NCBI GenBank assembly: GCA_016278725.1
Contig: JADQBG010000009.1
Span: 1-64,000, forward strand
DNA length: 64,000 bases
Direction of reading: 5' to 3'
DNA from: Actinomycetota bacterium
Lineage (GTDB): Bacteria > Actinomycetota > Thermoleophilia > RBG-16-64-13
The translations under genes and the position numbers were made by a program. This document shows, in pieces, positions 1 through 64,000 of this stretch. Positions within the stretch are counted from its first letter, which is position 1, and each line of letters starts with the position of its first letter. The notes under the pieces were generated by a model. That model was not told the DNA's origin, ran no database searches, and saw nothing but the letters and a program-made list of their open reading frames with translations.

Positions 1-44
1 GCCCTCTGAGCCTATCGCTCAGAATCGGCCCAGGGAAATAGTAA

Positions 45-105
45 GGTCAACTTTTCGATGAGCGTCCGGCCTCCAGGTGGTCAACAATTAGGTTAGCGTT
101 CACAG
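45..105 (+). mobile_element. IS21-type terminal repeat remnant
   Basis: A unit reading GGTCAACTTTTCGATGAGCG (45-64) is followed by a diverged copy, GGTGGTCAAC... (76-98), and by GTTCACAG (98-105). The same arrangement recurs at 16934-16987, directly after an istB-like coding remnant and in the same orientation. Repeats of this kind are typical of the ends of IS21-family elements. The rest of the element would lie left of the window. No transposase is visible here, so this is an end remnant only; the family call rests on the second copy. Confidence 0.5.
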
Positions 106-275
106 AGAGCTTTGACCCGTCGAGCTGCCAGGTCATTGAGCGAGAGGTGCGCCGGCGCTGTAAGGCGACCTACTCATACTGGGGCGATGGAAGGCACCAG
201 TGTTACTGTAGGTGAGGTGGAAAGCAAGTGGGGGCCGCACCCTAGGAGGGGAGGCTACTGATTGGAGCACCGGGA

Positions 276-1301
276 ATGAGCGAGCAAGATCTAGTCTGTG
301 TGCTGACTACGATCCAAGCACCCACAGCGTCGGTAGTGGGTCTCGCGGAGACGCTCGAACGTTTCTCCGCCGAACTAGTGGTAATCGGAGACGCAAAAGG
401 GCCCGATGGTTCTGAGTTCGCGGTGGGCGAGTTCATCGGTATCGAAAAACAACGCCATCTACCGTTCAGGCTCGCATTGCACCTCCCAGAGAACCACTAC
501 ACACGCAAGAACCTTGGCTATCTGGTCGCCATCGCGCGGGGGGCGGCAAGCATCTACGAGACGGACGACGACAACATGCCGCTTCCCGGGTGGAAACCTA
601 GAAACCTGCGTGTCCGGGCGCGGCCGATCAAGGCCCGGCGCTGGGTTAACGTGTATCGCCTCTTCTCGCCGGAGACGTTGATCTGGCCGCGCGGTTTTCC
701 GCTGGACTTTATCAGCGACCCCGCGGTGTGCTCGTACGAGGCGCTGCCGTCCGTCGAAATCGATGCCCCCATTCAGCAAGGACTCGCGAATGGCTCTCCG
801 GATGTCGACGCAATCTGGCGTCTCCTGTTGGAGGAGGAGCACACGTTCGGCAGAGAAGGGGAGAAGGGGTTCTGGCTTCCGCCTGGCACATGGAGCCCCT
901 TCAATAGCCAGTCCACGTGGTGGTGGCCAGCGGCCTACCCGTTGCTGTATCTCCCGTCATTCTGCACCTTCAGAATGACCGACATCTGGCGTAGCTTCGT
1001 CGCGCAGCGTTGTCTCTGGGAACTCGGTGCCGGCATGGTCTTCCATGGCGCCGAGGTCGCCCAGCAGCGCAATCAGCACGACCTGATGCGCGACTTTCGG
1101 GACGAGATTCCAGGGTACTTGGGCAACGGGCGGTTCTGTGAAACTCTCGACAGGCTGCGGCTGAAGGCAGGGCCGGACGCGGTCGAGGAGAATCTGAGGA
1201 CATGCTACGGAGCGCTCGTCGAGTCCGAGTTCTTCCCCGAGGCGGAGCTTGTATTGGTTGATTCGTGGCTAGCGGATATCGCTGCGGTCCGTTCACAATG
1301 A
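276..1301 (+). CDS. STELLO-like glycosyltransferase family protein
   Basis: A 341-residue soluble protein that resembles the STELLO/DUF288 glycosyltransferase family. The clearest sign is the acidic metal/nucleotide-sugar motif IYETDDDNMP (about residues 93-102), which follows a conserved HLPENHYTRKNLGYL stretch. The family is known from plant Golgi proteins and scattered bacterial glycan loci; donor and acceptor are unknown. The ATG start is supported by GGAG about seven bases upstream. No signal peptide or membrane segment is seen, so it probably acts at the cytoplasmic face. It lies between an IS21-type end and a GT4 gene, within the glycan locus. The family call is from motif recognition; the substrate cannot be inferred. 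Confidence 0.7.
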   Translation: MSEQDLVCVLTTIQAPTASVVGLAETLERFSAELVVIGDAKGPDGSEFAVGEFIGIEKQRHLPFRLALHLPENHYTRKNLGYLVAIARGAASIYETDDDNMPLPGWKPRNLRVRARPIKARRWVNVYRLFSPETLIWPRGFPLDFISDPAVCSYEALPSVEIDAPIQQGLANGSPDVDAIWRLLLEEEHTFGREGEKGFWLPPGTWSPFNSQSTWWWPAAYPLLYLPSFCTFRMTDIWRSFVAQRCLWELGAGMVFHGAEVAQQRNQHDLMRDFRDEIPGYLGNGRFCETLDRLRLKAGPDAVEENLRTCYGALVESEFFPEAELVLVDSWLADIAAVRSQ

Positions 1302-1383
1302 CGGCGCAATCTCGGGCGGACTGCGTCGCCAACCTGCTCCAGGTTGGTAGACTGTTCGCAACACCAATCACTGTGGATCAGGC

Positions 1384-2478
1384 GTGAGAGAACTCATTCT
1401 CACCAGCTATGGAGACCCCTACGACCCACGGACTTGGTCGGGTACCCCCCTCAACCTCCTCAGCGCTCTTGAACGTTACGGCATCCGCGTACGCGGCCTG
1501 GACTTCCGACCCAGTCGAACCTTGCGCCTCGCCAAGCGAGTGGGCCACGCGGTGGGTCTGCCGCCCGAGGATCCCCGCGCCGCGGGATCGCGAGCACAGG
1601 CGGCCACCCATATTGCCCGACATGTACGGCTGTCTAACTCCGAAACCATCTTGCATACGGGAACGTTTGACTTACCAATACCTGCCCTCGGCTCGCCCCA
1701 AAGGCACTTTCTGTTTTGCGATACGACCTGGAACCTGTGGGCGAGCCTGGCGACCAACGTGTGCTACGACACAACCTATGTGCGGGACGCCGACGCCCTG
1801 GAGCGAGCATCCTACTCGCAAATGGCGCATGTCTTTCCCATCGCCAACTATGTCGCGCAAGACCTCGTCGAGCACTATGGCGTCGAACCCTCGCGCATCA
1901 CACCGGTCGGTACCGGACTGAACGTGATCAGGCCCTACAGCGGCGAGAAGGACTACCGGAGTGGTCACATCCTCACCGTGGCGAAGGCTAGGTTTGAAGA
2001 CAAAGGGGGCCGGTTGCTCCTGGACGCCTTCAAAATCGCGCGGTGCACACGGCCGGAGCTGCACCTGGTGGTGGTCGGTTCCTCGAGCAACGCAGCCTTC
2101 GTCGGCAATGCTGAGAACGTCACTGTGACTGGGTTCGTGTCAGCGCAGCGACTGCAGCAGCTTTTTGAGGCCGCGGCTCTCTTTGCTATGCCGGCGCTCA
2201 ACGAGCCTTGGGGTCTTGTCTACCTCGAGGCCTTGGCCTGCCAGACCCCGATTCTGGGTCTGGCGCGTAACGCCCTGCCCGAGATTACGGTTGACGGTCG
2301 CTTTGGCTTCCTCGTCGACGAGGCCTCTCCCGCTGCGGTCGCCGATACACTCCTCGCCGCGCTTGCCGCGCCACAGCGCTTGCGCGAGATGGGTGTTGGT
2401 GGGCAGGCTCATTGTCTACGGACCTACACGTGGGACTTGGTGGCCGAACGGATCGCAGCCCGAGTCTTCGAGGCATGA
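1384..2478 (+). CDS. GT4-family glycosyltransferase
   Basis: A 364-residue GT-B-fold glycosyltransferase starting at GTG 1384. The N-terminal half is the acceptor domain. The C-terminal half is a Glycos_transf_1 domain with the donor-binding signature NEPWGLVYLEALA (about residues 278-290) and a preceding GFVSAQRLQQLF segment. It is predicted to transfer a sugar from a nucleotide donor onto a lipid-linked oligosaccharide in the cytoplasm. It lies 82 bases downstream of the STELLO-like gene on the same strand and probably shares its transcript. Its 3' side is followed by a decayed rmlB-like relic, so its original operon partners may have been lost. Donor and acceptor are unknown. Confidence 0.85.
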   Translation: MRELILTSYGDPYDPRTWSGTPLNLLSALERYGIRVRGLDFRPSRTLRLAKRVGHAVGLPPEDPRAAGSRAQAATHIARHVRLSNSETILHTGTFDLPIPALGSPQRHFLFCDTTWNLWASLATNVCYDTTYVRDADALERASYSQMAHVFPIANYVAQDLVEHYGVEPSRITPVGTGLNVIRPYSGEKDYRSGHILTVAKARFEDKGGRLLLDAFKIARCTRPELHLVVVGSSSNAAFVGNAENVTVTGFVSAQRLQQLFEAAALFAMPALNEPWGLVYLEALACQTPILGLARNALPEITVDGRFGFLVDEASPAAVADTLLAALAAPQRLREMGVGGQAHCLRTYTWDLVAERIAARVFEA

Positions 2479-2549
2479 ATCTGCGTCCTTGCTCTTCTGC
2501 TATGCAAGTGAGATGCCCGGGATGCCCATGGCGGCTGACCCTCGGCTAG

Positions 2550-2850
2550 GGTGGCCGTCGAAGTAAAGGGGCAGCTTCTTGCCCTCGAGCCCACAGGTTA
2601 TGGAGAGGGGGTGCGCTTCTCGGGATGCTGGTAGGGGCCGTGGGCGTTGGAGCCGGTGATGATGATCGGCGACCGGCACGTGCTGGCAGCCGCCCAATCG
2701 CGCGCATTAGTCGCACATTTCGGCCGTGTCCGTGACCATTGATCCAGAGGGACCGAAGCTCATGAAGATGAGCTCGGATTTCATGACCCGAGAGGAGAAC
2801 GACGCTCGGCGGGGATTCCATCACCGCCCTCGTCGACGAGAGCTTCGAGT
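2550..2850 (-). pseudogene. Decayed rmlB-like (dTDP-glucose 4,6-dehydratase) relic
   Basis: The minus strand of this 460-base gap carries out-of-frame pieces resembling the middle of RmlB. SPLGS-stop-NPSSSS resembles the SPLxxxNPYSSSKA region. IIITGSNAHGPYQHPEK resembles the VITRGSNxYGPxQxPEK motif that is intact in the RmlB at 10563-11570. ITCGLEGKKLPLYFDG resembles the following (T)NALEGEQLPLYGDG. The pieces occur in the right order in two reading frames with several stops, and no start is visible. This is inferred to be an old, non-functional rmlB fragment. It is more diverged from the rmlB in this window than a recent duplicate would be. Confidence 0.65.
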
Positions 2851-2938
2851 GGGCAGGCACTGCGCGTTGTCTGGATGGGGGAGGAGCGAACGAGGGCGAC
2901 TCCGGGCTTAATGCCAGCAAGTTCCAGAGGAAGTAGAA

Positions 2939-4492
2939 TTGTCATCGGTAATTGTTCAATTACGCGCGTCGCTCGCGGAGCGCGACGTTCTGCCCGGCGA
3001 GATGCTGCAGTTGGGAGCCGAGTTGAGTGAGGCGACAGCGACTTTTGCTCGCGAGAGTGATCAGCCTTTCGTAGTCCCGTTGGGTTGGGTGAGGCCTCGG
3101 CGCCTACTGGCTACGTTGGACTCTGCCGCCGCCGCCTTTGCGTTGCTTCTCGCACTCTTCCTGATGCCCGCCCGCATCGCAAGCGCTAATGCTCGGCTTT
3201 CTCACCTGCTCTTGATGACCGCGCTCGGTCTCTTGGCGCTCTTTCTCATGCTGCGGGATGGACAGTATTCCTCCGAGCGGCGGATGTCCCGCTTCACCGA
3301 CACCCTGGCCGTGGGGCGCAACCTCGGAATCGCCTTCCTGTTGTCGGCGGGGCTGGCTCTTGCGACCAAGGGAGTGTTCACCGGCTTCGTCAACTACTCT
3401 CGCCTCATGGTGTTCGGCTACCTCGCGATCACCGGACTACTGATGGTGGCCGCCCGGTGGGGGTTGTGGCGGTATCAATCCAGTCTATTCAAGAAGGGAG
3501 AGCATCTTAGGAAGGTCGCCGTGATCGGTGACGGCGAGGCCGCCGAAGAGTTTGCCCACTTCCTCGAGGTCAGGCCTTGGCTGGGCTTGAGTTGTGCAGG
3601 CAGGTTCAGTTTCGGTCGGGGCGAGCAGGATCGGGGGGTTGCTTCGTCGCTTTCGGAGGTCACCGCCGAGGAGGTCAAGCGAGTAATCGACGCCTGCGGC
3701 GCCGAGGAGGTTGTGCTCGCTCTCGACCCTGGAGCCGAGGGAATGCTCCCGCAACTGACCTCCGCGCTTCAAGCCGCACGCGTGCCTTTTCGAATAGTGC
3801 CCTCGCTCTTCGAGGGTAGCTACCGCTCGGCCAAGCTCGCCGGCTTTCACGAGCTTCCCGTTGTCGACATGGCCGTCGATCCGCTCGATCGTGTGGAGCG
3901 CACTTTCAAACGCACCTTGGACCTGTTTGTTGCCATCGCCGCTCTCCTGTTGCTACTCCCCGCACTCCTGCTCATAGCGCTGCTGATCAAGCTGACCTCG
4001 TCCGGGCCGGTCTTGTTCAGGCAGGAGCGGGTGGGCCGCAACGGCGCGCACTTCACCCTCTACAAGTTCCGCACCATGTACCGTGAGGCCGAGGAGCGGC
4101 TGGCCGAGTTGATGGGGGCGAACGAGGCGGAAGGCCACATCTTCAAGATCAAGGACGATCCCCGCATCACTCCCGTTGGCCGTTTTCTCCGCCGGACCAG
4201 TCTTGACGAATTCCCGCAGTTCTTCAATGTGCTGAAAGGTGAGATGAGCGTCGTCGGGCCGCGACCGCCGATTCCCGCTGAGGTGTTGTGTTACGAGACC
4301 CAGCACCACTGCCGGCTGAAGGGCCTCCCCGGCATTACCGGACTTTGGCAGGTTTCGGGACGGAGCGAGTTGAGCTTCGACGAGATGGTGAAGTTGGATC
4401 GCTACTACCTGGAGAATTGGTCCCTGGCGCTGGATCTCTCGATCATGCTCAAAACCGTTTATGTGGTCCTGGCCCGAAAGGGCGCCTACTAG
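2939..4492 (+). CDS. WbaP/WcaJ-type polyprenyl-phosphate sugar-1-phosphate transferase
   Basis: This 517-residue membrane enzyme is predicted to start glycan assembly by moving a sugar-1-phosphate from a nucleotide sugar onto undecaprenyl phosphate. Layout: four or five membrane segments (about residues 55-190), a cytoplasmic Rossmann-like CoA-binding domain (about 195-320, KVAVIGDGEAAEEF), and a C-terminal bacterial sugar transferase domain. That domain shows FKRTLDLF, YKFRTMY, TSLDEFPQFFNVLKGEMSVV, GPRPP, and LPGITGLWQVSGR. Length and order match polyisoprenyl-phosphate hexose-1-phosphate transferases. The TTG start is preceded by AGAGGAAG. A second, short PglC-type initiating enzyme lies at 24589-25236. 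The sugar (glucose, galactose or other) cannot be read from sequence. Confidence 0.9.
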   Translation: MSSVIVQLRASLAERDVLPGEMLQLGAELSEATATFARESDQPFVVPLGWVRPRRLLATLDSAAAAFALLLALFLMPARIASANARLSHLLLMTALGLLALFLMLRDGQYSSERRMSRFTDTLAVGRNLGIAFLLSAGLALATKGVFTGFVNYSRLMVFGYLAITGLLMVAARWGLWRYQSSLFKKGEHLRKVAVIGDGEAAEEFAHFLEVRPWLGLSCAGRFSFGRGEQDRGVASSLSEVTAEEVKRVIDACGAEEVVLALDPGAEGMLPQLTSALQAARVPFRIVPSLFEGSYRSAKLAGFHELPVVDMAVDPLDRVERTFKRTLDLFVAIAALLLLLPALLLIALLIKLTSSGPVLFRQERVGRNGAHFTLYKFRTMYREAEERLAELMGANEAEGHIFKIKDDPRITPVGRFLRRTSLDEFPQFFNVLKGEMSVVGPRPPIPAEVLCYETQHHCRLKGLPGITGLWQVSGRSELSFDEMVKLDRYYLENWSLALDLSIMLKTVYVVLARKGAY

Positions 4493-4525
4493 CAGTCGGC
4501 CGGCCGAGCTTGGGACGGGAACCGG

Positions 4526-4556
4526 AAAAAAAAGGGGGCGCCGAAACGTCCCCCCT
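4526..4556 (-). terminator. Rho-independent terminator for the CBS gene
   Basis: Read on the minus strand, a G/C-rich hairpin (CCCCC run 4550-4555 pairing with GGGGG 4534-4538, plus two inner pairs) is followed by eight Ts (A run at 4526-4533 on the plus strand). It lies 26 bases beyond the stop of the minus-strand CBS gene. The plus-strand gene upstream has the hairpin but no T tract, so the element mainly serves the CBS gene. Confidence 0.75.
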
Positions 4557-4581
4557 CGTGTACTCCCTGCCTAAGCGTCTG

Positions 4582-5016
4582 CTACCGCAGCGCGATCACC
4601 CGGTCGCGGAGCACCGCGTTCTCGAGTTCGGACTGCTCGAGCAGCCGGGCCATCAGGTCGCCTTGGCTGACAACGCCCACGAGCGCTTCCCCCTCGACCA
4701 CGGGCAGATGGCGGATGCGTTGACGGCTCATGGTGACCATCGCCGAACGCACCTCGTCTTCCAGCCGGCAGGTGATCACCGGTGAGCTCATCAGCGTGCG
4801 CACGGTCTTGCGCGAGAGGATCTCGCCGTAGCGGGCGAAGCCCTGGGCCACGTCCCGTTCGGAGAGCATCCCGATCAGGCGGCCCTCTTCGTCTCTGACC
4901 GGCAGCGCCCCGATCTTGTGGGCCGTCATGAGGTCGGCCACCGTGCCCACCGCGTCCTCGGGCTTACAGGTTACTAGACGCGCGTCCTTCCCCTTGAGCA
5001 CTTCGTGAATGCGCAT
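4582..5016 (-). CDS. Tandem CBS-domain protein
   Basis: A 144-residue protein made almost entirely of two CBS domains (about residues 7-60 and 72-125) with the typical closing motifs MLSERDVAQ and VVSQGDLMA. CBS pairs bind adenine nucleotides or related ligands and act as sensors; no catalytic domain is attached. The ATG start has GGGGGTG upstream. It points against the flanking glycan genes and has its own terminator. A homologous stand-alone CBS protein lies at 44744-45241, at the other edge of the glycan locus. The ligand and partner protein are unknown. Confidence 0.9.
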   Translation of the reverse strand: MRIHEVLKGKDARLVTCKPEDAVGTVADLMTAHKIGALPVRDEEGRLIGMLSERDVAQGFARYGEILSRKTVRTLMSSPVITCRLEDEVRSAMVTMSRQRIRHLPVVEGEALVGVVSQGDLMARLLEQSELENAVLRDRVIALR

Positions 5017-5371
5017 GGTTCACCCCCTTGGCCGAATCCGGTTCCCCTATGGAACTGGTTGTGAGGAATGCTACTTGGGTTGGCGGCGGCGGCGCAATCG
5101 TTCCCGTTGAGTGGTCGCCTGGGCCGGCCGAGTGGAGCCCCCGGCCAGGGAGTGGGAAGGACCCTCGGGAGCGGCCCGTGGAAGTTGGAGCGGCGTTGGG
5201 GCGGCGCGGAGAATGGGCGTGGACTGGCCCATGGTCCGAGTGAGTGTTAAAGTACCGCCCGCCAACTACTCCCGCCGCATGCCCGGGCACGGCGGCCCCA
5301 AGACTGGTCGGCCGCATAGTCGTGTCCGTTGCCGGCGTTCTCGCTTTCCCCCATCAAAGAGAGGTTTTTCC
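5017..5371. other. 355-base divergent intergenic region
   Basis: The gap lies between the divergent CBS gene (minus) and the M23-like gene (plus). It must hold promoters for both, but no clear -10/-35 pair stands out. An open frame continues through it into the M23 gene but lacks family similarity and looks like high-GC read-through. Nothing else was recognised. Confidence 0.4.
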
Positions 5372-6190
5372 TTGCGGATATTTTTGTTGCTCGTCGTGCT
5401 GCTCGCCGCGCTCGGCGTGGCCGGCCTGAGCGCGCCGGTTTCCCCCGCTGCCGCCGCGGAAGGCGATCTGTTCGCTCCGGGCACGGCCTACCATGCGACC
5501 ACCTACACCGGTCACGCCAACTACCATTTCTGGCCGGATACCGCCAAAGCGAACATCGTCGACCTCACCGGCTGGCGAAACGCCGACGGTCGCGCCCTCG
5601 ACAACGCCGCCAACCTCCGGCTGCCGGTGCACGCCCCCGGTGACGGTACGGTCCAGCAGGTGAGCGAAGGCTACGGCGGCGGTTGGGGAAATTCGCTGAT
5701 CTGGACCTCGGCCGACGGGCGGGAGCAGATCCACGTCGCCCATCTGGACGAGGTGGCCAAACGCGGTCCGGTCAGGGCCGGCGAGTTGATCAGCTACGAG
5801 GGGAGCACCGGCTATGCCGTCCCCTCGAACTTCAACCATCTGCATGTGTCCCGGATGCTCGACGGCGCCGTGGCGCCCGTGGTCCTCTCGGGAGTAACAG
5901 TGGAGCCGGATTCGCACCGGCAGGGACGAGGCACGCAGCGGGTCTATACCGCAGCGCCGGCGGAGTCGGCGCCGGATGCGCTGGAACTCGAACCTCGGGT
6001 GGGAGCCGATCCGGGCCTAACGGTCGAGCCTCAGCCTCTTGCAGAAAGGCCACGGAGTCTCGAGGTGGGACGCGGCGGAGAGCGCCGGGAGGCGCCCGAA
6101 GGTGAATCGAGCGGCGGCCCGATCGGCGGCCCCCTGGCGGAATCGCTGCCTCTGCTCGAGGCCTACCACTCGCTGCTGCTGCTTAATTAG
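5372..6190 (+). CDS. Secreted M23-like (LytM-fold) peptidase
   Basis: A 272-residue protein starting at TTG 5372, behind AAAGAGAGG. A signal peptide follows (RIFLLLVVLLAALGVAGL, cleavage near PAAAAEG). The mature part carries the LytM core: VHAPGDGTVQQV, GGGWGNSLIW, HVAHLDEV, then GSTG and NFNHLHVSR. The HxH motif (HLH) and the earlier H of HVAH are present. The first zinc motif (usually HxGxD just before the PVxAPxDG strand) is not in its usual place; HFW...VDL upstream may replace it. M23 enzymes cut peptidoglycan cross-bridges, but degenerate members act as scaffolds. The C-terminal ~100 residues are a low-complexity Pro/Glu/Arg-rich tail. Confidence 0.75.
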   Translation: MRIFLLLVVLLAALGVAGLSAPVSPAAAAEGDLFAPGTAYHATTYTGHANYHFWPDTAKANIVDLTGWRNADGRALDNAANLRLPVHAPGDGTVQQVSEGYGGGWGNSLIWTSADGREQIHVAHLDEVAKRGPVRAGELISYEGSTGYAVPSNFNHLHVSRMLDGAVAPVVLSGVTVEPDSHRQGRGTQRVYTAAPAESAPDALELEPRVGADPGLTVEPQPLAERPRSLEVGRGGERREAPEGESSGGPIGGPLAESLPLLEAYHSLLLLN

Positions 6191-6235
6191 GGGGACGGAG
6201 GGTACGCGGCTCCGTCGCTGATAGAATCTGCGGCA

Positions 6236-7228
6236 ATGCTGCTCGACGCGCCCCCCAAAGACACCCGCATCTATCTCGCCGGCCACCGCGGCCTGGTGGG
6301 CGGCGCCATCTTGCGCGCGCTCGAGGACGGCGGCTATTCGAATCTCCTCACCCGCACCCACGCAGAGCTCGACCTCACCGAGCAGCAGGCGGTACGCGAG
6401 TTCTTCGCCGCCGAGCGCCCCGAACTCGTGATCTTGGCCGCGGCCAAGGTGGGCGGCATTCTCGCCAACTGGGAGAAGCCGTATGAGTTCATCCAAGAGA
6501 ACTTAGCCATCGAACTGAACGCGATCCACGCGGCCTTCAGGAGCGGCGTCAGACGGCTGCTTTTTCTGGGAAGCTCCTGCATCTACCCGCGGGAAGCGCC
6601 GCAGCCGCTAAGAGAGGAGTATCTGCTCACCGGCCCGCTCGAGGAGACCAACCGCCCCTACGCGATCGCCAAGATCGCGGGGATCGAGCTTTGCCGGAGC
6701 CTAAACCGCGAGTACGGCACCGACTACCTCGCGCTCATGCCCACCAATCTCTACGGACCCGGGGACAACTTCGATCTAAGTACCAGCCACGTGCTCCCCG
6801 CCATGATCCGCAAGTTTAGCGAGGCCAAGCTGGGCCTTCCGGACGAAGAGGGCGCGTCCCGCGAGCCTCACGCTCCCGTCACCTTGTGGGGAACGGGCAC
6901 CCCCCTACGCGAACTCCTCTACGTCGATGACTTGGCCGCTGCCGTGGTCTTTCTCTTGGAGAAGGCTTCCGCCGCCGATCTACCCCAGGGCCTCATCAAC
7001 GTAGGGACGGGCGAGGACCTCACCATCCGCCAGTTGGCCGCCCTGGTGCAGCGGGTGGTGGGCCACGAGGGCGAGATCCACTGGGACGAGACCAAGCCCG
7101 ACGGCACTCCGCGGAAAGTGATGGACGTCTCCACGATCCGAAAGCTCGGCTGGGGACCGAAGGTGGACTTGCAAGAAGGAATCCAGCGCACCTACCGTTG
7201 GTATCTCGAGCACCGGGAGGGCAAGTGA
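6236..7228 (+). CDS. fcl: GDP-L-fucose synthase
   Basis: A 330-residue SDR-family enzyme that converts GDP-4-keto-6-deoxy-D-mannose to GDP-L-fucose by 3,5-epimerisation and NADPH-dependent 4-reduction. Visible motifs are the cofactor loop GHRGLVGGAI (about residues 15-24), GSSCIYP (Ser-Cys of the active site), YAIAKIAG (Tyr/Lys catalytic pair), and MPTNLYGPGDNFD. It overlaps the GTG of a truncated gmd (7225-7289) by the four bases GTGA, the classic fcl-gmd pairing. The intact gmd is 7.7 kb away, because a cassette has split the pair. Its last ~128 bases are repeated upstream of the intact gmd. Confidence 0.93.
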   Translation: MLLDAPPKDTRIYLAGHRGLVGGAILRALEDGGYSNLLTRTHAELDLTEQQAVREFFAAERPELVILAAAKVGGILANWEKPYEFIQENLAIELNAIHAAFRSGVRRLLFLGSSCIYPREAPQPLREEYLLTGPLEETNRPYAIAKIAGIELCRSLNREYGTDYLALMPTNLYGPGDNFDLSTSHVLPAMIRKFSEAKLGLPDEEGASREPHAPVTLWGTGTPLRELLYVDDLAAAVVFLLEKASAADLPQGLINVGTGEDLTIRQLAALVQRVVGHEGEIHWDETKPDGTPRKVMDVSTIRKLGWGPKVDLQEGIQRTYRWYLEHREGK

Positions 7229-7289
7229 GCAAGACCGCACTCATCACCGGCATCACCGGGCAAGACGGCGCCTATCTGGCCGAGCACCT
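7101..7289 (+). repeat. Left copy of the fcl/gmd junction repeat
   Basis: This 189-base stretch (last 128 bases of fcl plus the first 65 of gmd, overlapping at GTGA) recurs at 14783-14971 in the same orientation with 8 mismatches by direct alignment (about 96 percent identity). The repeats flank the whole rml/wzx cassette. The mismatches are spread through the repeat, as expected for two alleles rather than a fresh duplication. Confidence 0.92.
7225..7289 (+). pseudogene. Truncated 5' end of gmd
   Basis: The first 21 codons of GDP-mannose 4,6-dehydratase are present ([20 protein letters not shown], identical to the intact gene at 14907). Similarity stops abruptly at 7289, where the intact gene reads on into LLEQGYT. 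The next ~90 bases include a possible epimerase C-terminal scrap (EQLGWEP). This marks the left crossover or insertion point of the cassette. Confidence 0.88.
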
Positions 7290-7378
7290 GCCCTCTGAGA
7301 GGCTCTGGTGGTGCCGCGCGAGTACTCAGAGCAGCTGGGATGGGAACCCTGCATCGGTCTGCTTTTAAGGAGGGTACG

Positions 7379-8195
7379 TTGAGCCAGCGCAGATTCAAGT
7401 TGCTGCACGTCGCACCCGTCCCAACTTCACGAAAGTCGCCCGATCGTAGCTGCGGTGGACGATGGGACGCCGCAAGCCAGGTCGAGAGAAGCGGACAATA
7501 CCTTCCTTGATCAGGTCCTGTTGTGTACCGGCCGGCCTTACGACGAAAAGATAAGCAAAGTCTTCATAGAGGACCTCGGCATGCCTCAGCCCGATCACCA
7601 CCTCGAGGTGGTGATCGGTAGTCACGCCGAGCAGACCGCCAAGGTGATGCAGGCCATCGAACCGGTGCTGCTCGCCGAACGCCCCGACCTGGTACTCGTG
7701 GTGGGCGATGTCAATTCCAGCTCGGCGGCCGCTCCCGCTGCAACCAAGCTGGGTATCGCCATTGCCCATGTGGAGGCCTCCGCATCCACTGCCGAGAAAT
7801 GCCCGAGGAGGTCAATCGGATCCTCACCGGTCAGCTCGCCGACCAGCTGTTCACTACCCCCGAGACGGGGACCAGAATCTGCTCGCGGAAGGAGTCGCTG
7901 AAGCGAAGCTCCGTTTCGTCGGCACCCCATGATCGATAGCCTGAGACTCGCACCGGCAGAAAGGCGGAACAGAGCCCGATAAGAGAAGGACAGGGGTCAC
8001 TCCTGGCGCCTACGGCGTGGTCATCCTCCCCCGGCCCTCGAACGGAGACGAACCTGAGGGCCTACAAGGGCTGATGCGAGTCCTGAACGAGACGGCAGCC
8101 GATTGCGCCTCGTCTGGGCGGTGTACGCTCTTGCTCGAGCCCGCACCGCCCACCCCCGGTCATTTTGAACTCAACAGCGACATCGGGTCGACCTA
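7379..8195 (+). pseudogene. Decayed UDP-GlcNAc 2-epimerase (wecB) relic
   Basis: A TTG codon behind AAGGAGGG begins pieces of UDP-N-acetylglucosamine 2-epimerase in the right order but in shifting frames. LLHVAPV resembles the N-terminal LHVVGARPNF strand. TGRPYDEKISKVFIEDLG is followed by SHAEQTAKVMQAIEP and DLVLVVGDVNS. Next come EEVNRILTGQLADQLF and LLAEGVAEAKLRFVGTP. Finally AYGVVILPRPSNGDEPEG matches YxLVTLHRPSNVD-type motifs. Several frameshifts and the lost C terminus exclude function. The intact enzyme would have made UDP-ManNAc. It opens the inserted cassette and may have been its first gene. Its right limit is approximate. Confidence 0.85.
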
Positions 8196-8381
8196 AGGAA
8201 GCTGTCGACGGAAGCATGTTCTCCAGAGCCTTGGTCTGAGAACGAGGTCAATCCTCGAGTGGACACGTCGTGGATGCGACCTGATACAATCCGCCCCTGC
8301 CGTTGTGACTCGAGCTGTCTGAAGAGGGTCTGTTTCAAGTTGGCAATTCCGAATCACCCGCGCATCACCAAGGTGGGTCCC

Positions 8382-9242
8382 GTGCTGCTCTTGGGCGCGG
8401 GCGGCATGCTCGGGACCGCCCTGGTCGCGGCGCTCGAGGCGCGGGGTGAGGAGTACCGGGCCTTAACCCGAGGTGAGCTTGACATCACTAACTCGAAGGA
8501 AGCTGCCGCCACTATCACCGACTTGGCCAAAGCGGATGGCCGCGTGGTCATAAACGCCGCCGCCTACACCGACGTCGAGGGGGCCGAAGACGCGGAGGCC
8601 GAAGTCTTCCGGGTGAACGCACAAGCACCCGGGATGCTTGCCGCTGCTGCCCGCAAATCGGGTCTTCGTTTCGTCCATATCTCGACCGACTTCGTGTTCG
8701 ATGGAACCAAATCGGAGCCCTATGTCGAAGATGATCGCCCGAATCCCTTGAGCGCCTACGGCCGCACCAAACTCGCCGGCGAGCGGGCGGTCTTGGAGGC
8801 CGCGCCCGATGCGCTTATGGTGCGCACTTCCTGGGTGTACGGCCCGGGGGGCATGAACTTCCCGCGCAAGATCCTGCAGTCCGCCATCGAGGGAAACGAG
8901 TTGCGCGTGGTGGCGGACGAGGTGGGTTCCCCGACTTACACTCCGGACCTGGCCCAAGGGATTCTCCAGTTGCTGACTGGGGATGCGCGCGGGGTCTTTC
9001 ATCTGGCCAACCAGGGCTCCTGTTCCCGCTTTGAGATGGCGCAGGCGGTGGTGGAGGCGGCCGGGCTCAGCGCTCCAGTCGCACCCGTGACCGCCGATAC
9101 CTTCTCGAGTAAGGCGCGCCGTCCCGCGAACTCGGTGCTCTCCTGTGAGAAGGCCCGACGCCTGGGGGTGGAGCTGCCGCCCTGGCGGGATTCGCTGCGG
9201 GAGTACGTGCGCCGCGTAATGCGTGAGGAGTCGCTCGTGTGA
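8382..9242 (+). CDS. rmlD: dTDP-4-dehydrorhamnose reductase
   Basis: A 286-residue SDR that performs the last step of dTDP-L-rhamnose synthesis. Motifs: [12 protein letters not shown] (cofactor loop at the N terminus), [31 protein letters not shown] (catalytic Tyr/Lys) and [10 protein letters not shown]. The frame is open further upstream, but the family N terminus fits GTG 8382 (GGTGG a few bases ahead); GTG 8373 is an alternative. The gene overlaps rmlA by four bases (GTGA). It begins the rmlD-A-C-B operon inside the cassette. Confidence 0.92.
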
Positions 9243-10114
9243 AAGGCATCATTCTGGCCGGGGGAGCGGGCACCCGGCTCTATCCCGCCACCCGGGTGGT
9301 CAGCAAACAGCTGCTGCCCATCTACGATAAGCCCATGATCTACTATCCTCTGTCCATTCTGATGATGGCGGGGATGCGGGAAGTGCTCGTCATCTCCACG
9401 CCGGCCGACCTTCCTCTATATAAGGAACTCCTCGGCGACGGGCGCTGGCTGGGGCTCGAGTTGGCCTACGCGGAGCAGCCCGCGCCGGAAGGCCTCGCGC
9501 AGGCCTTCATCATCGGCGCCGACTTCGTCGAGGGCGAGCCCTCCTGCCTCATTCTGGGGGACAACGTCTTTTACGGCCACGGCTTCGTGGAGGGGCTCGA
9601 GGCGGCGGTTGCTCGGGAGCGGGGCGCCACCGTCTTCGGTTACTATGTCAAGGATCCCGAGCGCTACGGGGTGATCGAGTTCGACGGAGGGGGACGGGCG
9701 ATCAGCATCGAAGAAAAGCCCGCCCGGCCGAAGAGCCATTACGCCGTTCCCGGCCTCTACTTCTATGACGAGCGCGTGGTCGAGATCGCCAAGGACCTCA
9801 AGCCTTCGGCCCGGGGGGAGCTCGAGATCACCGACGTCAACCGGACCTACCTGGAGTGGGGCGAGTTGCAGGTGGAGAAGATCGGCCGCGGCGTGGCCTG
9901 GCTGGATACGGGGACGCACGAGTCGCTGCTGCAGGCCGCCAACTTCATCCAGACCATCGAGGAGCGCCAGGGCTTAAAAATCGCCTGCCTGGAAGAAATC
10001 GCTTGGCGCAAGGGCTGGATCGAAGGTTCGCAACTGGAGCGGTTGGCCGACGGGATGAAGACGAACGGTTACGGCGGCTACCTCTACCGCCTGCTCGAAG
10101 AGGGTGACAGATGA
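9239..10114 (+). CDS. rmlA: Glucose-1-phosphate thymidylyltransferase
   Basis: A 291-residue nucleotidyltransferase that forms dTDP-glucose from dTTP and glucose-1-phosphate, the first step of the rhamnose pathway. Signature [19 protein letters not shown] (about residues 8-26) is followed by [11 protein letters not shown]; the metal/sugar site [11 protein letters not shown] and [15 protein letters not shown] near the C terminus are also present. Length matches the short RmlA class. GTG start overlaps the rmlD stop, and its own stop overlaps rmlC by four bases, so translation is probably coupled. Confidence 0.95.
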
Positions 10115-10566
10115 TCGAGGGTGTATTGGTGACGGACCTCAAGGTGATCCCCGACGACCGGGGATACCTGATGGAGATGCTGCGGGCGGATAGCCCGGGC
10201 TTTGAGAAGTTCGGCCAGGTCTATTTGACCGTGGTCTACCCCGGGGTGGTCAAAGCCTGGCACTACCACGAAAAGCAGACCGACAACTTCGTGTGCGTGC
10301 AGGGTATGGCCAAGGTCGCCCTTCATGACAACCGCGAAGACTCGCCCACGCGAGGCGAGACCAATACCTTCGTCATTGGCTATCAGCGGCAGCGTCGCAT
10401 CACCATCCCGCCGGGAGTCCACCACGGCTTCACCGCCGTCGGCCCGGAGCCGGCCGCCATCATCAACACGCCCTCGGAGATGTATGACTACGAGACCCCG
10501 GACGAGTTTCGGCGGCCCTTTGACGATCCCGAGATCGGTTATGACTGGGAGGTGAAGAGCTTTTGA
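10111..10566 (+). CDS. rmlC: RmlC-like dTDP-4-dehydrorhamnose 3,5-epimerase family protein
   Basis: A 151-residue cupin. Its place between rmlA and rmlB, with four-base overlaps on both sides, makes it the 3,5-epimerase of the rhamnose pathway. Motifs seen: [25 protein letters not shown] (the usual catalytic KGxHxH region) and [11 protein letters not shown]. It is about 30 residues shorter than classical RmlC (about 180) and belongs to a short variant group, so it could act on a related keto-sugar. With rmlA, rmlB and rmlD adjacent, dTDP-L-rhamnose remains the most likely product. Confidence 0.82.
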
Positions 10567-11570
10567 AGCTCCTCGTCTGTGGGGGCGCCGGCTTCATCGG
10601 CTCCGCCTTCATTCGGCGCACGCTGGCGAAGCACCCTGACTGGCAGATCAACAATCTGGACAAGCTCACCTACGCCGGCAATTTGGACAACCTGCGCGAG
10701 GTCGAGGACGATCCGCGCTACCGGTTCGTCCAGGGCGACATCGTGGATTCCGAGGTGGTGCTGGAGGCAGCGCAGGGAGTCGACGCCATCGTCAACTTTG
10801 CCGCCGAGACCCACGTCGACCGCTCAATCGCCGAGCCCGAAGCCTTCCTCTACACGGACATCATCGGCACCCACACTCTGCTCGAAGCCGTGCGCGAGTT
10901 AGGCATCTCCCGGATGGTGCAGGTTTCAACCGATGAGGTCTACGGTTCCATAGAAGAAGGCTCCTGCGACGAGGCCTACCCGATTGCGCCCTCGAGCCCC
11001 TACTCGGCCTCCAAGGCCGGCGGGGATCTCCAGGTGATGGCCGACCACCGCACCTACGGCACGCCGGCCATGATTACCCGAGGATCAAACACCTACGGCC
11101 CGCACCAGTATCCGGAGAAGCTCATCCCCCTCTTCGTGACGAACGCCTTGGAAGGTGAGCAGCTGCCCCTCTACGGGGACGGCCTTAACGTGCGTGACTG
11201 GCTGCACGTGGACGACCACGCCGACGGCATCGCCTTCGTGCTCGAACACGGAGAGCCGGGCCACGCCTACAACATCGGGGGCGGCAACGAGCGCACCAAC
11301 CTCGAGATCACCGGCATCATTCTGGATGAACTCGATCTCTCGGACGACATAATCCAGCGGGTCCTCGACCGGCCTGGCCACGATCGCCGTTACTCCCTGG
11401 ACTGCGCCAGACTTGCCGATATGGGATGGGCCCCCCAGGTCGAGTTCGAGCAGGGCCTGCGCCAAACCATCCGCTGGTACCGGGACAACCAGTGGTGGTG
11501 GAAGAAGATCAAATACGGCACCGAGGACTTCGCCGAGTGGAAGAAGCGGTGGTATGAGGAGCGCATTTAG
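10563..11570 (+). CDS. rmlB: dTDP-glucose 4,6-dehydratase
   Basis: A 335-residue extended SDR that converts dTDP-glucose to dTDP-4-keto-6-deoxyglucose. Motifs: GGAGFIGSAFIRR (residues 6-18), ETHVDRSI, STDEVYGSIEEG (Thr-Asp-Glu catalytic triad segment), YSASKAGGD (Tyr/Lys), RGSNTYGPHQYPEK and RHYSLD-like RRYSLDCAR. The TTG start overlaps the rmlC stop (TTGA). A decayed relative lies at 2550-2850 on the other strand. The last codons overlap a possible ATG start of the FkbM gene. Confidence 0.95.
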   Translation: MKLLVCGGAGFIGSAFIRRTLAKHPDWQINNLDKLTYAGNLDNLREVEDDPRYRFVQGDIVDSEVVLEAAQGVDAIVNFAAETHVDRSIAEPEAFLYTDIIGTHTLLEAVRELGISRMVQVSTDEVYGSIEEGSCDEAYPIAPSSPYSASKAGGDLQVMADHRTYGTPAMITRGSNTYGPHQYPEKLIPLFVTNALEGEQLPLYGDGLNVRDWLHVDDHADGIAFVLEHGEPGHAYNIGGGNERTNLEITGIILDELDLSDDIIQRVLDRPGHDRRYSLDCARLADMGWAPQVEFEQGLRQTIRWYRDNQWWWKKIKYGTEDFAEWKKRWYEERI

Positions 11571-12336
11571 CGTGCTGAAGAGATCTCTACAGATCGCCAA
11601 AGAGGACGGTGTGACTGGTCTAGGGAGCCAGGCGGCGGCGTTCGCGTACCGGCGGGGACTACGGCGTCTGCTACCCACGTCTGGGTATGTGCGCTATGCA
11701 GGGATTCCCATCGATGAGCGAAAATGGGGAGACCGGATCGTGCCTCTGCTCTGGACGAGGGGCCTCAATGACTCACCAGACTATGAATCTGCGCTCGTGG
11801 CCGCGCTAAAGGAGCAAGTGAGGTCAGGAGACCGAATAGTTGTGGTCGGCGGAGGTGTGGGAGTCACGGCGGCCATCGCGGCCCTGCAGACCGGTCCCTC
11901 TGGAGAGGTCATATGCTACGAGGGGGCGTCTGAATACGTCAAGAAGGTCAAGCGGACTGCTGATCTCAACGGCGTATCAGATCGCATGACGGTACGTCAC
12001 GCGGTGGTTGCTCGCTCGATCTCAGTGTGGGGGACGGAGCCGGACCGCGAAACGGTGGCTCCCACTGACTTGCCGGACTGTGACGTGTTGGAATTAGACT
12101 GCGAGGGGGCGGAGGTCGACATCATTCAAGAAATGACCATCCGGCCCCGTGCGGTTCTGGTCGAAACGCACGGTGTCTATGGGGCAACAACTCCTCTGGT
12201 TGCCTCATCGATGGAAGAAATCGGTTACACAGTGAGCCATTTGGGCGTTGCCGAACCTCAACTGGAGACGTACTGCGAAGAGAACGACATTCGAGTTCTC
12301 GTTGGGGTCCAGAAGCGGGAGCACCCATCTTCGTGA
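11554..12336 (+). CDS. FkbM-family methyltransferase
   Basis: A 260-residue protein with a class I SAM-binding fold: GDRIVVVGGGVGVTAA (motif I, about residues 90-105), an acidic EGASEYVKK strand, and LELDCEGAEVDIIQEM, the LDxEGxE signature of the FkbM group. FkbM proteins O-methylate sugars or other small molecules; here a rhamnose- or fucose-containing glycan is the likely target. The start could be ATG 11554 (overlapping rmlB by 17 bases) or GTG 11572 just after the rmlB stop. The stop overlaps wzx by four bases. Substrate position is unknown. Confidence 0.8.
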   Translation: MRSAFSVLKRSLQIAKEDGVTGLGSQAAAFAYRRGLRRLLPTSGYVRYAGIPIDERKWGDRIVPLLWTRGLNDSPDYESALVAALKEQVRSGDRIVVVGGGVGVTAAIAALQTGPSGEVICYEGASEYVKKVKRTADLNGVSDRMTVRHAVVARSISVWGTEPDRETVAPTDLPDCDVLELDCEGAEVDIIQEMTIRPRAVLVETHGVYGATTPLVASSMEEIGYTVSHLGVAEPQLETYCEENDIRVLVGVQKREHPSS

Positions 12337-13793
12337 GTATCAAGCGCCACACGGCTTACAACGTTGCGGGCGCGATAGTCCCCCTGCTGGTCACGTTTGT
12401 CACGTTACCGGTCTATCTCCGCACCATAGGGGAGGAACGCTACGGAGTCCTCGTTATCCTCTTGACCCTTCTGGGCTATTTCGGCCTGTTCGATTTGGGC
12501 CTTGGCCGGGCGGTGACCAACCGAATCGCCGCCTTTAGGAGTCATACGGCCGCGGAGCGCGAAGAGGTGTTCTGGACGGCACTGCTGATGAATCTGGCAC
12601 TGGGGAGTGTGGGCGCCCTGGCCCTGTGGGGCGCCGGAACGGTCGTTTTAGAGTACGTTGTTGAGGCGCCCGGCGCGCTGGCCGCCGAGGTTCAGGCTGC
12701 ACTGCCGTGGATGGTCCTTGCCTTCCCTGTGCTGCTCGCTTCCAGCGTGATGTCCGGAGCCCTCATGGGGCGGGAAGAGTTCTTGGCTCAGAACGCCGTG
12801 CAAATCGGCGCCGGCATTCTCATCCAGGTCGTCCCCCTGATGGTTGCGCTCACTGTGGGCCCTGAGCTTCCCGCGCTCGTGGTCGCAGTAATAGGCGTGC
12901 GTGTCCTCAGCGTGGCGGCATTGTTCGGGTTGTGCGTGCGACAACTTCCGGTTGGGCTGAAACCTCGCTGGGCGCGTGCCCAGGTGCGGCCGCTCTTCGG
13001 GTTCGGGGGCTGGGTCACTGTGACGAGTGTTGTCGGCCCGCTTCTTTCGACCCTGGACCGAGTCATAATCGGAGCGGTGGCCGGGGCGAAGGCCGTTACC
13101 TATTACACTGTGCCGTATAGTATCGCCTCTCGTATCACAATTATCCCGGGGAGCCTGTCAAGCGCCCTGTTTCCTCGTTTCTCCTCGCTTGGGGCCAAAG
13201 AGGGGGATGCCCTCCTCGATACAGCGGTGCGGTCTTTGGTTGTGGTGGTTACACCGCTTGTGGTGGGTGGTCTGCTCATCATGAAGCCGTTCCTGACCTG
13301 GTGGGTCGGAACGGAGTTCGCAGCCAAAGCGGCACCGGTGGGTGAGATTCTGGTGATCGGCCTCTGGGCCAACTGCTTGGCTTACATCCCCTACTCCATG
13401 ATCCAGGGACGGGGACGGCCCGATTTAGTAGCCAAGTTCCACCTCGCGGAGGTGCTTCCATATTTAGCTGTGCTGTGGTTGGCCCTCGAGTGGAAAGGGG
13501 CCGTAGGCGCAGCACTGGCCTGGAGCCTTCGTGTCTGGGTCGATGCGGCTCTGTTGTATGGGGCTACGAGCTTCAGTAATCCGCGAATGCTCGTTAGCGG
13601 GATAGCGATACTCGCTGGCGGAGTCGGGACTCTAGCGCTAACACCGGGGATAGGGTGGTTCGGTCTGGCCTTGCGGACTGTAGTTGTCTCCACGGTCGCT
13701 GCATGGGCCTGGTTCTCCGCCCCTGCCCAACTGAAGATGATGGTGACTGGACTTATCCACCGATTCCGTCGCACTCAACCGGCAGGCGCGTGA
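12333..13793 (+). CDS. wzx: Wzx-type lipid-linked oligosaccharide flippase
   Basis: A 486-residue integral membrane protein with about 12-14 hydrophobic segments. The N terminus (NVAGAIVPLLVTFVTLPVYL, then IGEERYGVLVILLTLLGYFG) and the LDRVIIGAVAGAKAVTYYTV segment are typical of polysaccharide biosynthesis (MATE/MOP superfamily) flippases. It should turn the undecaprenyl-PP-linked repeat unit across the membrane. GTG start overlaps the FkbM stop. A second Wzx, fused to a glycosyltransferase, is at 32180-34474, so the two probably serve different glycans. Confidence 0.9.
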   Translation: MSIKRHTAYNVAGAIVPLLVTFVTLPVYLRTIGEERYGVLVILLTLLGYFGLFDLGLGRAVTNRIAAFRSHTAAEREEVFWTALLMNLALGSVGALALWGAGTVVLEYVVEAPGALAAEVQAALPWMVLAFPVLLASSVMSGALMGREEFLAQNAVQIGAGILIQVVPLMVALTVGPELPALVVAVIGVRVLSVAALFGLCVRQLPVGLKPRWARAQVRPLFGFGGWVTVTSVVGPLLSTLDRVIIGAVAGAKAVTYYTVPYSIASRITIIPGSLSSALFPRFSSLGAKEGDALLDTAVRSLVVVVTPLVVGGLLIMKPFLTWWVGTEFAAKAAPVGEILVIGLWANCLAYIPYSMIQGRGRPDLVAKFHLAEVLPYLAVLWLALEWKGAVGAALAWSLRVWVDAALLYGATSFSNPRMLVSGIAILAGGVGTLALTPGIGWFGLALRTVVVSTVAAWAWFSAPAQLKMMVTGLIHRFRRTQPAGA

Positions 13794-13865
13794 CTATTCG
13801 ACCTCGCTCTTCCATCGCAATAGCACCCATAACGGCAAGTGCTTCCATCAGGGAGCAACTAGACA

Positions 13866-14759
13866 GTGGGCGTAGAAGGTAGGGCATTCGTAGAAATTCG
13901 TTACACAATTGCAGTCCCGGTATACCGGCACAAGAGGGTTTTCGAGGCTATGATTCGAGGCTTAAACCGACTCGAGCCAGCGATGGTCGACAGGCTCCTG
14001 TTCCTACTAGAGCCGACAGGCCGCGTCGCTGAAACACGTGCGCTGATTGCGTGCGTTCGCCATCCCACTGACGTCATCACAAATCCCCATGTCTTCGGGA
14101 TGGTGGGAAACTGGAACCAGTGCATCAAACGTTGCCAAGGCACTCATCTCATCATTTTACACGACGATGACATCTTGATACCGGGTGCACTGCGGAAATA
14201 CAGTGACATCATACGTCAGCATCATCCTGCGGTCATCGGCAGCAGCACGAGGTATCGGGGAGCGAGTCTCGCAAACCTCATCAAGAGCCTGGCAAATTCA
14301 GTCTACCGCGACCGAGTATACGACCCTGGTCAATTCGCCAGATTTCTTGACGACGGGCCCCTCGCCCCCTCCGGTGCGCTTTTTGATTTTGGGGTCGCGG
14401 ACAAGGAGGAGTTTCTTTTCTCGGATCGCTTTCCTTACTCAGCCGATGAGGAACTATGGCCGCGTCTCCTGAAGCGACACAGAATCGTTAGGACCGGATA
14501 CTACGTGAATCGCAGTTACTCGCTAGGCGGCGAGAACTACGAGATAGAGACCTGGAAAGAACCTGATTTCTTGCACAACTACTTCCAGATTCGCGCTGCC
14601 ATCATCGACCACGCCGGGGGAGACGATCACGTACGTCAGATCCTCCGATGTGATGTTGAGCGGTTTGCTCGTAATGTCGAGCAAGGCCGCCACCCCGGCA
14701 TAGAACGAAGTTACACAGAGATTCTCGATCTCTATGAAGCGGTTATCAATGGAACATGA
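13866..14759 (+). CDS. GT2-family glycosyltransferase
   Basis: A 297-residue GT-A enzyme starting at GTG 13866. It has the N-terminal strand YTIAVPVYRHKRVFE, GNWNQCIKRCQG (donor loop) and the metal-binding LHDDDILIPG (about residues 97-106). No membrane segment is evident. It is the last gene of the inserted cassette and ends 23 bases before the right copy of the fcl/gmd repeat. Its codons are less GC-rich than those of the neighbouring sugar genes, fitting a different origin. Donor sugar unknown; rhamnose is plausible because the rml genes are adjacent. Confidence 0.85.
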   Translation: MGVEGRAFVEIRYTIAVPVYRHKRVFEAMIRGLNRLEPAMVDRLLFLLEPTGRVAETRALIACVRHPTDVITNPHVFGMVGNWNQCIKRCQGTHLIILHDDDILIPGALRKYSDIIRQHHPAVIGSSTRYRGASLANLIKSLANSVYRDRVYDPGQFARFLDDGPLAPSGALFDFGVADKEEFLFSDRFPYSADEELWPRLLKRHRIVRTGYYVNRSYSLGGENYEIETWKEPDFLHNYFQIRAAIIDHAGGDDHVRQILRCDVERFARNVEQGRHPGIERSYTEILDLYEAVINGT

Positions 14760-14782
14760 GGCCGATTTCCTTGCCGAAGCGT

Positions 14783-14971
14783 ACGGCACTCCGCGGAAAG
14801 TGATGGACGTCTCCGCGATCCGAAAGCTCGGCTGGGGACCGAAGGTGGACTTGCAGGAGGGCATCGAGCGCACCTACCGTTGGTATCTCGAGCATGGGGA
14901 GGGCAAGTGAGCAAGACCGCACTCATCACCGGCATCACCGGCCAAGACGGCGCCTATCTGGCCGAGCACCT
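14783..14971 (+). repeat. Right copy of the fcl/gmd junction repeat
   Basis: Direct repeat of 7101-7289 with 8 mismatches. It contains the 3' end of an fcl gene (the rest is missing) running into the GTG of the intact gmd. The upstream boundary falls just past the GT2 stop, so the fcl tail here is a non-coding scar. Confidence 0.92.
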
Positions 14972-16067
14972 CTTGGAGCAGGGCTACACCGTGCACGGCA
15001 TAAAGCGCCGGGCGAGTCTCTTTAACACCGACCGCGTGGATCACCTCTACACCGATCCCCATCAGCCGGACGTGCGCTTTTTCATGCACTACGGTGACTT
15101 AACCGACGCCACCAACCTCATCCGCATAATACAGGAGACCCAACCCGCCGAGATCTACAATCTGGCGGCGCAGTCACACGTGCAGGTCTCTTTCGAGACT
15201 CCGGAGTACACGGCGAACTCAGACGCCCTGGGTACGCTTCGCCTGCTCGAAGCCATCCGCATCCTTGGCCTCGAGCACTTCTGCCGCTTCTACCAGGCTT
15301 CGACCTCGGAGATGTACGGTCTGGTGCAGGAGACGCCCCAGTCAGAGACCACCCCCTTCTATCCGCGCTCCCCCTACGCCGCCGCTAAGGTCTACGGCTA
15401 CTGGATCACCGTTAACTACCGCGAGGCCTACGGCATCCACGCTTCAAACGGCATTCTCTTTAATCATGAGAGCCCCATCCGCGGTGAGACCTTCGTCACC
15501 CGCAAGGTAACCCGCGCGGTGGCCCGGATCGCCCTGGGTCTTCAGGAGATGCTCTATCTGGGGAACCTGAATGCGCTCAGGGACTGGGGTCATGCCAAGG
15601 ACTACGTGCGGGCCATGCACCTCATGCTCCAAGAAGACGAGCCCGGCGACTACGTGATCGCGACCGGCGAGCAGCACTCGGTGCGTGAGTTTTGCGAACG
15701 GGCCTTTGCCGAGGTGGGCATCGGGCTCGAGTTTCGGGGCGAAGGGCTCGAGGAACTCGGCCTCGTGGCCTCGCTAGACGAGAATCTACTGCGCGAGGCC
15801 AGAAACGGCTACGGCCCCGCCGGCGCCGACGAGGAGCCGGTGCAGGTGGGCGACGTGCTCGTGCGGGTCGATCCTGCCTACTTTCGCCCCACCGAGGTGC
15901 AGACGCTCCTGGGTGACCCCTCCAAGGCCCGCGAGCAGCTCGGCTGGCAGTGCGCGGTCGGCTTTGCCGAACTGGTCCAGGAGATGGTCCGTGGGGACCT
16001 GGCCGAGGCTCAGTGCGACGAACTCTGCAAGCGCGAGGGGTTCCGGGTCAAGGATTTTCGGGAGTAG
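14907..16067 (+). CDS. gmd: GDP-mannose 4,6-dehydratase
   Basis: A 386-residue extended SDR that makes GDP-4-keto-6-deoxy-D-mannose, the substrate of the GDP-L-fucose synthase at 6236. Motifs: [20 protein letters not shown] (residues 8-27), [33 protein letters not shown] (Tyr/Lys) and [16 protein letters not shown]. The GTG start at 14907 overlaps the repeated fcl tail by GTGA, exactly as in the truncated copy. It is slightly longer than the family norm owing to an insertion around residues 285-320. Alternatively its product could feed a perosamine-type aminotransferase such as the DegT protein at 17076. Confidence 0.94.
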
Positions 16068-16118
16068 CCGGGGCCCAGTCATGGGAGACATCGTGGCCGG
16101 ACGGGGGGTTGAAGTTAC

Positions 16119-16595
16119 ATGAATCAGTTATCAGACGGAATGGAGTTGCGGCCGCTGGGACCCGAACTTGCCGAGGCCCTCGGCGTACTCTTGCTGGCAC
16201 TCGCAGAGGCCGGCGACGATCGCTACTTTGGCCCCCATCCCCTCACCCCGGCCTACGCTCGGCAACTCGCCGAAAAACAAGACCGCGACGAGTACCATCT
16301 CTTGCTGCGGCACGGAGAGGCTTTGGCCTACGGGATGCTGCGCGGCTGGGAGGAAGGCTTCGACACCCCCTTCCTCGGAGTGGCCGTCCACCCCGCCCAC
16401 CGCGGCCAGAGGCTGGCCGAGATCGTGATGCGCCACCTGCACGGCGTGGCGGAGCGCCGACGGGCGTCGAGCGTGCGCCTCAAGGTGCACGACGACAATG
16501 GCAGCGCGCTGGCCCTCTACCGCCGCCTGGGATACCGGCCCATCGGGCGCGCCCAGGGCCAACTGTTGATGGAGAAACCGCTCCGGCCCCGTTAG
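16119..16595 (+). CDS. GNAT-family acetyltransferase
   Basis: A 158-residue protein with the GNAT core: FLGVAVHPAHRGQRLAEIVM (beta-4 and the acetyl-CoA-binding loop, R/QxxGxA-like, about residues 86-105) and NGSALALYRRLGYRP near the C terminus. ATG start at 16119, 51 bases after gmd. It may acetylate an amino sugar made by the nearby DegT aminotransferase, in the manner of WecD-type enzymes, but the RimI-like sequence also fits a protein N-acetyltransferase. Role inferred from position only. Confidence 0.75.
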   Translation: MNQLSDGMELRPLGPELAEALGVLLLALAEAGDDRYFGPHPLTPAYARQLAEKQDRDEYHLLLRHGEALAYGMLRGWEEGFDTPFLGVAVHPAHRGQRLAEIVMRHLHGVAERRRASSVRLKVHDDNGSALALYRRLGYRPIGRAQGQLLMEKPLRPR

Positions 16596-16805
16596 GCCTG
16601 CAGGCTCCTGCTCCGCAGCAAGAGTTAGGCGCCCTGGCCCCCGGTGGACCGAGCTGGTGAGGCGCCCCGAGTTTAGGGACAGACTGGAGTATGCGCAAGC
16701 TCAGACTTGCCGCGAGGGGTGAGCTCGAACGGGGGCTGCATCGAGTGGAAGCGGCCGCTCCCACCTTTTGGCAGGAGTTCGCCATCCTCCAGCTCTTTCT
16801 TGGCT

Positions 16806-16928
16806 GGGTACGTTGCCACCAGCCTCCTTGTCCGCCCGCCCCACCACGGTCACATCCTGGTGTTCGAGGGGGAATCCTACCGGTTCAGGGAGAGCAAACA
16901 GCGACGGGGAGAACCCGTCAGGTCATAG
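16806..16928 (+). pseudogene. C-terminal fragment of an IS21-family istB
   Basis: This open stretch ends with RPPHHGHILVFEGESYRFRE followed by a Lys/Arg-rich tail and stop. It matches the usual C terminus of IstB helpers (DRLLHHAxxxxxxGxSYRLRE). The N-terminal ATPase part, including the P-loop, is absent. Typical IS21 terminal repeats follow within six bases. Non-functional remnant. Confidence 0.75.
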
Positions 16929-16933
16929 ACAGG

Positions 16934-16987
16934 GGTGGACAACTTTTCGATGACCGCGGTGGGCAACTTTTCGGTTGACGTTCACAG
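16934..16987 (+). mobile_element. IS21-type terminal repeats
   Basis: Two near-copies, GGTGGACAACTTTTCGATGA (from 16934) and GGTGGGCAACTTTTCGGTTG (from 16958), are followed by GTTCACAG-like sequence. With the istB tail immediately upstream, this is the right end of an IS21-family element. The orientation is the same as the copy at 45-105. Confidence 0.7.
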
Positions 16988-16999
16988 CGGGAGTTGGAC

Positions 17000-17015
17000 T
17001 AGGCGAATTCGCCTA
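17000..17015. repeat. 16-base perfect palindrome
   Basis: TAGGCGAATTCGCCTA is a perfect inverted repeat 13 bases beyond the IS21-type end and 61 bases downstream of the DegT stop (minus strand). It has no T tract, so it is not an obvious terminator. It could be a protein-binding site or a leftover of the insertion target. Confidence 0.5.
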
Positions 17016-17075
17016 TCTGCAGTTACTGTTGTGGCTGGAGATGAACCGGCAGTGGAGGGATTAACCGACTGCCCC

Positions 17076-18329
17076 TCATTTTGTAGCTCCTTCCATGACC
17101 TTGGCCACCTGCTCGCCCATCGGCTCGAGCTCGGGAGCGCCCAACCGGTGGTGGACGGGGAAGGCGATGCTGGTCTCTCCCAACCGGCGGGCAACCGGCA
17201 GGCGCTGCTCGGGCCTCAACCCCGCGGCGTCAAACGCTCTTTCCAGGTAGATCTCGGGGCACGACCCGCTCCTGCCGGGGATGCCCTGTTGCTCGAAAGC
17301 CTCCAAAATCCGGTCGCGGCTCCAGCCGTCTGCCAGTTGGTCGGGCTCCACGAAGACGTAGTAGCGGTAGTACGAGTGGTAGACATCGCTTGAGGGCAGC
17401 GTGACCCGCAGCCCCGGAACTTGGGCGAAGCGCTGGTTGAGAAGCTCGGCATTGAACCTGCGCTGCAGAACCCAGGCTTCCAGCTTGCGTAGCTGCATCC
17501 GGCCCATGGCCGACTGCGTCTCGGTGAGGCGCCAGTTGGTGCCGAATGAGTCGTGCAGCCAGCGAAAGCCGGGAGGATGCTCCCGCTCGTAGACGGCTTC
17601 CCGGCTCTTCCCATGGTCCTTGTGCGACCATACGAAGTCTGCGAGCTCGCCGCTGTCGGTGATAAGCATGCCTCCCTCCCCGCCGGTCGTGATGATCTTG
17701 TCCTGGCAGAAGGAGAAGACGCCGACATCGCCCAGGGTGCCGACGTGGCGGTCGCGGTAGAAGGCGCCGTGTGCCTGCGCGCAGTCTTCGATTACCTTGA
17801 GCCCGTATTGGCGCGCGAGCCGCATGATGCCGTCCATGTCGCACGGCCAGCCGGCGAGGTGAACCGCTACGATCGCGCGCGTGCGGGGGGTAAGGGCGCG
17901 CTCGATCGTTTCGGGCGTGATGTTTTGCGAGACCGGATCCACGTCTGCGAAGACGGGGCGCAGTCCGTGCAGTACTCCCGCGCCGGCTGAGGCCACGAAG
18001 GTGCGGGGCGAGACCACGAACTCATCCCCGGGTTTTAGCCCCAACCCCAGAAAAGCAGCCTCGAGCGCAACGGTGCCGTTGGCAAGGGCGACGGCGTGCC
18101 CTGCGCCGGTGTACTCGGCGAACTCATCCTCGAACTTGCGCCCCTCCTCCCCCGTCCAGTAGTTCACTTTGCCCGACCGCAGCACCCGGGCGACCGCCTC
18201 GATCTCGTCGTCGTCATAGGCCGGCCAAGAGGTCAGCGAGCGTCTGCCGACGCGAGGCATATCGAGCGGAAGCCTGAGCCAAGTTCCGGCTTCGCTAATG
18301 CCCTCTAGGTTTTGAGGTCCTTCCGGCAT
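17076..18329 (-). CDS. DegT/DnrJ/EryC1/StrS-family sugar aminotransferase
   Basis: A 417-residue PLP enzyme that aminates nucleotide-linked keto-sugars. Seen: ANGTVALEAAFLGLGLKPGD (cofactor phosphate region), IEDCAQAHGAFY (Asp binding the pyridine N), and SFCQDKIITTGGEGG with the PLP lysine. The start is set at ATG 18329, which has AGGAG six bases upstream; an upstream in-frame extension lacks a ribosome site. A perosamine-type transamination of the Gmd product is possible, as is a dTDP-4-keto-6-deoxyglucose substrate. It is transcribed toward the IS remnant, alone. Confidence 0.88.
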   Translation of the reverse strand: MPEGPQNLEGISEAGTWLRLPLDMPRVGRRSLTSWPAYDDDEIEAVARVLRSGKVNYWTGEEGRKFEDEFAEYTGAGHAVALANGTVALEAAFLGLGLKPGDEFVVSPRTFVASAGAGVLHGLRPVFADVDPVSQNITPETIERALTPRTRAIVAVHLAGWPCDMDGIMRLARQYGLKVIEDCAQAHGAFYRDRHVGTLGDVGVFSFCQDKIITTGGEGGMLITDSGELADFVWSHKDHGKSREAVYEREHPPGFRWLHDSFGTNWRLTETQSAMGRMQLRKLEAWVLQRRFNAELLNQRFAQVPGLRVTLPSSDVYHSYYRYYVFVEPDQLADGWSRDRILEAFEQQGIPGRSGSCPEIYLERAFDAAGLRPEQRLPVARRLGETSIAFPVHHRLGAPELEPMGEQVAKVMEGATK

Positions 18330-18694
18330 CGACACTCCTATATTCGCTCCTGGTCTCAATTTATCGGCAGTTAGAAAACAGTTCTACCGAAGGCATCCCT
18401 GGCGAAACCTGACAATGCGTATTTCTCCGCAAACCACGCCAATAGTCCTGAAAGTCAAGTTAAGTTAATTTGGTTTTGCGCTTAACTAATTGGTGAATTC
18501 GAACTATTAAGTTTTGTGGAAAATAGAATACCGCTTATCGAATTGGGTTAACCTCAAGCAATAACAGCGCTAACATCACGCGCGTCACGAAACGGGAAAT
18601 TTTGCGTAACTCGGTCATATATTCAGCGCTGAAGTTCCAAGGTAGGTTGTTGTCGGCCTCGCCAACTCTATCGACACAACGGAGGCTGTTCTTG
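18330..18694. other. AT-rich divergent intergenic region
   Basis: These 365 bases separate the DegT gene (minus) from the beta-helix gene (plus) and are clearly richer in A+T than their surroundings, especially 18450-18560. A 7-base inverted repeat, AGTTAAG (18458-18464) and CTTAACT (18481-18487), lies in the AT-rich core. Promoters for both genes are expected here; no family-specific operator was recognised. Confidence 0.5.
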
Positions 18695-20506
18695 ATGCGC
18701 AATTCAGCATCCCGCAGGCATATGTCCGTTATTCTCGGTCTGATACTGGCCGCCACTCTCTTGGTTATGGCGCCCCCCGCTCACGCAGGGACCCCGGCTC
18801 TGGACGTCTCTGACTTTGGTGCGCGGGGCGACGGCTCGACGGACGACACTGCCGCCATTCAGGCTGCGCTCGACCGGGCTGCGACCTTGGGCGCCAGCGT
18901 CTTCCTTCCTCCCGGGAGTTTTAGGGTTTCGAGAACAGGTTCCAACTATGCCTTGCGTCTTCCCTCCGGTGTCACCCTTCACGGAGGGGGCGACGCGAGT
19001 ATGCTCCGCTTGGCCGACGGACAGGGTGCGGGTATCCGCGTGGTGTCGGCAAAAGACGCCGAGAATGTCGGTCTGCAGAATTTGGCTATCGACGGCAACG
19101 ACGCTCGGCAAGGAGGCTGGGATCCGCAGAACCATGCCGTCTTTTTCAGTGCGGTTCGGAATGCCCACATTCGCCGGGTGACCATCCGCAATGTGGCCGG
19201 CGACGGTATCTACTTTCATGACAGGACCGGCGGTATTATCGAGGATTCTAGGTTTTACGCTGGTCCTGATCCCCGTATTGGCATCAATCTTTCGGGTGCA
19301 GTCGATGCCGTGGTGCGCAACAGCTACATAGAGGGTTGGGATTGGGCGGTCAAAGCCGAGGTAAACGGGGGATCGCCGCACGCTGAACGGGTTCTGGTGT
19401 CGGGCAACGAAGGGGCGGCTCTCAAAGACGGGGGCACTGCGCTACACGGGCGCGATGGGACGTTCGTCTTTGAGATTGCCGGCAACCGCCTGCACTCCCT
19501 AGGGGACCGATCGCTGTGGCTGAAGGGCGCTCGTCGGCTGCGCCTCGTGGGCAACAAGGTGAGCGGTGGCGGCGCCGCTGTTCAGGTCGTGGCCGACGTG
19601 CAGGACGGCGACATACGCAGCAATGAGTTCATCGACCAGGAAGCCGGCATGGCCCTCAGCGACCCGTACGCCTCTGGTCCAAGCACAACCGTCACCGTGC
19701 GCGACAACCTCTTCCGCCGGGCCTCCTATGCGGCCGCCGTCGCAAAGGCGGGGATCGTCCCGGGTCTCACCGTCACCGGTAACCAGTTGCCCGCGTCGGG
19801 CGGGCGGGTGGTCCATCAGCAAGCCTACGCTGGCGCCCCGGTGACCGTGGCCGGCAACGTCGTCGGAGTCGCCGTCCAGCCACTTCCTTATACTCCAGAG
19901 AACATCGACCCTACCGCTTTTGGCGTCGATCCCCCGGTGGGGTACCCGGATCCCCTCTCCTTGCCGGAGGATTTTCTCTTTGCCGACCTGTCGTTGCGCC
20001 ACCCCCACGCTCCTGCCGTGCAGTATCTGGTCGAGGACGGGATCGTGTCCGGCTATCCCGACGGACGGTTCGGCCTGGAGCATCCGGTCAGGCGCGTGCA
20101 AGTAGCCAAAATGGCCGTGGTGGCATTCGACCTGCACGACGAAGGGCTCGCTGCCGCGCCTGCTACCTTCCCGGATGTTCCGGCGACCGGCGTTAGCTAT
20201 CCCTTCGATTTTGTCGCCGAGGCTGTGGCGGCTGGCCTGGTCGAGGGCTACCCTGACGGGACTTTCGCTCCTGACGTGAGATCATCCGCATCCAACTCGT
20301 GCGAGTCGTGATGCGGACAGCTTTCCGAGCCGCTTCCGGGATGGGACCCAGGATTCGCCGACGTCCCCTCAGGCGACGAGGAGTACGTCGCGAAGGCTGC
20401 CTACAATGGGATCGTCAGCGGCAAGTCGGCGGAGAGGCTCGATCCCAACGGCCGGGCGAGCCGGGGTCACATGGCGCTGATGCTCTACCGGCTCCTGGCT
20501 TCCTAG
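18695..20506 (+). pseudogene. Secreted beta-helix protein with SLH repeats, frame broken near the 3' end
   Basis: ATG 18695 has GGAGG nine bases upstream. A signal peptide (VILGLILAATLLVMAPPAHA) precedes a pectate-lyase-3-type right-handed beta-helix that opens with DFGARGDGSTDDTAAIQAAL. The rungs include NVAGDGIYFHDRTGG. From about residue 430, SLH repeats begin (YLVEDGIVSGYPDGRFGLE, then GLVEGYPDGTFAPDV). The frame meets TGA at 20309-20311. The middle of an SLH repeat (IIRIQLVRVVMRTA) continues in another frame, and the original frame resumes (DPGFADVPSGDEEY) up to TAG 20504-20506. Two compensating one-base indels explain this, so it is either a recent pseudogene or a sequence error. SLH repeats would anchor it to cell-wall polymer. 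Confidence 0.8.
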
Positions 20507-21935
20507 CGCAAGGCGCGCAGCAGGGCGTTGCCCTCCTCGTCGTTGTCCAGGTAGGGGCCGCGAAGGGGATCGATATGATCGGCCAATTCCGAAAGTAGGT
20601 CGGCTCCTGCCGCGAAGAAGGGAACCAGCTGGTTGATGTGAGCCCGACTCTGCCAATCCAGCTCGAAGATCGGGCTGAGGGGCGACCCGGTGAAGGCCCC
20701 CAGCGCAGCTCGAGCGGGGGGTGGTGCCAGGTAGCCGGTTTCGTGATCTGCGGTGACTACCAACAGGTTCTCCTGCCAGCCTCCGTACTCCGCAATCCAC
20801 GCGACCACGGTTTCGACCGCTTGGTCAAACGCCAGTACCTCTTCGATCATCCGGCCTGACTCATGGTCGTGAGCGGCCCAATCGATCGCGCCGCCCTACA
20901 CCAGTAAGAAGAAACTGTTCTCGTCCTCCTCCAAGAGCGCCAGCGCAGCTGCAGTCAGGGCGGCCAGGCTGGGCACGTCAAGTGCGGGAACCAGGTATGG
21001 GAGTGCCTCGGGGCGCTCCTGGAGTGTTTCGGCCACGGGGGGAAGGAGTACGAGCCGCCCGGCCGACGGAGGATCGGAAAGCCGGGCATCGGCTCCCCCG
21101 ATCAACGTCCACCGGTCAGGGCTGCCGTCCCCGTTGGCGTCACCGCCGGCTCGGCTTTCGAGGGAGCGACCGTTGAGTGCTAACCACTCTTCCCTTCGCC
21201 CACCCAGCGGTGTGACGGGTCGTCTTCTGTGGGATCCTGGCCCTCCGAATACGTCGGCGATTCCGAAGGAGCCAACCGAATGTCGGGACGCAAGTTGGCG
21301 TTGTCGTCGTAGAAGGGATGGCCGCCGCCGGCGATGAAATCCAGAGCGCTCTCTTCCAACTGTTGTCGGGCGATCTCCGGATAGTTGCGGCGGTCGTTGA
21401 CGTGCGCCGAGAAGGCGGCAGGAGTGGCATGCGAGAAGGGGACGCTCGTCACCAGACCGGTATACCTGCCCGAAGCCTCTGCCGTCTCGACCACACTCGT
21501 CAGGTGCCGTCCGGCAGTGTCCATCCCGACCACCCCATTGAGCGTCTTAACCCCGATAGCCATCGCCGTCGCCGCGGCGGCCGAATCGGTGGCCCGTTCG
21601 CGGACGTACCCCCCGACGGCTCCGGGCGTCGGCCGAATCATAGCTCCCACCCGCCGGGAAGGTGCCCATGGCCACAGTCAGCGGCAGTGACTGCAGCGAC
21701 AGTAACCCCCAGGGCCCTTCGCGGTAGAGCCGGGCGGCTTCGGGATGCTGGAAGCCCATGCCATCGCCGAGCATGACGATGACGTTACGAGGTTCTGGGG
21801 GTGGCGAGGCCGCGATGGAGGGCCGGGAGCGTCGGCCGCAGAGAGGACGAGGAGCAATAGAAGCAGCGCGCCGAGAAGCGCCTCCCGAAGGCCGAGGCGG
21901 TGGCGAGAAAAGCAACAAGTGAGCGGCGTTTGCAT
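20503..21935 (-). pseudogene. PhoA-family alkaline phosphatase, broken
   Basis: Pieces cover a whole secreted alkaline phosphatase in order. There is a signal peptide (ALLGALLLLLLVLSA), then RNVIVMLGDGMGF (metal ligand), TDSAAAATAMAIG (nucleophile Ser), SHATPAAFSAHV, a DANGDGSPDRW calcium-type loop, GGAIDWAAHDHESG and VVTADHETGYL (metal ligands). Frame changes occur near 21800, 21645 and between 21105 and 21180, and an in-frame TAG at 20896-20898 replaces a Glu codon. All catalytic residues survive, so decay is recent or the assembly is faulty. Its stop overlaps that of the convergent beta-helix gene. Confidence 0.8.
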
Positions 21936-22180
21936 GTTGTGACTCTCTGTTGGCGGATCACAGGCGGATCATAATTGTATCCAGCGGCCTGAGAGCTAAC
22001 TCGCCGGTTGCAGTTGCGCTACAGTACTTCTCTTCATATTGTAGGTTTGTTGGACTCTGGGTGCGGGTAGTCGACGGCGGCTGCAATCCAGTCGCCCGCA
22101 GCAGCTGGGTTTTTGCTCTTCGCCAAGCAGAAAGAGGCACGGGCAGCAGTAAGGGTTATGAGAAGTAAAAGGGAGGATTT

Positions 22181-23923
22181 ATGAGAGTAGGGCGCCGCCA
22201 TGGGCTCTGGAGAATTAACTCGCTTATCATCGCGTTAGTGCTGGCCCTTCTCTTGATGGGCGGTGTTGCGGCGGCGGCCTGGTCTGATCTGACCAGCGAA
22301 GACCTGGAGTCCTACGGCATAACCGAGACGCAGGTCGAGGCCATCTCGGAAGGCTTCACGGACGGCACTTGGCGTCCCTACGCTCCGATGCCGAGGAAGC
22401 AGTTCACTAAGATGGCGGTCGACAACTTCGGCATTGCTCTGGCTGAGCCGGGAGTCCCGTCCTTTCCCGACGTGAGCCAGGACAGCCTCTATTACCCATA
22501 CATCGAAGGCGCGGCCGAGGCGCGACTGATCCTCGGATTTTCGGACGGCAGCTTCGGTCCGGACCTCGTCGTGACCCGCGAACAGGCTATAGCTGTCGTC
22601 TCGCGTTACGCGGCGTCTGAGTTGGGCCAGGATTTGGATGCCTACTCGGACTCGGAGATCGCCCTCCTGCTGGTGAAATTCGTCGACGCCGATCAGATTA
22701 GTCTGTCTCTGCGTGCCGAAGTTGCCTTCGCCGTTGAGCACGGTTTGGTTCGAGGAAACACTGCGGCGCAGCTCTCCCCACGGGCCTTGCTGACGCGGCT
22801 CCAGGGCGCGGCGATTCTGGTCCGCGCCGGCGAGGAACTCGAGGGTGGCGGCACCACCACGACGACCCTCGCCCCGACCACCACGACAACCATCGCCCCG
22901 ACCACCACGACAACCATCGCCCCCACGACCACGACGACCCTCGCCCCAAGACCGCAGCTTACGCGGACCGACCAAGGCCTGCTGCTGTCGGACAACTTCA
23001 CCGGCGCGGACGGCGCTGCATGGGATGCGAACAAGTGGAACGTGGTCACCGGCGGCTTGGGCGACGCCGATATCGAGAACAACCATGGTCACCTGCAGAT
23101 CGGGGGCGCGTACAGCTTTGCCGGTGGGGAGGCGAAGGCAGATGATGGGACTCCGGCGGTTGTGATCGACGCCGAAACGACATTTCTGGTCGAGGTCGAG
23201 AACGAAGAGCGGGCGTATGTTGTGCCCTGGCTCCGAGGCGACGGGAATCTTGCTGCGGCGGACCACTACGGGTACCAGAACGGGTACCTTCTCGAACTGC
23301 CTTCCTCCTGGGAGACCTCAGTGGGGGGCGTGCTTTCACCCCCTTATCAGGCGTCGCTGTGGCGGCGATTGGATGGCGACTTTGATCTTTACCCCGAAAC
23401 TCTCAGGGAAGATTCCCTGGACATCGAACCCTCATTCGGTACATTCGTCCCGGGGATCGACGAAGTCTGGCAAGTCCGTTACCGCGTGAGCGGTGACCAG
23501 GTACTCGCGCGGTTCTGGCTTCTAGGCCAGCCAGAGCCGACCACGTGGAAGCTCGAGGGGGCCGACAGCCTGTTCTCGAGTGGCACTTTTGGGCTCTTCT
23601 TCGGGGTAAATGGGGAACTCGGAGACTCCGACGTACCCGTCGATCTCCCTATCGAGGCCTGGATCGACGATCTCGAGCTTCGTTCCGGCCACTCGATCAC
23701 GGTCAACAACCTACCGGTCGGGTACTCGGTACGCGTGACGGATGGGGCCGTGTCGGCGACCGTAGCCGCCACTGCCGGGACCGCCGTCGTGGACGTCGGG
23801 TCCATGTGGCAGGAAGTAGACACAGTGGAAGTGCTGGACGCTTCAGACGCTGTGCTCGTGACCGTCACTCCGGCAAGCCTGCCCGGTCTCGGGGCCGGCG
23901 ACGTCTTTAGCTTCTCCGGCTAA
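22181..23923 (+). CDS. SLH-anchored surface protein with unknown C-terminal domain
   Basis: A 580-residue secreted protein. A signal peptide or N-terminal anchor (LIIALVLALLLMGGVAAAA) is followed by three SLH repeats (about residues 40-220, including GFTDGTWRPYAPMPRKQF and GFSDGSFGPDLVVTREQ). A Thr-rich linker of four TTTTTxAP units (about 224-257) leads to a ~320-residue C-terminal part. That part begins LLLSDNFTGADGAAWDANKW, which looks like the start of a concanavalin/laminin-G-like beta sandwich, and ends in a small beta domain. Strong GGGAGG ribosome site. SLH repeats bind secondary cell-wall polymer; the C-terminal part may bind or process the local glycan. No catalytic residues were recognised. 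Confidence 0.8.
   Translation: MRVGRRHGLWRINSLIIALVLALLLMGGVAAAAWSDLTSEDLESYGITETQVEAISEGFTDGTWRPYAPMPRKQFTKMAVDNFGIALAEPGVPSFPDVSQDSLYYPYIEGAAEARLILGFSDGSFGPDLVVTREQAIAVVSRYAASELGQDLDAYSDSEIALLLVKFVDADQISLSLRAEVAFAVEHGLVRGNTAAQLSPRALLTRLQGAAILVRAGEELEGGGTTTTTLAPTTTTTIAPTTTTTIAPTTTTTLAPRPQLTRTDQGLLLSDNFTGADGAAWDANKWNVVTGGLGDADIENNHGHLQIGGAYSFAGGEAKADDGTPAVVIDAETTFLVEVENEERAYVVPWLRGDGNLAAADHYGYQNGYLLELPSSWETSVGGVLSPPYQASLWRRLDGDFDLYPETLREDSLDIEPSFGTFVPGIDEVWQVRYRVSGDQVLARFWLLGQPEPTTWKLEGADSLFSSGTFGLFFGVNGELGDSDVPVDLPIEAWIDDLELRSGHSITVNNLPVGYSVRVTDGAVSATVAATAGTAVVDVGSMWQEVDTVEVLDASDAVLVTVTPASLPGLGAGDVFSFSG
22852..22947 (+). repeat. 24-base coding repeat (TTTTTxAP linker)
   Basis: Four tandem 24-base units encode TTTTTLAP or TTTTTIAP within the SLH protein. 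The DNA is nearly identical between units, so copy number could change by slippage. Such linkers separate wall-anchored and exposed domains and are likely glycosylation targets. Confidence 0.8.
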
Positions 23924-24014
23924 TACCCGCGGCGGCGGAGCTCTCCCGGGTCCTGGCCCTGCCGGGGCCCGGCCATTCCTTCCCCCGGTCGTCGTAGTGG
24001 GAGGAGCCTCGGAC

Positions 24015-24614
24015 TTAGCTTGCAGGCTCCTTCTCAGCCATCTCTTCAGGAGGTGCCTCGCCCTCACTCGGGAGGGCGACTTGCACCCGGACCAAGATCC
24101 TGCCTTGCGGCGTATCCACGAAAGCAGCCTCGGACCACCGGTCGGTGGTCAATGCGCGGAGGTCGCGCACGACCTGCGCTGCAAGGTCCCCGTAGCGCGC
24201 CGTCAGGTCCCGAACTGCTTCTAGATCGGCTTTGCGGTGAGCGGTCCCCGCCGCCGTGGGTCTCTCCACCGGCAGTTTCTGCTGCTTCGAGAGCGGGAGA
24301 GCCCGGCGAAGAAGATCCACTCCGAGAGCCAGGACCCCTCGATAGAGGGAGTGCGCCGTGTCACTCGCTAGCGGCTCGAGCTGCGAACCGAGAGGACGTA
24401 ATCCGGCTCCGCCTGTTGCATCCGTTCGAGCACGGTTTGGTCTTTCAGCGATGTGCAGCGCAGGATCGGTGCTTCGGGATCGAGCGCCCGCGACATTCTC
24501 GTGAGCGAAATCCGCCGGGACCATAATCAAATGTGGCTTGAGTCTCTGTTCGCGGAGCACCACCAAGGCTTGGACTGCGATGGCGCGGTTACAGGCGAGG
24601 ATAAGGCTTGTCAT
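24015..24614 (-). pseudogene. Formyltransferase relic lacking its catalytic core
   Basis: The 5' part reads LILACNRAIAVQALVVLREQ, like the N terminus of sugar/methionyl-tRNA formyltransferases. The similarity then jumps frame: APILRCTSLKDQTVLERMQQ and EPDYVLSVRSS. After about 24380 it resumes in the first frame with SDTAHSLYRGVLALGVDLL and HRKADLEAVRDL, typical of the C-terminal half. The middle segment, which should hold the HPSLLP loop and catalytic Asn/His/Asp, is missing. The family forms N-formyl sugars from formyl-THF. Its 5' end overlaps the PglC-type gene by 26 bases, so it was the last gene of that operon. Confidence 0.72.
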
Positions 24615-25236
24615 GGGATTGGGGCTCTCTCGTCTTGTTCAGCTTCTGCCCGGTGAAATAGTCGACGGTTGCCCGCCCTGGCTGGGCCACGCCGTTGGCC
24701 GTGACAACTCGCAAGACGGTCAACAGGAGGATGCGCAGGTCCAGGAGAAGCGACTGGTTGTCGACGTACCAGGCATCGAGCTCAAACCGCCGCTCCCAGG
24801 GTAGGGCATTCCGTCCTTCGACCTGTGCCAGTCCGGTAATCCCCGGTCGGGCCTCATGCCTGCGAAACTGCTCCCGGTCGTAAAGAGGCAGATACCGAAG
24901 CAGCAGGGGCCGCGGGCCCACCAAGCTCATGTCGCCCCGCAGCACGTTCCACAACTCGGGCAGCTCATCTAAGCTGGTGGCCCGCAGCGCACGGCCTAGC
25001 CGCGTCAGGCGCTCGTGGTCTTCAATCTGCTTGCCGTCCGGCAACTTGGTCTCGTGCATAGTGCGGAACTTGTAGAGTGCGAAAGGTCGTGCCTCCAGTC
25101 CGGGCCGGAGCTGGCGGAAAATCACGGGCGGCCCCAGGAAGAGGCGGACCATCAAAGCAACGGCGAGCATGATGGGTGCCGCGGCAAAGAGCAGAGTGCT
25201 CGACACGACAAGGTCGAAGCCCCGCTTCACGCTCAC
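24589..25236 (-). CDS. PglC-type (monotopic) phosphoglycosyltransferase
   Basis: A 215-residue small initiating transferase. One N-terminal membrane hairpin (GFDLVVSSTLLFAAAPIMLA) precedes the catalytic domain. Motifs: YKFRTMHETK, TSLDELPELWNVLRGDMS with the Asp-Glu catalytic dyad, VGPRPLLLRYLPLY and RPGITGLAQVEGRN. Unlike the large enzyme at 2939, it lacks the upstream membrane bundle and matches PglC length. It would load an (often N-acetylated, diamino) sugar phosphate onto undecaprenyl phosphate. GTG start behind GAGGAGAGG; it overlaps the GT4 stop by four bases. Confidence 0.92.
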   Translation of the reverse strand: MSVKRGFDLVVSSTLLFAAAPIMLAVALMVRLFLGPPVIFRQLRPGLEARPFALYKFRTMHETKLPDGKQIEDHERLTRLGRALRATSLDELPELWNVLRGDMSLVGPRPLLLRYLPLYDREQFRRHEARPGITGLAQVEGRNALPWERRFELDAWYVDNQSLLLDLRILLLTVLRVVTANGVAQPGRATVDYFTGQKLNKTREPQSHDKPYPRL

Positions 25237-26396
25237 TTAGTGCACCTCTCCTCGCGTAAGAGCAATTTGCGGTGGGCGAGGGTGGCGTAGGCTCGGAGGA
25301 TCCGTTGGATCACGTCCTGCTCGTTGAAGGCGCTCAGGGCGCGGATGCGTCCCTTCCTTCCCATCTCCACTGCGCCGGCCGGGTTCGAAACGAGCCTGTG
25401 CAGGGCAGATGCCAGAGCAGCAGCGTCCCGAGGGGGCACGAGGTAGCCGGTCACTCCCTCGACGACCTCCTCCCGAGGGCCACGGACGTCGGTTGCGACC
25501 ACCGGGCGTTCGGCGAACATTGCCTCGATGATCGAGCGGGGGAGGCCCTCACGCCAGGAGGGAAGGCAGAAGGCATCCCCGGCCACCAGGTAGGGATGCG
25601 GGTTGTCCTGAAAACCGGTGGCGTGCAGTCTGCCCCGGGCAGTCAATTCGTCCAGGACATCCTGTGATTCTAGCGGGTCACGGTCGCTGGCCAGCGTTTC
25701 GCCCACCAGAATCAGGTGTACGTCTTTTGCGTCATCGAGCAGCTCCCGTACTGCGCTCAGCAGTTCATCCGCTCCCTTCTCCTGCACCAACCGCCCCACG
25801 AAGCAGACAGCAAATGCTTGGGCCGGGATGCCGAGCTCCTCTCGTATCTGGCCGCGGAGCTCCGCTGAGAACTTATACCGCTCTGGATCGGTACCATTCC
25901 CGAGATAGCGGATGTGGGGGAAGAGGCCGATCCCCTGGCCGTGATTGGTCTTTACGTCTTCGGCGCTTTGAGAGAAGACGAGGTCGGTCTGTTTCGAGAG
26001 TAGCCACTCCAGACCACGCCAGGCAAACCGCTGATGGCGTGGCATGTTGTCGTGGAAGTAGAACCCGTGAGCCGTGTAGATGACCACGGGGACGGGGGAC
26101 ATCGCGGCGGCTACTCGCGCCAAGGCAGCTGCGACGGGCGTGTGCACGTGAAGAATGTCGATTCTTTCCTTCCAGAACAGACGCACTAGTTGAACGACCA
26201 CGAGGAAGTGGTCCGCGGCGATAGCGCGACGGACGAAAGGCACCTCGAAGACCGCGATCCCCATATCACGCACACCAGAGAGGTGTGAGCCGGGGCCGCA
26301 AATGACCGAGACTCGGTAGCCTGCGCTTTGGGCCGCGCGAAGTTGCGGCAAGAGCAAGAAACGGGGCGTCATGGCGCTCGCGGCTACGTGGGCCAC
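25233..26396 (-). CDS. GT4-family glycosyltransferase
   Basis: A 387-residue GT-B enzyme of the kind that often adds the second sugar after a PglC-type enzyme. N-terminal HVAASAMTPRFLLLPQL and HVHTPVAAALARVAA, then YTAHGFYFHD. The donor domain shows FVGRLVQEKGADELL, SWREGLPRSIIEAMFAERPV and DVRGPREEV. GTG 26396 is the only start in frame near the family N terminus, but a good AAGGAG about 26 bases further up suggests the true start may be non-standard. It heads a three-gene minus-strand operon (GT4, PglC-type, formyltransferase relic). Confidence 0.88.
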   Translation of the reverse strand: MAHVAASAMTPRFLLLPQLRAAQSAGYRVSVICGPGSHLSGVRDMGIAVFEVPFVRRAIAADHFLVVVQLVRLFWKERIDILHVHTPVAAALARVAAAMSPVPVVIYTAHGFYFHDNMPRHQRFAWRGLEWLLSKQTDLVFSQSAEDVKTNHGQGIGLFPHIRYLGNGTDPERYKFSAELRGQIREELGIPAQAFAVCFVGRLVQEKGADELLSAVRELLDDAKDVHLILVGETLASDRDPLESQDVLDELTARGRLHATGFQDNPHPYLVAGDAFCLPSWREGLPRSIIEAMFAERPVVATDVRGPREEVVEGVTGYLVPPRDAAALASALHRLVSNPAGAVEMGRKGRIRALSAFNEQDVIQRILRAYATLAHRKLLLREERCTK

Positions 26397-26586
26397 ATGA
26401 ACCTGTTGTCTCGGTCGGTTTAGCGCTGTGTTCTCCTTCCGGGCCCCCGGGCCCTACCACGTGCCGGACGACTCGCGGCTCCGTCGCGTCTGCCATCGCG
26501 GCTGCTCCAACGCCTTTTCTCGAATCGCCGCTCCTCCCAAACACCGGCGGCTGCGCTCCTAGTGCGGGCTTAGTAGAATAGTCGGC

Positions 26587-28095
26587 ATGCCTTACCCATC
26601 ACCTTACTCGCGCCGGCCGCCCCGTCTCATCACCGCGCTCCTGCTGTCCGTCCGGCGGAGGTTGTTTCTGTTCTTGGTGCTTGCGGCTTTTGTCGCGTTA
26701 TTGTTCACCGCCCTCACCCTCCTTTTTCCCGCCCGATACCGGGCGCAGGCACTGCTTGCCTACCAGCCTGGACGGCTGGCCGACGTCTCTGAGCTCCTCC
26801 TTTCCCTAGAGCCTCGGCACACGCCCGGCGATCGGCTGCAGATAGACGCTCTGCGACTCCGCGGTCGTCCTCTTGTCGAGGCGGCAATCGAAGAAGGCGG
26901 CTTCGACATAACTCCAGAAGAGTTGAGAGATCACTTGGTCGTTGAGGAGGATGCCTGGGCTGGGCTGGTAGTCGTAGAGGTCGAGTCGCATAGATCTGAT
27001 GAGGCGGCTGCTATCGCCAATACCTTGTCAGGGCAGTTGATTGAACTGCGGGGCCGCGAAATCAAAGAGACATTCGAAGAGGCCGCCGCCACCATCACCG
27101 AGCTGCGCGAGCGGTATGACTCATCGGCGATTCTTCAACATCTGCCCATTCCAGCCAACACTCCCGAGATCGAGACTTTCATGGCTGGATTGAGCTCTGA
27201 TTACGTGCTGGCCGAGCCGGCGGTGCCGCCAGACGGTCCAGTCTTCCCTCGTACGGCTCTCAGTCTCTCGCTCGGACTCGCCCTGGGGTTTATGTTCTCA
27301 CTGGGCGTAGTCTTTCACCGGGATTTACCCGGAGGGCGGCTGGACCGGGCCTCGGACCTGCGTCGTGCGCTCGGTGACTCACTGCCCGTCTTCGAATTGC
27401 CCCGGCCGCCAGGGGCGGGGGAGTCGAAGGACTTCCTGGGTTTTCGCCACGATCCTGCTGCTCTCGACAGATATCGCTATCTGCGCGAGGAACTGCGGCT
27501 TCTGGGGCTCGGGGAACTGGTCCGCGTTCTCGGGGTTGTCTCGGCGGCACCCTCTGCCCCCCGTTCGTTCGTCGCCGCCCACCTGGCTCTGGTGCTTGCC
27601 CTACGTGAGCAAAGGGTGCTGCTCGTCGAGGCCGATCTCCGTGGCGGCATCCTGCCTCAGGTCTTCGCGGTTTCGCCCAGAGAGGATCGGTTGGACGTCC
27701 TCCAGGGCTCCGCCTCATTAGGCCCTGCGGTTTCCCGGGTGAACCTGGCACATCTTCTTCCCGTCGGACTATCCGAGGGGGAGGAGACGGAGTCTCTGAA
27801 TATCGGAACTCTCGACCTACTGCGGCTGGGCCCGTCTGACCATCTTCGGCTCCAGGCTGGACCTAAAAAGTTCGGACGCCTGATGTCGCAAGTTCGCTCA
27901 TCGTACGATCTCGTGCTAGTCGACCTACCGCCTATTCTCGTTAGCGGGGAAGCTGAGCCCTTTCTGGGGCAGATGGGCGATATCGTCCTGGTGGCGGAAA
28001 AGGAAGATTCGCTCTACCGTGACGTCGCCAGGTCCTCAGTGCTGGTTTCTCGCTTTGGGGTCCCTCTACTCGCCGGATTGTTCTTGGAAGGATAG
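26587..28095 (+). CDS. Wzz-type chain-length protein with a degenerate BY-kinase domain
   Basis: A 502-residue protein. Two membrane segments (about residues 25-50 and 222-243) bracket a Wzz-type extracytoplasmic domain with the closing PAVPPDGPVFPRTALSLSL motif. The cytoplasmic part has the fold of bacterial tyrosine kinases (VLGVVSAAPSAPRSFVAAHL, LLVEADLRGGILP, LVLVDLPPIL). The P-loop lacks the GKS/T lysine, reading APSAPRS, and there is no C-terminal Tyr cluster (it ends AGLFLEG). It therefore probably cannot bind ATP normally. It may set chain length structurally or regulate the intact kinase encoded at 41247-41981. ATG start; divergent from the PglC operon. Confidence 0.85.
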   Translation: MPYPSPYSRRPPRLITALLLSVRRRLFLFLVLAAFVALLFTALTLLFPARYRAQALLAYQPGRLADVSELLLSLEPRHTPGDRLQIDALRLRGRPLVEAAIEEGGFDITPEELRDHLVVEEDAWAGLVVVEVESHRSDEAAAIANTLSGQLIELRGREIKETFEEAAATITELRERYDSSAILQHLPIPANTPEIETFMAGLSSDYVLAEPAVPPDGPVFPRTALSLSLGLALGFMFSLGVVFHRDLPGGRLDRASDLRRALGDSLPVFELPRPPGAGESKDFLGFRHDPAALDRYRYLREELRLLGLGELVRVLGVVSAAPSAPRSFVAAHLALVLALREQRVLLVEADLRGGILPQVFAVSPREDRLDVLQGSASLGPAVSRVNLAHLLPVGLSEGEETESLNIGTLDLLRLGPSDHLRLQAGPKKFGRLMSQVRSSYDLVLVDLPPILVSGEAEPFLGQMGDIVLVAEKEDSLYRDVARSSVLVSRFGVPLLAGLFLEG

Positions 28096-28211
28096 TACCC
28101 GTGTAAAGCGCTCGCACCGCTACTCGCTTCGTTACGTCCGGGGAAGACTCGGGCACAAGATATAGCTCACTTAGTGACGTAAGGTCGAATTGCCGCGGAA
28201 GAGGGAGTCGG

Positions 28212-29621
28212 GTGAGTCCTCAGGACAGCAGCACGGGCGAGGGGTTGACTGGTCTACGAGGGTGGTTCGGCCGCCGGGATCGCCTATTGATTTTCGCTCT
28301 AGGCTTGGCGCTCGGAATCGCAGCCGGTGTCGCACTTGCTTCGGAGGGCGCCACGCGCATTTGGATCGACCCTGATTCGACGGGCTCGGCCACGCCCGCT
28401 GATACCACTAGCTTATCCGCCGCCAGCGAGCAATCCGGCCCTGAGGACACGCACGACGGCGTTTTGGGCGATCTCCCTTCCGAAGGCGCAGGACTTGACG
28501 GACCTGAAGGTACCCCCTCCGAGAATGCGAATGTGGAAGCCACGGTCGTTAACGTCCGGGATCATGGGGCCAGCGGTGATGGCAAAAGTAATGACCGCAA
28601 ATCGATTCAGGCGGCTCTCGATTCTGCTGGCGCCGGAGACACAGTCTACCTTCCGGCCGGTGTGTACTCAGTCGACCGGGCTCCCTCCGAAGCGTGGGCA
28701 ATTCGAGTGCCGTCCGGCATAACCCTTAGGGGCGAGGGGGGTGAGAGTGTTATCCGATTAGCCGCCGACCAGGGAGAATGGGTAAGGGTATTGACGGTCG
28801 CCACCTCTGAAGACGTAGCCATAGAGCAATTGACAGTAGACGGCAATGCGCAAGGACAAGAGGTGGAGTCCGAGCAGCGACATGGCATATTCGTTGACCG
28901 CTCTCAGCATGTGACAGTCCGGGATGTGGTTGTCCGGTATACCACCGGCGACGGTATCTACTTTCACGGCCGCTCCTCTGGAGTGGTCGAAGGCTCTAGG
29001 GCATATGGCGGCGAGGGTGCACGCGTTGCATTCAATTTCCAGGGGGCGGAAGATGCTGTGTTCCATGGCAATTATGCTGAAGCCTATGACGTGGGCTACA
29101 AGGCGGAGGTTAACGAGAACAGCCCGAGCGTGCGAAAAGTGCGGGTTGTCCAGAATGTGTCCCGCGAGACTCCTAACGGGATTGCCATCAACGGGCATTC
29201 CTCCGGCAGCTTTGTGTTTGACGTTGTAATTGAGGGAAACGATTTCGAGTTTACAAGCGATGATGGATTTTGGATCAAAGACGCTAGAGGGTTGGTGATA
29301 CGGGATAACGTATTCAGGAGGCCATCCGGCGGAACTGGTTTCTACATTAGAGGCAACGTGCAGGAAACCGTGATTGAATCCAATGTGGTGCCTGGGGCGG
29401 AAACCGCAGTAGCCATAAATGAGTATGTGGGCTTCAGTCGAGATCTCACCATTCGGAACAATCGCTTCCCGGACGCCGAAGTAGGGCTTGAAGTTCTGGT
29501 AGACGGATCGGTTGGGAGTGTGGTCTTCACCGGAAACCAACTCGCTCCGGGTGCGCGGGTCGTCTTGAATCCGGGTTTTGTCAAACCCCCTCTAGAAATC
29601 CAGGGAAACTGGGTGGGGTAG
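28212..29621 (+). CDS. Membrane-anchored beta-helix (pectate-lyase-3-like) protein
   Basis: A 469-residue protein starting at GTG behind GAGGGAG. An N-terminal membrane segment (LLIFALGLALGIAAGVALA) without a clear cleavage site suggests a type II anchor. A Ser/Thr/Pro-rich spacer leads to the beta-helix: RDHGASGDGKSNDRKSIQAA, then YTTGDGIYFHGRSSG, VAFNFQGAEDAVFHGNYAEA and later rungs. It is closely related in layout to the helix domains at 18695 and 42001 and follows the Wzz-like gene by 116 bases. The family includes lyases, hydrolases and epimerases; no catalytic triad could be assigned, so its action on the local glycan is inferred. Confidence 0.82.
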   Translation: MSPQDSSTGEGLTGLRGWFGRRDRLLIFALGLALGIAAGVALASEGATRIWIDPDSTGSATPADTTSLSAASEQSGPEDTHDGVLGDLPSEGAGLDGPEGTPSENANVEATVVNVRDHGASGDGKSNDRKSIQAALDSAGAGDTVYLPAGVYSVDRAPSEAWAIRVPSGITLRGEGGESVIRLAADQGEWVRVLTVATSEDVAIEQLTVDGNAQGQEVESEQRHGIFVDRSQHVTVRDVVVRYTTGDGIYFHGRSSGVVEGSRAYGGEGARVAFNFQGAEDAVFHGNYAEAYDVGYKAEVNENSPSVRKVRVVQNVSRETPNGIAINGHSSGSFVFDVVIEGNDFEFTSDDGFWIKDARGLVIRDNVFRRPSGGTGFYIRGNVQETVIESNVVPGAETAVAINEYVGFSRDLTIRNNRFPDAEVGLEVLVDGSVGSVVFTGNQLAPGARVVLNPGFVKPPLEIQGNWVG

Positions 29622-29867
29622 GAGTTGCCACCGATGACTCTGTTCCGACACAGCACGTTCGGGGGACTGCTTGCCGTCCCTTCCCCCAATTGGGCGGCTA
29701 ACCGTCGGTCCTCTTCGAGCACGTTGCCCCCTCGCGTCTACGACGAGGGCAGGTTTGTTCAGCAACCTAGGACAGATCACCCCCCCGTGGAACTGGTGGT
29801 GGAGAAGCCGATCGCGGCGGCTGTGGGATCGGACACGGTCAGGGCTCCGGTCACCAAGCACGGATAG

Positions 29868-30830
29868 CTAGTTCTGTGCTGGGGAACTCCGCACCGACTT
29901 CTCCAAGAACTCGTGGTGGGAAAGAAGTTGTCGGCCCGCGAGCAGGAGGTCATACCCCATCCGCGGGGCGTCCCGGACCCCGTATCGGGCGAGAACCTCA
30001 AGAATAAGCTCGTACCGGGTCATCGGAGAAAGCTGCGAGTCGAGCAGCAGACTGCTGAAACCCTGGGTGAGTCGCCACGTCCGCAGGGTCAATCTCCGCC
30101 GATTGTCCGGGCTCCACCACAAGCGGTTGCGGAGAACCCTTTCGTTGAACGACTGGCGGCTGCAGAAGAGGGGCTCTGGAATCTCAACGATCCTCCCAAG
30201 GAGACTCAGTTCGCCAAGAAGAATCCTGTCCGACCCGGTGTCGCGTCCGAGCAGTTTTGTCTGGGCGAGAAGACGGCTCGGAATGAGGCCGAAAAAGATG
30301 AAAGGGTACTTGGTGCGCCACAAGATCTGGCGAAAGCGGGTTTCAGGTCGGGCCGAGGCGAGCCCAGAAGGGTACCCAAACGTTCCCAGCAATTCGTTGT
30401 TCTCGGAATACAGGCGTGCCCTGGACTGACACAGAACGATCGTAGGGTCTTTATCCAGGGTCTCCACACACCTCTCGAGGTAGTCTGAGGCGCACCAGTC
30501 GTCGTGAGCCGCCCACTTGAAGTACTCCCCACGAGCTAAATCGAAGACCCTATTGAAGTTGGCGCTGGCACCGCGATTGGTGTTCCATCGGAAGTATCGG
30601 ACCCGTTCATCCTGCGCTGCGAACTGGCGGCAGATGCTCTCTGTCTGGTCCGTCGACGCGTTGTCGGAGATGATCAGCTCAAAGTCATAGAACGACTGGG
30701 TGAGGAAAGACTCGATTGCACAACCGATGAGCTGGCCGCCATTGCGAACGGGCAGCCCTACGCTCACCCTAGGATGCTTGTGCCGTGATTGTCTACCGTC
30801 CATCACCAGTAGAGGCAAGACGTCCTCCAT
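29868..30830 (-). CDS. GT2-family glycosyltransferase
   Basis: A 320-residue GT-A enzyme with VSVGLPVRNGGQLIGCAIES at the N terminus, SDNASTDQTESICRQF, NRGASANFNRVFDLARGEYF and the metal-binding AAHDDWCASDYLE (a DxD variant, HDD). It is the final gene of the minus-strand operon that starts at rfbF, three bases after the ligase stop. Cytoplasmic, no membrane span. It probably extends the repeat unit carrying the methyltransferase-modified sugar; donor unknown. A start slightly downstream (MDGRQSRHKH) is possible because the ribosome site at 30830 is weak. Confidence 0.85.
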   Translation of the reverse strand: MEDVLPLLVMDGRQSRHKHPRVSVGLPVRNGGQLIGCAIESFLTQSFYDFELIISDNASTDQTESICRQFAAQDERVRYFRWNTNRGASANFNRVFDLARGEYFKWAAHDDWCASDYLERCVETLDKDPTIVLCQSRARLYSENNELLGTFGYPSGLASARPETRFRQILWRTKYPFIFFGLIPSRLLAQTKLLGRDTGSDRILLGELSLLGRIVEIPEPLFCSRQSFNERVLRNRLWWSPDNRRRLTLRTWRLTQGFSSLLLDSQLSPMTRYELILEVLARYGVRDAPRMGYDLLLAGRQLLSHHEFLEKSVRSSPAQN

Positions 30831-30833
30831 GCC

Positions 30834-32180
30834 CTAGTATCTGGTCTCGGAACCCGGCTCCCGCCAGAATTCTATTTGCCCAAACGCCGCTGATCCTGCC
30901 TTAGATGATTCCATTCCCTGCGGTTGCTCCGTCAATTGCCCTTCTTCGCTAAATGCAGCCATCATCCAGGCGGAAAAGACGAAGAACCAAAACAGTGGCT
31001 GTCGAAGGGTGTTGTGGAAGGCGGAAAACGCAAGCAAGGAAACCACCAGGGCTGTAAGAACCCAGCGTCGCTCCGAGAATAGGGTCAGCAGGATTTGCGT
31101 TGACAAAACAATTGCGAGGACCGCGGCCAGGAGACCTCCTGCCATCGCCAGGTCGATAAGGGAGTTGTGGGACTCCATTCCTTCCAGTGGGCCATGGACT
31201 CCGGAATGCGACCCGGCACCCAATCCGATAAGCGGCGAGAGTAGCACTGCACGAAGTCCGTTCTCCATGAGCGTAACCCGGACATCCCCCTGGTCCTGCT
31301 GCGCGTAGACCTGGTCGAGCCACGGGCGTAATACGAGCGCCAAGATGAGGACAAGCGCTAGGAGTAGGACGAGCTTGTAGAGCAGTCGGCCGATGAGAGG
31401 GATGCGTATGCGAGGAGTCCCGGCGAGGACGGCCAAGAAAACCAGTCCCACACCCCAGCCAATTATAAGGGCGTCGCTCTTGGTTGAGTAGCCCAACAAG
31501 CCTGCCGGAACGATAAGCAGCAGCGAGAATGCCTTCGTACGGAGGGGTACTGCGCTCCTTAGGAAAAAGACAATCAGGAAGGGGACCGGGGCCAAGAGCA
31601 GGCCGAGCTGATTAGGGTTGTTCGAGATCCCCTGAAACCGCGAGGTTGAGGAGAAGAATTCGCCAAGATCCGGGCCTGAGGTGATTAGGTAAACGAGCGG
31701 GAAGAGGACAGCCAGCCAGAGAAGCCACTTCCACGTCTTCATCAGAAAGGCCGGCGTCGGATGCGACCAGGCGAGGGAAATGCTAAAAGCCGCAGAAAGA
31801 AGCATAGCGGTGAACGTATGGAAAGAAGCGCTCTGATCAAGGCCACGTATATAGGAATACGCGGAGCCGGCGAGCATCAGGAAGATCAGAAAGTACCAGA
31901 ATAGGGTTATCCAGCGGGCTACTCTTCGCTCCTCCGGCTGCTCAGGCAATTCCCGCCTCGAGAGAAGCGTTGCGGCCATCCAGAAGACCAGCATCAGTTC
32001 CCCCGGCCCCACCGGAACTGAGGATGCCCGCAGCGAGGTGGAGATGGTCAGGGCCAAGGCGGCCGCAAGCCAAAGTGGGGAGATCTGGGCCCATCCGGGC
32101 GCGCGGAGACGGGGTGCCAGCTCGGCGGAGAAGGCGCGAGCAGGTTGACTACCGGTCGCGAGGCTTCTGGCCCGGGCCAC
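30834..32180 (-). CDS. O-antigen ligase / Wzy-like polymerase
   Basis: A 448-residue protein with about 11-12 membrane spans. The extracytoplasmic-loop motif region GAGSHSGVHGPLEGMESHNS, followed by LIDLAMAGGLLAAVL, is characteristic of the Wzy_C/O-antigen-ligase family (conserved His and NS). In a Gram-positive setting it would act as polymerase or ligase for the glycan on the outer face. The start is set at GTG 32180, which overlaps the Wzx-GT2 stop by one base and has AAGGGGGG upstream; the open frame extends 36 bases further without support. It is the only Wzy candidate in the window. Confidence 0.82.
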   Translation of the reverse strand: MARARSLATGSQPARAFSAELAPRLRAPGWAQISPLWLAAALALTISTSLRASSVPVGPGELMLVFWMAATLLSRRELPEQPEERRVARWITLFWYFLIFLMLAGSAYSYIRGLDQSASFHTFTAMLLSAAFSISLAWSHPTPAFLMKTWKWLLWLAVLFPLVYLITSGPDLGEFFSSTSRFQGISNNPNQLGLLLAPVPFLIVFFLRSAVPLRTKAFSLLLIVPAGLLGYSTKSDALIIGWGVGLVFLAVLAGTPRIRIPLIGRLLYKLVLLLALVLILALVLRPWLDQVYAQQDQGDVRVTLMENGLRAVLLSPLIGLGAGSHSGVHGPLEGMESHNSLIDLAMAGGLLAAVLAIVLSTQILLTLFSERRWVLTALVVSLLAFSAFHNTLRQPLFWFFVFSAWMMAAFSEEGQLTEQPQGMESSKAGSAAFGQIEFWREPGSETRY

Positions 32181-34474
32181 TAGCCCCCCTTTTCCCGTCC
32201 AGCGCCTCGGAGCCACAGCCGAAGTCCTCGGGGAAGGAGCCCGTAGCCGAGACGTGCGCCTGCCAGCGGCGCTACCAGTAACGCCGGGAGACCGTAGACT
32301 TCTCGGCCGGCCCGCAGTTGAGTGCGGAAAGAATGCTTGACGTAAACGAGCCGCTTAGAGGCTTCGAAGCTCTGGTTGGGATGCAGACGGTGCGCTTGTA
32401 GGGGGAGTTCCAGCCGGCCTATCCTCCATCCGCATCGGGCAAAGCTGATCCAGAGATGGTAGTCCAACTGAGCGGTTTTCGATCGGTCATACCCGCCAAC
32501 CTCAATGTAGGCCCTCCTAAGGATTAGAGCGGTCGAGTGCGAGATCGGGTTGTGCCACAGTAGGCTGTCGGTAACGTCTCTGACCTCCAAGTCAGCCTCA
32601 TCCGGCGAGGAATCTTCTGTGTTATCGGCCAGAACGATCATTGGCCATTGCAGGACCCCGTCTCCCTCGAACAGTCGAGCCTTCGTCGCCACCACTCCAT
32701 ATTCAGGGTAGCGCTGTGCGGCGGCGAGTTGCAACTCCAAACGTCTAGGGTGCGCAGGATCATCCGCATCGATGTTGGCCAACCAGCGCCCGCGACATTC
32801 GTTCGCGGCCAGAACCAACGCTGCACCTCGCCCCAGCCGGCCGGGCTGTAGTAGGCGTAGGCGGCCATCCTCAAAGGATGCGACTATTTCGCTAGTTCGA
32901 TCCGTCGAACCATCATCGACAATTACGAACTCAAAGTCGGTTCTCGTTTGGCCTAGAATGCTCTGGATCGTTTCCCTCACAAAGCGCTCGCCATTGTGGA
33001 CGGTCATGAAGACGGACACCGAGGGCAATGCCGGTGCGGCCGAGTCGGGGCGGGGTGAAGGTCCGGACACCACGCCGCTCATATCCTTGGAGTATCTTTC
33101 GGGCTGCGCCGCAATCGCGCCGCCTTTCCCCCACTGCCGTGAGGGCCCACTTTCGTGCAGCCTCCTAGTGATGTGGACTAAAATCGGTATCAAAAGCAGG
33201 ACTCTAACGCTGACTCCGGCTAACACCGCGAGTGCTGCTCCCACTAGCCCAAGAGGAGGCACCAGGACAAGGCTGGCGACCGCTGTGGTGCCCACAGTAA
33301 CAATCTGGAGTGGGAGCTGGATCCGGAAGTAGCGGGCAGCAGTTAGAGCCGAGCCGAGGAACATCGCGACGAAGCCGAGTCCTTCGGCCCCCATCAGCCA
33401 GACGAAGACGTGGGCCGCCGAGGCATATTCTGGCCCGTAGAAGATGGTGAGGAGTTCTTTCCCAAGCACGGCAACCAGCAACATGCCGGCAACACCCAGG
33501 CCCGCTCCGGTGACGGCGAGCTTGATTACGAGTCGTGTAAAAGCCCGGGCCATTCCTGCGGCGTAGTACTGCCCGAGACGAGGGCTGCTCGAGTAGGTGA
33601 GAGAATTGACAACCATCTTTCCAACCGCAATGAAATAGACCATCGCTCCGAATATGGCCAACATTTCCGGTCCCAAGAAGTAATCGACCGCGTAGCGAGG
33701 GACGTTAGCGTGCAGAGAAGCGAGCATCATCACGACGCCGAGAGGGAGCGCTGTCCAGGCGAGGCGGATTATAGCGCTCCTGTCCCAGCGGGCCTTCAAC
33801 CAGTCTTCGGTCGCCATGGGATCCGTACGGGTGATACGGATAGTATTGGGAATGTCGTATAGGAAGAGCAGGGCAGCCCAGACGGCGATTAGGCCGAGCA
33901 GTCCCCATACGATGCTTCCTGTTAAGTAAACGAGCAGGGCCAGCGCAACCAATGATACGGGCCCCTTGATCATCTTGGCCTTGGCCATTAGGTCGAGACG
34001 CTCGTTCTGTTGCATCAGCCCGTGATAGGCATCGCTGAGGCTCTCGAAGCCCTTGGCTATCCCGACCAGAATGATCACGATCGTCTCGGTTCCGCTGGAG
34101 GTAAGAATGGCTATGCCGACGATTATGAGAAGAGCCACCAGCGTGCTAACGATTCGAAGCGAGAGGTACAACCCAAAGGGACGTTCTCGCGTCGCATCGA
34201 TCGCCTGTATGGAGCGGAGTTGAAGTTGGCTGAGGATGATTATCGGAGCGGTGAGAGAAAGGGCAAGAATGAATTCGCCAACTCGCTGTTGACTCGCGGT
34301 TCGCGCCAGGACGACGAGCCAACCCCACTGGGAGGCCTGGTAGACGACCCCGCCTATGAAGGTCCAGGTGAGATTCGCGCGCAGAGACAAACCGGCGCGG
34401 TTGCGGAAGATCTCGATATCTCCCTCGTCCCGGTCTCCTCTTCGGAGGCGCTCAACTTTACTTGTGGCTTTCAT
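32180..34474 (-). CDS. Fusion of a Wzx-type flippase and a GT2 glycosyltransferase
   Basis: One open frame of 764 residues. Residues ~30-440 are a MOP-superfamily flippase with about 12-14 spans (e.g. WTFIGGVVYQASQWGWLVVL, TYSSSPRLGQYYAAGM). A short linker follows, then from about residue 488 a GT-A domain (SVSVFMTVHNGERFVRETIQ, VDDGSTDRTSEI, ANIDADDPAHPRRLE with the DxD). Both halves look full length. An internal ATG (MSGVVSG, near 33083) with AAGGAT ahead could start the second half separately, but no stop divides them. Fusion would place a glycosyltransferase at the mouth of the flippase. ATG start with GGGGA upstream. Confidence 0.85.
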   Translation of the reverse strand: MKATSKVERLRRGDRDEGDIEIFRNRAGLSLRANLTWTFIGGVVYQASQWGWLVVLARTASQQRVGEFILALSLTAPIIILSQLQLRSIQAIDATRERPFGLYLSLRIVSTLVALLIIVGIAILTSSGTETIVIILVGIAKGFESLSDAYHGLMQQNERLDLMAKAKMIKGPVSLVALALLVYLTGSIVWGLLGLIAVWAALLFLYDIPNTIRITRTDPMATEDWLKARWDRSAIIRLAWTALPLGVVMMLASLHANVPRYAVDYFLGPEMLAIFGAMVYFIAVGKMVVNSLTYSSSPRLGQYYAAGMARAFTRLVIKLAVTGAGLGVAGMLLVAVLGKELLTIFYGPEYASAAHVFVWLMGAEGLGFVAMFLGSALTAARYFRIQLPLQIVTVGTTAVASLVLVPPLGLVGAALAVLAGVSVRVLLLIPILVHITRRLHESGPSRQWGKGGAIAAQPERYSKDMSGVVSGPSPRPDSAAPALPSVSVFMTVHNGERFVRETIQSILGQTRTDFEFVIVDDGSTDRTSEIVASFEDGRLRLLQPGRLGRGAALVLAANECRGRWLANIDADDPAHPRRLELQLAAAQRYPEYGVVATKARLFEGDGVLQWPMIVLADNTEDSSPDEADLEVRDVTDSLLWHNPISHSTALILRRAYIEVGGYDRSKTAQLDYHLWISFARCGWRIGRLELPLQAHRLHPNQSFEASKRLVYVKHSFRTQLRAGREVYGLPALLVAPLAGARLGYGLLPRGLRLWLRGAGREKGG

Positions 34475-34683
34475 TTCAATCCCCGCAGAGTTTACAGGGA
34501 AATGGCGGGTGAGCAGGGGGCGGAATGGCCAGGGGCCGCAGTTCGGGTTTGGACCGGTCGCAGGGTTCTCCCAGGCCGGAAAAGGTTACTCGAACTGCAT
34601 GGAAGTCGGTCTCCTCAGGGTGATCCTTGATCCGACGCGGTCGGTAATGCAGGGCAAGGCGGCGCAAGCGTTGCCCCTCGAGG

Positions 34684-35910
34684 TCAAAGGGTCAACAGGT
34701 CGGCGGACACGCCACGGGATTCGAGCTCTGCTGCGACCTCCCCCCGGTATATAGGGTTGGCCACGATTACGACGTCCGGTCTCTCGCGCTGCACCGTGTC
34801 GGGGCTTCTAACAGGTAAGGCGGAGAGAGGAAGATAGCGCTCGTGCTTCTCGGGATTTAAGTCCACGAGGTAAGCGATGGCCCCGGCTGCCCCGGTCAGG
34901 CAGGCGAAGGTGTTTCCCTTCGAGCCGGCCCCCCAGACCACCACTTGCCTGTCCGCCTCGCGCCACTCTCGTAGCTTCTCTTTCCACCACGTCAACTGCT
35001 GTTCTGCCCTGGCGGAGAAGCTCTGGGCGAGGCGTTGCAAACCCTCGATCTCTCTGCTGTCCCCTGCTCCGCCCACGGTTGGGATAGGCCGAGCAGACAG
35101 TTCGGTCGGCAGACCGGCGTGGAGATGTAGGTACTGACCGCCGTAAGCAGATGCGGTTTCATCTACCACGAACCCTGCCTGCTGGAAAAGTCGGACCAGG
35201 GAGGGTTCGGTATACAGCGCGAAGTGTTCGTAGATCAGGTCCCAGACATTGCCGCGCTCCAGGATGGACGGCCCACTAGGCACCTCGACGAAGACACCGG
35301 GTTCGCTACCGCTCTCCGCTCCCCTTAGGGCCTGACGAAGCGTTAGGACGAATGCACGCGGATTGTCGACGTGCTCCAGGAGCTGGCGTGAGTACACGAA
35401 ATCCGGTGCGAGCGAACCATGATGCTGAGAGTAGTATTCCCGAACGAAGGCGAGCCTCTCGCCGCTTTCCGGCTTTGGCCCAGAGGGGCCGGCAGGGTCG
35501 ATACCGATACCCTGGTGTACTCCGCGCTGCAGCATGAGAGACAGGAATTCGCCCTTGCCCGCTCCTATCTCGAGGACCTTCTTCCCCTTGAGGCCGTACC
35601 GCCGTATTAGGCTCTCAGCGAGGGCTTCGGCGTACTCGCGAAAACGTTCCGAGAAATGAAGGGAGTTCTCATAACCTTGGTGATAGTCGAGCGGTGAGGA
35701 CTCGAAGGCGGCATTCCAAATCATCCCGCAGTGCGGGCAGAAGACTAGATTGAGTCTCGCACTCTGCGCTTCGAGAGCCTCTCCAGGGGAGTCGAAGAGG
35801 CGGTTTGCCATAAGAGGGACGGGACCGTTCTCAAAGAATACCCGAGTGTCACCCTGGCTACAGACTGGGCAAGGAGGGGCATTGCGAGAACTAGAGGGTG
35901 ACAAGTTCAC
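34684..35910 (-). CDS. Zinc-binding class I methyltransferase (C-methyltransferase family), copy 1
   Basis: A 408-residue protein. An N-terminal Cys-rich module (PPCPVCSQGD...FCPHCG, the putative zinc-binding region) precedes a SAM fold (GKKVLEIGAGKGEFLSLML, ~residues 110-128). A C-terminal domain with VVVWGAGSKGNTFACL and LVDLNPEKHERYLP belongs to the C-methyltransferase C-terminal family. The family includes NovU/TylCIII sugar C-methyltransferases. GTG 35910 has AGGGAG six bases upstream and lies inside the end of copy 2 (20-base overlap). Third of three such genes after rfbF and an SDR. Confidence 0.85.
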   Translation of the reverse strand: MNLSPSSSRNAPPCPVCSQGDTRVFFENGPVPLMANRLFDSPGEALEAQSARLNLVFCPHCGMIWNAAFESSPLDYHQGYENSLHFSERFREYAEALAESLIRRYGLKGKKVLEIGAGKGEFLSLMLQRGVHQGIGIDPAGPSGPKPESGERLAFVREYYSQHHGSLAPDFVYSRQLLEHVDNPRAFVLTLRQALRGAESGSEPGVFVEVPSGPSILERGNVWDLIYEHFALYTEPSLVRLFQQAGFVVDETASAYGGQYLHLHAGLPTELSARPIPTVGGAGDSREIEGLQRLAQSFSARAEQQLTWWKEKLREWREADRQVVVWGAGSKGNTFACLTGAAGAIAYLVDLNPEKHERYLPLSALPVRSPDTVQRERPDVVIVANPIYRGEVAAELESRGVSADLLTL

Positions 35911-37069
35911 ACTCCACTCCCTGCGCATCGATCTCTGCGGCTATCTCATCCACGTAGACCGGGTTCATCGCAATAACGAGGTCGGGCGGGTCTGCCGCCA
36001 GGTGCGCGGGCGGGACCACGGGATGTGCACTTCCCGGGAGAAAGAGACCCTGCTTAAAAGGGTTTATGTCGACCACGTAAGCGAGCTCCTCCCCTAAGCC
36101 GAGCGTTGACACAAATGCTACGGCCTTTGAGCCGCCGCCCCAGAGACCGACTTTGCGCTTCTTCCGGAAGCTGCCATGGAATCGAGCCCGCCAGCTTTCG
36201 ATGGCCTCCTCGACTCGATCGGGGAACGTATCGACCAGCGCCGCCGTCTGCGCGAGATCGTCCTCTAGGGAAAACTGCTGGTCCGTCTTCTCGTCCAGGC
36301 TGGCGACAACGATTACATACTGCCCTTCAAACTCGAGCCGGAGTTCAAATAGACTTGTTTTTGCCCGCCTGAAGAGGCGCGCAAGTGAGCCCGGGGTGAA
36401 GTAGGAGCAGTGTTCGTGGTAGATGTCCCAGAACACTGCGTTGCTCAAAATGCGGAGAGTGTCAGGCACCTCATAGAAGATGACCGCTCCAGGCGTGCGG
36501 GCAGCCGAGATCAACGAAAGCTCGACGAATCGTGCCACAGGCTGGATGTGTTCCAAGGTGTGGCGGCAGGCGACGAGATCCCCGCTCAGGTGGGTGTAGC
36601 GGTGATCGTAGTGAGCGCGGATGACCTCCACTCCTGCTCCTGCATCTGCAGGAACCCTGGCCGGTACTGCGCTGGGGTCAATGCCGATTCCCGCATTGCC
36701 CCCTAGTTCGCAGACCAGTGCTAGAAACTCGGCCTTACCGCAGCCGATCTCGAAGATCTGTTTGCCGCGCAGGTCGTAGCGCTCGACGAGATCCTGGGCG
36801 AGACGATGGGAGAAAGCGTTGAAGGTCGGGGAAAACCCCTGGGTCTCCTCGTACTCCTGCGAATAGTCGAGCAACTCGGGACGGAATAGGGAATTTTGGA
36901 TGAAGCCGCACGCAGGACAGAAGTCGAGTCGTAAGGCCCCATGAGGGAACGCTGAGGCCTCCTTTTGTCCGGGTACAAGGATGCAACTATGAACCGGAAC
37001 ACTGTTCAGTTCATAGAAGGCGACCAGTTCCTGTTCACCGCAGCTGAAACACTTGTCTCGCGCACGCAT
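35891..37069 (-). CDS. Zinc-binding class I methyltransferase, copy 2
   Basis: A 392-residue relative of its two neighbours: CFSCGEQELVAFY and DFCPACGFIQN (zinc ligands), GKQIFEIGCGKAEFLALV (SAM motif I), CRHTLEHIQPVARF, and the C-terminal VGLWGGGSKAVAFVST with VVDINPFKQGLFLPGS. ATG 37069 is preferred because it just precedes the Cys module; a TTG at 37099 overlapping the previous stop is an alternative. Sequence divergence from copies 1 and 3 is large, so these are ancient paralogues with probably different targets. The exact methylation site on the sugar is unknown. Confidence 0.83.
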   Translation of the reverse strand: MRARDKCFSCGEQELVAFYELNSVPVHSCILVPGQKEASAFPHGALRLDFCPACGFIQNSLFRPELLDYSQEYEETQGFSPTFNAFSHRLAQDLVERYDLRGKQIFEIGCGKAEFLALVCELGGNAGIGIDPSAVPARVPADAGAGVEVIRAHYDHRYTHLSGDLVACRHTLEHIQPVARFVELSLISAARTPGAVIFYEVPDTLRILSNAVFWDIYHEHCSYFTPGSLARLFRRAKTSLFELRLEFEGQYVIVVASLDEKTDQQFSLEDDLAQTAALVDTFPDRVEEAIESWRARFHGSFRKKRKVGLWGGGSKAVAFVSTLGLGEELAYVVDINPFKQGLFLPGSAHPVVPPAHLAADPPDLVIAMNPVYVDEIAAEIDAQGVECELVTL

Positions 37070-37091
37070 CCCGGCCGCCGTCGCCCTGAGC

Positions 37092-38345
37092 TCAGACAAT
37101 TTCGATGTCCGGCACCGGGATGATGAACTTCCCTCCGCGCCGCCGGTACTCCTTCTGCTGCTCGAGAATTTCGTCCCTGAAGTTCCAGGTCAGCAGCAGT
37201 ACGTAGTCTGGTTGTTCATCGAGGAGTTTTTCCGGTCCGCAGACCGGAATGCGACCGCCCGGCATGAATCGGCCGTGTTTGTGGAAGTTGCGATCGACTA
37301 CGAACCGAATGATGTCGGCGTCGAGCCCTGTGTAGCCGAGCAGCGTCGCCCCTTTTGCGGCGGCCCCGTAGGCCGCGATCGACCGTCCCTCATCATCAAG
37401 ACGGTGAAGGAGCCCAGTGAGTTCACCCCTCAAGCTATTCACCCGCTCCGCAAACCCCGCGTAAAAACCGGAGTTGATCAATCCCATGTCTGCCTCTTCG
37501 GCGAGCAGACGCTGCACGGAATCATCGCGCGCGGATTGCGGTCCCGCAAACATCCGCAGGGACCCCCCGTGGATTGGAAGTCGTTCTACGCGGTTGAGAT
37601 GAAGACCCTGAGCTCGTAACAGCTGGTCGGCCGAGGTGACAGAGAAGTAGCACTGGTGTTCGTGATAAATCGTGTCGAACTCGCGCTTTTCGAGCAGTTC
37701 GCGCACGTATGGCACTTCTATAACTGCGGTGCCCTCCTCTTTCAGAACGCTGCGGATCAATTTGAGGAATTCGCCTTGATCGGACACGTGGGCCAGCACG
37801 TTGTTGGCGATAACCACATCGGCCTTGCCCCTTTCGGCCACGATTCGTTTGGCAACGTTGCAATCGAAGAAAGTGAGCCAGGTGGGGACGCCCTTATCGA
37901 TTGCGGCTGCCACGGGCCCGGGAGCGGGATCGATACCAAGCACCGGCACTCCCGCACTTTGGAAGAACTGCAGGAGATAACCGTCGTTGCTGGCAATCTC
38001 AAGGACGAGGCTGTCGGCTCCTAGCCGGCGATGCTTGATGAGTGACTCTGCGTTCTCCCGCGAATGCTCGAGAAGGGCCGGGGAAAACGATGAGAAGTAT
38101 GGGTAGGTTTCGCCGAACAGTATCTCGGGCGGAACTCGTTCCCGGATTTGCACCAGCGAGCACGCCGGGCAGAAGAGGAGCGTAAGGGGATATCGCGTCT
38201 CTACTGACTTGAGATCATATTCATCGAGTAGGCCGTCGGCGAGCGGTAGAATGCCCAAGTCCAGAACTTCTTCCAAGGTAGAGAATCCGCAGCCGCGACA
38301 CCGCTCGACCTCCTCGAACTTCCCAAGTCGGTAGGTTAGTTCCAT
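37092..38345 (-). CDS. NovU/TylCIII-type sugar C-methyltransferase, copy 3
   Basis: A 417-residue protein and the most canonical member of the trio. It has CRGCGFSTLEEVLDLGILPL and LLFCPACSLVQIRE (four zinc Cys), LVLEIASNDGYLLQFFQS (SAM motif I, the family's EIxSNDGxxL), TIYHEHQCYFS (catalytic Glu/His region), and the C-terminal AAYGAAAKGATLLGY and VVDRNFHKHGRFMPG. Characterised relatives methylate C3 of a 4-keto-6-deoxy nucleotide sugar. With rfbF adjacent the substrate is probably CDP-linked. It starts one base before the SDR gene ends, so translation is probably coupled. Confidence 0.9.
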   Translation of the reverse strand: MELTYRLGKFEEVERCRGCGFSTLEEVLDLGILPLADGLLDEYDLKSVETRYPLTLLFCPACSLVQIRERVPPEILFGETYPYFSSFSPALLEHSRENAESLIKHRRLGADSLVLEIASNDGYLLQFFQSAGVPVLGIDPAPGPVAAAIDKGVPTWLTFFDCNVAKRIVAERGKADVVIANNVLAHVSDQGEFLKLIRSVLKEEGTAVIEVPYVRELLEKREFDTIYHEHQCYFSVTSADQLLRAQGLHLNRVERLPIHGGSLRMFAGPQSARDDSVQRLLAEEADMGLINSGFYAGFAERVNSLRGELTGLLHRLDDEGRSIAAYGAAAKGATLLGYTGLDADIIRFVVDRNFHKHGRFMPGGRIPVCGPEKLLDEQPDYVLLLTWNFRDEILEQQKEYRRRGGKFIIPVPDIEIV

Positions 38346-39398
38346 TTACGCCTCCGGCCCTGCCGCCAGCTCGGTTGGGACCACCCAGCGCAACGATTCG
38401 TTCAGCCGGTTCTCCACCTGCAGCTGCTTGACGTGCTTGATCCTCAACAGCTTCCCAGTGAAGTCTTCATAGGTCAGGCCTACGTCGACGTAGGCCTTGT
38501 GCAGTTCCTGCACACCTCGTTCGACATTCCAGGTCAATTGGAGTTGCGGGAAGCTATCGGTTAACTTGCTGAAGTTGACACGATAGCAGCGCAGGTCGGG
38601 GCCCGCGCCCTCTGCGTACTTCACCCGGCTGCCTGGAACTACGCCGGCCACGATGTCGGCGACGTCTCTAATCTGATAATTCTCGCCTTGTCTTCCTACA
38701 TTAAAAGCCTGGTTATGAATCTTCTCTCGCGGAGCCTCTGCCATCACAAGGAACGCACGAGCGATATCCTCGATATGAACCAACGGACGCCATGGAGTCC
38801 CGTCACTCTTGATAAGAACATCGCCTTCCGTGTAGGCATGACCGGTCAGGTTATTGACCACCAGATCGGCACGCAGGCGCGGAGAGACTCCATAGGCGGT
38901 AGCGTTGCGTAAGAAAGTGGGGCTGAAGTCGTCGTCGGCGAGTGGAGAGATGTCCCTTTCCGCCAACATCTTCGATACGCCGTAAGGCGTTACCGGATTG
39001 AACCCAGCATCCTCGCTAACGAGGTTCTCGCCGGCGGCTCCGTAGAGACTGCAGGAGGATGAGAAGAGAAAGCGCGTAACCCCGGCCTTCTTAGCTTCGC
39101 GGGCCAGTTGGACCGAACCGAGGTGGTTTACGGAATAGGTCGAAGCGGGGTTCAGATCCCCCACGGGATCGTTCGAGATACCGGCGAGGTGAATGATGGC
39201 GTCAAAGCCGACCAGGTCGCCGGCAACAACATCGCGCACGTCCTTGCTCAGCGCAGGGAGATCCGGTCCCTCCGGGCCGAAGCCGCAGGTAGCGAACAAG
39301 AAGCTGTCCAGCCCCACAACTTCATGGCCGCGTTCTTTGAATAAGGGGACGAGAATTTGGCCGATGTAGCCGTCGTGACCGGTCACCAGAACCTTCAT
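38346..39398 (-). CDS. NAD-dependent nucleotide-sugar epimerase/dehydratase (SDR)
   Basis: A 350-residue extended SDR starting at ATG 39398, behind GGGAGTAA. It has LVTGHDGYIGQILVPLF (cofactor loop), HLAGISNDPVGDLNP, FLFSSSCSLYGAAG and YGVSKMLAERD (Tyr/Lys). It lies four bases after rfbF, so it should act on a CDP-sugar. It lacks overall likeness to RfbG (CDP-glucose 4,6-dehydratase), and the SLYGAAG/NDP pattern belongs to a distinct SDR group often found beside zinc-type C-methyltransferases. Dehydratase, reductase or epimerase action cannot be told apart from sequence. Confidence 0.85.
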   Translation of the reverse strand: MKVLVTGHDGYIGQILVPLFKERGHEVVGLDSFLFATCGFGPEGPDLPALSKDVRDVVAGDLVGFDAIIHLAGISNDPVGDLNPASTYSVNHLGSVQLAREAKKAGVTRFLFSSSCSLYGAAGENLVSEDAGFNPVTPYGVSKMLAERDISPLADDDFSPTFLRNATAYGVSPRLRADLVVNNLTGHAYTEGDVLIKSDGTPWRPLVHIEDIARAFLVMAEAPREKIHNQAFNVGRQGENYQIRDVADIVAGVVPGSRVKYAEGAGPDLRCYRVNFSKLTDSFPQLQLTWNVERGVQELHKAYVDVGLTYEDFTGKLLRIKHVKQLQVENRLNESLRWVVPTELAAGPEA

Positions 39399-39402
39399 TC
39401 GC

Positions 39403-40170
39403 TTACTCCCATGTCTTCCAGGGCGCACCGTTTTCCCACATCTGCTGGAGTATGTACTTCTCCCGCAACGTATCCATACACTGCCAGAATGACTCGTGCC
39501 GGTATGCCATCAATTGACCATCCGCCGCTAGGCGCTCCATGGGCTCCTTCTCCCACTGAGTCTGGTCTCCGTCCACGTATTCCAGCACTTCTGGTTCGAG
39601 TACGAAGAACGCCCCATTGATCCATCCCTCGTCGAGCTGAGGCTTCTCTGTGAAGCTAACTACCTTGTCGCCACTCATCTCGAGCTTTCCGAAGCGGGCG
39701 GGTGGGCGGACGGCGGTTACCGTCGCGAGTTTGCCGTGTGCACGATGGAAGGCGAGCAACCGGCCGAGGTCTATATCGGAGACCCCATCCCCCCAGGTCA
39801 GCATGAACGTTTCGTTTCCGAGATGGGGCGCTAGTCGTTTCACTCGGCCGCCCGTCATCGTGGCTGTGCCCGTTTCGATGAGTCGGATAGTCCAGTTCTC
39901 GCGACCGTGGTTCCCGGCCTCCACGCATCCGTTGCTCAAATCTATGTGGAGGTCACCCCGGTATGCGCAGTAGTCGACAAAGAAGCGCTTGATATATTCG
40001 CCTTTGTAGCCGATGGCGACGACGAACTCGTTAAACCCGTGATGGCTGTAGTGCTTCATGATGTGCCAGAGGATGGGGTATCCCCCAATCTCGACCATTG
40101 GCTTGGGCCGGATCTCGGTTTCTTCGGCAAGGCGGCTACCCATGCCTCCTGCAAGGATCGCGACCTTCAA
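39403..40170 (-). CDS. rfbF: Glucose-1-phosphate cytidylyltransferase
   Basis: A 255-residue enzyme that makes CDP-glucose from CTP and glucose-1-phosphate. Motifs: VAILAGGMGSRLAEETEIRP (residues 3-22), KPMVEIGGYPILWHIMKHYS, YKGEYIKRFFVDY, LTWGDGVSDIDLG and FWQCMDTLREK. The length is typical of RfbF/DdhA. It heads an eight-gene minus-strand operon. The usual next enzyme, RfbG, is not found in the window, so the pathway is either completed elsewhere or uses the adjacent SDR. Divergent from the Wzz gene at 40412 across a 241-base gap containing a small hairpin near 40285-40305. Confidence 0.95.
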   Translation of the reverse strand: MKVAILAGGMGSRLAEETEIRPKPMVEIGGYPILWHIMKHYSHHGFNEFVVAIGYKGEYIKRFFVDYCAYRGDLHIDLSNGCVEAGNHGRENWTIRLIETGTATMTGGRVKRLAPHLGNETFMLTWGDGVSDIDLGRLLAFHRAHGKLATVTAVRPPARFGKLEMSGDKVVSFTEKPQLDEGWINGAFFVLEPEVLEYVDGDQTQWEKEPMERLAADGQLMAYRHESFWQCMDTLREKYILQQMWENGAPWKTWE

Positions 40171-40411
40171 CAGACACCTCGCTTCACTGACTGGTTCCGC
40201 TGCCCACTGGTCTCCCCAGGGCGGAGTTTAGCTACTCCTGCGTACGAAAAGGGTATGTTGCTCAGAAATATTAGACTACTGCGGCAATATCTCGCTTCGA
40301 GATTGCAGGATCAGGACACGGGGTATCGAAATGCGCCTGATACAACTAGTTTAGTGTAACTTAGGGCCGCGCGGCACGCCTGCAACGTCACGCCAAGGGG
40401 GTGAAGAGAGC

Positions 40412-41278
40412 TTGTCCTTCCGCCAACATGATGAATCGCCGGGAGCCGACGAGGTGCTCGGTTTGTCTGAATTGCTCGGAGTAATAAAGCGGTGGCTCTG
40501 GCTCATCATTTTGGTTGTTACGCTTACAGGCGCCCTTGCATATGGCGTGTCCCTTCTGCTCCCCGAGAGTTATAGCGCGAGCGCCGACCTCATTTACCGG
40601 ACAGACGATCTTGGGATTGGGCTGGTGGACGCTCCAGACACCAGAGACCACTCAATCGCAGCTGATGCATGGGTTGTGGAGACCCGCGCGCTTGCTGAAC
40701 GTGTCGCTGACAGCTTAGGCAGCGCATGGAGTTCCGAAGAACTGCTGTCCATGATCGAGGTCGAGTCAGACGAAGAGCTTCAGCTGCTCGTCGTCCACGC
40801 GAACGCTGCCAATTCAGGCGAGGCAGCCAGAATCGCCAACGCCTTTGCCGAATCCTTCGTTGAGATCAGGGAAGAAGAGAAGCGGCGAGAAGTTGTTCAG
40901 GCGCGGGAGGTGCTAACTGGGCGACTGGAGAGCCTAACGGAAGAGCAGCGTGCCGGGGAGCGGGGGGGAGCGCTCGAGGCCCGTCTGGAGGAGCTGCTGG
41001 TCCTGGAGGTCCTTCCTCTGGCCGACTACGAACTTGCAGAACCCGCTGTCCCTTCTGACCAACCATCATCGCCACGTCCGGTGCGCAACGGGGCTGTAGG
41101 GATTGCTCTTGGTATCGTGCTCGGGCTTGGAGGGGCATTCGCGCTGGAGTACACGAATCGCCGACTCAATACTCTGGAGTTGGTCGAGGAAGAGCTGGGT
41201 CTTCCCGTGCTGGCCTCGGTTCCCTCCCTCGGGAATTGGGGGGGGGCAACGCAACGGCAGACGGGGGGTTGGTTTTGA
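40412..41278 (+). CDS. Wzz-type chain-length protein (N-terminal part of a split BY-kinase)
   Basis: A 288-residue product with a TTG start and AAGGGGG upstream. The first membrane span (LWLIILVVTLTGALAYGVSL, residues ~30-49) is followed by a Wzz-type extracytoplasmic domain ending in DYELAEPAVPSDQPSSPRPV. A second span (GAVGIALGIVLGLGGAFALE) and the start of a kinase linker (LGLPVLASVPSLGNW) come next. The frame ends at TGA 41276-41278, 30 bases past a run of nine Gs, exactly where the kinase domain should begin. The kinase reads on in the +1 frame. Gram-positive relatives often encode the two parts as separate proteins, but the overlap here looks like a frame break. Confidence 0.82.
   Translation: MSFRQHDESPGADEVLGLSELLGVIKRWLWLIILVVTLTGALAYGVSLLLPESYSASADLIYRTDDLGIGLVDAPDTRDHSIAADAWVVETRALAERVADSLGSAWSSEELLSMIEVESDEELQLLVVHANAANSGEAARIANAFAESFVEIREEEKRREVVQAREVLTGRLESLTEEQRAGERGGALEARLEELLVLEVLPLADYELAEPAVPSDQPSSPRPVRNGAVGIALGIVLGLGGAFALEYTNRRLNTLELVEEELGLPVLASVPSLGNWGGATQRQTGGWF
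41238..41246 (+). repeat. Nine-G homopolymer at the Wzz/kinase junction
   Basis: A G9 run sits where the Wzz frame and the kinase frame must join. With eight Gs the two would form one protein. Such runs are prone to slippage during replication, transcription and sequencing. Confidence 0.85.
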
Positions 41279-41981
41279 GGAGGGCAAGCAGTACCTGCTT
41301 GAGGCCTCTCGCGTCCTTCGGGCAAACCTACAAATCCGAGGATTTGGTCACCTCTCGCCGCTCCTTCTGATAACTAGTGCGTTCCCCGAAGAGGGAAAGA
41401 GCAGCACGGCTGTGAACCTGGCACTCAGTCTGGCACTTTCGGGGGAGCGGACTCTCCTCGTGGATGCCGATCTCCGCAGGCCTCGTCTCCACGAGTATGT
41501 CGGTTTGGCCAACGAAGTTGGTCTCTCTTCTATTCTCGTTGGATCCGCCAGTTGCGCGGATGCTATGCAACCCGTCGATGTGCCCTCTCTTGTGGCCCCG
41601 GAACTTGCCCTCCCGCCCTTGGACTCCGAGGCCTATCGTCACAACCTTGCCGCGATCACTGCTGGCCCTCCAGTCAGCAACCCCACAGAACTCCTGGGAA
41701 GCGAGGCGATGCGGCAGTTGCTTAGACAAGTGCGTAATGCGGCTGACTTCATCATCGTCGACTCACCTCCGATTCTTTTGGTGGGGGACTCCCTCAGCTT
41801 GCTGCCACAGGTGGACTCTGTCGTTCTGACAACTAGAATCAACAAGCTGACCACCAGCGATGCGGCGCGCCTACGACGGGTCATTAGCCTCGCTGATGCC
41901 CCCATCATGGGTGTCGTCTTAACTGATGCCCCTGCCCCTTCAAGAGAACACTACGGCTACTACTACCACCATCGTACGTAA
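41247..41981 (+). CDS. BY-type tyrosine kinase domain (C-terminal part of a split Wzz-kinase)
   Basis: About 244 residues with all hallmarks of a bacterial tyrosine kinase. LEASRVLRANLQ precedes Walker A PEEGKSSTAVNLAL. Walker A' is LLVDADLRRPRLH and Walker B is FIIVDSPPILLVGD. The C-terminal cluster is HYGYYYHH, with four Tyr residues in six positions. It has no ATG/GTG/TTG start near its N terminus, so it depends on the upstream Wzz frame. A GAGGAGGG at the junction could allow internal initiation at a rare CTG. The intact kinase would phosphorylate its own Tyr cluster and control polymer export. The start given here is the frame boundary, not a proven codon. Confidence 0.8.
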   Translation, partial: QRNGRRGVGFEEGKQYLLEASRVLRANLQIRGFGHLSPLLLITSAFPEEGKSSTAVNLALSLALSGERTLLVDADLRRPRLHEYVGLANEVGLSSILVGSASCADAMQPVDVPSLVAPELALPPLDSEAYRHNLAAITAGPPVSNPTELLGSEAMRQLLRQVRNAADFIIVDSPPILLVGDSLSLLPQVDSVVLTTRINKLTTSDAARLRRVISLADAPIMGVVLTDAPAPSREHYGYYYHHRT

Positions 41982-42000
41982 GAGACCACTCTTCGAGCCT

Positions 42001-44310
42001 CTACCTGGTCTGTGTAGCCGAGATCAGCGCATTTTCCCGAAACGCGATTCCCCGGGGGGGAGTGTTTCCAAAGAGAAGCGGCGTCATTCCTGCTCCGTCA
42101 AACACATTCTTCGTAATCAGGGTATCGTCGACGTAGCCGCCGATGACCTCGATACCAGTCGACTGGCTTACCTCCTTCATAAAGTGGTTGCTCGTTATAG
42201 ACAGAGAACGTACCAGGCTCACCGGATCGGCATTGATGAGGACGCCGCGTTTGTTATCGCCCACTGAGTTGTTGTGGATTACGATTCTCTCGCCGCCCGC
42301 CAGAGTGATGCCGTCTGTGTTCTGCCGGAGGTTCGAGTCTTCAATGGTCACGTCGGCTGCAGCTAACCCACTGGGCTGAACGATTGCGATACCAGTCTGC
42401 GCTCGTCGTACGTCGACTCCCGTGATTTTAATTGATTTCGAGCCGTAGAGCTCTATCCCGCTGCCCCCACTGTCCCTGATGGCAAGTTTGCTGAGTTCGA
42501 TGTTGGAACTAGTTGCAAGAAAGAGTGAGTGTTGTTGCCCCGAACTCTCCTGATCTGTTTTTGCTCCGTCGATAACTAGGTTGTCCACCTCGACGCCATT
42601 AAGACCCGAGCCGGATAGTATCCGGGTCCAGTAGTCCTGACCGGGGGCGAGTCTTATTACCGTTTTGGCTCCCTCTCCTTGGAGCCGCGTGCCGGATCTC
42701 AATTGAAGAGCCCAAGGGTTCGGACTCGCTTGGGACACGAGGTACTCGCCCTGGGGGAGGAATACGTAAAGACCATGGGCGGCCCCCTCATCTATTGCCG
42801 CTTGGAGCGCTGCGGTGTCGTCGTGCAGTCCGTCCCCCAGCGCGCCGAACCGCTTTACGTCAAGTACCTCTCTCCTTTCGGGCGTGGTTGGCTCAGTTGT
42901 CGCCGGGCGGCCGACGGCAGTGCTAGTGCTGCTGGGTGTCACGCCGAGAGTTGTTTCCGTTCTCGTCTCCAAGGTCATGCTCGTGCTCGTGCTCGTTGAA
43001 CTGGCACTGGAAGGAGCGGGGGTAGTAGTGCCAGAATTCGTGGTGGTTGTCGTCGGCCTCGGGCCATCATACGTATTACCGTCGATAGTAAGGTTGGATC
43101 CGTAGTCGGGATTTCTTACGAGGAGCGCCCTGGGGGCGAGATTGTTGCGTGAGAACTGCAGACCGTCGACGCTCCCCGGATGGACGAGATAGACCCCGAT
43201 GGCGGCCTCCGGAAACTCGTTCTCCTCGACAAGAATTTGCCGACTTATCAAGCCGCCTGGGTAGGGGTACAGGTAAATTAGCATGCCATTATCCGCGCCT
43301 AGGAAAGTATTGTCTCGAATGGTAGCATTCTCAACATGGCCACGAAGATAGAATGCCGTTCCGGCCTCTGCTCTCTGCCGAAAAATGTTCTTCTCGATAG
43401 TGATATTTACAGTGTCCTTGAGCCAAAGACCTCTTGAGTCCGTGAACTCTAAGTCATTATTGGCTATATAGATATCTTTAGCATATATCTGCCGGTCATG
43501 AATTCCGTTGGTCGCAATGCCCATGCTCGTGTTACGGGAGATATTATTCACTACCTGAACGCGTTCGGTATTTACCGTTGAGTCGCACTCGGCTTTAAAA
43601 CCTACCCCGAAGTCTTGGGCATAGTTGTGGCTAAAGACAGCGTCCTGGGCTCCCTGGAAATTGAAGGCTACGCGCGGATTTGGAGAGTTATTGCCAAAGG
43701 CTTTGTTATATTCGACCAATCCTGAGGAACCGCCGTGAAAGTATACGCCGTCCCCTGTCCCTGCCAGCAGCGTTAGATTCCTTATTAGAGCGTTCTTGAC
43801 CGCGCTCAGGAATAGCACATGTGATTGCTCAACTCTAGTTGTCGAGTCATCCCGGTAGCCCGATTGATTCTTACCGTTCCCGTCCAGAGTTAGCAGTTCT
43901 ATTGTAACTTGCGAAGTATTGCGAACAGTAATCAGCCGATTCCAATCGCCCTGCTCTGGCTTAGCTTTGAGTACAGAATCGTCCCCATCTCCATATAAGC
44001 GTAGAGGCTTTTGTATGAGAAGGCTCCATGCGCTCGAGGTTTTGCTGAGGTTGTAAATGCCCTGGGGGATGTAGACGGAACCGCCGACAGGGGCAGCGTT
44101 TATCGCTGCCTGTATGGCGGGTCGGTCGTCGGAGATGCCATCTCCAATTGCGCCAAAGTCACGGACGTCTATGACGTGTTGGTCTGATTGTGCGGGGGGG
44201 GCGGCCACGGCGAGTCCAGACACCAGCAATGCAGAGAACATAAGCCAGAGCACGCTCCGGAAACGTTCGGGACCCGAGAGGAAAGACCGATTGTGCCGTC
44301 CTCGAAGCAT
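42001..44310 (-). CDS. Secreted protein with two beta-helix domains
   Basis: A 769-residue protein. Signal peptide (VLWLMFSALLVSGLAVAA), then beta-helix 1 (residues ~45-425: RDFGAIGDGISDDRPAIQAA, GTGDGVYFHGGSSGLVEYNK, VAFNFQGAQDAVFSHNYAQD). A ~65-residue Thr/Ser/Pro linker separates it from beta-helix 2 (~490-769: KRFGALGDGLHDDTAALQAA, then IRDSGGSGIELYGSKSI). Both belong to the pectate-lyase-3/GH28-like superfamily. Helix 1 is close to the proteins at 18695 and 28212; helix 2 is more diverged and lacks the GDG(I/V)YFH motif. It is transcribed toward the Wzz-kinase gene (convergent, 19-base gap). Polysaccharide lyase, hydrolase or epimerase activity is possible; none is proven. Confidence 0.85.
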   Translation of the reverse strand: MLRGRHNRSFLSGPERFRSVLWLMFSALLVSGLAVAAPPAQSDQHVIDVRDFGAIGDGISDDRPAIQAAINAAPVGGSVYIPQGIYNLSKTSSAWSLLIQKPLRLYGDGDDSVLKAKPEQGDWNRLITVRNTSQVTIELLTLDGNGKNQSGYRDDSTTRVEQSHVLFLSAVKNALIRNLTLLAGTGDGVYFHGGSSGLVEYNKAFGNNSPNPRVAFNFQGAQDAVFSHNYAQDFGVGFKAECDSTVNTERVQVVNNISRNTSMGIATNGIHDRQIYAKDIYIANNDLEFTDSRGLWLKDTVNITIEKNIFRQRAEAGTAFYLRGHVENATIRDNTFLGADNGMLIYLYPYPGGLISRQILVEENEFPEAAIGVYLVHPGSVDGLQFSRNNLAPRALLVRNPDYGSNLTIDGNTYDGPRPTTTTTNSGTTTPAPSSASSTSTSTSMTLETRTETTLGVTPSSTSTAVGRPATTEPTTPERREVLDVKRFGALGDGLHDDTAALQAAIDEGAAHGLYVFLPQGEYLVSQASPNPWALQLRSGTRLQGEGAKTVIRLAPGQDYWTRILSGSGLNGVEVDNLVIDGAKTDQESSGQQHSLFLATSSNIELSKLAIRDSGGSGIELYGSKSIKITGVDVRRAQTGIAIVQPSGLAAADVTIEDSNLRQNTDGITLAGGERIVIHNNSVGDNKRGVLINADPVSLVRSLSITSNHFMKEVSQSTGIEVIGGYVDDTLITKNVFDGAGMTPLLFGNTPPRGIAFRENALISATQTR

Positions 44311-44486
44311 GCTCTAGTCCTTTCTGCTACGCCCAACATCGCGTTAAGTGTCCTGGCGGGATAAACGCCGAGGGTCGCGCTTGGTTACGAGAGCCAGCTT
44401 CGGGCTACCCAGATAGGCGACCGGTGGGCGGGTGCCCCCGCTTCCCACTCAGGCTAATTGGGGATCGCTTCTGAATGAATGGTAGT
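44311..44486. other. Leader/promoter region of the double beta-helix gene
   Basis: This is part of a 433-base gap between the minus-strand double beta-helix gene and the plus-strand CBS gene. No open frame with family similarity was found. The stretch 44360-44450 can form several short GC-rich pairings when read on the minus strand, but no known riboswitch signature was recognised. Confidence 0.35.
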
Positions 44487-44573
44487 GAGGCCCTTGCGGG
44501 AGGTCGGCTTGGGCAAGCCCCGAGGGTCTGGTCGCTGAGATCTGGCGGGCGACCTTACCGGCACAAGGGCCTC
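44487..44573. ncRNA. Candidate structured RNA (three-way junction)
   Basis: GAGGCCCTTG (44487-44496) pairs perfectly with CAAGGGCCTC (44564-44573). Inside are two more hairpins: GGCTT/AAGCC with a four-base loop (44506-44519) and GGTCGC/GCGACC (44530-44554). The result is a closed 87-base three-way junction, the shape of many riboswitch or small-RNA folds. It lies 177 bases upstream of the beta-helix gene (minus strand) and 170 bases upstream of the CBS gene (plus strand), so it could lead either. It matches no riboswitch consensus I know, and the strand is undetermined. Confidence 0.45.
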
Positions 44574-44743
44574 CCCAATTGTCGCTACGGAAGCCATCTA
44601 GGATCCTCTGTGGCCCTGTACTGTTGATAGAGTTTCTCTTCATCGTGGCGATAAACTAGGATACGGAAACAGCGGAACGCTGGGTTGGTGAGTCCGATCA
44701 CGGCGCCAGGCTCGCGGCGGGCGAAGACTCAGGGGGGTGCGAG

Positions 44744-45241
44744 ATGCGGGTGTGGGACCTGCTCGAAGGCAAGAGCGACCGTTTGATCACCACATGGCCC
44801 GAGGCTCGGGTCGGAGCGGCGGCGACCTTGATGGAAGAGAACGACATCGGACTGCTGCCGGTCCTGGGGGAGTCTCGTCGGTTGGTGGGGGTGATATCCG
44901 AGCGCGATATCGCGCGGGCGGTAGGCCGGAAGGGCGGAGAAGTGGGCAAGCTGAGGGTCCGCGACTTGATGTCGACCGAGGTGTTGACCGCCCACCCGCA
45001 GGATCCGCTCAAGGCGGCGATGGAACACATGGCACGGCGGCACGTGCGACATATCCCCGTGATAGAGGCGGACGGCCGTTTGGTCGGCATTCTCAGTCAA
45101 CGAGACGTGCTGGAGACGGCTTTGGCGGTGGAGCGCAGCCAGGCCGAAGCCCAAAGGGGCGACCAATTGCTCGACATGGTGCGGGGGATGGGCGGGGCCT
45201 CGGCCGATGAGGACGAGGGCGATGGCAGTGCCCAGCCGTGA
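44744..45241 (+). CDS. Tandem CBS-domain protein
   Basis: A 165-residue protein with two CBS domains (residues ~8-62 and ~74-128; GVISERDIAR and GILSQRDVLE close the two repeats) and an acidic C-terminal tail. ATG start with AGGGGGG upstream. It is clearly homologous to the CBS protein at 4582-5016, sharing the MRxxxxLxGKxxRLxT opening. Probable adenine-nucleotide sensor with an unknown partner. It marks the right edge of the glycan locus. Confidence 0.9.
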   Translation: MRVWDLLEGKSDRLITTWPEARVGAAATLMEENDIGLLPVLGESRRLVGVISERDIARAVGRKGGEVGKLRVRDLMSTEVLTAHPQDPLKAAMEHMARRHVRHIPVIEADGRLVGILSQRDVLETALAVERSQAEAQRGDQLLDMVRGMGGASADEDEGDGSAQP

Positions 45242-45279
45242 TCAACGGCCCCCCGCAGCAGGAACCGGGATGATGCTCC

Positions 45280-45684
45280 TTGGTGGCGCTGGGCCAGGGA
45301 GCCTTCTACCTGGTCATGGGCATCTGGCCACTCCTTTCCATACGCACCTTCATGAAGGTCACCGGACCCAAGCAGGACGTGTGGTTGGTAAAGACGGTGG
45401 GCAGCCTGCTTGCCGTGGTGGGCGCTGTCTTGGGCCTGGCCGGCGGGCGGCACCGGGCGGACGAGGGCGACGCGCTGCTGGGTGCGGGTAGCGCTGCTAC
45501 GCTCACCGCGGTCGACGCGATCTATGTGGCCAAGCGCCGCATCAGTCCGATCTACCTGCTGGACGCCGTGGCCGAACTCGGCATCATCGCCGCCTGGCTG
45601 CTTGCCTACCGCCGGCGGAGCACGGCGCGGACCGGGGCGGCTTCGGTCCCCTGGAGGGCCAGGGGCAGGCAGATAAGCTCGTAG
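45280..45684 (+). CDS. Small membrane protein of unknown function
   Basis: A 134-residue protein with three or four hydrophobic segments (GAFYLVMGIWPLLSI, VGSLLAVVGAVLGLAGG, LLGAGSAATLTAVDAIYVA, LDAVAELGIIAAWLLAY). The pattern FYLVMGIWPLxSxRTFxKVTGPK recalls small uncharacterised membrane proteins of actinobacteria and others. Start uncertain: TTG 45280 or GTG 45283. The last 79 bases overlap the convergent cyclase gene; the hydrophobic core ends before the overlap, so the real stop could serve both. No function can be given. Confidence 0.6.
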   Translation: MVALGQGAFYLVMGIWPLLSIRTFMKVTGPKQDVWLVKTVGSLLAVVGAVLGLAGGRHRADEGDALLGAGSAATLTAVDAIYVAKRRISPIYLLDAVAELGIIAAWLLAYRRRSTARTGAASVPWRARGRQISS

Positions 45685-46262
45685 GGGCCGGGGGCCACAT
45701 GGCTCAGCCGGAGCGTCTCGAGCAGCACCACCCCGGCCCCGAGCAGCTCGCGGTGCACCGCTCCGTCGCCGCTGAAGGTCTCGAGCGAAGGAGCGTCGAT
45801 TCCCACCAGGCGCACGCCGGCGTCTATCAGGTGGCGCGCGGCTTCGAGCGATAACGCGGCAAATTTCTCGTCGAATTCGAGGCTCTGATCCCAGAAACCC
45901 TCCCGCCGGGTGCGGAGCAAGACCCGGGTGATGCCCTGCCGCGTGACTCCCGCGGCGAAACCGGCGGCTTCCAGGCCGGCCGAATCGATCAGGCCAGAGG
46001 CGCTGTCGACGGCGGCGCTCACGTCCAGCACCCGGCAGGGCCCGACCAGGAGGGAGAGGGGGATCTGCGAAAGCTCGGCGCCGTCCGCGAGGAAGTGAGC
46101 CGGGGCGTCCACGTGGGAACCGGCATGGACGTCCATGGTCAACTGGGTCACCCGCACGCTGGACGCGTCGAAATTCACCCGCCTTTCGAGACGCACCGGG
46201 GTGGATCCCGGCCACACGGGAGTGGCCGCCGATAAAGGTGTGGAGATGTCGATCAGATCCAT
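45606..46262 (-). CDS. Cyclase / kynurenine-formamidase-like metal hydrolase
   Basis: A 218-residue cyclase-family protein with the metal-binding motif HAGSHVDAPAHF (HxGxHxDxPxHF, residues ~45-56), and VGIDAPSLETF with a later His. ATG start behind GAGGAG. Relatives hydrolyse N-formylkynurenine or act in other amidohydrolase or isatin-hydrolase reactions; no tryptophan-degradation genes are adjacent, so the substrate is open. It is divergent from galE. Confidence 0.85.
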   Translation of the reverse strand: MDLIDISTPLSAATPVWPGSTPVRLERRVNFDASSVRVTQLTMDVHAGSHVDAPAHFLADGAELSQIPLSLLVGPCRVLDVSAAVDSASGLIDSAGLEAAGFAAGVTRQGITRVLLRTRREGFWDQSLEFDEKFAALSLEAARHLIDAGVRLVGIDAPSLETFSGDGAVHRELLGAGVVLLETLRLSHVAPGPYELICLPLALQGTEAAPVRAVLRRR

Positions 46263-46390
46263 GAGAACGCGCTCCTCGCGTGGTTTGCCCGCGCAGCCTA
46301 GCGCAACAACAGCCCTTTTTCATATCCTTAGGACCGAGATGCTCAGGACCGACGGGTTTGCAGCGCAGAAAGGAACGTGATCTGCGAAAG

Positions 46391-47407
46391 ATGAAATTCT
46401 TGGTCACCGGCGGCGCCGGCTACATCGGGGCGGTCACCACGCGGATGCTCTTGGACGCGGGCCATCAGGTGGTGGTCCTGGATACCTTGGAAAAAGGCCA
46501 CCGGAAGGCGGTCGACCGGCGTGCCCGGCTGGTGGTGGGCGACGTGGGCGACGGGCGGGCGCTGGACGAGGCTTTTGCGGCTTTTCCGGAGCTGGGGGGA
46601 GACGGGGGCGGAAGCGTGGGCGGCTGCGACGCGGTCATGCATCTGGCGGGCTACATCGAGGTGGCCGAGTCGCAGGCAGAACCCGGGCGCTACTTCGAGA
46701 ACAACGTGTCCCGCCCTCTGGTGATGCTCCGGGCAATGGCCGAGCGGGGGGTGAGGGCGATCTGCTTCAGTTCGACCGCCGCGGTCTACGGAGAGCCCGA
46801 GGCGGTGCCCATAACCGAGGAATCACCCACTCGGCCGATCAACGCTTACGGGGCCTCCAAGCTGATGTTCGAGGAGCTACTCGAGTGGTTCGGAAGGCTT
46901 CAGGGGTTGCGCTCGGTGCGCTTCCGCTACTTCAACGTGGCGGGGGCCTGGCCGGACGGCTCCCTCGGCGAAGCGCATCAGCCGGAAACCCACATCGTTC
47001 CTCGCATCTTGCAGGCGATGGCGGCGGGGCGCGAGGAGTTCCAGGTCTACGGCAGCGACTATCCCACCAAAGACGGCACCTGCGTGCGCGACTATATCCA
47101 CGTGGCGGATTTGGGGCTGGCTCACCGCTTGGGACTCGAGTGGCTGGTGGCCGGGAACGAGAGTGGCGTGTTCAACCTGGGGAACGGACGGGGCTTCAGC
47201 AACCTGGAAGTCGTGCGCACCTGCGCCGAGGTCACCGGCCGCGAGGTGCGGATCGAACTGGGGCCGAGACGCGCCGGTGACCCCGCCGTCCTCGTGGCAT
47301 CGAGCGAGCGCGCCCGCCGGGTGCTCGGCTGGGAGCCGGAGCGGAGCCGGCTGGGGCAGATCATCGGCGACGCGTGGGAGTGGCACCGCCGTCAACTAGA
47401 AGCGTGA
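46391..47407 (+). CDS. galE: UDP-glucose 4-epimerase
   Basis: A 338-residue extended SDR that interconverts UDP-glucose and UDP-galactose. Motifs: FLVTGGAGYIGAVTTRMLLD (residues 3-22), HLAGYIEVAES, CFSSTAAVYGEPE, YGASKLMFEELL (Tyr/Lys) and RYFNVAGAWPDGSLGE. The start is placed at ATG 46391 by the family N terminus; the frame is open upstream. An 11-base-stem hairpin follows the stop. It can supply UDP-galactose to the glycan locus, and with ugd (49567) gives a UDP-sugar supply group. Confidence 0.93.
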   Translation: MKFLVTGGAGYIGAVTTRMLLDAGHQVVVLDTLEKGHRKAVDRRARLVVGDVGDGRALDEAFAAFPELGGDGGGSVGGCDAVMHLAGYIEVAESQAEPGRYFENNVSRPLVMLRAMAERGVRAICFSSTAAVYGEPEAVPITEESPTRPINAYGASKLMFEELLEWFGRLQGLRSVRFRYFNVAGAWPDGSLGEAHQPETHIVPRILQAMAAGREEFQVYGSDYPTKDGTCVRDYIHVADLGLAHRLGLEWLVAGNESGVFNLGNGRGFSNLEVVRTCAEVTGREVRIELGPRRAGDPAVLVASSERARRVLGWEPERSRLGQIIGDAWEWHRRQLEA

Positions 47408-47413
47408 CACGAA

Positions 47414-47439
47414 GGAAAGCCGCCTGGCGGCGGCTTTCC
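47414..47439 (+). terminator. Hairpin terminator after galE
   Basis: GGAAAGCCGCC (47414-47424) pairs perfectly with GGCGGCTTTCC (47429-47439) around a four-base loop, seven bases past the galE stop. There is no T tract, as is common in high-GC actinobacteria. Confidence 0.75.
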
Positions 47440-47558
47440 GATAGAGTCCGGGAAGGAGTGAGCTATTTACGAAACAGCACGGTCAGACATCAACCTCGGT
47501 GCCAGTTTTGGCGGCATCGGCAAAGCTTATCCTGAACACCGGCAAGGCTTATCCTGAG

Positions 47559-47816
47559 CTATTCTTGCTCCATGTCTTCGCGCACCAGGTAGGTCTCGTT
47601 GCCGCGCTGAACGACCCCGACATTGGCTAGCCCCTCGGCTTCGATCGCCTTCCGCAGGCCTTGAACCAGGGTAACCGGCTTCTTGTCGGTACCTTCTACC
47701 AGAACGCTCGGGTCGTTGCTCTCCCGAAAGTCATCGATTATCTGCTGATAGAAACTGCTCCGCTGTCGGGAAGGAACCGACTTAGGCACCAACTTGTAGC
47801 CTCTTTCTCGCGCCAT
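47559..47816 (-). CDS. Small hypothetical protein
   Basis: An 85-residue protein (MARERGYKLVPKSVPSRQRS...), basic at the N terminus and acidic at the C terminus. It has the pattern SFYQQIIDDFxESxxxSVLVE, then KPVTLVQGLRKAIEAEG and VVQRGNETYLVR. It resembles conserved small actinobacterial proteins of unknown role. ATG 47816 is chosen because AGAGG lies six bases upstream; the longer frame to 47858 lacks this. It is divergent from the GH3 lipoprotein gene, with a palindrome between them. Confidence 0.65.
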   Translation of the reverse strand: MARERGYKLVPKSVPSRQRSSFYQQIIDDFRESNDPSVLVEGTDKKPVTLVQGLRKAIEAEGLANVGVVQRGNETYLVREDMEQE

Positions 47817-47858
47817 CGGGGGCCTCTTTCGTGATCTCGGTGGATTTATCACCTGCAT

Positions 47859-47886
47859 GTATACCGCTTAGTGCGAAGCAGTATAC
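47859..47886. promoter_or_regulatory. Imperfect inverted repeat, candidate operator
   Basis: GTATACCGCTT (47859-47869) and AAGCAGTATAC (47876-47886) are inverted copies matching at 10 of 11 positions with a six-base spacer. The site lies between the divergent 85-residue protein and the GH3 lipoprotein gene. It looks like a binding site for a dimeric regulator; a hairpin in a leader transcript is the alternative. Confidence 0.5.
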
Positions 47887-48024
47887 CCCTCTACAAAAGT
47901 ATCTGTCTACGGGAATTGATGAGAAACTTAGACAATGATCGGCATTCTCCGCACAGACGCTGTTTTTAGGCTAGTGCCATCTGGCGAATTGGCTTGCATA
48001 CATCCTCGCAACTCAAGGCTATGG

Positions 48025-49215
48025 ATGCGCCTAGTGCTGGGACTGGGTATCCTTCTGTTCATCTCTCTTAGTCTTGGGGGATGCTCGGCGGACGAGTCCG
48101 ATAGTCCCTCGGCGGCGGGTACTACATCTCGGTCAATTGCTGGGACTACGGTTAGGGAAGCACCCTCAATTGCCGAGTTGGTTGCAAAGCTGAGCCTTCG
48201 CCAGAAGGCCGCGCAGGTGCTGATGTTGGGTTTTCCCGAGGACGCGCTTAGCACTCCCGACTCGACTCTCAACCAGCTCTTGGACGGATCGCCGCCCGGG
48301 GGAGTGGTTCTGTACGGGCGCAATGTGGGCTCTCCTGCGCAGGTTCGGCAACTGACGGAGCAACTGCAGCAGGCGGCGCGAGAAACGGAGGCAGCGGCCT
48401 TACTGGTGGCGGTCGACCAGGAGGGTGGGCCGATCCGGCGGATCGAGGAGGGTGTGCCCGCGGTTCCTTCCGCGCGGACACTCGGAGAGGAGGCGAATCC
48501 TTCATCTGCCGGGAATCTGGCGGGTCGACAGGCGCGCGCTCTGCTCGAGTTGGGAATCAACACCAATCTGGCGCCGGTGGCGGATGTGGTTTCCGACCCA
48601 GCCTCCTTTCTATTCGAGCGCACCTATTCCGCCGATGCGGGAGAAGTATCCGAATATGTCGCCGCCATGGTCGGCGCCCAAGAGGCGGCCGGTTTGGTCT
48701 CCGTGGTCAAGCACTTCCCGGGACACGGGGCCGCCCTGGGCGACACCCACGAGGGAATCGCGCGGGCCGGCGCCTCGCTCGAGGAACTGCGCAACATCCA
48801 CTTGATCCCCTTCTCGGCGGCCATAGCAGCGGGAGCGCCGGCGGTGATGGTGGCCCACATCGAGGTGCCGGCGCTCGGCGAGGAGGAGACGGTTTCCGCT
48901 TCCCGCTCCCCGGCGGTGATCCAGGGCCTGCTTCGGGAGGAGCTCGGTTTCCGGGGAGTGGTGATCACCGACGACCTGGAGATGGGCGCCGTGGGCGACG
49001 CCGGCCAAGCGGCCGTGCAGTCACTCGTGGCCGGTGCGGATATGCTGATCGTCGGGCACAGTCCCGAGGTGCAGCTGGAAGTCTTGGAGGCGATCGAGAC
49101 TGCGGTCCGCGGAGGCCGGCTGGCCACCAGTCGTCTGGACGAGGCGGTCGGCCGGGTCTATCAGCTCAAGCGGGATTACGGTCTGTTGGCGGATCAGGCG
49201 TCGCCGGGAAACTAG
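48025..49215 (+). CDS. GH3 beta-N-acetylhexosaminidase-like lipoprotein (NagZ family)
   Basis: A 396-residue lipoprotein: signal LVLGLGILLFISLSLGGC with lipobox SLGGC (Cys ~19), then a GH3 TIM barrel. VAVDQEGGPIRRI and NTNLAPVADV precede VKHFPGHGAALGDTHE (the catalytic His loop of NagZ enzymes), and GVVITDDLEMGAV holds the Asp nucleophile. NagZ-type enzymes release GlcNAc from peptidoglycan fragments or other glycans. ATG 48025 is chosen because it starts the lipoprotein signal and has AAGG upstream; an ATG at 47935 would add an atypical extension. Confidence 0.88.
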   Translation: MRLVLGLGILLFISLSLGGCSADESDSPSAAGTTSRSIAGTTVREAPSIAELVAKLSLRQKAAQVLMLGFPEDALSTPDSTLNQLLDGSPPGGVVLYGRNVGSPAQVRQLTEQLQQAARETEAAALLVAVDQEGGPIRRIEEGVPAVPSARTLGEEANPSSAGNLAGRQARALLELGINTNLAPVADVVSDPASFLFERTYSADAGEVSEYVAAMVGAQEAAGLVSVVKHFPGHGAALGDTHEGIARAGASLEELRNIHLIPFSAAIAAGAPAVMVAHIEVPALGEEETVSASRSPAVIQGLLREELGFRGVVITDDLEMGAVGDAGQAAVQSLVAGADMLIVGHSPEVQLEVLEAIETAVRGGRLATSRLDEAVGRVYQLKRDYGLLADQASPGN

Positions 49216-49244
49216 ACGGGGTCCTGACCCGTGCGGGCACAAAA

Positions 49245-49268
49245 AGAGCCATCTCGAAAGGTGGCTCT
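49245..49268 (-). terminator. Rho-independent terminator for csbD
   Basis: On the minus strand a ten-base stem (outer AGAGCCA/TGGCTCT) with a four-base loop is followed by five Ts, 31 bases after the CsbD stop. On the plus strand the same hairpin lies 30 bases past the GH3 gene and may stop transcription in both directions. Confidence 0.75.
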
Positions 49269-49298
49269 GTGGCACCAGAGGGCCGTGCCGGAATGTCG

Positions 49299-49496
49299 TT
49301 ACAGGCCGCGGCTGAACTCGTCGGCTTCTTTCTCGGCTTCTTCCTTCGAATAGCCGTACTTCTCTTGCAGCTTGCCGACCACTTGGTCGCGCTTACCTTC
49401 CATCTGATCGACTTCGTCGTCTGTCAGGTCGCCCCAGCGTTCCTTGGCCTTGCCTTTGAACTGCTTCCAGTTGCCTTTGACTTCATCCCAGTTCAT
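49299..49496 (-). CDS. CsbD-family stress protein
   Basis: A 65-residue, highly charged protein matching CsbD: MNWDEVKGNWKQFKGKAKER, then DLTDDEVDQMEGKRDQVVGK and LQEKYGYSKEEAEKE. ATG 49496 with AAGGGG upstream is the family start; the longer open frame is read-through. CsbD proteins are induced by general stress in many bacteria, with unknown biochemical role. It has its own terminator. Confidence 0.92.
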   Translation of the reverse strand: MNWDEVKGNWKQFKGKAKERWGDLTDDEVDQMEGKRDQVVGKLQEKYGYSKEEAEKEADEFSRGL

Positions 49497-49566
49497 GTAC
49501 GCCCCTTTGGCCGTATTTTCGCTCGAAAACCGACCCGGATAACGCACTCGGTCAACCCGCGGCCGG

Positions 49567-50952
49567 CTAACCCATTACTACCCTATCTGAAGGGGAAGTA
49601 GTCCGATCGCCGCCCTTGGGGCCCGCGGTCTCGCCGCCCTTGGGGCCCGCGGCGCCTCCGCTCTCGGGGGCCGCGGTGCCGACCCCCTCGTAGACGAAGC
49701 CCAGACGCGCGAGGGCGGCGCCGTCCAGGGAATTCCGCCCATCCACCACCAGGGGCTGCGCCATCAGTCCGCGGGCGCGCTCCCAGTCGAGCTCCAGGTA
49801 CTCGGGCCATTCGGTGACTAGCACGGCGGCATCGGCCTCTTCCAGGGCTTCGTAGGGGTCCGCTGCCAGGATCACGGTGGGCAGCATTCCCCGAATGTGC
49901 TCCATGGCGATGGGGTCGTGGGCCACCACGTGGGCGCCTTCGGCCAGCAGGCGGCCGGCGAGCACGATGGAAGAAGCTTCGCGGATGTCGTCGGTGTTCG
50001 GCTTGAAGGCCAAACCGAGGAGTGCGATGTGCTTGCCCCGCAACTCGGGGCCCAGCAGGCGCTTGAGCTTTCCGATCACCCTTCGTTTCTGCAGTTCGTT
50101 CACTTCGATGACCGCAGTCAGCAATTGGAAGTGGTAGCCGCTGTTGCCGGCCAGTTGTTTGAGCGCGGAGACATCCTTGGGGAAACAGCTGCCGCCGTAA
50201 CCGATGCCCGCCTGCAGAAAGTGGGGGCCGATGCGTTCGTCCAGGCCCATGCCCTCGGCCACCGTGCGCACGTCGGCGCCGGTCTGCTCGCAGACGTTCG
50301 CGATCTCGTTGATGAAACTGATCTTGGTGGCGAGAAAGGCATTCGAGGCGTACTTGATCATCTCCGCCGAGGGCACGGTGGTCTTGACGATGGGAGCGTT
50401 CAGCGGCTCGTAGAGGCCGGCGACCTTGTCGCGGGTCAGGGCGTCGTCCGCGCCCACGATCACCCGGTCGGGGTGGAGAAAGTCGTGGATGGCGCTACCC
50501 TCCCGCAGGAATTCGGGGTTGGAGCAGTAGCGGATGTGCTCGTAACCGCGCTGCGCGAGAGTCACCTTGATGGCCGCGCCGGTACCCACGGGCACGGTCG
50601 ACTTGACGATCAGGATGCGCTCGCCGTCCTCGGGCGGGAGGTTCTCGATTACGCTCCAGATGCGGGAAAGATCCGCGTCGCCCGAGTAGGTGGGGGGAGT
50701 GTCCACGCAGACGAAGATGAACTCACCCGAGGCGTATGCCTCCACCGGATCGGCGGTGAAGGAGAGCCGTTCGCGGTTTTTGGCGATGAGCTCGGTGAGC
50801 CCGGGCTCGTAAATGGGCACCTCGCCCGCCTTGAGTCCGTCGATTTTGGCGGTGTCGATGTCCATGGCGGTGACGTCGTTGCCCAGTTCCGCCAGACATA
50901 CGGCGGTGACCAGGCCCACGTAGCCCACGCCGATCACGGTGATGCGGCTCAC
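49567..50952 (-). CDS. ugd: UDP-glucose 6-dehydrogenase
   Basis: A 461-residue NAD enzyme that oxidises UDP-glucose to UDP-glucuronate. Motifs: VIGVGYVGLVTAVCLAELG (residues 4-22), the conserved NPEFLREGSAIHDFLHPDRV, and the catalytic-Cys motif GYGGSCFPKDVSAL. C-terminal GLAFKPNTDDIREASS is the usual UDP-binding segment. The last ~35 residues form a Gly/Pro/Lys repeat tail (GPKGGETAGPKGG) unlike the family. GTG start behind AAGGAGGG. It lies 14 bases downstream of the amidase gene. UDP-GlcA could feed the glycan locus. Confidence 0.93.
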   Translation of the reverse strand: MSRITVIGVGYVGLVTAVCLAELGNDVTAMDIDTAKIDGLKAGEVPIYEPGLTELIAKNRERLSFTADPVEAYASGEFIFVCVDTPPTYSGDADLSRIWSVIENLPPEDGERILIVKSTVPVGTGAAIKVTLAQRGYEHIRYCSNPEFLREGSAIHDFLHPDRVIVGADDALTRDKVAGLYEPLNAPIVKTTVPSAEMIKYASNAFLATKISFINEIANVCEQTGADVRTVAEGMGLDERIGPHFLQAGIGYGGSCFPKDVSALKQLAGNSGYHFQLLTAVIEVNELQKRRVIGKLKRLLGPELRGKHIALLGLAFKPNTDDIREASSIVLAGRLLAEGAHVVAHDPIAMEHIRGMLPTVILAADPYEALEEADAAVLVTEWPEYLELDWERARGLMAQPLVVDGRNSLDGAALARLGFVYEGVGTAAPESGGAAGPKGGETAGPKGGDRTTSPSDRVVMG

Positions 50953-50966
50953 TCGGGTAGCCCTCC

Positions 50967-51980
50967 TTACTTGCCTACGAACTCGAGAATCCCCTCTGCC
51001 AGCCCACGCGCGATTCTACCGCGGTAGGCGTCTGTGGCGAGCAGGCGATCCTCGTCGGGATTGGTCATGAAGCCGATTTCCGGGAGGATCACGGGCACGT
51101 CCGACCAGTTGAAGCCGCTGATGTCCGTGCGCGCGTCGAGGCCCAGGTCTTTCGCGCCGGTATTCCGGATGAGACCGGGCTGCACGATCTGTGCGGCTTG
51201 TTTGGACGGGGCGGCGATGTCATCGGTCCAGCCGTCAATGGCCGCGGGATAGAGCACGTGAATGCCGCGAGCGGAGCTGCTGCCGGCGCCGTCGGCATGG
51301 ATGCGCACGTAGAGATCGGCGCTCGCTTCATTGGCCAGCTGCGTGCGCTCGATGTTCGAGATGTCGACGTTCGCCGTCTCCCGGGTCATCAGCACTTGGG
51401 CCCCCGCCTGCTCGAGCAGCGCCCGCAACTTGAGCGCCACGGCGAGGACCAGTTCGTGTTCGGGGGTGCCGGTGGTGGTCCCCCGGGTGCCGGAGCTCAC
51501 CTTGGGCTTGCGCTCCGCGGAGCCGGGACCGATGGGCTCGAGCTCGTTGTTGCCGCGGGCCTGGTGTCCGGGATCGATGACGATCACCGGCGCGTCGGCC
51601 GCCGGGGTCGGTGGGGAGGCCGGCTGTCCGGTGGTCGCGGTGGCGACCGGGGCGGATGCGGCAGTCGTGGTGGGCGAAGCGACTCGGGGTGCGGCCGTGG
51701 TGTCGGGCCGAGGCGGCGGCGGTCGAGTGGTGGTGGGGCCCATTGTGGTCGAGGTCGTGAGATCGGTGGTCAGACTGGGGTCGAACGGCGGATTCTCGCC
51801 AAGCGCGACGTCGCTGTCGTTGCCCAGGGTCACCCAGACGGCGCCCACGAAAAGGACCAGCAACGCCACCGCGGTGAGTCCCCAGCCTCCGTAGGCGAGC
51901 AGACGTCGGCGGCGCTTGCGCCGCTGGATATCGAGGAGCACGTCCTTGGTCTGGGGATCTCGGGGGGGTCGCTTTCCCAT
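50967..51980 (-). CDS. Membrane-anchored N-acetylmuramoyl-L-alanine amidase (Amidase_3)
   Basis: A 337-residue protein. After a basic N terminus it has one membrane span (GLTAVALLVLFVGAVWVTL, ~residues 34-52), a ~75-residue Thr/Pro/Ala linker, and an Amidase_3 domain. That domain has IVIDPGHQARGNNELEPIG (zinc His), ELVLAVALKLRALLEQ (with the Glu ligand nearby), YVRIHADGAGSSSARGIHVL (zinc His and substrate loop) and VILPEIGFMTNPDED (catalytic Glu). It cleaves the amide between MurNAc and the stem peptide during wall turnover. It probably shares a transcript with ugd. Confidence 0.92.
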   Translation of the reverse strand: MGKRPPRDPQTKDVLLDIQRRKRRRRLLAYGGWGLTAVALLVLFVGAVWVTLGNDSDVALGENPPFDPSLTTDLTTSTTMGPTTTRPPPPRPDTTAAPRVASPTTTAASAPVATATTGQPASPPTPAADAPVIVIDPGHQARGNNELEPIGPGSAERKPKVSSGTRGTTTGTPEHELVLAVALKLRALLEQAGAQVLMTRETANVDISNIERTQLANEASADLYVRIHADGAGSSSARGIHVLYPAAIDGWTDDIAAPSKQAAQIVQPGLIRNTGAKDLGLDARTDISGFNWSDVPVILPEIGFMTNPDEDRLLATDAYRGRIARGLAEGILEFVGK

Positions 51981-52078
51981 GGCCGAGTAAGTGTACCAGC
52001 AGGCTCAGGGGCGGGCTTTGTGGTGGTCTGCGGCGTGGGCGGGCTTCGGGTTCGGTTCCGCGTCTGGCGGGATCGCCG

Positions 52079-52546
52079 CTAGGCGACTCCGGAGAGCGCC
52101 GCAAGCTCACCCTCGGTGGTGCCGGGCCCGCCGCGCCCGGTCTGGGCGTGGGCGGGGGCCTGAGCGGCGGCGGGCCGAGCCGCCGGCCGAGCCGCCGGTC
52201 TTGTGGCTTCCAGGCAGAGATGGACGGCATCCTGCGTCCGCGCCACCCGCAGGCGCAGGCCGTGGAACTCGTGGGGCGTGAGGGCCCCCTGACCGGCGGC
52301 CAGGCGGGCGTAGGTGTGCAGCTCGTCGAGCGCGCTCGCGCACCTGCGGTAGAGCCGTTCGCGGTCCCGCTGATTCATCGCTTCCATAGCGCAGGCGGCG
52401 TGAGTGAGGGCGTCCACCGCTGAGCGCCGGATCTGCGAGCGCAGAGTGGGATGAGAGCGCAGGGGATCCCTGGCCGAGAGCCGGTCCACGTGCGTGGTCA
52501 ACTCGCCGAGGTGCTCGAGGCTCGTACTGTCCTTTTCGGCGTGCAT
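52079..52546 (-). CDS. Putative four-helix-bundle protein (S23/Avd-like)
   Basis: A 155-residue mainly helical protein. LRSQIRRSAVDALTHAACAM, then RRCASALDELHTYARLA and ALTPHEFHGLRLRVARTQDA, follow the pattern of four-helix-bundle proteins related to the 23S-rRNA intervening-sequence protein and to Avd, the accessory protein of diversity-generating retroelements. No reverse transcriptase or variable repeat is present in the window. The C-terminal ~40 residues are an Ala/Pro tail. ATG start behind GAGGGGAAA. The family call is tentative. Confidence 0.5.
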   Translation of the reverse strand: MHAEKDSTSLEHLGELTTHVDRLSARDPLRSHPTLRSQIRRSAVDALTHAACAMEAMNQRDRERLYRRCASALDELHTYARLAAGQGALTPHEFHGLRLRVARTQDAVHLCLEATRPAARPAARPAAAQAPAHAQTGRGGPGTTEGELAALSGVA

Positions 52547-52613
52547 TTTCCCCTCGCTGCTCCCGTGGTGGTTCCGCCGGTTCTAACGCATCGGCAGGGC
52601 CCGGGTTATGCCA

Positions 52614-53573
52614 TTAAGCCGTAGCTGGGGAGCGCTCGGGGCGGCGCGGATTCCGCTTTCGTCGCGGTTCCCCCTGCCGTCGTGCGCTGCTTGGGGCGCG
52701 CTCCTCGACCTTCGCTGCGCTCTCGGGCATCCAGCGCACCGTTTGGTTGCGGCCCCCACGCTTGGCGCAATACATGGCGTCGTCGGCGCGCTTGACGAGT
52801 TCGTTCGGCGAGGAAGCGTTCTCGGGGAAGGTGGCGACCCCGAGGCTGATTGTCACCCGAGGAAGACCCGGAAGGGTGAGCGCTTCCACGGCAACTCGTA
52901 GTCGCTCGGCCAACTTTAAGACCCCACCCAGGGTAACTCCCGGCAGGATCACGGCGAACTCCTCGCCCCCGATGCGGAAGGCTACGCCGTTCTCGCCTGT
53001 GTGGGACTCGAGTAGGCGGCCCACTTCCACCAGCACTGCGTTGCCTACAAGGTGGCCTTCGCTGTCGTTCACTTGCTTGAACTGGTCGAGGTCGGCAAGA
53101 ATGAGGCCGAGTTCCCGACCATCTCGCTTCGCCTGCCCCAGTCCGCTCTGCAGCAGGTCGACGAAGCGGCGGTGGTTGGCCAATCCGGTCAACGGGTCCA
53201 GGTTGGCGAGCGCGACCAGGCGTTGGTTGGCTCGGTAGAGGGTGAACCGGGCCACCCCGTAGGAAAAACAGCCCACCAATAGGCCCGCCAGTACGCATGC
53301 CAGCCGGAAACGCAGGCCCTGACCGGGCAGAGATTCCACCCATAGCGAGACCAGGCTGGGAAACAAGACTCCGATGAGCAGACCAAAGGCCACCATGCCC
53401 AGCAGAATGAGGTCCATGCTGGGGTCGTGTACGTAGAGGAAACGCCGGAGGATCTCTTCGTTCTGATCAAGCGAGAGCAGGTCGGAGTCATGGCCGTCGG
53501 CGGGACGGCGCCCGGGTGTACTGGACATGTTCATGTTCAGCTTATTCGGCCGGGGGGATGCCGAACTTGACAC
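52614..53573 (-). CDS. Membrane-bound GGDEF diguanylate cyclase
   Basis: A 319-residue protein with two membrane spans (ILLGMVAFGLLIGVLFPSLV and LACVLAGLLVGCFSYGVARF) followed by a GGDEF domain (~residues 125-290). NLDPLTGLANHRRF, LADLDQFKQVNDSEGH and RIGGEEFAVILPG carry an intact GGEEF active site. The RxxD inhibitory site upstream of it is absent. It should make cyclic di-GMP without product inhibition. There is no EAL domain. The start is uncertain (GTG 53573 or an ATG near 53534). The C terminus is a basic Arg-rich tail. Confidence 0.88.
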   Translation of the reverse strand: MSSSASPRPNKLNMNMSSTPGRRPADGHDSDLLSLDQNEEILRRFLYVHDPSMDLILLGMVAFGLLIGVLFPSLVSLWVESLPGQGLRFRLACVLAGLLVGCFSYGVARFTLYRANQRLVALANLDPLTGLANHRRFVDLLQSGLGQAKRDGRELGLILADLDQFKQVNDSEGHLVGNAVLVEVGRLLESHTGENGVAFRIGGEEFAVILPGVTLGGVLKLAERLRVAVEALTLPGLPRVTISLGVATFPENASSPNELVKRADDAMYCAKRGGRNQTVRWMPESAAKVEERAPSSARRQGEPRRKRNPRRPERSPATA

Positions 53574-53630
53574 ATATGGGTGAACCGCGCTCGGCTGCAG
53601 TCGATTATCGCCTCGTCGGACCCGGCGGGT

Positions 53631-54407
53631 TCAGCCGATCAGCCGCCGGCGCATGCCGCGCAGGGCGATCTCCAGGAAGATGACCGTGGTCGCCAGCACG
53701 TAGGCCAGTTCGAGCAGGGAGTGCATGCCCAGCCGATCGAGCATCATGCCCCGGGTGAGGTCGATGATCGAGGTGAGGGGAATCACCCAGGCTATGGGTT
53801 GCACCAGCTCGGGCAGGCGGTCGAGGGGGAAGAACGCACCGGTCAGAAACTGAGCGGGAAAGATCAGCCCGCTGAGGAAGAAGTTGAAGTACTCGGCCTG
53901 GCGCACCCGGCTGGTCACGAAGAGTGACATCGCCCCGAAGTTGATCCCGGCCAGGAACTGCAGCGCCAGCACGGGCAGGATCCACGCGATGGGCACCACG
54001 CCGATCGCGAAGAGCAGCGCCACCACGGTGACCACGTTGATCAGGCTGCGGGTGGCTCCCCACATGATCTCGCCCAGACTGAGCTCTTCGACATTGACCG
54101 GGGTCGAGATGATGCTGTCGAAGGTGCCCTGAAAGGCCATGCGGAAGTAGGAGCCGTAGGTGCACTCGAAGGTGGCCCGCAGGATGGCGGTGGTGGCGAC
54201 GATGCCCGGAGCCACGTAGGCCAGGTAGTCGACCCCCTCGATCTGATCGATGAAGTGCCCCACGCCCACACCCAAGCCGAAGAGGTAGATGAAGGGCTCG
54301 AGCAGCGGCGGGAGCAGGTTGGTCTTCCAGCGCTTCGCGTAGACGTAGGTGTCCCGGTACCAGACCGAGGTGAAGCGGTGACTGACCGCGAGCAGGCCCC
54401 GGTTCAC
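53631..54407 (-). CDS. ABC-2 type exporter permease
   Basis: A 258-residue protein with six membrane spans of the ABC2 family. WYRDTYVYAKRWKTNLLPPL and EPFIYLFGLGVGVG open the protein, ATFECTYGSYFRM and FFLSGLIFPAQFLTGAFFPL follow. GTG 54407 overlaps the ATPase stop (GTGA), so the two are translationally coupled; the longer frame inside the ATPase is not used. It resembles NodJ/DrrB permeases that export lipid-linked sugars, drugs or wall precursors. Substrate unknown. Confidence 0.88.
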   Translation of the reverse strand: MNRGLLAVSHRFTSVWYRDTYVYAKRWKTNLLPPLLEPFIYLFGLGVGVGHFIDQIEGVDYLAYVAPGIVATTAILRATFECTYGSYFRMAFQGTFDSIISTPVNVEELSLGEIMWGATRSLINVVTVVALLFAIGVVPIAWILPVLALQFLAGINFGAMSLFVTSRVRQAEYFNFFLSGLIFPAQFLTGAFFPLDRLPELVQPIAWVIPLTSIIDLTRGMMLDRLGMHSLLELAYVLATTVIFLEIALRGMRRRLIG

Positions 54408-55441
54408 TCGCGGATCCCCCGGCCGGTCAGCTTGAGAAAGACATCTTCCACCGACGCCGGCCGCAGCCGGGTTTCCCGGCCGGTGAGTTCCTCGATCAGA
54501 GGCAGCAGCGTCTCGCGATCCTCGGCGTACAGGTAGAGCCGCTGGCCGCTGCGTTGGCGCTCGAGTTCGGGCCACCGCCGGGCGATTTCCTGCTCCATGG
54601 CGGGGGCCGCGAGCAATTCGAGGGCGTATTCGCCGACGTGCCGGGCGATCAGTTCGCGCGGGGTGCCGGACACGATCACCCGGCCTTCATCCATGATGTG
54701 GAGGCGATCGCAGAGGCTCTCGGCCTCCTCCATGTAGTGGGTGGTGATCAGGAAGGTGATGCCCTGCTCCTTTAGCGAGAGCAGTCGATCCCAGATCAAA
54801 TGGCGCACCTGGGGGTCCAGGCCGGTGGTGGGTTCGTCGAGGATGACCAGCTCCGGCTGGTTGAGGAGGGCTCTGACGATCGCCAACCGCCGCCGCATGC
54901 CGCCGGAAAGCGTGTTGACCTCCTTGTCCCGGCGGGGGGTGAGTTCCATCAAATCCAGCAGCTCGCGGGCGCGCGGGGCCACCGCGGCGCGGTCGATGCC
55001 GAAGTAGCGGGCGTAGATCATCAGGTTGTCCCAGACGGTGAGGTCGGGATCCAGGTTGTCCTCCTGCGCGACCACGCCCAGCCTGGCCTTGATGGCGCGC
55101 GCGCCCTCCCGTACCTCTCGGCCGAAGACGTGGAGCGTGCCTTCGCTGGGCTCGACCAGACCGTAGATCATCTTCATCAAGGTGGTCTTGCCCGCGCCGT
55201 TGGGGCCCAGGAAGCCCAAGAACTCGGCCGGATAGACGTCGAAGTCGGCCTCGTTGACAGCGGTCAGACTGCCGTAGCGTTTGGTCAACGACCGGGCGGC
55301 GACCAGAGGCTCGCGCCCCACCTCGGCCTCGTGGGCGGTGTCCGGGGCGTAGGGCAGGGGCAACCCGAGCGCGGTCGAAGCCGGTTGCGATTGAGGGAAG
55401 GGGTTGTCTCTCGTGTCGGCTGGGATGCGGGACTCGTCCAT
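54404..55441 (-). CDS. ABC transporter ATP-binding protein (NodI/DrrA type)
   Basis: A 345-residue ATPase. Walker A is GPNGAGKTTLMKMIYGL, the Q loop is VVAQEDNLDPDLTVWDNLMI, the signature is TLSGGMRRRLAIVRALLNQP, Walker B is LVILDEPTTGLDPQVRHLIW and the H loop is FLITTHYMEEAE. The C-terminal ~90 residues form the extra domain seen in NodI/DrrA proteins. An N-terminal ~35-residue extension precedes the core. It forms an exporter with the permease encoded immediately downstream. Its cargo is unknown. Confidence 0.92.
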   Translation of the reverse strand: MDESRIPADTRDNPFPQSQPASTALGLPLPYAPDTAHEAEVGREPLVAARSLTKRYGSLTAVNEADFDVYPAEFLGFLGPNGAGKTTLMKMIYGLVEPSEGTLHVFGREVREGARAIKARLGVVAQEDNLDPDLTVWDNLMIYARYFGIDRAAVAPRARELLDLMELTPRRDKEVNTLSGGMRRRLAIVRALLNQPELVILDEPTTGLDPQVRHLIWDRLLSLKEQGITFLITTHYMEEAESLCDRLHIMDEGRVIVSGTPRELIARHVGEYALELLAAPAMEQEIARRWPELERQRSGQRLYLYAEDRETLLPLIEELTGRETRLRPASVEDVFLKLTGRGIRE

Positions 55442-55490
55442 CGGCTAAGGGTATCCCCCGGAAGGGGTTGGCTGGTAACAATGCCGCGTC

Positions 55491-55898
55491 GTGGGCAAAA
55501 TAGGCATCATGGATTTCTTTCAGCGGATAGCGGAGCAGCGTATTCGGGAAGCCATGGAAGAGGGTGCCTTTGACCAACTGGAGGGTTCCGGCCGGCCTCT
55601 GGATTTCTCGGAGGATCGGCGGGTGCCGCGGGAGCTGAGGACCATCTACCGGATCATGAAGAACGCCAACGTGCTGCCGCCGGAGCTTGCGCTGCGCCGA
55701 GAGATTCGCGGGATCGAGGATCTGCTCCCCCGGATCGAAGAGGAGGGCGAACTGCGCGACGCCGTCCGTCACATAAACGAGAAGATCACGGCGCTCAACA
55801 CCTTGACCGGGCGCAGCCGCCGGCAGACGGTGGGGAACGAGATGGCTCAGCTCTACGCGGACAAGCTGATCGAGCGCCTGCGCGCCCGAGCCTCATGA
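55491..55898 (+). CDS. DUF1992 (DnaJC28-like) protein
   Basis: A 135-residue protein with the DUF1992 signature: FFQRIAEQRIREAMEEGAFD, then LEGSGRPLDF, RTIYRIMKNANVLPPELALR and INEKITALNTLTGR. It is predicted helical and soluble. The family is found in many bacteria and, as DnaJC28, in animals; function is unsettled. GTG start. It overlaps the amidotransferase gene by four bases (ATGA), implying coupled translation. Confidence 0.9.
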   Translation: MGKIGIMDFFQRIAEQRIREAMEEGAFDQLEGSGRPLDFSEDRRVPRELRTIYRIMKNANVLPPELALRREIRGIEDLLPRIEEEGELRDAVRHINEKITALNTLTGRSRRQTVGNEMAQLYADKLIERLRARAS

Positions 55899-56809
55899 GG
55901 ACGGCGGCTGCAGGCGACGAGCGCGGGCCCGGGTCGACACCGACACCGACACCGGCCCCGATGCCGGCCCCGATACCGGGGCGGCAAAAAGCGCCCCTCG
56001 AGGCGCGGCCGCGGGTGGTCGTGCTGCGGCATCACCAGCGGGTCCCTCTGGGCGCGCTGGCCGCGCCCCTGGAGGAGCAGGCGGAACTCATTCTGGTGGA
56101 GGGCTTTCGAGGAGAGCCCGGGGCGACAGGGACTCCCACGTCCGACCTGGTGGACCGGCTGATCCACTCGGGCGGCTACGATGCGGTTATCGCCCTGGGC
56201 GGCCCTATGGGCGTCTACGAAGTGGTCGAGCACGCCCACCTCGGGGATTCCCTGCGCCTGCTTGGGGACGCGTTGCAACGCGATCTTCCCATCCTGGGGC
56301 TCTGTCTGGGCTCGCAGCTGCTGGCCGAGGCGGCCGGCGCCACGGTGTTCCCTGGGAACGAACGGGCTCTGCCGCCGGAGGTGGGCTTCTACCCGGTGGG
56401 CCTGACCCCGGACGGCAGGCGGGATCCCGTGATGCAGATCTACGCGGGCAAGGAGCCCTTGCTCTTCTGGCACAGAGACACCCACGACCTGCCCCCGGGG
56501 GGACGGCTGTTGGCGGCCACCCGCAACTACCCGGTGTCGGCCTACCGTTTGCGCACCCGTGCCTACGGCCTGCAGTTCCACCTGGAGACTCTGCCCGAAC
56601 AACTCGAGGTCTGGGTGGAACAGTCGCCTCTGGTTGCCGAGGCGGGGATCGACCCGCAGGCGGTGTTGACTGAGGCGCGCCGCCGGGAGCCCCAGATCAG
56701 GGAGCGGGCCCGGCGGTTGGTCGAGCTCTTCCTCAGATGGGCGGCGGCGGCTCAGGAGGAGAGGTGGGCGCGGACCAACGAGAGCGCTTCCTCGACCGAA
56801 GAGGCGTAA
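55895..56809 (+). CDS. Class I glutamine amidotransferase-like protein
   Basis: A 304-residue protein with a Pro-rich N-terminal tail (TPTPTPAPMPAPIPG). The class I glutaminase fold follows: VIALGGPMGVYEVVEHAHLG, ILGLCLGSQLLAEAAGA with the nucleophile Cys, LFWHRDTHDLPPGG, and GLQFHLETLPEQ with the His/Glu pair. It is like stand-alone GMP-synthase-type amidotransferases of the GuaA_N group. The amide acceptor domain is absent, so the partner is unknown. Its last 58 bases overlap the convergent TIGR00725-like gene. Confidence 0.87.
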   Translation: MRTAAAGDERGPGSTPTPTPAPMPAPIPGRQKAPLEARPRVVVLRHHQRVPLGALAAPLEEQAELILVEGFRGEPGATGTPTSDLVDRLIHSGGYDAVIALGGPMGVYEVVEHAHLGDSLRLLGDALQRDLPILGLCLGSQLLAEAAGATVFPGNERALPPEVGFYPVGLTPDGRRDPVMQIYAGKEPLLFWHRDTHDLPPGGRLLAATRNYPVSAYRLRTRAYGLQFHLETLPEQLEVWVEQSPLVAEAGIDPQAVLTEARRREPQIRERARRLVELFLRWAAAAQEERWARTNESASSTEEA

Positions 56810-57333
56810 GCGATGGAGCTCGGGCCGCGCGCCGGTTCGGCGGGCGGCCCCCCGGGGACGCCCTGCGGGGACGCCGACTCGGTCTTACCCGGTTCCCGCA
56901 CAGTATGGTCCAGCCGCCAGCTGTCGAGCAGCACCACCGGCCGGCCGATCTTCGCGGCCAGACCGATCTCGGACAGGGTGCCGTACTCGCCCCCGATCGC
57001 GACCACCACGTCGCCGCTGCTGGCCACGACCACGTTACGCGCCTCCCCCAGGCCTGTGGTCAGCACGAAGTCCAGATAGGCGTTGGCCGAACCGCGCTCG
57101 TGGCTGGGGAGCAAGCCGATGGCCGTGCCCCCGGCCTCGTGGGCTCCGCGGGCCGCGGCCTCCATCACCCCGCCCAGTCCTCCGCAGACCACGACGTAGC
57201 CCGCCTGGGCCAGGCCGCGGCCCAACTCGCGAGCAGTCTCGTAGAGAGCCTCGTCGGCGCGGCCCGCGCCGATCACGGAGACGTAATGGCGGGGTGCCGG
57301 CGCGGGGGAAGCGGGCAGACTGGGCCGGTTCAT
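56752..57333 (-). CDS. TIGR00725/LOG-like Rossmann protein
   Basis: A 193-residue protein with VSVIGAGRADEALYETAREL, VVCGGLGGVMEAAARGAHEA, GTAIGLLP and VVAIGGEYGTLSEIGLAAK. These are the nucleotide-binding motifs of the SLOG/TIGR00725 group related to lysine decarboxylase-like LOG proteins and DprA. The catalytic PGGxGTxxE of cytokinin-activating LOGs is replaced by GGEYGTLSE, as usual in this subgroup; true activity is unknown. Its ATG overlaps the helicase stop by one base. Confidence 0.87.
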   Translation of the reverse strand: MNRPSLPASPAPAPRHYVSVIGAGRADEALYETARELGRGLAQAGYVVVCGGLGGVMEAAARGAHEAGGTAIGLLPSHERGSANAYLDFVLTTGLGEARNVVVASSGDVVVAIGGEYGTLSEIGLAAKIGRPVVLLDSWRLDHTVREPGKTESASPQGVPGGPPAEPARGPSSIAYASSVEEALSLVRAHLSS

Positions 57334-59741
57334 CAGGCGGTCATCTCTGTGTTTATCACTGAGTCGGCGTCCGAGCCCGCGACTGCGACGGGATCCGGTT
57401 CGGCGTCCGCCCTCCGGGGCCGGGCCGCTCCGACCGCATCGGCGGCGGTCACCGCCGCCAGCGCTCGCCGCAGCAACTCAACGGAGAGCTCCTTGTCCAA
57501 GGGGTCGTTCCAATTGCCGCACTTGGGCGACTGGATGCAGGAAGGACAGCCCGCCTCGCAAGGGCAGTTGTCGATTAGGGCGATCGTATCCCGGAGCCAG
57601 CGCAAGAAGCCGGCGTAGCCGCGCCGCGCGATCCCCACCCCCCCGGGATGCCCGTCGTGAACGAAGATGGTGGGCATCCCGGTTTGCGGGTGGAGCGGAG
57701 TCGAGAGCCCGCCGATGTCGGTGCGGTCGCACATCGCGAGAAGCGGCAGCAACGAGATCATTCCGTGTTCGATTGCGTGAAGCGCTCCGGGAAGCCGCGG
57801 TAGTTCCGCCTCTTCCAGCAAATCGAGGGGCACGGTGAACCAGAGGGATTCGGTGACGAAGTGCTGGGCGGGCAGGTCGAGTTCTTCCGTGCCCAACACC
57901 TCGTCGCTGCCCAGGCGCTTCTTCTGGAAGGCGATCACCTGGCGGCTGACGGCAATGTTGCCGAAGTGCAGTGTGATCGGCCCCAGCTGCAGGCGATCTT
58001 CCTCGCGCAGTATCTCGGTGGTCGATTCGCTTTTGGGTTGGGTGTAATAGGCGTCGTAGAAGCGGCGCACCAACACCACCCGCCCCTCCAGGTCGAGGTC
58101 GGTGACCAGGTAGGACTCGCCCCGGTGCAGGTAGACCGCCTGCGGGTGAACCGTGGAGAAGGCCGACTCCGCCTCCTGCGTGCCGATGATGTCGCCGGTC
58201 TCCCCATCGACGATGGCGAACTGATCGGCCGATGAGGACCGGAGATTGATGTCCCCTGCCGGGTAGCCGTCACCGGTGACCAACCAACTGTTCCCGGAGC
58301 GGGTGAGGCCGGCCCCGTCGCGGGCCAGGCGGTCGGCGGTCTTCTCCATATCCGGACCGAAGAAGGCTGCATCGTCGGGGACCAGGGGCGCCTCGTAGGC
58401 GGCGGCCACCAGGTGCCGTCCAAAGATGTAGGGATTGGCGAAATCGGTGGTCGCCGCCTCGACGTCGCGCTCCAGGAGTTCCCGCGGCCGGCGCATGAAG
58501 AACTGCTCGAGGGCGTCGTTACCGGCGACGAAAATCCCCAGGCTTTCGCCCTTGCCCCGTCCCGCCCGCCCCCACTGCTGCCAGAGGCTGGCCACGGTGC
58601 CCGGGTAGCCCACGGTGAGCACGGCGTCCAGCTTGCCGATGTCTATGCCCAACTCCAAAGCGTTCGTCGAGACCACCGCGAGCAGCTCGCCCGACATCAA
58701 CTGCTCTTCGATCTTGCGCCGCTGCTCCGGAGTGTAGCCGGCGCGGTAGGGGGAGAGCCGCCCCGCCTGCCGGGGGAACTTCTCCTCGAGCTTCTCCTTG
58801 GTGTACTGGAAGAGCAGCTCCGCTCCCTTGCGGCTGCGGGTAAAGCAGATGGTGCGGACCTCGTTGCCGATGAGCTCCGCCAGAATCTCGGCGGCTTCGC
58901 CCGAGTTGCTCTTGCGCAGATTGAGGGCCTCGTCGACGATGGGCGGATTCCACAAGACCAGCTTGCGCCGGCCCAGGGGGGCGCCGTCGTCCTGCACCGG
59001 CTCCACTTCCAGCCCGGTTAGGGTGGCGGCGTGGGCGGGAGCGTTGCCGATGGTGGCCGAGGCCAGGATGAACTGAGGCTCGCTCCCATAGAGTTCTGCC
59101 ACCCGCCGCAGGCGCCGCAGCACGTTGGCCACGTGGCTGCCGAAGACGCCGCGGTAGACATGGGCCTCGTCGATCACCACCCAGCGCAGGTTGTAGAAGA
59201 AGTCGCCCCAGCGGTCGTGGTGGGGAAGCATGCCCATGCTGATCATGTCCGGATTGGTCAGGAGGATACGGGCGCGCTCGCGGGCCTGCCGTCTGGCGTC
59301 GGCCGGCGTGTCGCCGTCGTAGACCGCAACTTCGACCTCACCCCCTCCAAGAGGGCGAATGCGGCGCACCTGATCCGCCGTCAACGCCTTGGTGGGGTAG
59401 AGGTAGAGGGCCCGGCCCGAGCGGTTGCCGAGCAGGTCGTGGAGCACGGGCAGGTTGAAGCACATGCTCTTGCCCGAGGCGGTGCCGGTGGTGACGATCA
59501 AGTGCTCTCCGCGCTGGGCCACGTCCCAGGCGGCGCGTTGGTGCACCCAGAGACTGCTGACACCCTGCATGCCCAGCGAATCGACCAGCACAGGGTGAAG
59601 CTCTGGAGGTAGCGGCGCCGTGCGGCCCGCCCGCGCGGGAAGCACGGTTTCCGTGGAGATCTCGGGGTGTCGTTCCTGGGATAAGAGGTCGAAAAGCATG
59701 TAGACCCGCGGTCGCATCAGCCTGGCTAGGAGATGGTACAC
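57333..59741 (-). CDS. DEAD/DEAH-box helicase with DUF1998 domain (MrfA/YprA type)
   Basis: An 802-residue superfamily 2 helicase. Motif I is VTTGTASGKSMCFNLP, Ia LYPTKALTADQ, II VVIDEAHVYRGVFG and III LASATIGN. The second RecA domain has ICFTRSRKGAELL, STNALELGIDIGKLDAVL and QQWGRAGRGKGESL. The C-terminal DUF1998 region ends with CPCEAGCPSCIQSPKCG, the four-Cys zinc site of MrfA. Relatives unwind DNA 3' to 5' in mitomycin-type damage repair. GTG 59741 has AAAGGA seven bases upstream; ATG 59717 and 59699 are alternatives. Confidence 0.92.
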   Translation of the reverse strand: MYHLLARLMRPRVYMLFDLLSQERHPEISTETVLPARAGRTAPLPPELHPVLVDSLGMQGVSSLWVHQRAAWDVAQRGEHLIVTTGTASGKSMCFNLPVLHDLLGNRSGRALYLYPTKALTADQVRRIRPLGGGEVEVAVYDGDTPADARRQARERARILLTNPDMISMGMLPHHDRWGDFFYNLRWVVIDEAHVYRGVFGSHVANVLRRLRRVAELYGSEPQFILASATIGNAPAHAATLTGLEVEPVQDDGAPLGRRKLVLWNPPIVDEALNLRKSNSGEAAEILAELIGNEVRTICFTRSRKGAELLFQYTKEKLEEKFPRQAGRLSPYRAGYTPEQRRKIEEQLMSGELLAVVSTNALELGIDIGKLDAVLTVGYPGTVASLWQQWGRAGRGKGESLGIFVAGNDALEQFFMRRPRELLERDVEAATTDFANPYIFGRHLVAAAYEAPLVPDDAAFFGPDMEKTADRLARDGAGLTRSGNSWLVTGDGYPAGDINLRSSSADQFAIVDGETGDIIGTQEAESAFSTVHPQAVYLHRGESYLVTDLDLEGRVVLVRRFYDAYYTQPKSESTTEILREEDRLQLGPITLHFGNIAVSRQVIAFQKKRLGSDEVLGTEELDLPAQHFVTESLWFTVPLDLLEEAELPRLPGALHAIEHGMISLLPLLAMCDRTDIGGLSTPLHPQTGMPTIFVHDGHPGGVGIARRGYAGFLRWLRDTIALIDNCPCEAGCPSCIQSPKCGNWNDPLDKELSVELLRRALAAVTAADAVGAARPRRADAEPDPVAVAGSDADSVINTEMTA

Positions 59742-60046
59742 CCTGGCATCCTTTCCGCCCTTGGCCTGATTACGGCACCGCGCCCCACCGATTCGCACCG
59801 CGCCCGATTGACCCGCACCGCGCGATGTTCGGACTCGAGCCGACTCTAGGGCCCTCCAGGACAGAGGGCCATCGATCCTTGGTCGTAGTCTGGCGCGGCC
59901 GGGTCTGCGGAGGGATGGGGGGCAGGAACCCGCCCGGGCCGGCCGCAGGTCTGGGGTATAGTGAAGCCGACTCCGCGCCGGCGAAGCATCGCGCCTGCAG
60001 GGGTCTCGCCCAACGCCCAATCAACCTAGGACGGCGACCGGCCCCA

Positions 60047-60721
60047 GTGGCAGCCAATCCCTATTTCATCGTCTGCGATTTCGACGGGACCATCACCATG
60101 AACGACACTCTCGGGCTGGTGGTGCTGCACTACGCTCCTCAGATCTGGGACTCGATGGAGGAGAAGCTTCAGTCCGGCGAGATGTCGCTGATGGAAGTGA
60201 TGTACGAGGAGTTTCGCCACATCCGCGCGACCGAGGAAGAAGTCGTCGAGCTCGTGCTGGCCGAGGCTGGGTTGCGTCCGGGCTTCTCCGAATTCGTCGA
60301 TTGGGTGGAGGAGCAGGGGCACGAACTGATCGTCGTCAGCGCGGGCTTCCGGGTGCTGATCGATCCGGTATTGGCGAAGGCGGGCCTACACCGGCTGCAT
60401 GTCCACGCCGGAGACGCGCTGTTCTCGCCCCAGGGGACCGCTCTCAGCTTCCCCCCGTCGAGCGCCGACTGCATCGATTCCTGCGGCCACTGCAAGACCG
60501 AGACGATCGAGGCCCACGCTCCCTTCGCCGGGCCCTTGGTCTATATCGGCGATGGCTACTCCGACCGCTGCGCCGCCGAGGAGGCGGATGTGATCTTTGC
60601 CCGCGATGACCTGGCGGTCTACCTGAGGTCCCGGAAAGTGCCCTTCCATCCCTTCGAGGACTTCTTCGAAGTGCGCGCCGTGCTCGCCGATCGTCAAGCA
60701 GAAGAGGCTCCGGCCGGCTGA
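60047..60721 (+). CDS. MtnX-like HAD-IB phosphatase
   Basis: A 224-residue HAD phosphatase. Motif I is FIVCDFDGTITMNDTLG (nucleophile Asp), motif II VVSAGFRVLIDP, then the family-specific DSCGHCKTETIE. Motif IV is YIGDGYSDRCAAEEAD. The CGxCK loop is typical of MtnX-like enzymes, which hydrolyse a keto-pentenyl phosphate in methionine salvage, but other salvage genes are absent here. GTG 60047 is chosen by the family N terminus; the ribosome site is weak. The final codons lie in a 25-base tandem duplication. Confidence 0.85.
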   Translation: MAANPYFIVCDFDGTITMNDTLGLVVLHYAPQIWDSMEEKLQSGEMSLMEVMYEEFRHIRATEEEVVELVLAEAGLRPGFSEFVDWVEEQGHELIVVSAGFRVLIDPVLAKAGLHRLHVHAGDALFSPQGTALSFPPSSADCIDSCGHCKTETIEAHAPFAGPLVYIGDGYSDRCAAEEADVIFARDDLAVYLRSRKVPFHPFEDFFEVRAVLADRQAEEAPAG

Positions 60722-60752
60722 TTCCGCTGAGGCTCCGGCCGGCTGATTCCGC
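60704..60752 (+). repeat. 25-base tandem duplication
   Basis: GAGGCTCCGGCCGGCTGATT (starts at 60704 and again at 60729) is the core of a 24-25-base unit present twice in tandem. The first copy contains the stop codon of the phosphatase gene, so the second is a downstream non-coding duplicate. Confidence 0.9.
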
Positions 60753-60781
60753 GGGGATGCCTCCGCAGTCCGGCCGCCCGG

Positions 60782-61807
60782 CTAGGGCACCCGCACCAGG
60801 TCGCGCTCGGCCAAGAGTTCGGCGATCTGCACCGCGTTGAGCGCCGCTCCCTTGCGCAGGTTGTCCGCCACCACCCAGAGGTTCAGTCCGTGCTCCACGG
60901 TCGGGTCCCGACGGATGCGCCCGACGTAGGTGCAGTCGGTGCCCGAGGCGTGAATCGGCATCGGATACTCGTTCTGCTCGGGGTCGTCCGAGACGCAAAC
61001 TCCGGGAGCTTTGCGCAGAAGTTCGCGGGCATCTTCCGGGGAGAGTTCTGAGGCAAACTCCAGATTGACCGACTCGGAGTGCCCGTTCATCACCGGCACG
61101 CGCACGCAGGTCGCGGTCACTTCGATCGAGTCGTCGCCCATGATCTTCTGGGTCTCGACCACCATCTTCCACTCTTCCTTGGTCGAACCGTCCTCCAGGA
61201 ATGAGTCGATGTGGGGGAGCGCGTTGAAGGCTATTTGATGGGGATAGACCTCGATCGCCGGCTTTACGCCTTCGAGGATCTCGTCGGATTGGCGGATCAG
61301 TTCGGCGACAGCCTTCGTGCCGGTGCCGGAAACCGCCTGATAGGTCGAGACCACCACCCGGCGGATCTTGGCGGCATCGTGCAGCGGTTTGAGCGCCACC
61401 ACCATCTGGATGGTGGAGCAGTTGGGATTGGCGATGATGCCCTTGTGTCCGACGACCGCCTCGGGATTGACCTCGGGGACCACCAGCGGCACGTCGGCTT
61501 CCATGCGCCAGGCGGAGGAGTTGTCGATGACCACGCAGCCGGCATCCCGGGCAAGGGGAGCGAACTGCTTGGAGAGGGCGCCACCGGCGGAGAACAGGGC
61601 CAGGTCGATGCCGGCGAAGCTATCCTCGGTCAATTCCCGGCACTCGACGCACTGCTCGCCGAATTCCAACTCTATGCCGGCAGAACGGGCCGAGGCGAGG
61701 GGGATGAGTTCCGTCACCGGGAACTTTCGTTGCGCGAGGACACTCCGCATCTCATGGCCCACGGCTCCGGTGGCGCCTACGACTGCGACTCGGTATCCCC
61801 TGCTCAC
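60782..61807 (-). CDS. asd: Aspartate-semialdehyde dehydrogenase
   Basis: A 341-residue NADPH enzyme of the aspartate pathway (lysine, diaminopimelate, threonine, methionine). Motifs: VAVVGATGAVGHEMRSVLAQ (residues 7-26), SAGGALSKQFAPLARDAG, and the active-site Cys in IIANPNCSTIQMVVALKPLH. Further on are TYQAVSGTGTKAVAEL, CVRVPVMNGHSESVNLEF (catalytic His) and the C-terminal RKGAALNAVQIAELL. GTG start behind GAGGAGGG. No lysC partner is adjacent. Confidence 0.95.
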   Translation of the reverse strand: MSRGYRVAVVGATGAVGHEMRSVLAQRKFPVTELIPLASARSAGIELEFGEQCVECRELTEDSFAGIDLALFSAGGALSKQFAPLARDAGCVVIDNSSAWRMEADVPLVVPEVNPEAVVGHKGIIANPNCSTIQMVVALKPLHDAAKIRRVVVSTYQAVSGTGTKAVAELIRQSDEILEGVKPAIEVYPHQIAFNALPHIDSFLEDGSTKEEWKMVVETQKIMGDDSIEVTATCVRVPVMNGHSESVNLEFASELSPEDARELLRKAPGVCVSDDPEQNEYPMPIHASGTDCTYVGRIRRDPTVEHGLNLWVVADNLRKGAALNAVQIAELLAERDLVRVP

Positions 61808-61873
61808 GGTCCCTCCTCTGGGTGGTTGCCGACCTGCCTAGACGATTGTGGCGTTTCGCATTCTAACACCGGG

Positions 61874-63205
61874 TCAGGGGCGCGGCGGGACGGGCGGAGC
61901 GGGCCGGGGGCGCACTGCCAGAATCAGACGGTCGTCCGGGGCCAGGGCGGGGTCGTGATGGGCGTCCGAGGCCGTCCTGACTCTGCGGGCAAGCATCCGC
62001 AAACCCTCGGGGTGATCGTGCTCGCCCGCGACGTCGGCGAGCGCCGCGGAGATTCCCTCGATGCCGAAGAGAACCCCGTCGCGGCGGGCCTCCATGATGC
62101 CGTCGCTGAAGAGTAGGAGCAAATCCTGGGGGGTGAGCGAAACCTCGACCTCCACCTGTTGCCGCCGTCCGGGGAGCGCGCCGAGTGGGGGTCCGTAAGG
62201 GGCGGGGACTTCCTCTGTCCGGCCGCTTTGGCGCAAGACCAGGGGACGGGGGTGACCCGCCAGTGCCACCCGCACCGGCCCGCCGTTTGCCGGGAAGAGG
62301 GCAGCGGCCAGCGTCACGAATTTGCCTTCCGGCAGGAGCTCTTCGATCAGCCGGTCTCCCCGGTCGAGGAATTCGCCTGGGCTCGACGCCGTCCGCGCCA
62401 GGACGTTGAGCGCCAGCCGAGCTCGAGCGGCATTACCCGCGGCGTCCATTCCCTTGCCGATGCTGTCCCCGAGAAAGACCATGGTAGCTCCGCTTGGCTG
62501 CTCCACGAGATCGTAGAAGTCGCCGCCAAACTCAGACATGGCGGAGGCCATGGCGTAGTCCACCCCCACCTCCAGACCGCTCACCCGCGGTGGATCGAGG
62601 GGCATCAGCGCGGCTTCCAGGGAGCGTAAGGCGTGGTTTTCGTCGCCGAAGCGGGCGAGTTCCGCCCCGGCCAACCGTCCGGCGAGTTCGAGAAGAGCCA
62701 GGTTGTCGTCAAAACGGTCGGGCCGGCGATCGGCGAGATGAAGGATCCCCACGCGCTGCTCTCCGTCCCAGAGGGGAATCACGGCCAGGGAATCGTAGCC
62801 TTCGGCGATGCAGCGTCCCCGCAGCGCTCCGAGTTCCTGAGGCGAGAATGCTTGAGACAGGGTCTGCGCTTTACCCCAGGCAAAAGAACCGTCGAATGTG
62901 AAGAAGGGGAGATCGGCGTCGGTCTCTCCCGCGGCCACCCGGCCGCACATGCATTCGCCGTGGGCCACGATCGCTTCGTCGCGTAGGAAGGCCGCGGTGG
63001 CTCCCTGGTGGCCGCAGATCGGGAGCAGTTGCAGCTCGGCGGGGCGGGGCTCCCATTGCCCCCCGTTTCCGTCTTGGCCGAAGACCCGGACGGTGGTGGT
63101 CTCGGAACCGGAGAGCTCCCGCAGCCAGTGCATGAAGAGCTCGACGGCCTCGTCGAACGAAGCCGCCTGCCGCAGGCCGCTTTGCAGTTGTTGCAGGTCG
63201 GGCAT
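61874..63205 (-). CDS. GAF-domain PP2C/SpoIIE-type serine phosphatase
   Basis: A 443-residue protein. Residues ~15-190 form a GAF-like sensor with several Cys/His (PICGHQGATAAFLRDEAIVA, HGECMCGRVAAGETDADLPF). Residues ~210-430 are a SpoIIE/PP2C phosphatase with EFGGDFYDLV, FLGDSIGKGMDAAGNAARAR, VALAGHPRPLVLR and LLLFSDGIMEARRDG, so metal-binding Asp residues are intact. Such proteins dephosphorylate anti-sigma-factor antagonists in stress switches. No anti-sigma partner is in the window. Confidence 0.88.
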   Translation of the reverse strand: MPDLQQLQSGLRQAASFDEAVELFMHWLRELSGSETTTVRVFGQDGNGGQWEPRPAELQLLPICGHQGATAAFLRDEAIVAHGECMCGRVAAGETDADLPFFTFDGSFAWGKAQTLSQAFSPQELGALRGRCIAEGYDSLAVIPLWDGEQRVGILHLADRRPDRFDDNLALLELAGRLAGAELARFGDENHALRSLEAALMPLDPPRVSGLEVGVDYAMASAMSEFGGDFYDLVEQPSGATMVFLGDSIGKGMDAAGNAARARLALNVLARTASSPGEFLDRGDRLIEELLPEGKFVTLAAALFPANGGPVRVALAGHPRPLVLRQSGRTEEVPAPYGPPLGALPGRRQQVEVEVSLTPQDLLLLFSDGIMEARRDGVLFGIEGISAALADVAGEHDHPEGLRMLARRVRTASDAHHDPALAPDDRLILAVRPRPAPPVPPRP

Positions 63206-63269
63206 GCCTACATTCTAGGAGACGGGGGGAGCAGGCACCAAGAGCATCCTTGGGCGGCACAGAAAGCTT

Positions 63270-63361
63270 GCGCCGCCCAAGAACGCGCTGGGGCGGCGAA
63301 GTGCGCCGTCCGCGCGAGAAAGCGCGGCGGACCGAGTAGCGCGCGCCGCCCGAGAACGCGC
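63270..63361. repeat. GC-rich repeat and hairpin upstream of the SDR gene
   Basis: A 19-base unit, GCGCCGCCCAAGAACGCGC (63270-63288), recurs with one change at 63343-63361. Between them GTCCGC and GCGGAC can form a hairpin (63309-63333). The stretch separates the divergent phosphatase and SDR genes. It could be a regulatory leader or simple GC-rich drift. Confidence 0.45.
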
Positions 63362-63381
63362 CGGGCAAGGAGGTGAGTGGA

Positions 63382-64000
63382 TTGAATCTGCAAGGGACCA
63401 CCGTGGTCGTAACCGGCGGCAGCCGGGGCATAGGTCTGGAAGTCGCCCGCGCCGTGCTGGCGGCCGGCGGCCGCGTTGTGCTGGCGGCGCGGGGCGAGCC
63501 CGGTCTGGCCGCCGCCCGCCGGAGTCTCGCGCAGGCGAGCCGGGAGAACGCAGCCACGGGCGGTACCGGCCTCGGCTCCGGCCTCGAGCCCCCCGGGCCG
63601 GCGAGCGCCGGCGAGCGCATCCTCACCGTCCCCACCGACGTCACCGAGGAAGGCCAGGTGGCCGGCCTCTTCACGGCGGCTGTGGACCGTTTCGGCCGAG
63701 TCGACGCACTGGTGAACGCCGCCGGAGTGCTTACCCGGGGTGGCGTCACCGAGACCAAGCTCGAGGATTGGCAGACCAACCTCGCCGTCAACCTGACCGG
63801 GGTCTTTCTTTGCTCACGGGAGGCGGTGCGGCGGATGGTGGCGCAGCCGCCGGCCGAGGACGGGGTGAGGGGCCACCTGGTGCAGATCGTGTCCGGGGCC
63901 GGGGTTCACGGCTGGCCGGGACACGCGGCCTACTCCGCGGCAAAGCACGGGGTGATGGGTTTCAGCGCCAGTCTGCGGGACGAGGTGCGCGAACAGGGGG
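63382..64000 (+). CDS. SDR-family oxidoreductase, cut by the window end
   Basis: 206 residues of a classical SDR run off the right edge. TTG 63382 has AAGGAGG nine bases upstream. TTVVVTGGSRGIGLEVARAV (TGxxxGxG cofactor loop), VNAAGVLTRGGVTET (NAG motif) and the catalytic Ser-Tyr-Lys in QIVSGAGVHGWPGHAAYSAA (then K) are present. A Gly/Ala/Pro-rich insertion of about 25 residues (after RRSLAQASR) is unusual. It is probably a 3-oxoacyl-ACP-reductase-like enzyme; substrate unknown. Confidence 0.88.
   Translation, partial: MNLQGTTVVVTGGSRGIGLEVARAVLAAGGRVVLAARGEPGLAAARRSLAQASRENAATGGTGLGSGLEPPGPASAGERILTVPTDVTEEGQVAGLFTAAVDRFGRVDALVNAAGVLTRGGVTETKLEDWQTNLAVNLTGVFLCSREAVRRMVAQPPAEDGVRGHLVQIVSGAGVHGWPGHAAYSAAKHGVMGFSASLRDEVREQG

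Follow-up and report, generated by a model that had tools for sequence, protein, structure and literature searches.

A Wzx-type flippase and a GT2 glycosyltransferase in one reading frame of a putative actinomycetotal exopolysaccharide operon

Does a reading frame that runs from a flippase straight into a glycosyltransferase represent one protein, and if so, how did the two come to be joined? The question is raised by positions 32180–34474 on the reverse strand of a 64,000-nucleotide stretch of DNA from an Actinomycetota bacterium (the window), where a stop-free single frame covers a Wzx-type flippase followed by a GT2 glycosyltransferase. We consider it probable that this frame is a lineage-specific and rather young fusion, in which neighbouring wzx and GT2 genes were joined by the loss of a stop codon to yield one polypeptide; we infer both the stop-loss origin and the translation as one protein.

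Two domains in a single reading frame

The translated open reading frame comprises 764 codons from ATG to stop without interruption, set in a stop-to-stop frame of 801 codons. A GGGGA lies about 6 nt 5' of the flippase ATG, as seen by inspection of the sequence, and a genome search returned the protein as the sole full match within its own genome.

The flippase part (residues ~30–440; 33155–34387, reverse strand) is assigned by its AlphaFold model, by a fold match to WzxE in the PDB and by homologues of 44–50% identity. Built from nine sequences, the model of this half reaches a pLDDT of 84 and a pTM of 0.83. Its helices fit 12 transmembrane segments, the last of which ends near residue 440, and the predicted half thus has one of the helix counts (12 or 14) that characterize the MOP fold. 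The top solved structure is the lipid III flippase WzxE (9g9p, E=2e-7, TM 0.66/0.73), followed in the PDB fold search by MATE and MurJ proteins. At the level of sequence families the half passes no Pfam model's cut-off (MatE, E=0.0039); Polysacc_synt (PF01943) reaches 21.9 bits where 28.2 are required, PF13440 is likewise not matched above its curated threshold, and a PDB sequence search gave no match. A relative with 48% identity (L139) scores 44.1 bits with Polysacc_synt, above the cut-off. By its model, the region is a MOP/Wzx-type flippase, for which translocation of a lipid-linked oligosaccharide is predicted. With the oligosaccharide-lipid flippases of the Wzx/PST group (MOP superfamily; WzxE, PF01943) it shares the 12-helix fold, WzxE as the best solved match, and the setting in a Wzx/Wzy operon. 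Known relatives, however, end soon after helix 12, whereas here the same chain continues into the GT2.

The catalytic part of this GT2 (GT-A; residues ~484–700; 32375–33025, reverse strand) is assigned from Pfam, a motif alignment and the model. PF00535 matches residues 487–655 (E=2.1e-26, 93 bits against a cut-off of 23.3), which makes this half a member of the GT2 family. Aligned with ten GT2 homologues, all of them free-standing proteins, this half shows the DxD as DAD at residues 569–571 and the retained catalytic Asp in LDYHLW; the DxD metal site and the Asp of the ED motif are thus both present. Chondroitin synthase and other GT-A enzymes are its solved relatives, and in NCBIfam the models that come closest are EpsE, TuaG and others for exopolysaccharide transferases. 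The GT-A fold, the DxD and the (E)DYxLW Asp are shared with GT2 exopolysaccharide glycosyltransferases of the EpsE/TuaG/WcaA type (PF00535). Those enzymes, in contrast, are normally separate, soluble or peripheral proteins, while here the GT2 is the C-terminal part of a flippase and scores far below every equivalog cut-off.

Each of the two domain assignments is far beyond chance. The original prediction of a flippase and a GT-A domain with DxD motif in one uninterrupted frame is therefore borne out, with no stop in the frame and both folds predicted with confidence. Both termini of 12-helix Wzx proteins are cytoplasmic, and a sugar-nucleotide-dependent GT2 must sit in the cytoplasm; the C-terminus of the flippase and the GT2 would both lie on this side of the membrane.

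The operon and the joint

In what setting did the joining take place? All genes discussed here lie on the strand of the fusion gene. Upstream are a glucose-1-phosphate cytidylyltransferase (39403–40170; TIGR02623, 363 bits against a cut-off of 300), an NAD-dependent epimerase/dehydratase (38346–39428; PF01370, E=6e-44) and three consecutive open reading frames (34684–38345). The first and third of these (34684–35928 and 37092–38345) are of C-methyltransferase type (PF08484/PF13489 and PF08421, respectively); the middle one (35891–37099) resembles them by eye only and matched no model, and NCBIfam gave no match for any of the three. Downstream, the end of the fusion gene is overlapped by a Wzy-like protein of the O-antigen ligase/polymerase family (30834–32216; PF04932, E=3e-7, 30.7 bits, just under the cut-off of 31.7), and a separate GT2 glycosyltransferase (29868–30830; PF00535, E=1e-28), a GT4 glycosyltransferase (25233–26396; PF13692, E=2e-32) and an initiating sugar-phosphate transferase (24589–25236; PF02397, E=2e-60) follow. 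Judged from these families, the locus would be a Wzx/Wzy-type exopolysaccharide operon that makes a CDP-linked, probably C-methylated sugar. It is tightly packed, and since several of its genes overlap, one lost stop codon is enough to fuse two adjacent genes in the same frame.

Several other features of the window touch on polysaccharide genes, all on the forward strand. Its second polysaccharide gene group contains a second, separate flippase gene (12333–13793; PF01943, E=2e-21) and, after it, a GT2-like gene (13866–14759), so that the same two functions occur there unfused. Adjoining the operon lies a right-handed beta-helix/pectate-lyase-like protein (28212–29621; PF12708, PF13229), which is perhaps polysaccharide-modifying. 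Chain-length-determinant-like and ATPase/BY-kinase-like proteins (40412–41278 and 41103–41981) overlap in different frames. In a genome of the same family (G002; L093, 17644–19275) the chain-length-determinant-like and ATPase parts form one 543-aa protein, and the two-frame arrangement at 40412–41981 reflects a genuine split or else a frameshift. A 502-aa protein without Pfam match (26587–28095), 25% identical to this Wzz/ATPase fusion of G002, is a second, diverged copy.

Between the two halves of the fusion lies a linker of residues ~441–483 (33026–33154). In a full-length model, for which a balanced sequence set served as input, the flippase and the GT2 core have pLDDT values mostly above 90 and residues 445–479 fall below 50, a stretch predicted to be disordered; with a pTM of 0.60, the model gives no reliable information on how the domains are placed relative to each other. 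Another alignment, of 30 sequences in which flippases and GT2s were combined with the fusion, proved misaligned and was set aside. The model thus predicts two folded domains connected by a flexible tether of about 40 residues. Homologous flippases stop soon after helix 12, and in the alignment the PSVSV strand follows within a few residues of the start of the GT2 homologues. The length of the linker roughly equals a flippase tail plus the N-terminal tail of a GT2, as expected for a simple stop loss between neighbours. In random sequence of 62.7% G+C, a run of 42 stop-free codons has a chance of about 30%, so the open linker is by itself weak evidence and does not demonstrate selection for the fusion.

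The presumed old gene boundary is an internal ATG (Met465; 33080–33082, reverse strand). It lies within an ATGA whose TGA would end frame +1, the classic overlap of separate genes, and this lends some weight to a reading in which wzx and GT2 are truly two genes, perhaps overlapping in this way, whose frames were merged by a small assembly or sequencing error near the joint. A GGGGGAAA run upstream of Met465, in the flippase tail near residue 450, points in the same direction, as does the observation that all relatives are split and the fusion is a singleton. For an ATGA-overlapping pair, however, the flippase tail before Met465 would have to read in frame +1, and codon preference over residues 445–464 is best in frame 0 (1.1, compared to -7.0 in frame +1, one stop included, and -0.3 in frame +2). 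This disfavours the simplest slip, although the test is weak within about ten codons of residue 450. The assembly consists of 26 contigs with 99.65% completeness and 0.15% contamination, which also speaks against an error. Altogether, we regard such an artefact as unlikely, though it is the alternative that deserves most attention.

The same ATG bears on a second alternative, in which the joined frame is real but gives two working proteins: a read-through flippase together with a free transferase started at the internal ATG, or two products of linker cleavage. An AAGGA is close by, and the linker is long and disordered. Yet the AAGGA ends only 1 nt upstream of the ATG, too near for good initiation and hence a poor ribosome site, and with no stop in the frame a lone flippase could not arise unless by cleavage. 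The idea that the transferase is also made separately from this ATG, part of the original prediction, is thus poorly supported, and we hold a two-protein outcome to be improbable. A stop-loss fusion read as one polypeptide remains our preferred reading of the joint.

A probable fusion without known siblings

If the fusion arose by stop loss, how far has it spread? The whole protein was used as a query against 149 related genomes. A single flippase relative was found there, in G002 (33% identity), a standalone protein of 475 aa with a Wzy-like reading frame after it; otherwise the matches listed were to the GT2 only, and the sole genome of the same genus gave no match to the flippase half. Six flippases with 44–50% identity came from the phylum sample (G615, G553, G454, G448, G469 and G524). 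All are standalone, in frames of 427–511 aa, and in five of the six the following gene is GT4-like and separate. A split ancestor, with the same GT2 next to the same flippase, was not found; the relatives carry GT4 genes in this place. The closest GT2 relatives found, at about 35–40%, are separate proteins or pieces of other long proteins, none of them preceded by a flippase.

No glycosyltransferase domain is attached to the flippase matches in 399 genomes of the class and 396 of the phylum, for which long frames were inspected or scanned, and neither the classes of the closest relatives nor the order of the own genome added a fusion. A pattern scan of contigs from 84,980 species returned loci that matched via the GT2 end only, and none of the plasmid records spans the two halves. 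Some 1,000 genome searches inside the phylum, together with the pattern scan and the plasmids, have turned up no second flippase–GT2 fusion. We also found no published Wzx–glycosyltransferase fusion in the open literature searched, which does not prove that none exists.

Some candidates were rejected on the way. Among frames of 604–942 aa at flippase matches in class and phylum, those scanned with Pfam are without a glycosyltransferase domain, and the remaining ones contain G+C-rich N-terminal read-in or unrelated tails only, as judged by inspection. Long frames with a GT2 match were discarded as flippase fusions as well, since hardly any helices, or none, are predicted ahead of the GT2. As a separate observation, one flippase-like protein (L110, G364:C1) carries a C-terminal extension that looks helix-turn-helix/sigma-like.

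One of the outcomes named as refuting the prediction was that all close relatives have two separate genes. For the flippase this is largely what is seen, every close relative found being standalone. The fusion is therefore a singleton and no conserved architecture, but in its own genome it still stands. From the sequences compared, it appears to be private to this genome, and with no second genome carrying it, nothing shows that it is maintained. That it belongs to a conserved, selected Wzx–GT2 family with its other members outside the sampled genomes is very improbable: coverage beyond the phylum was that of plasmids and a pattern scan with the sensitivity to detect close relatives, which leaves such a family some room, but no member appeared among the flippase homologues of the class and phylum genomes or in the classes of the closest relatives.

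A proposed path from stop loss to a tethered transferase

What would such a stop-loss fusion do? In a packed Wzx/Wzy operon, the stop codon between wzx and the adjacent GT2 gene would have been lost, and the product would be a 12-helix flippase whose cytoplasmic C-terminus leads over a flexible linker to a GT-A transferase on the inner side of the membrane. This enzyme would add one sugar to the lipid-linked repeat unit, and the flippase would flip the unit across the membrane for use by the Wzy-like protein. The donor is possibly the CDP-derived sugar of the upstream genes. Most likely, as far as the domains allow a prediction, the product flips a lipid-linked repeat unit while carrying its own cytoplasmic transferase.

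Whether proximity has consequences is a different matter, and any idea that adding the last sugar is kinetically coupled to flipping is speculative. A tethered GT2 might add the last, CDP-derived sugar and pass the unit to its own flippase, efficient flipping thereby being confined to finished units; we consider this unlikely. In Rhizobium, two-hybrid contacts with Wzx/Wzy proteins were recorded for the terminal galactosyltransferase PssJ; the authors describe these contacts as ambiguous, and flipping was not blocked when PssJ was lost (PMC7589315). Two Yersinia Wzx proteins tell apart the terminal dideoxyhexose of their unit, and particular sugars have been proposed as a trigger for Wzx (PMC6436433). 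These contacts and this sensing of terminal sugars make a functional coupling conceivable, albeit from other proteins than the fusion.

Parallels for the architecture exist among transferases acting on lipid carriers. In the polyprenyl-phosphate GT-A transferases DPMS and GtrB, a GT-A domain is likewise joined to membrane helices and works on a lipid carrier from the cytoplasmic side (PMC5526996), and in the GT-A/flippase/GT-C series a GT-A and then a flippase act in succession (PMC8035078). In these systems, however, the transferase has anchor helices of its own, the flippase is of GtrA or Wzx type and is given as a protein in its own right, and the lipid bears a single sugar instead of a repeat unit.

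Taken as it is, this single, unreplicated end-to-end joining of two ordinary domains looks like a local fusion rather than a new machine. Still, a natural covalent link between transferase and flippase would lend itself directly to asking whether flipping is influenced by having the sugar-adding enzyme close by, and it bears on how Wzx senses the completion of a repeat unit.
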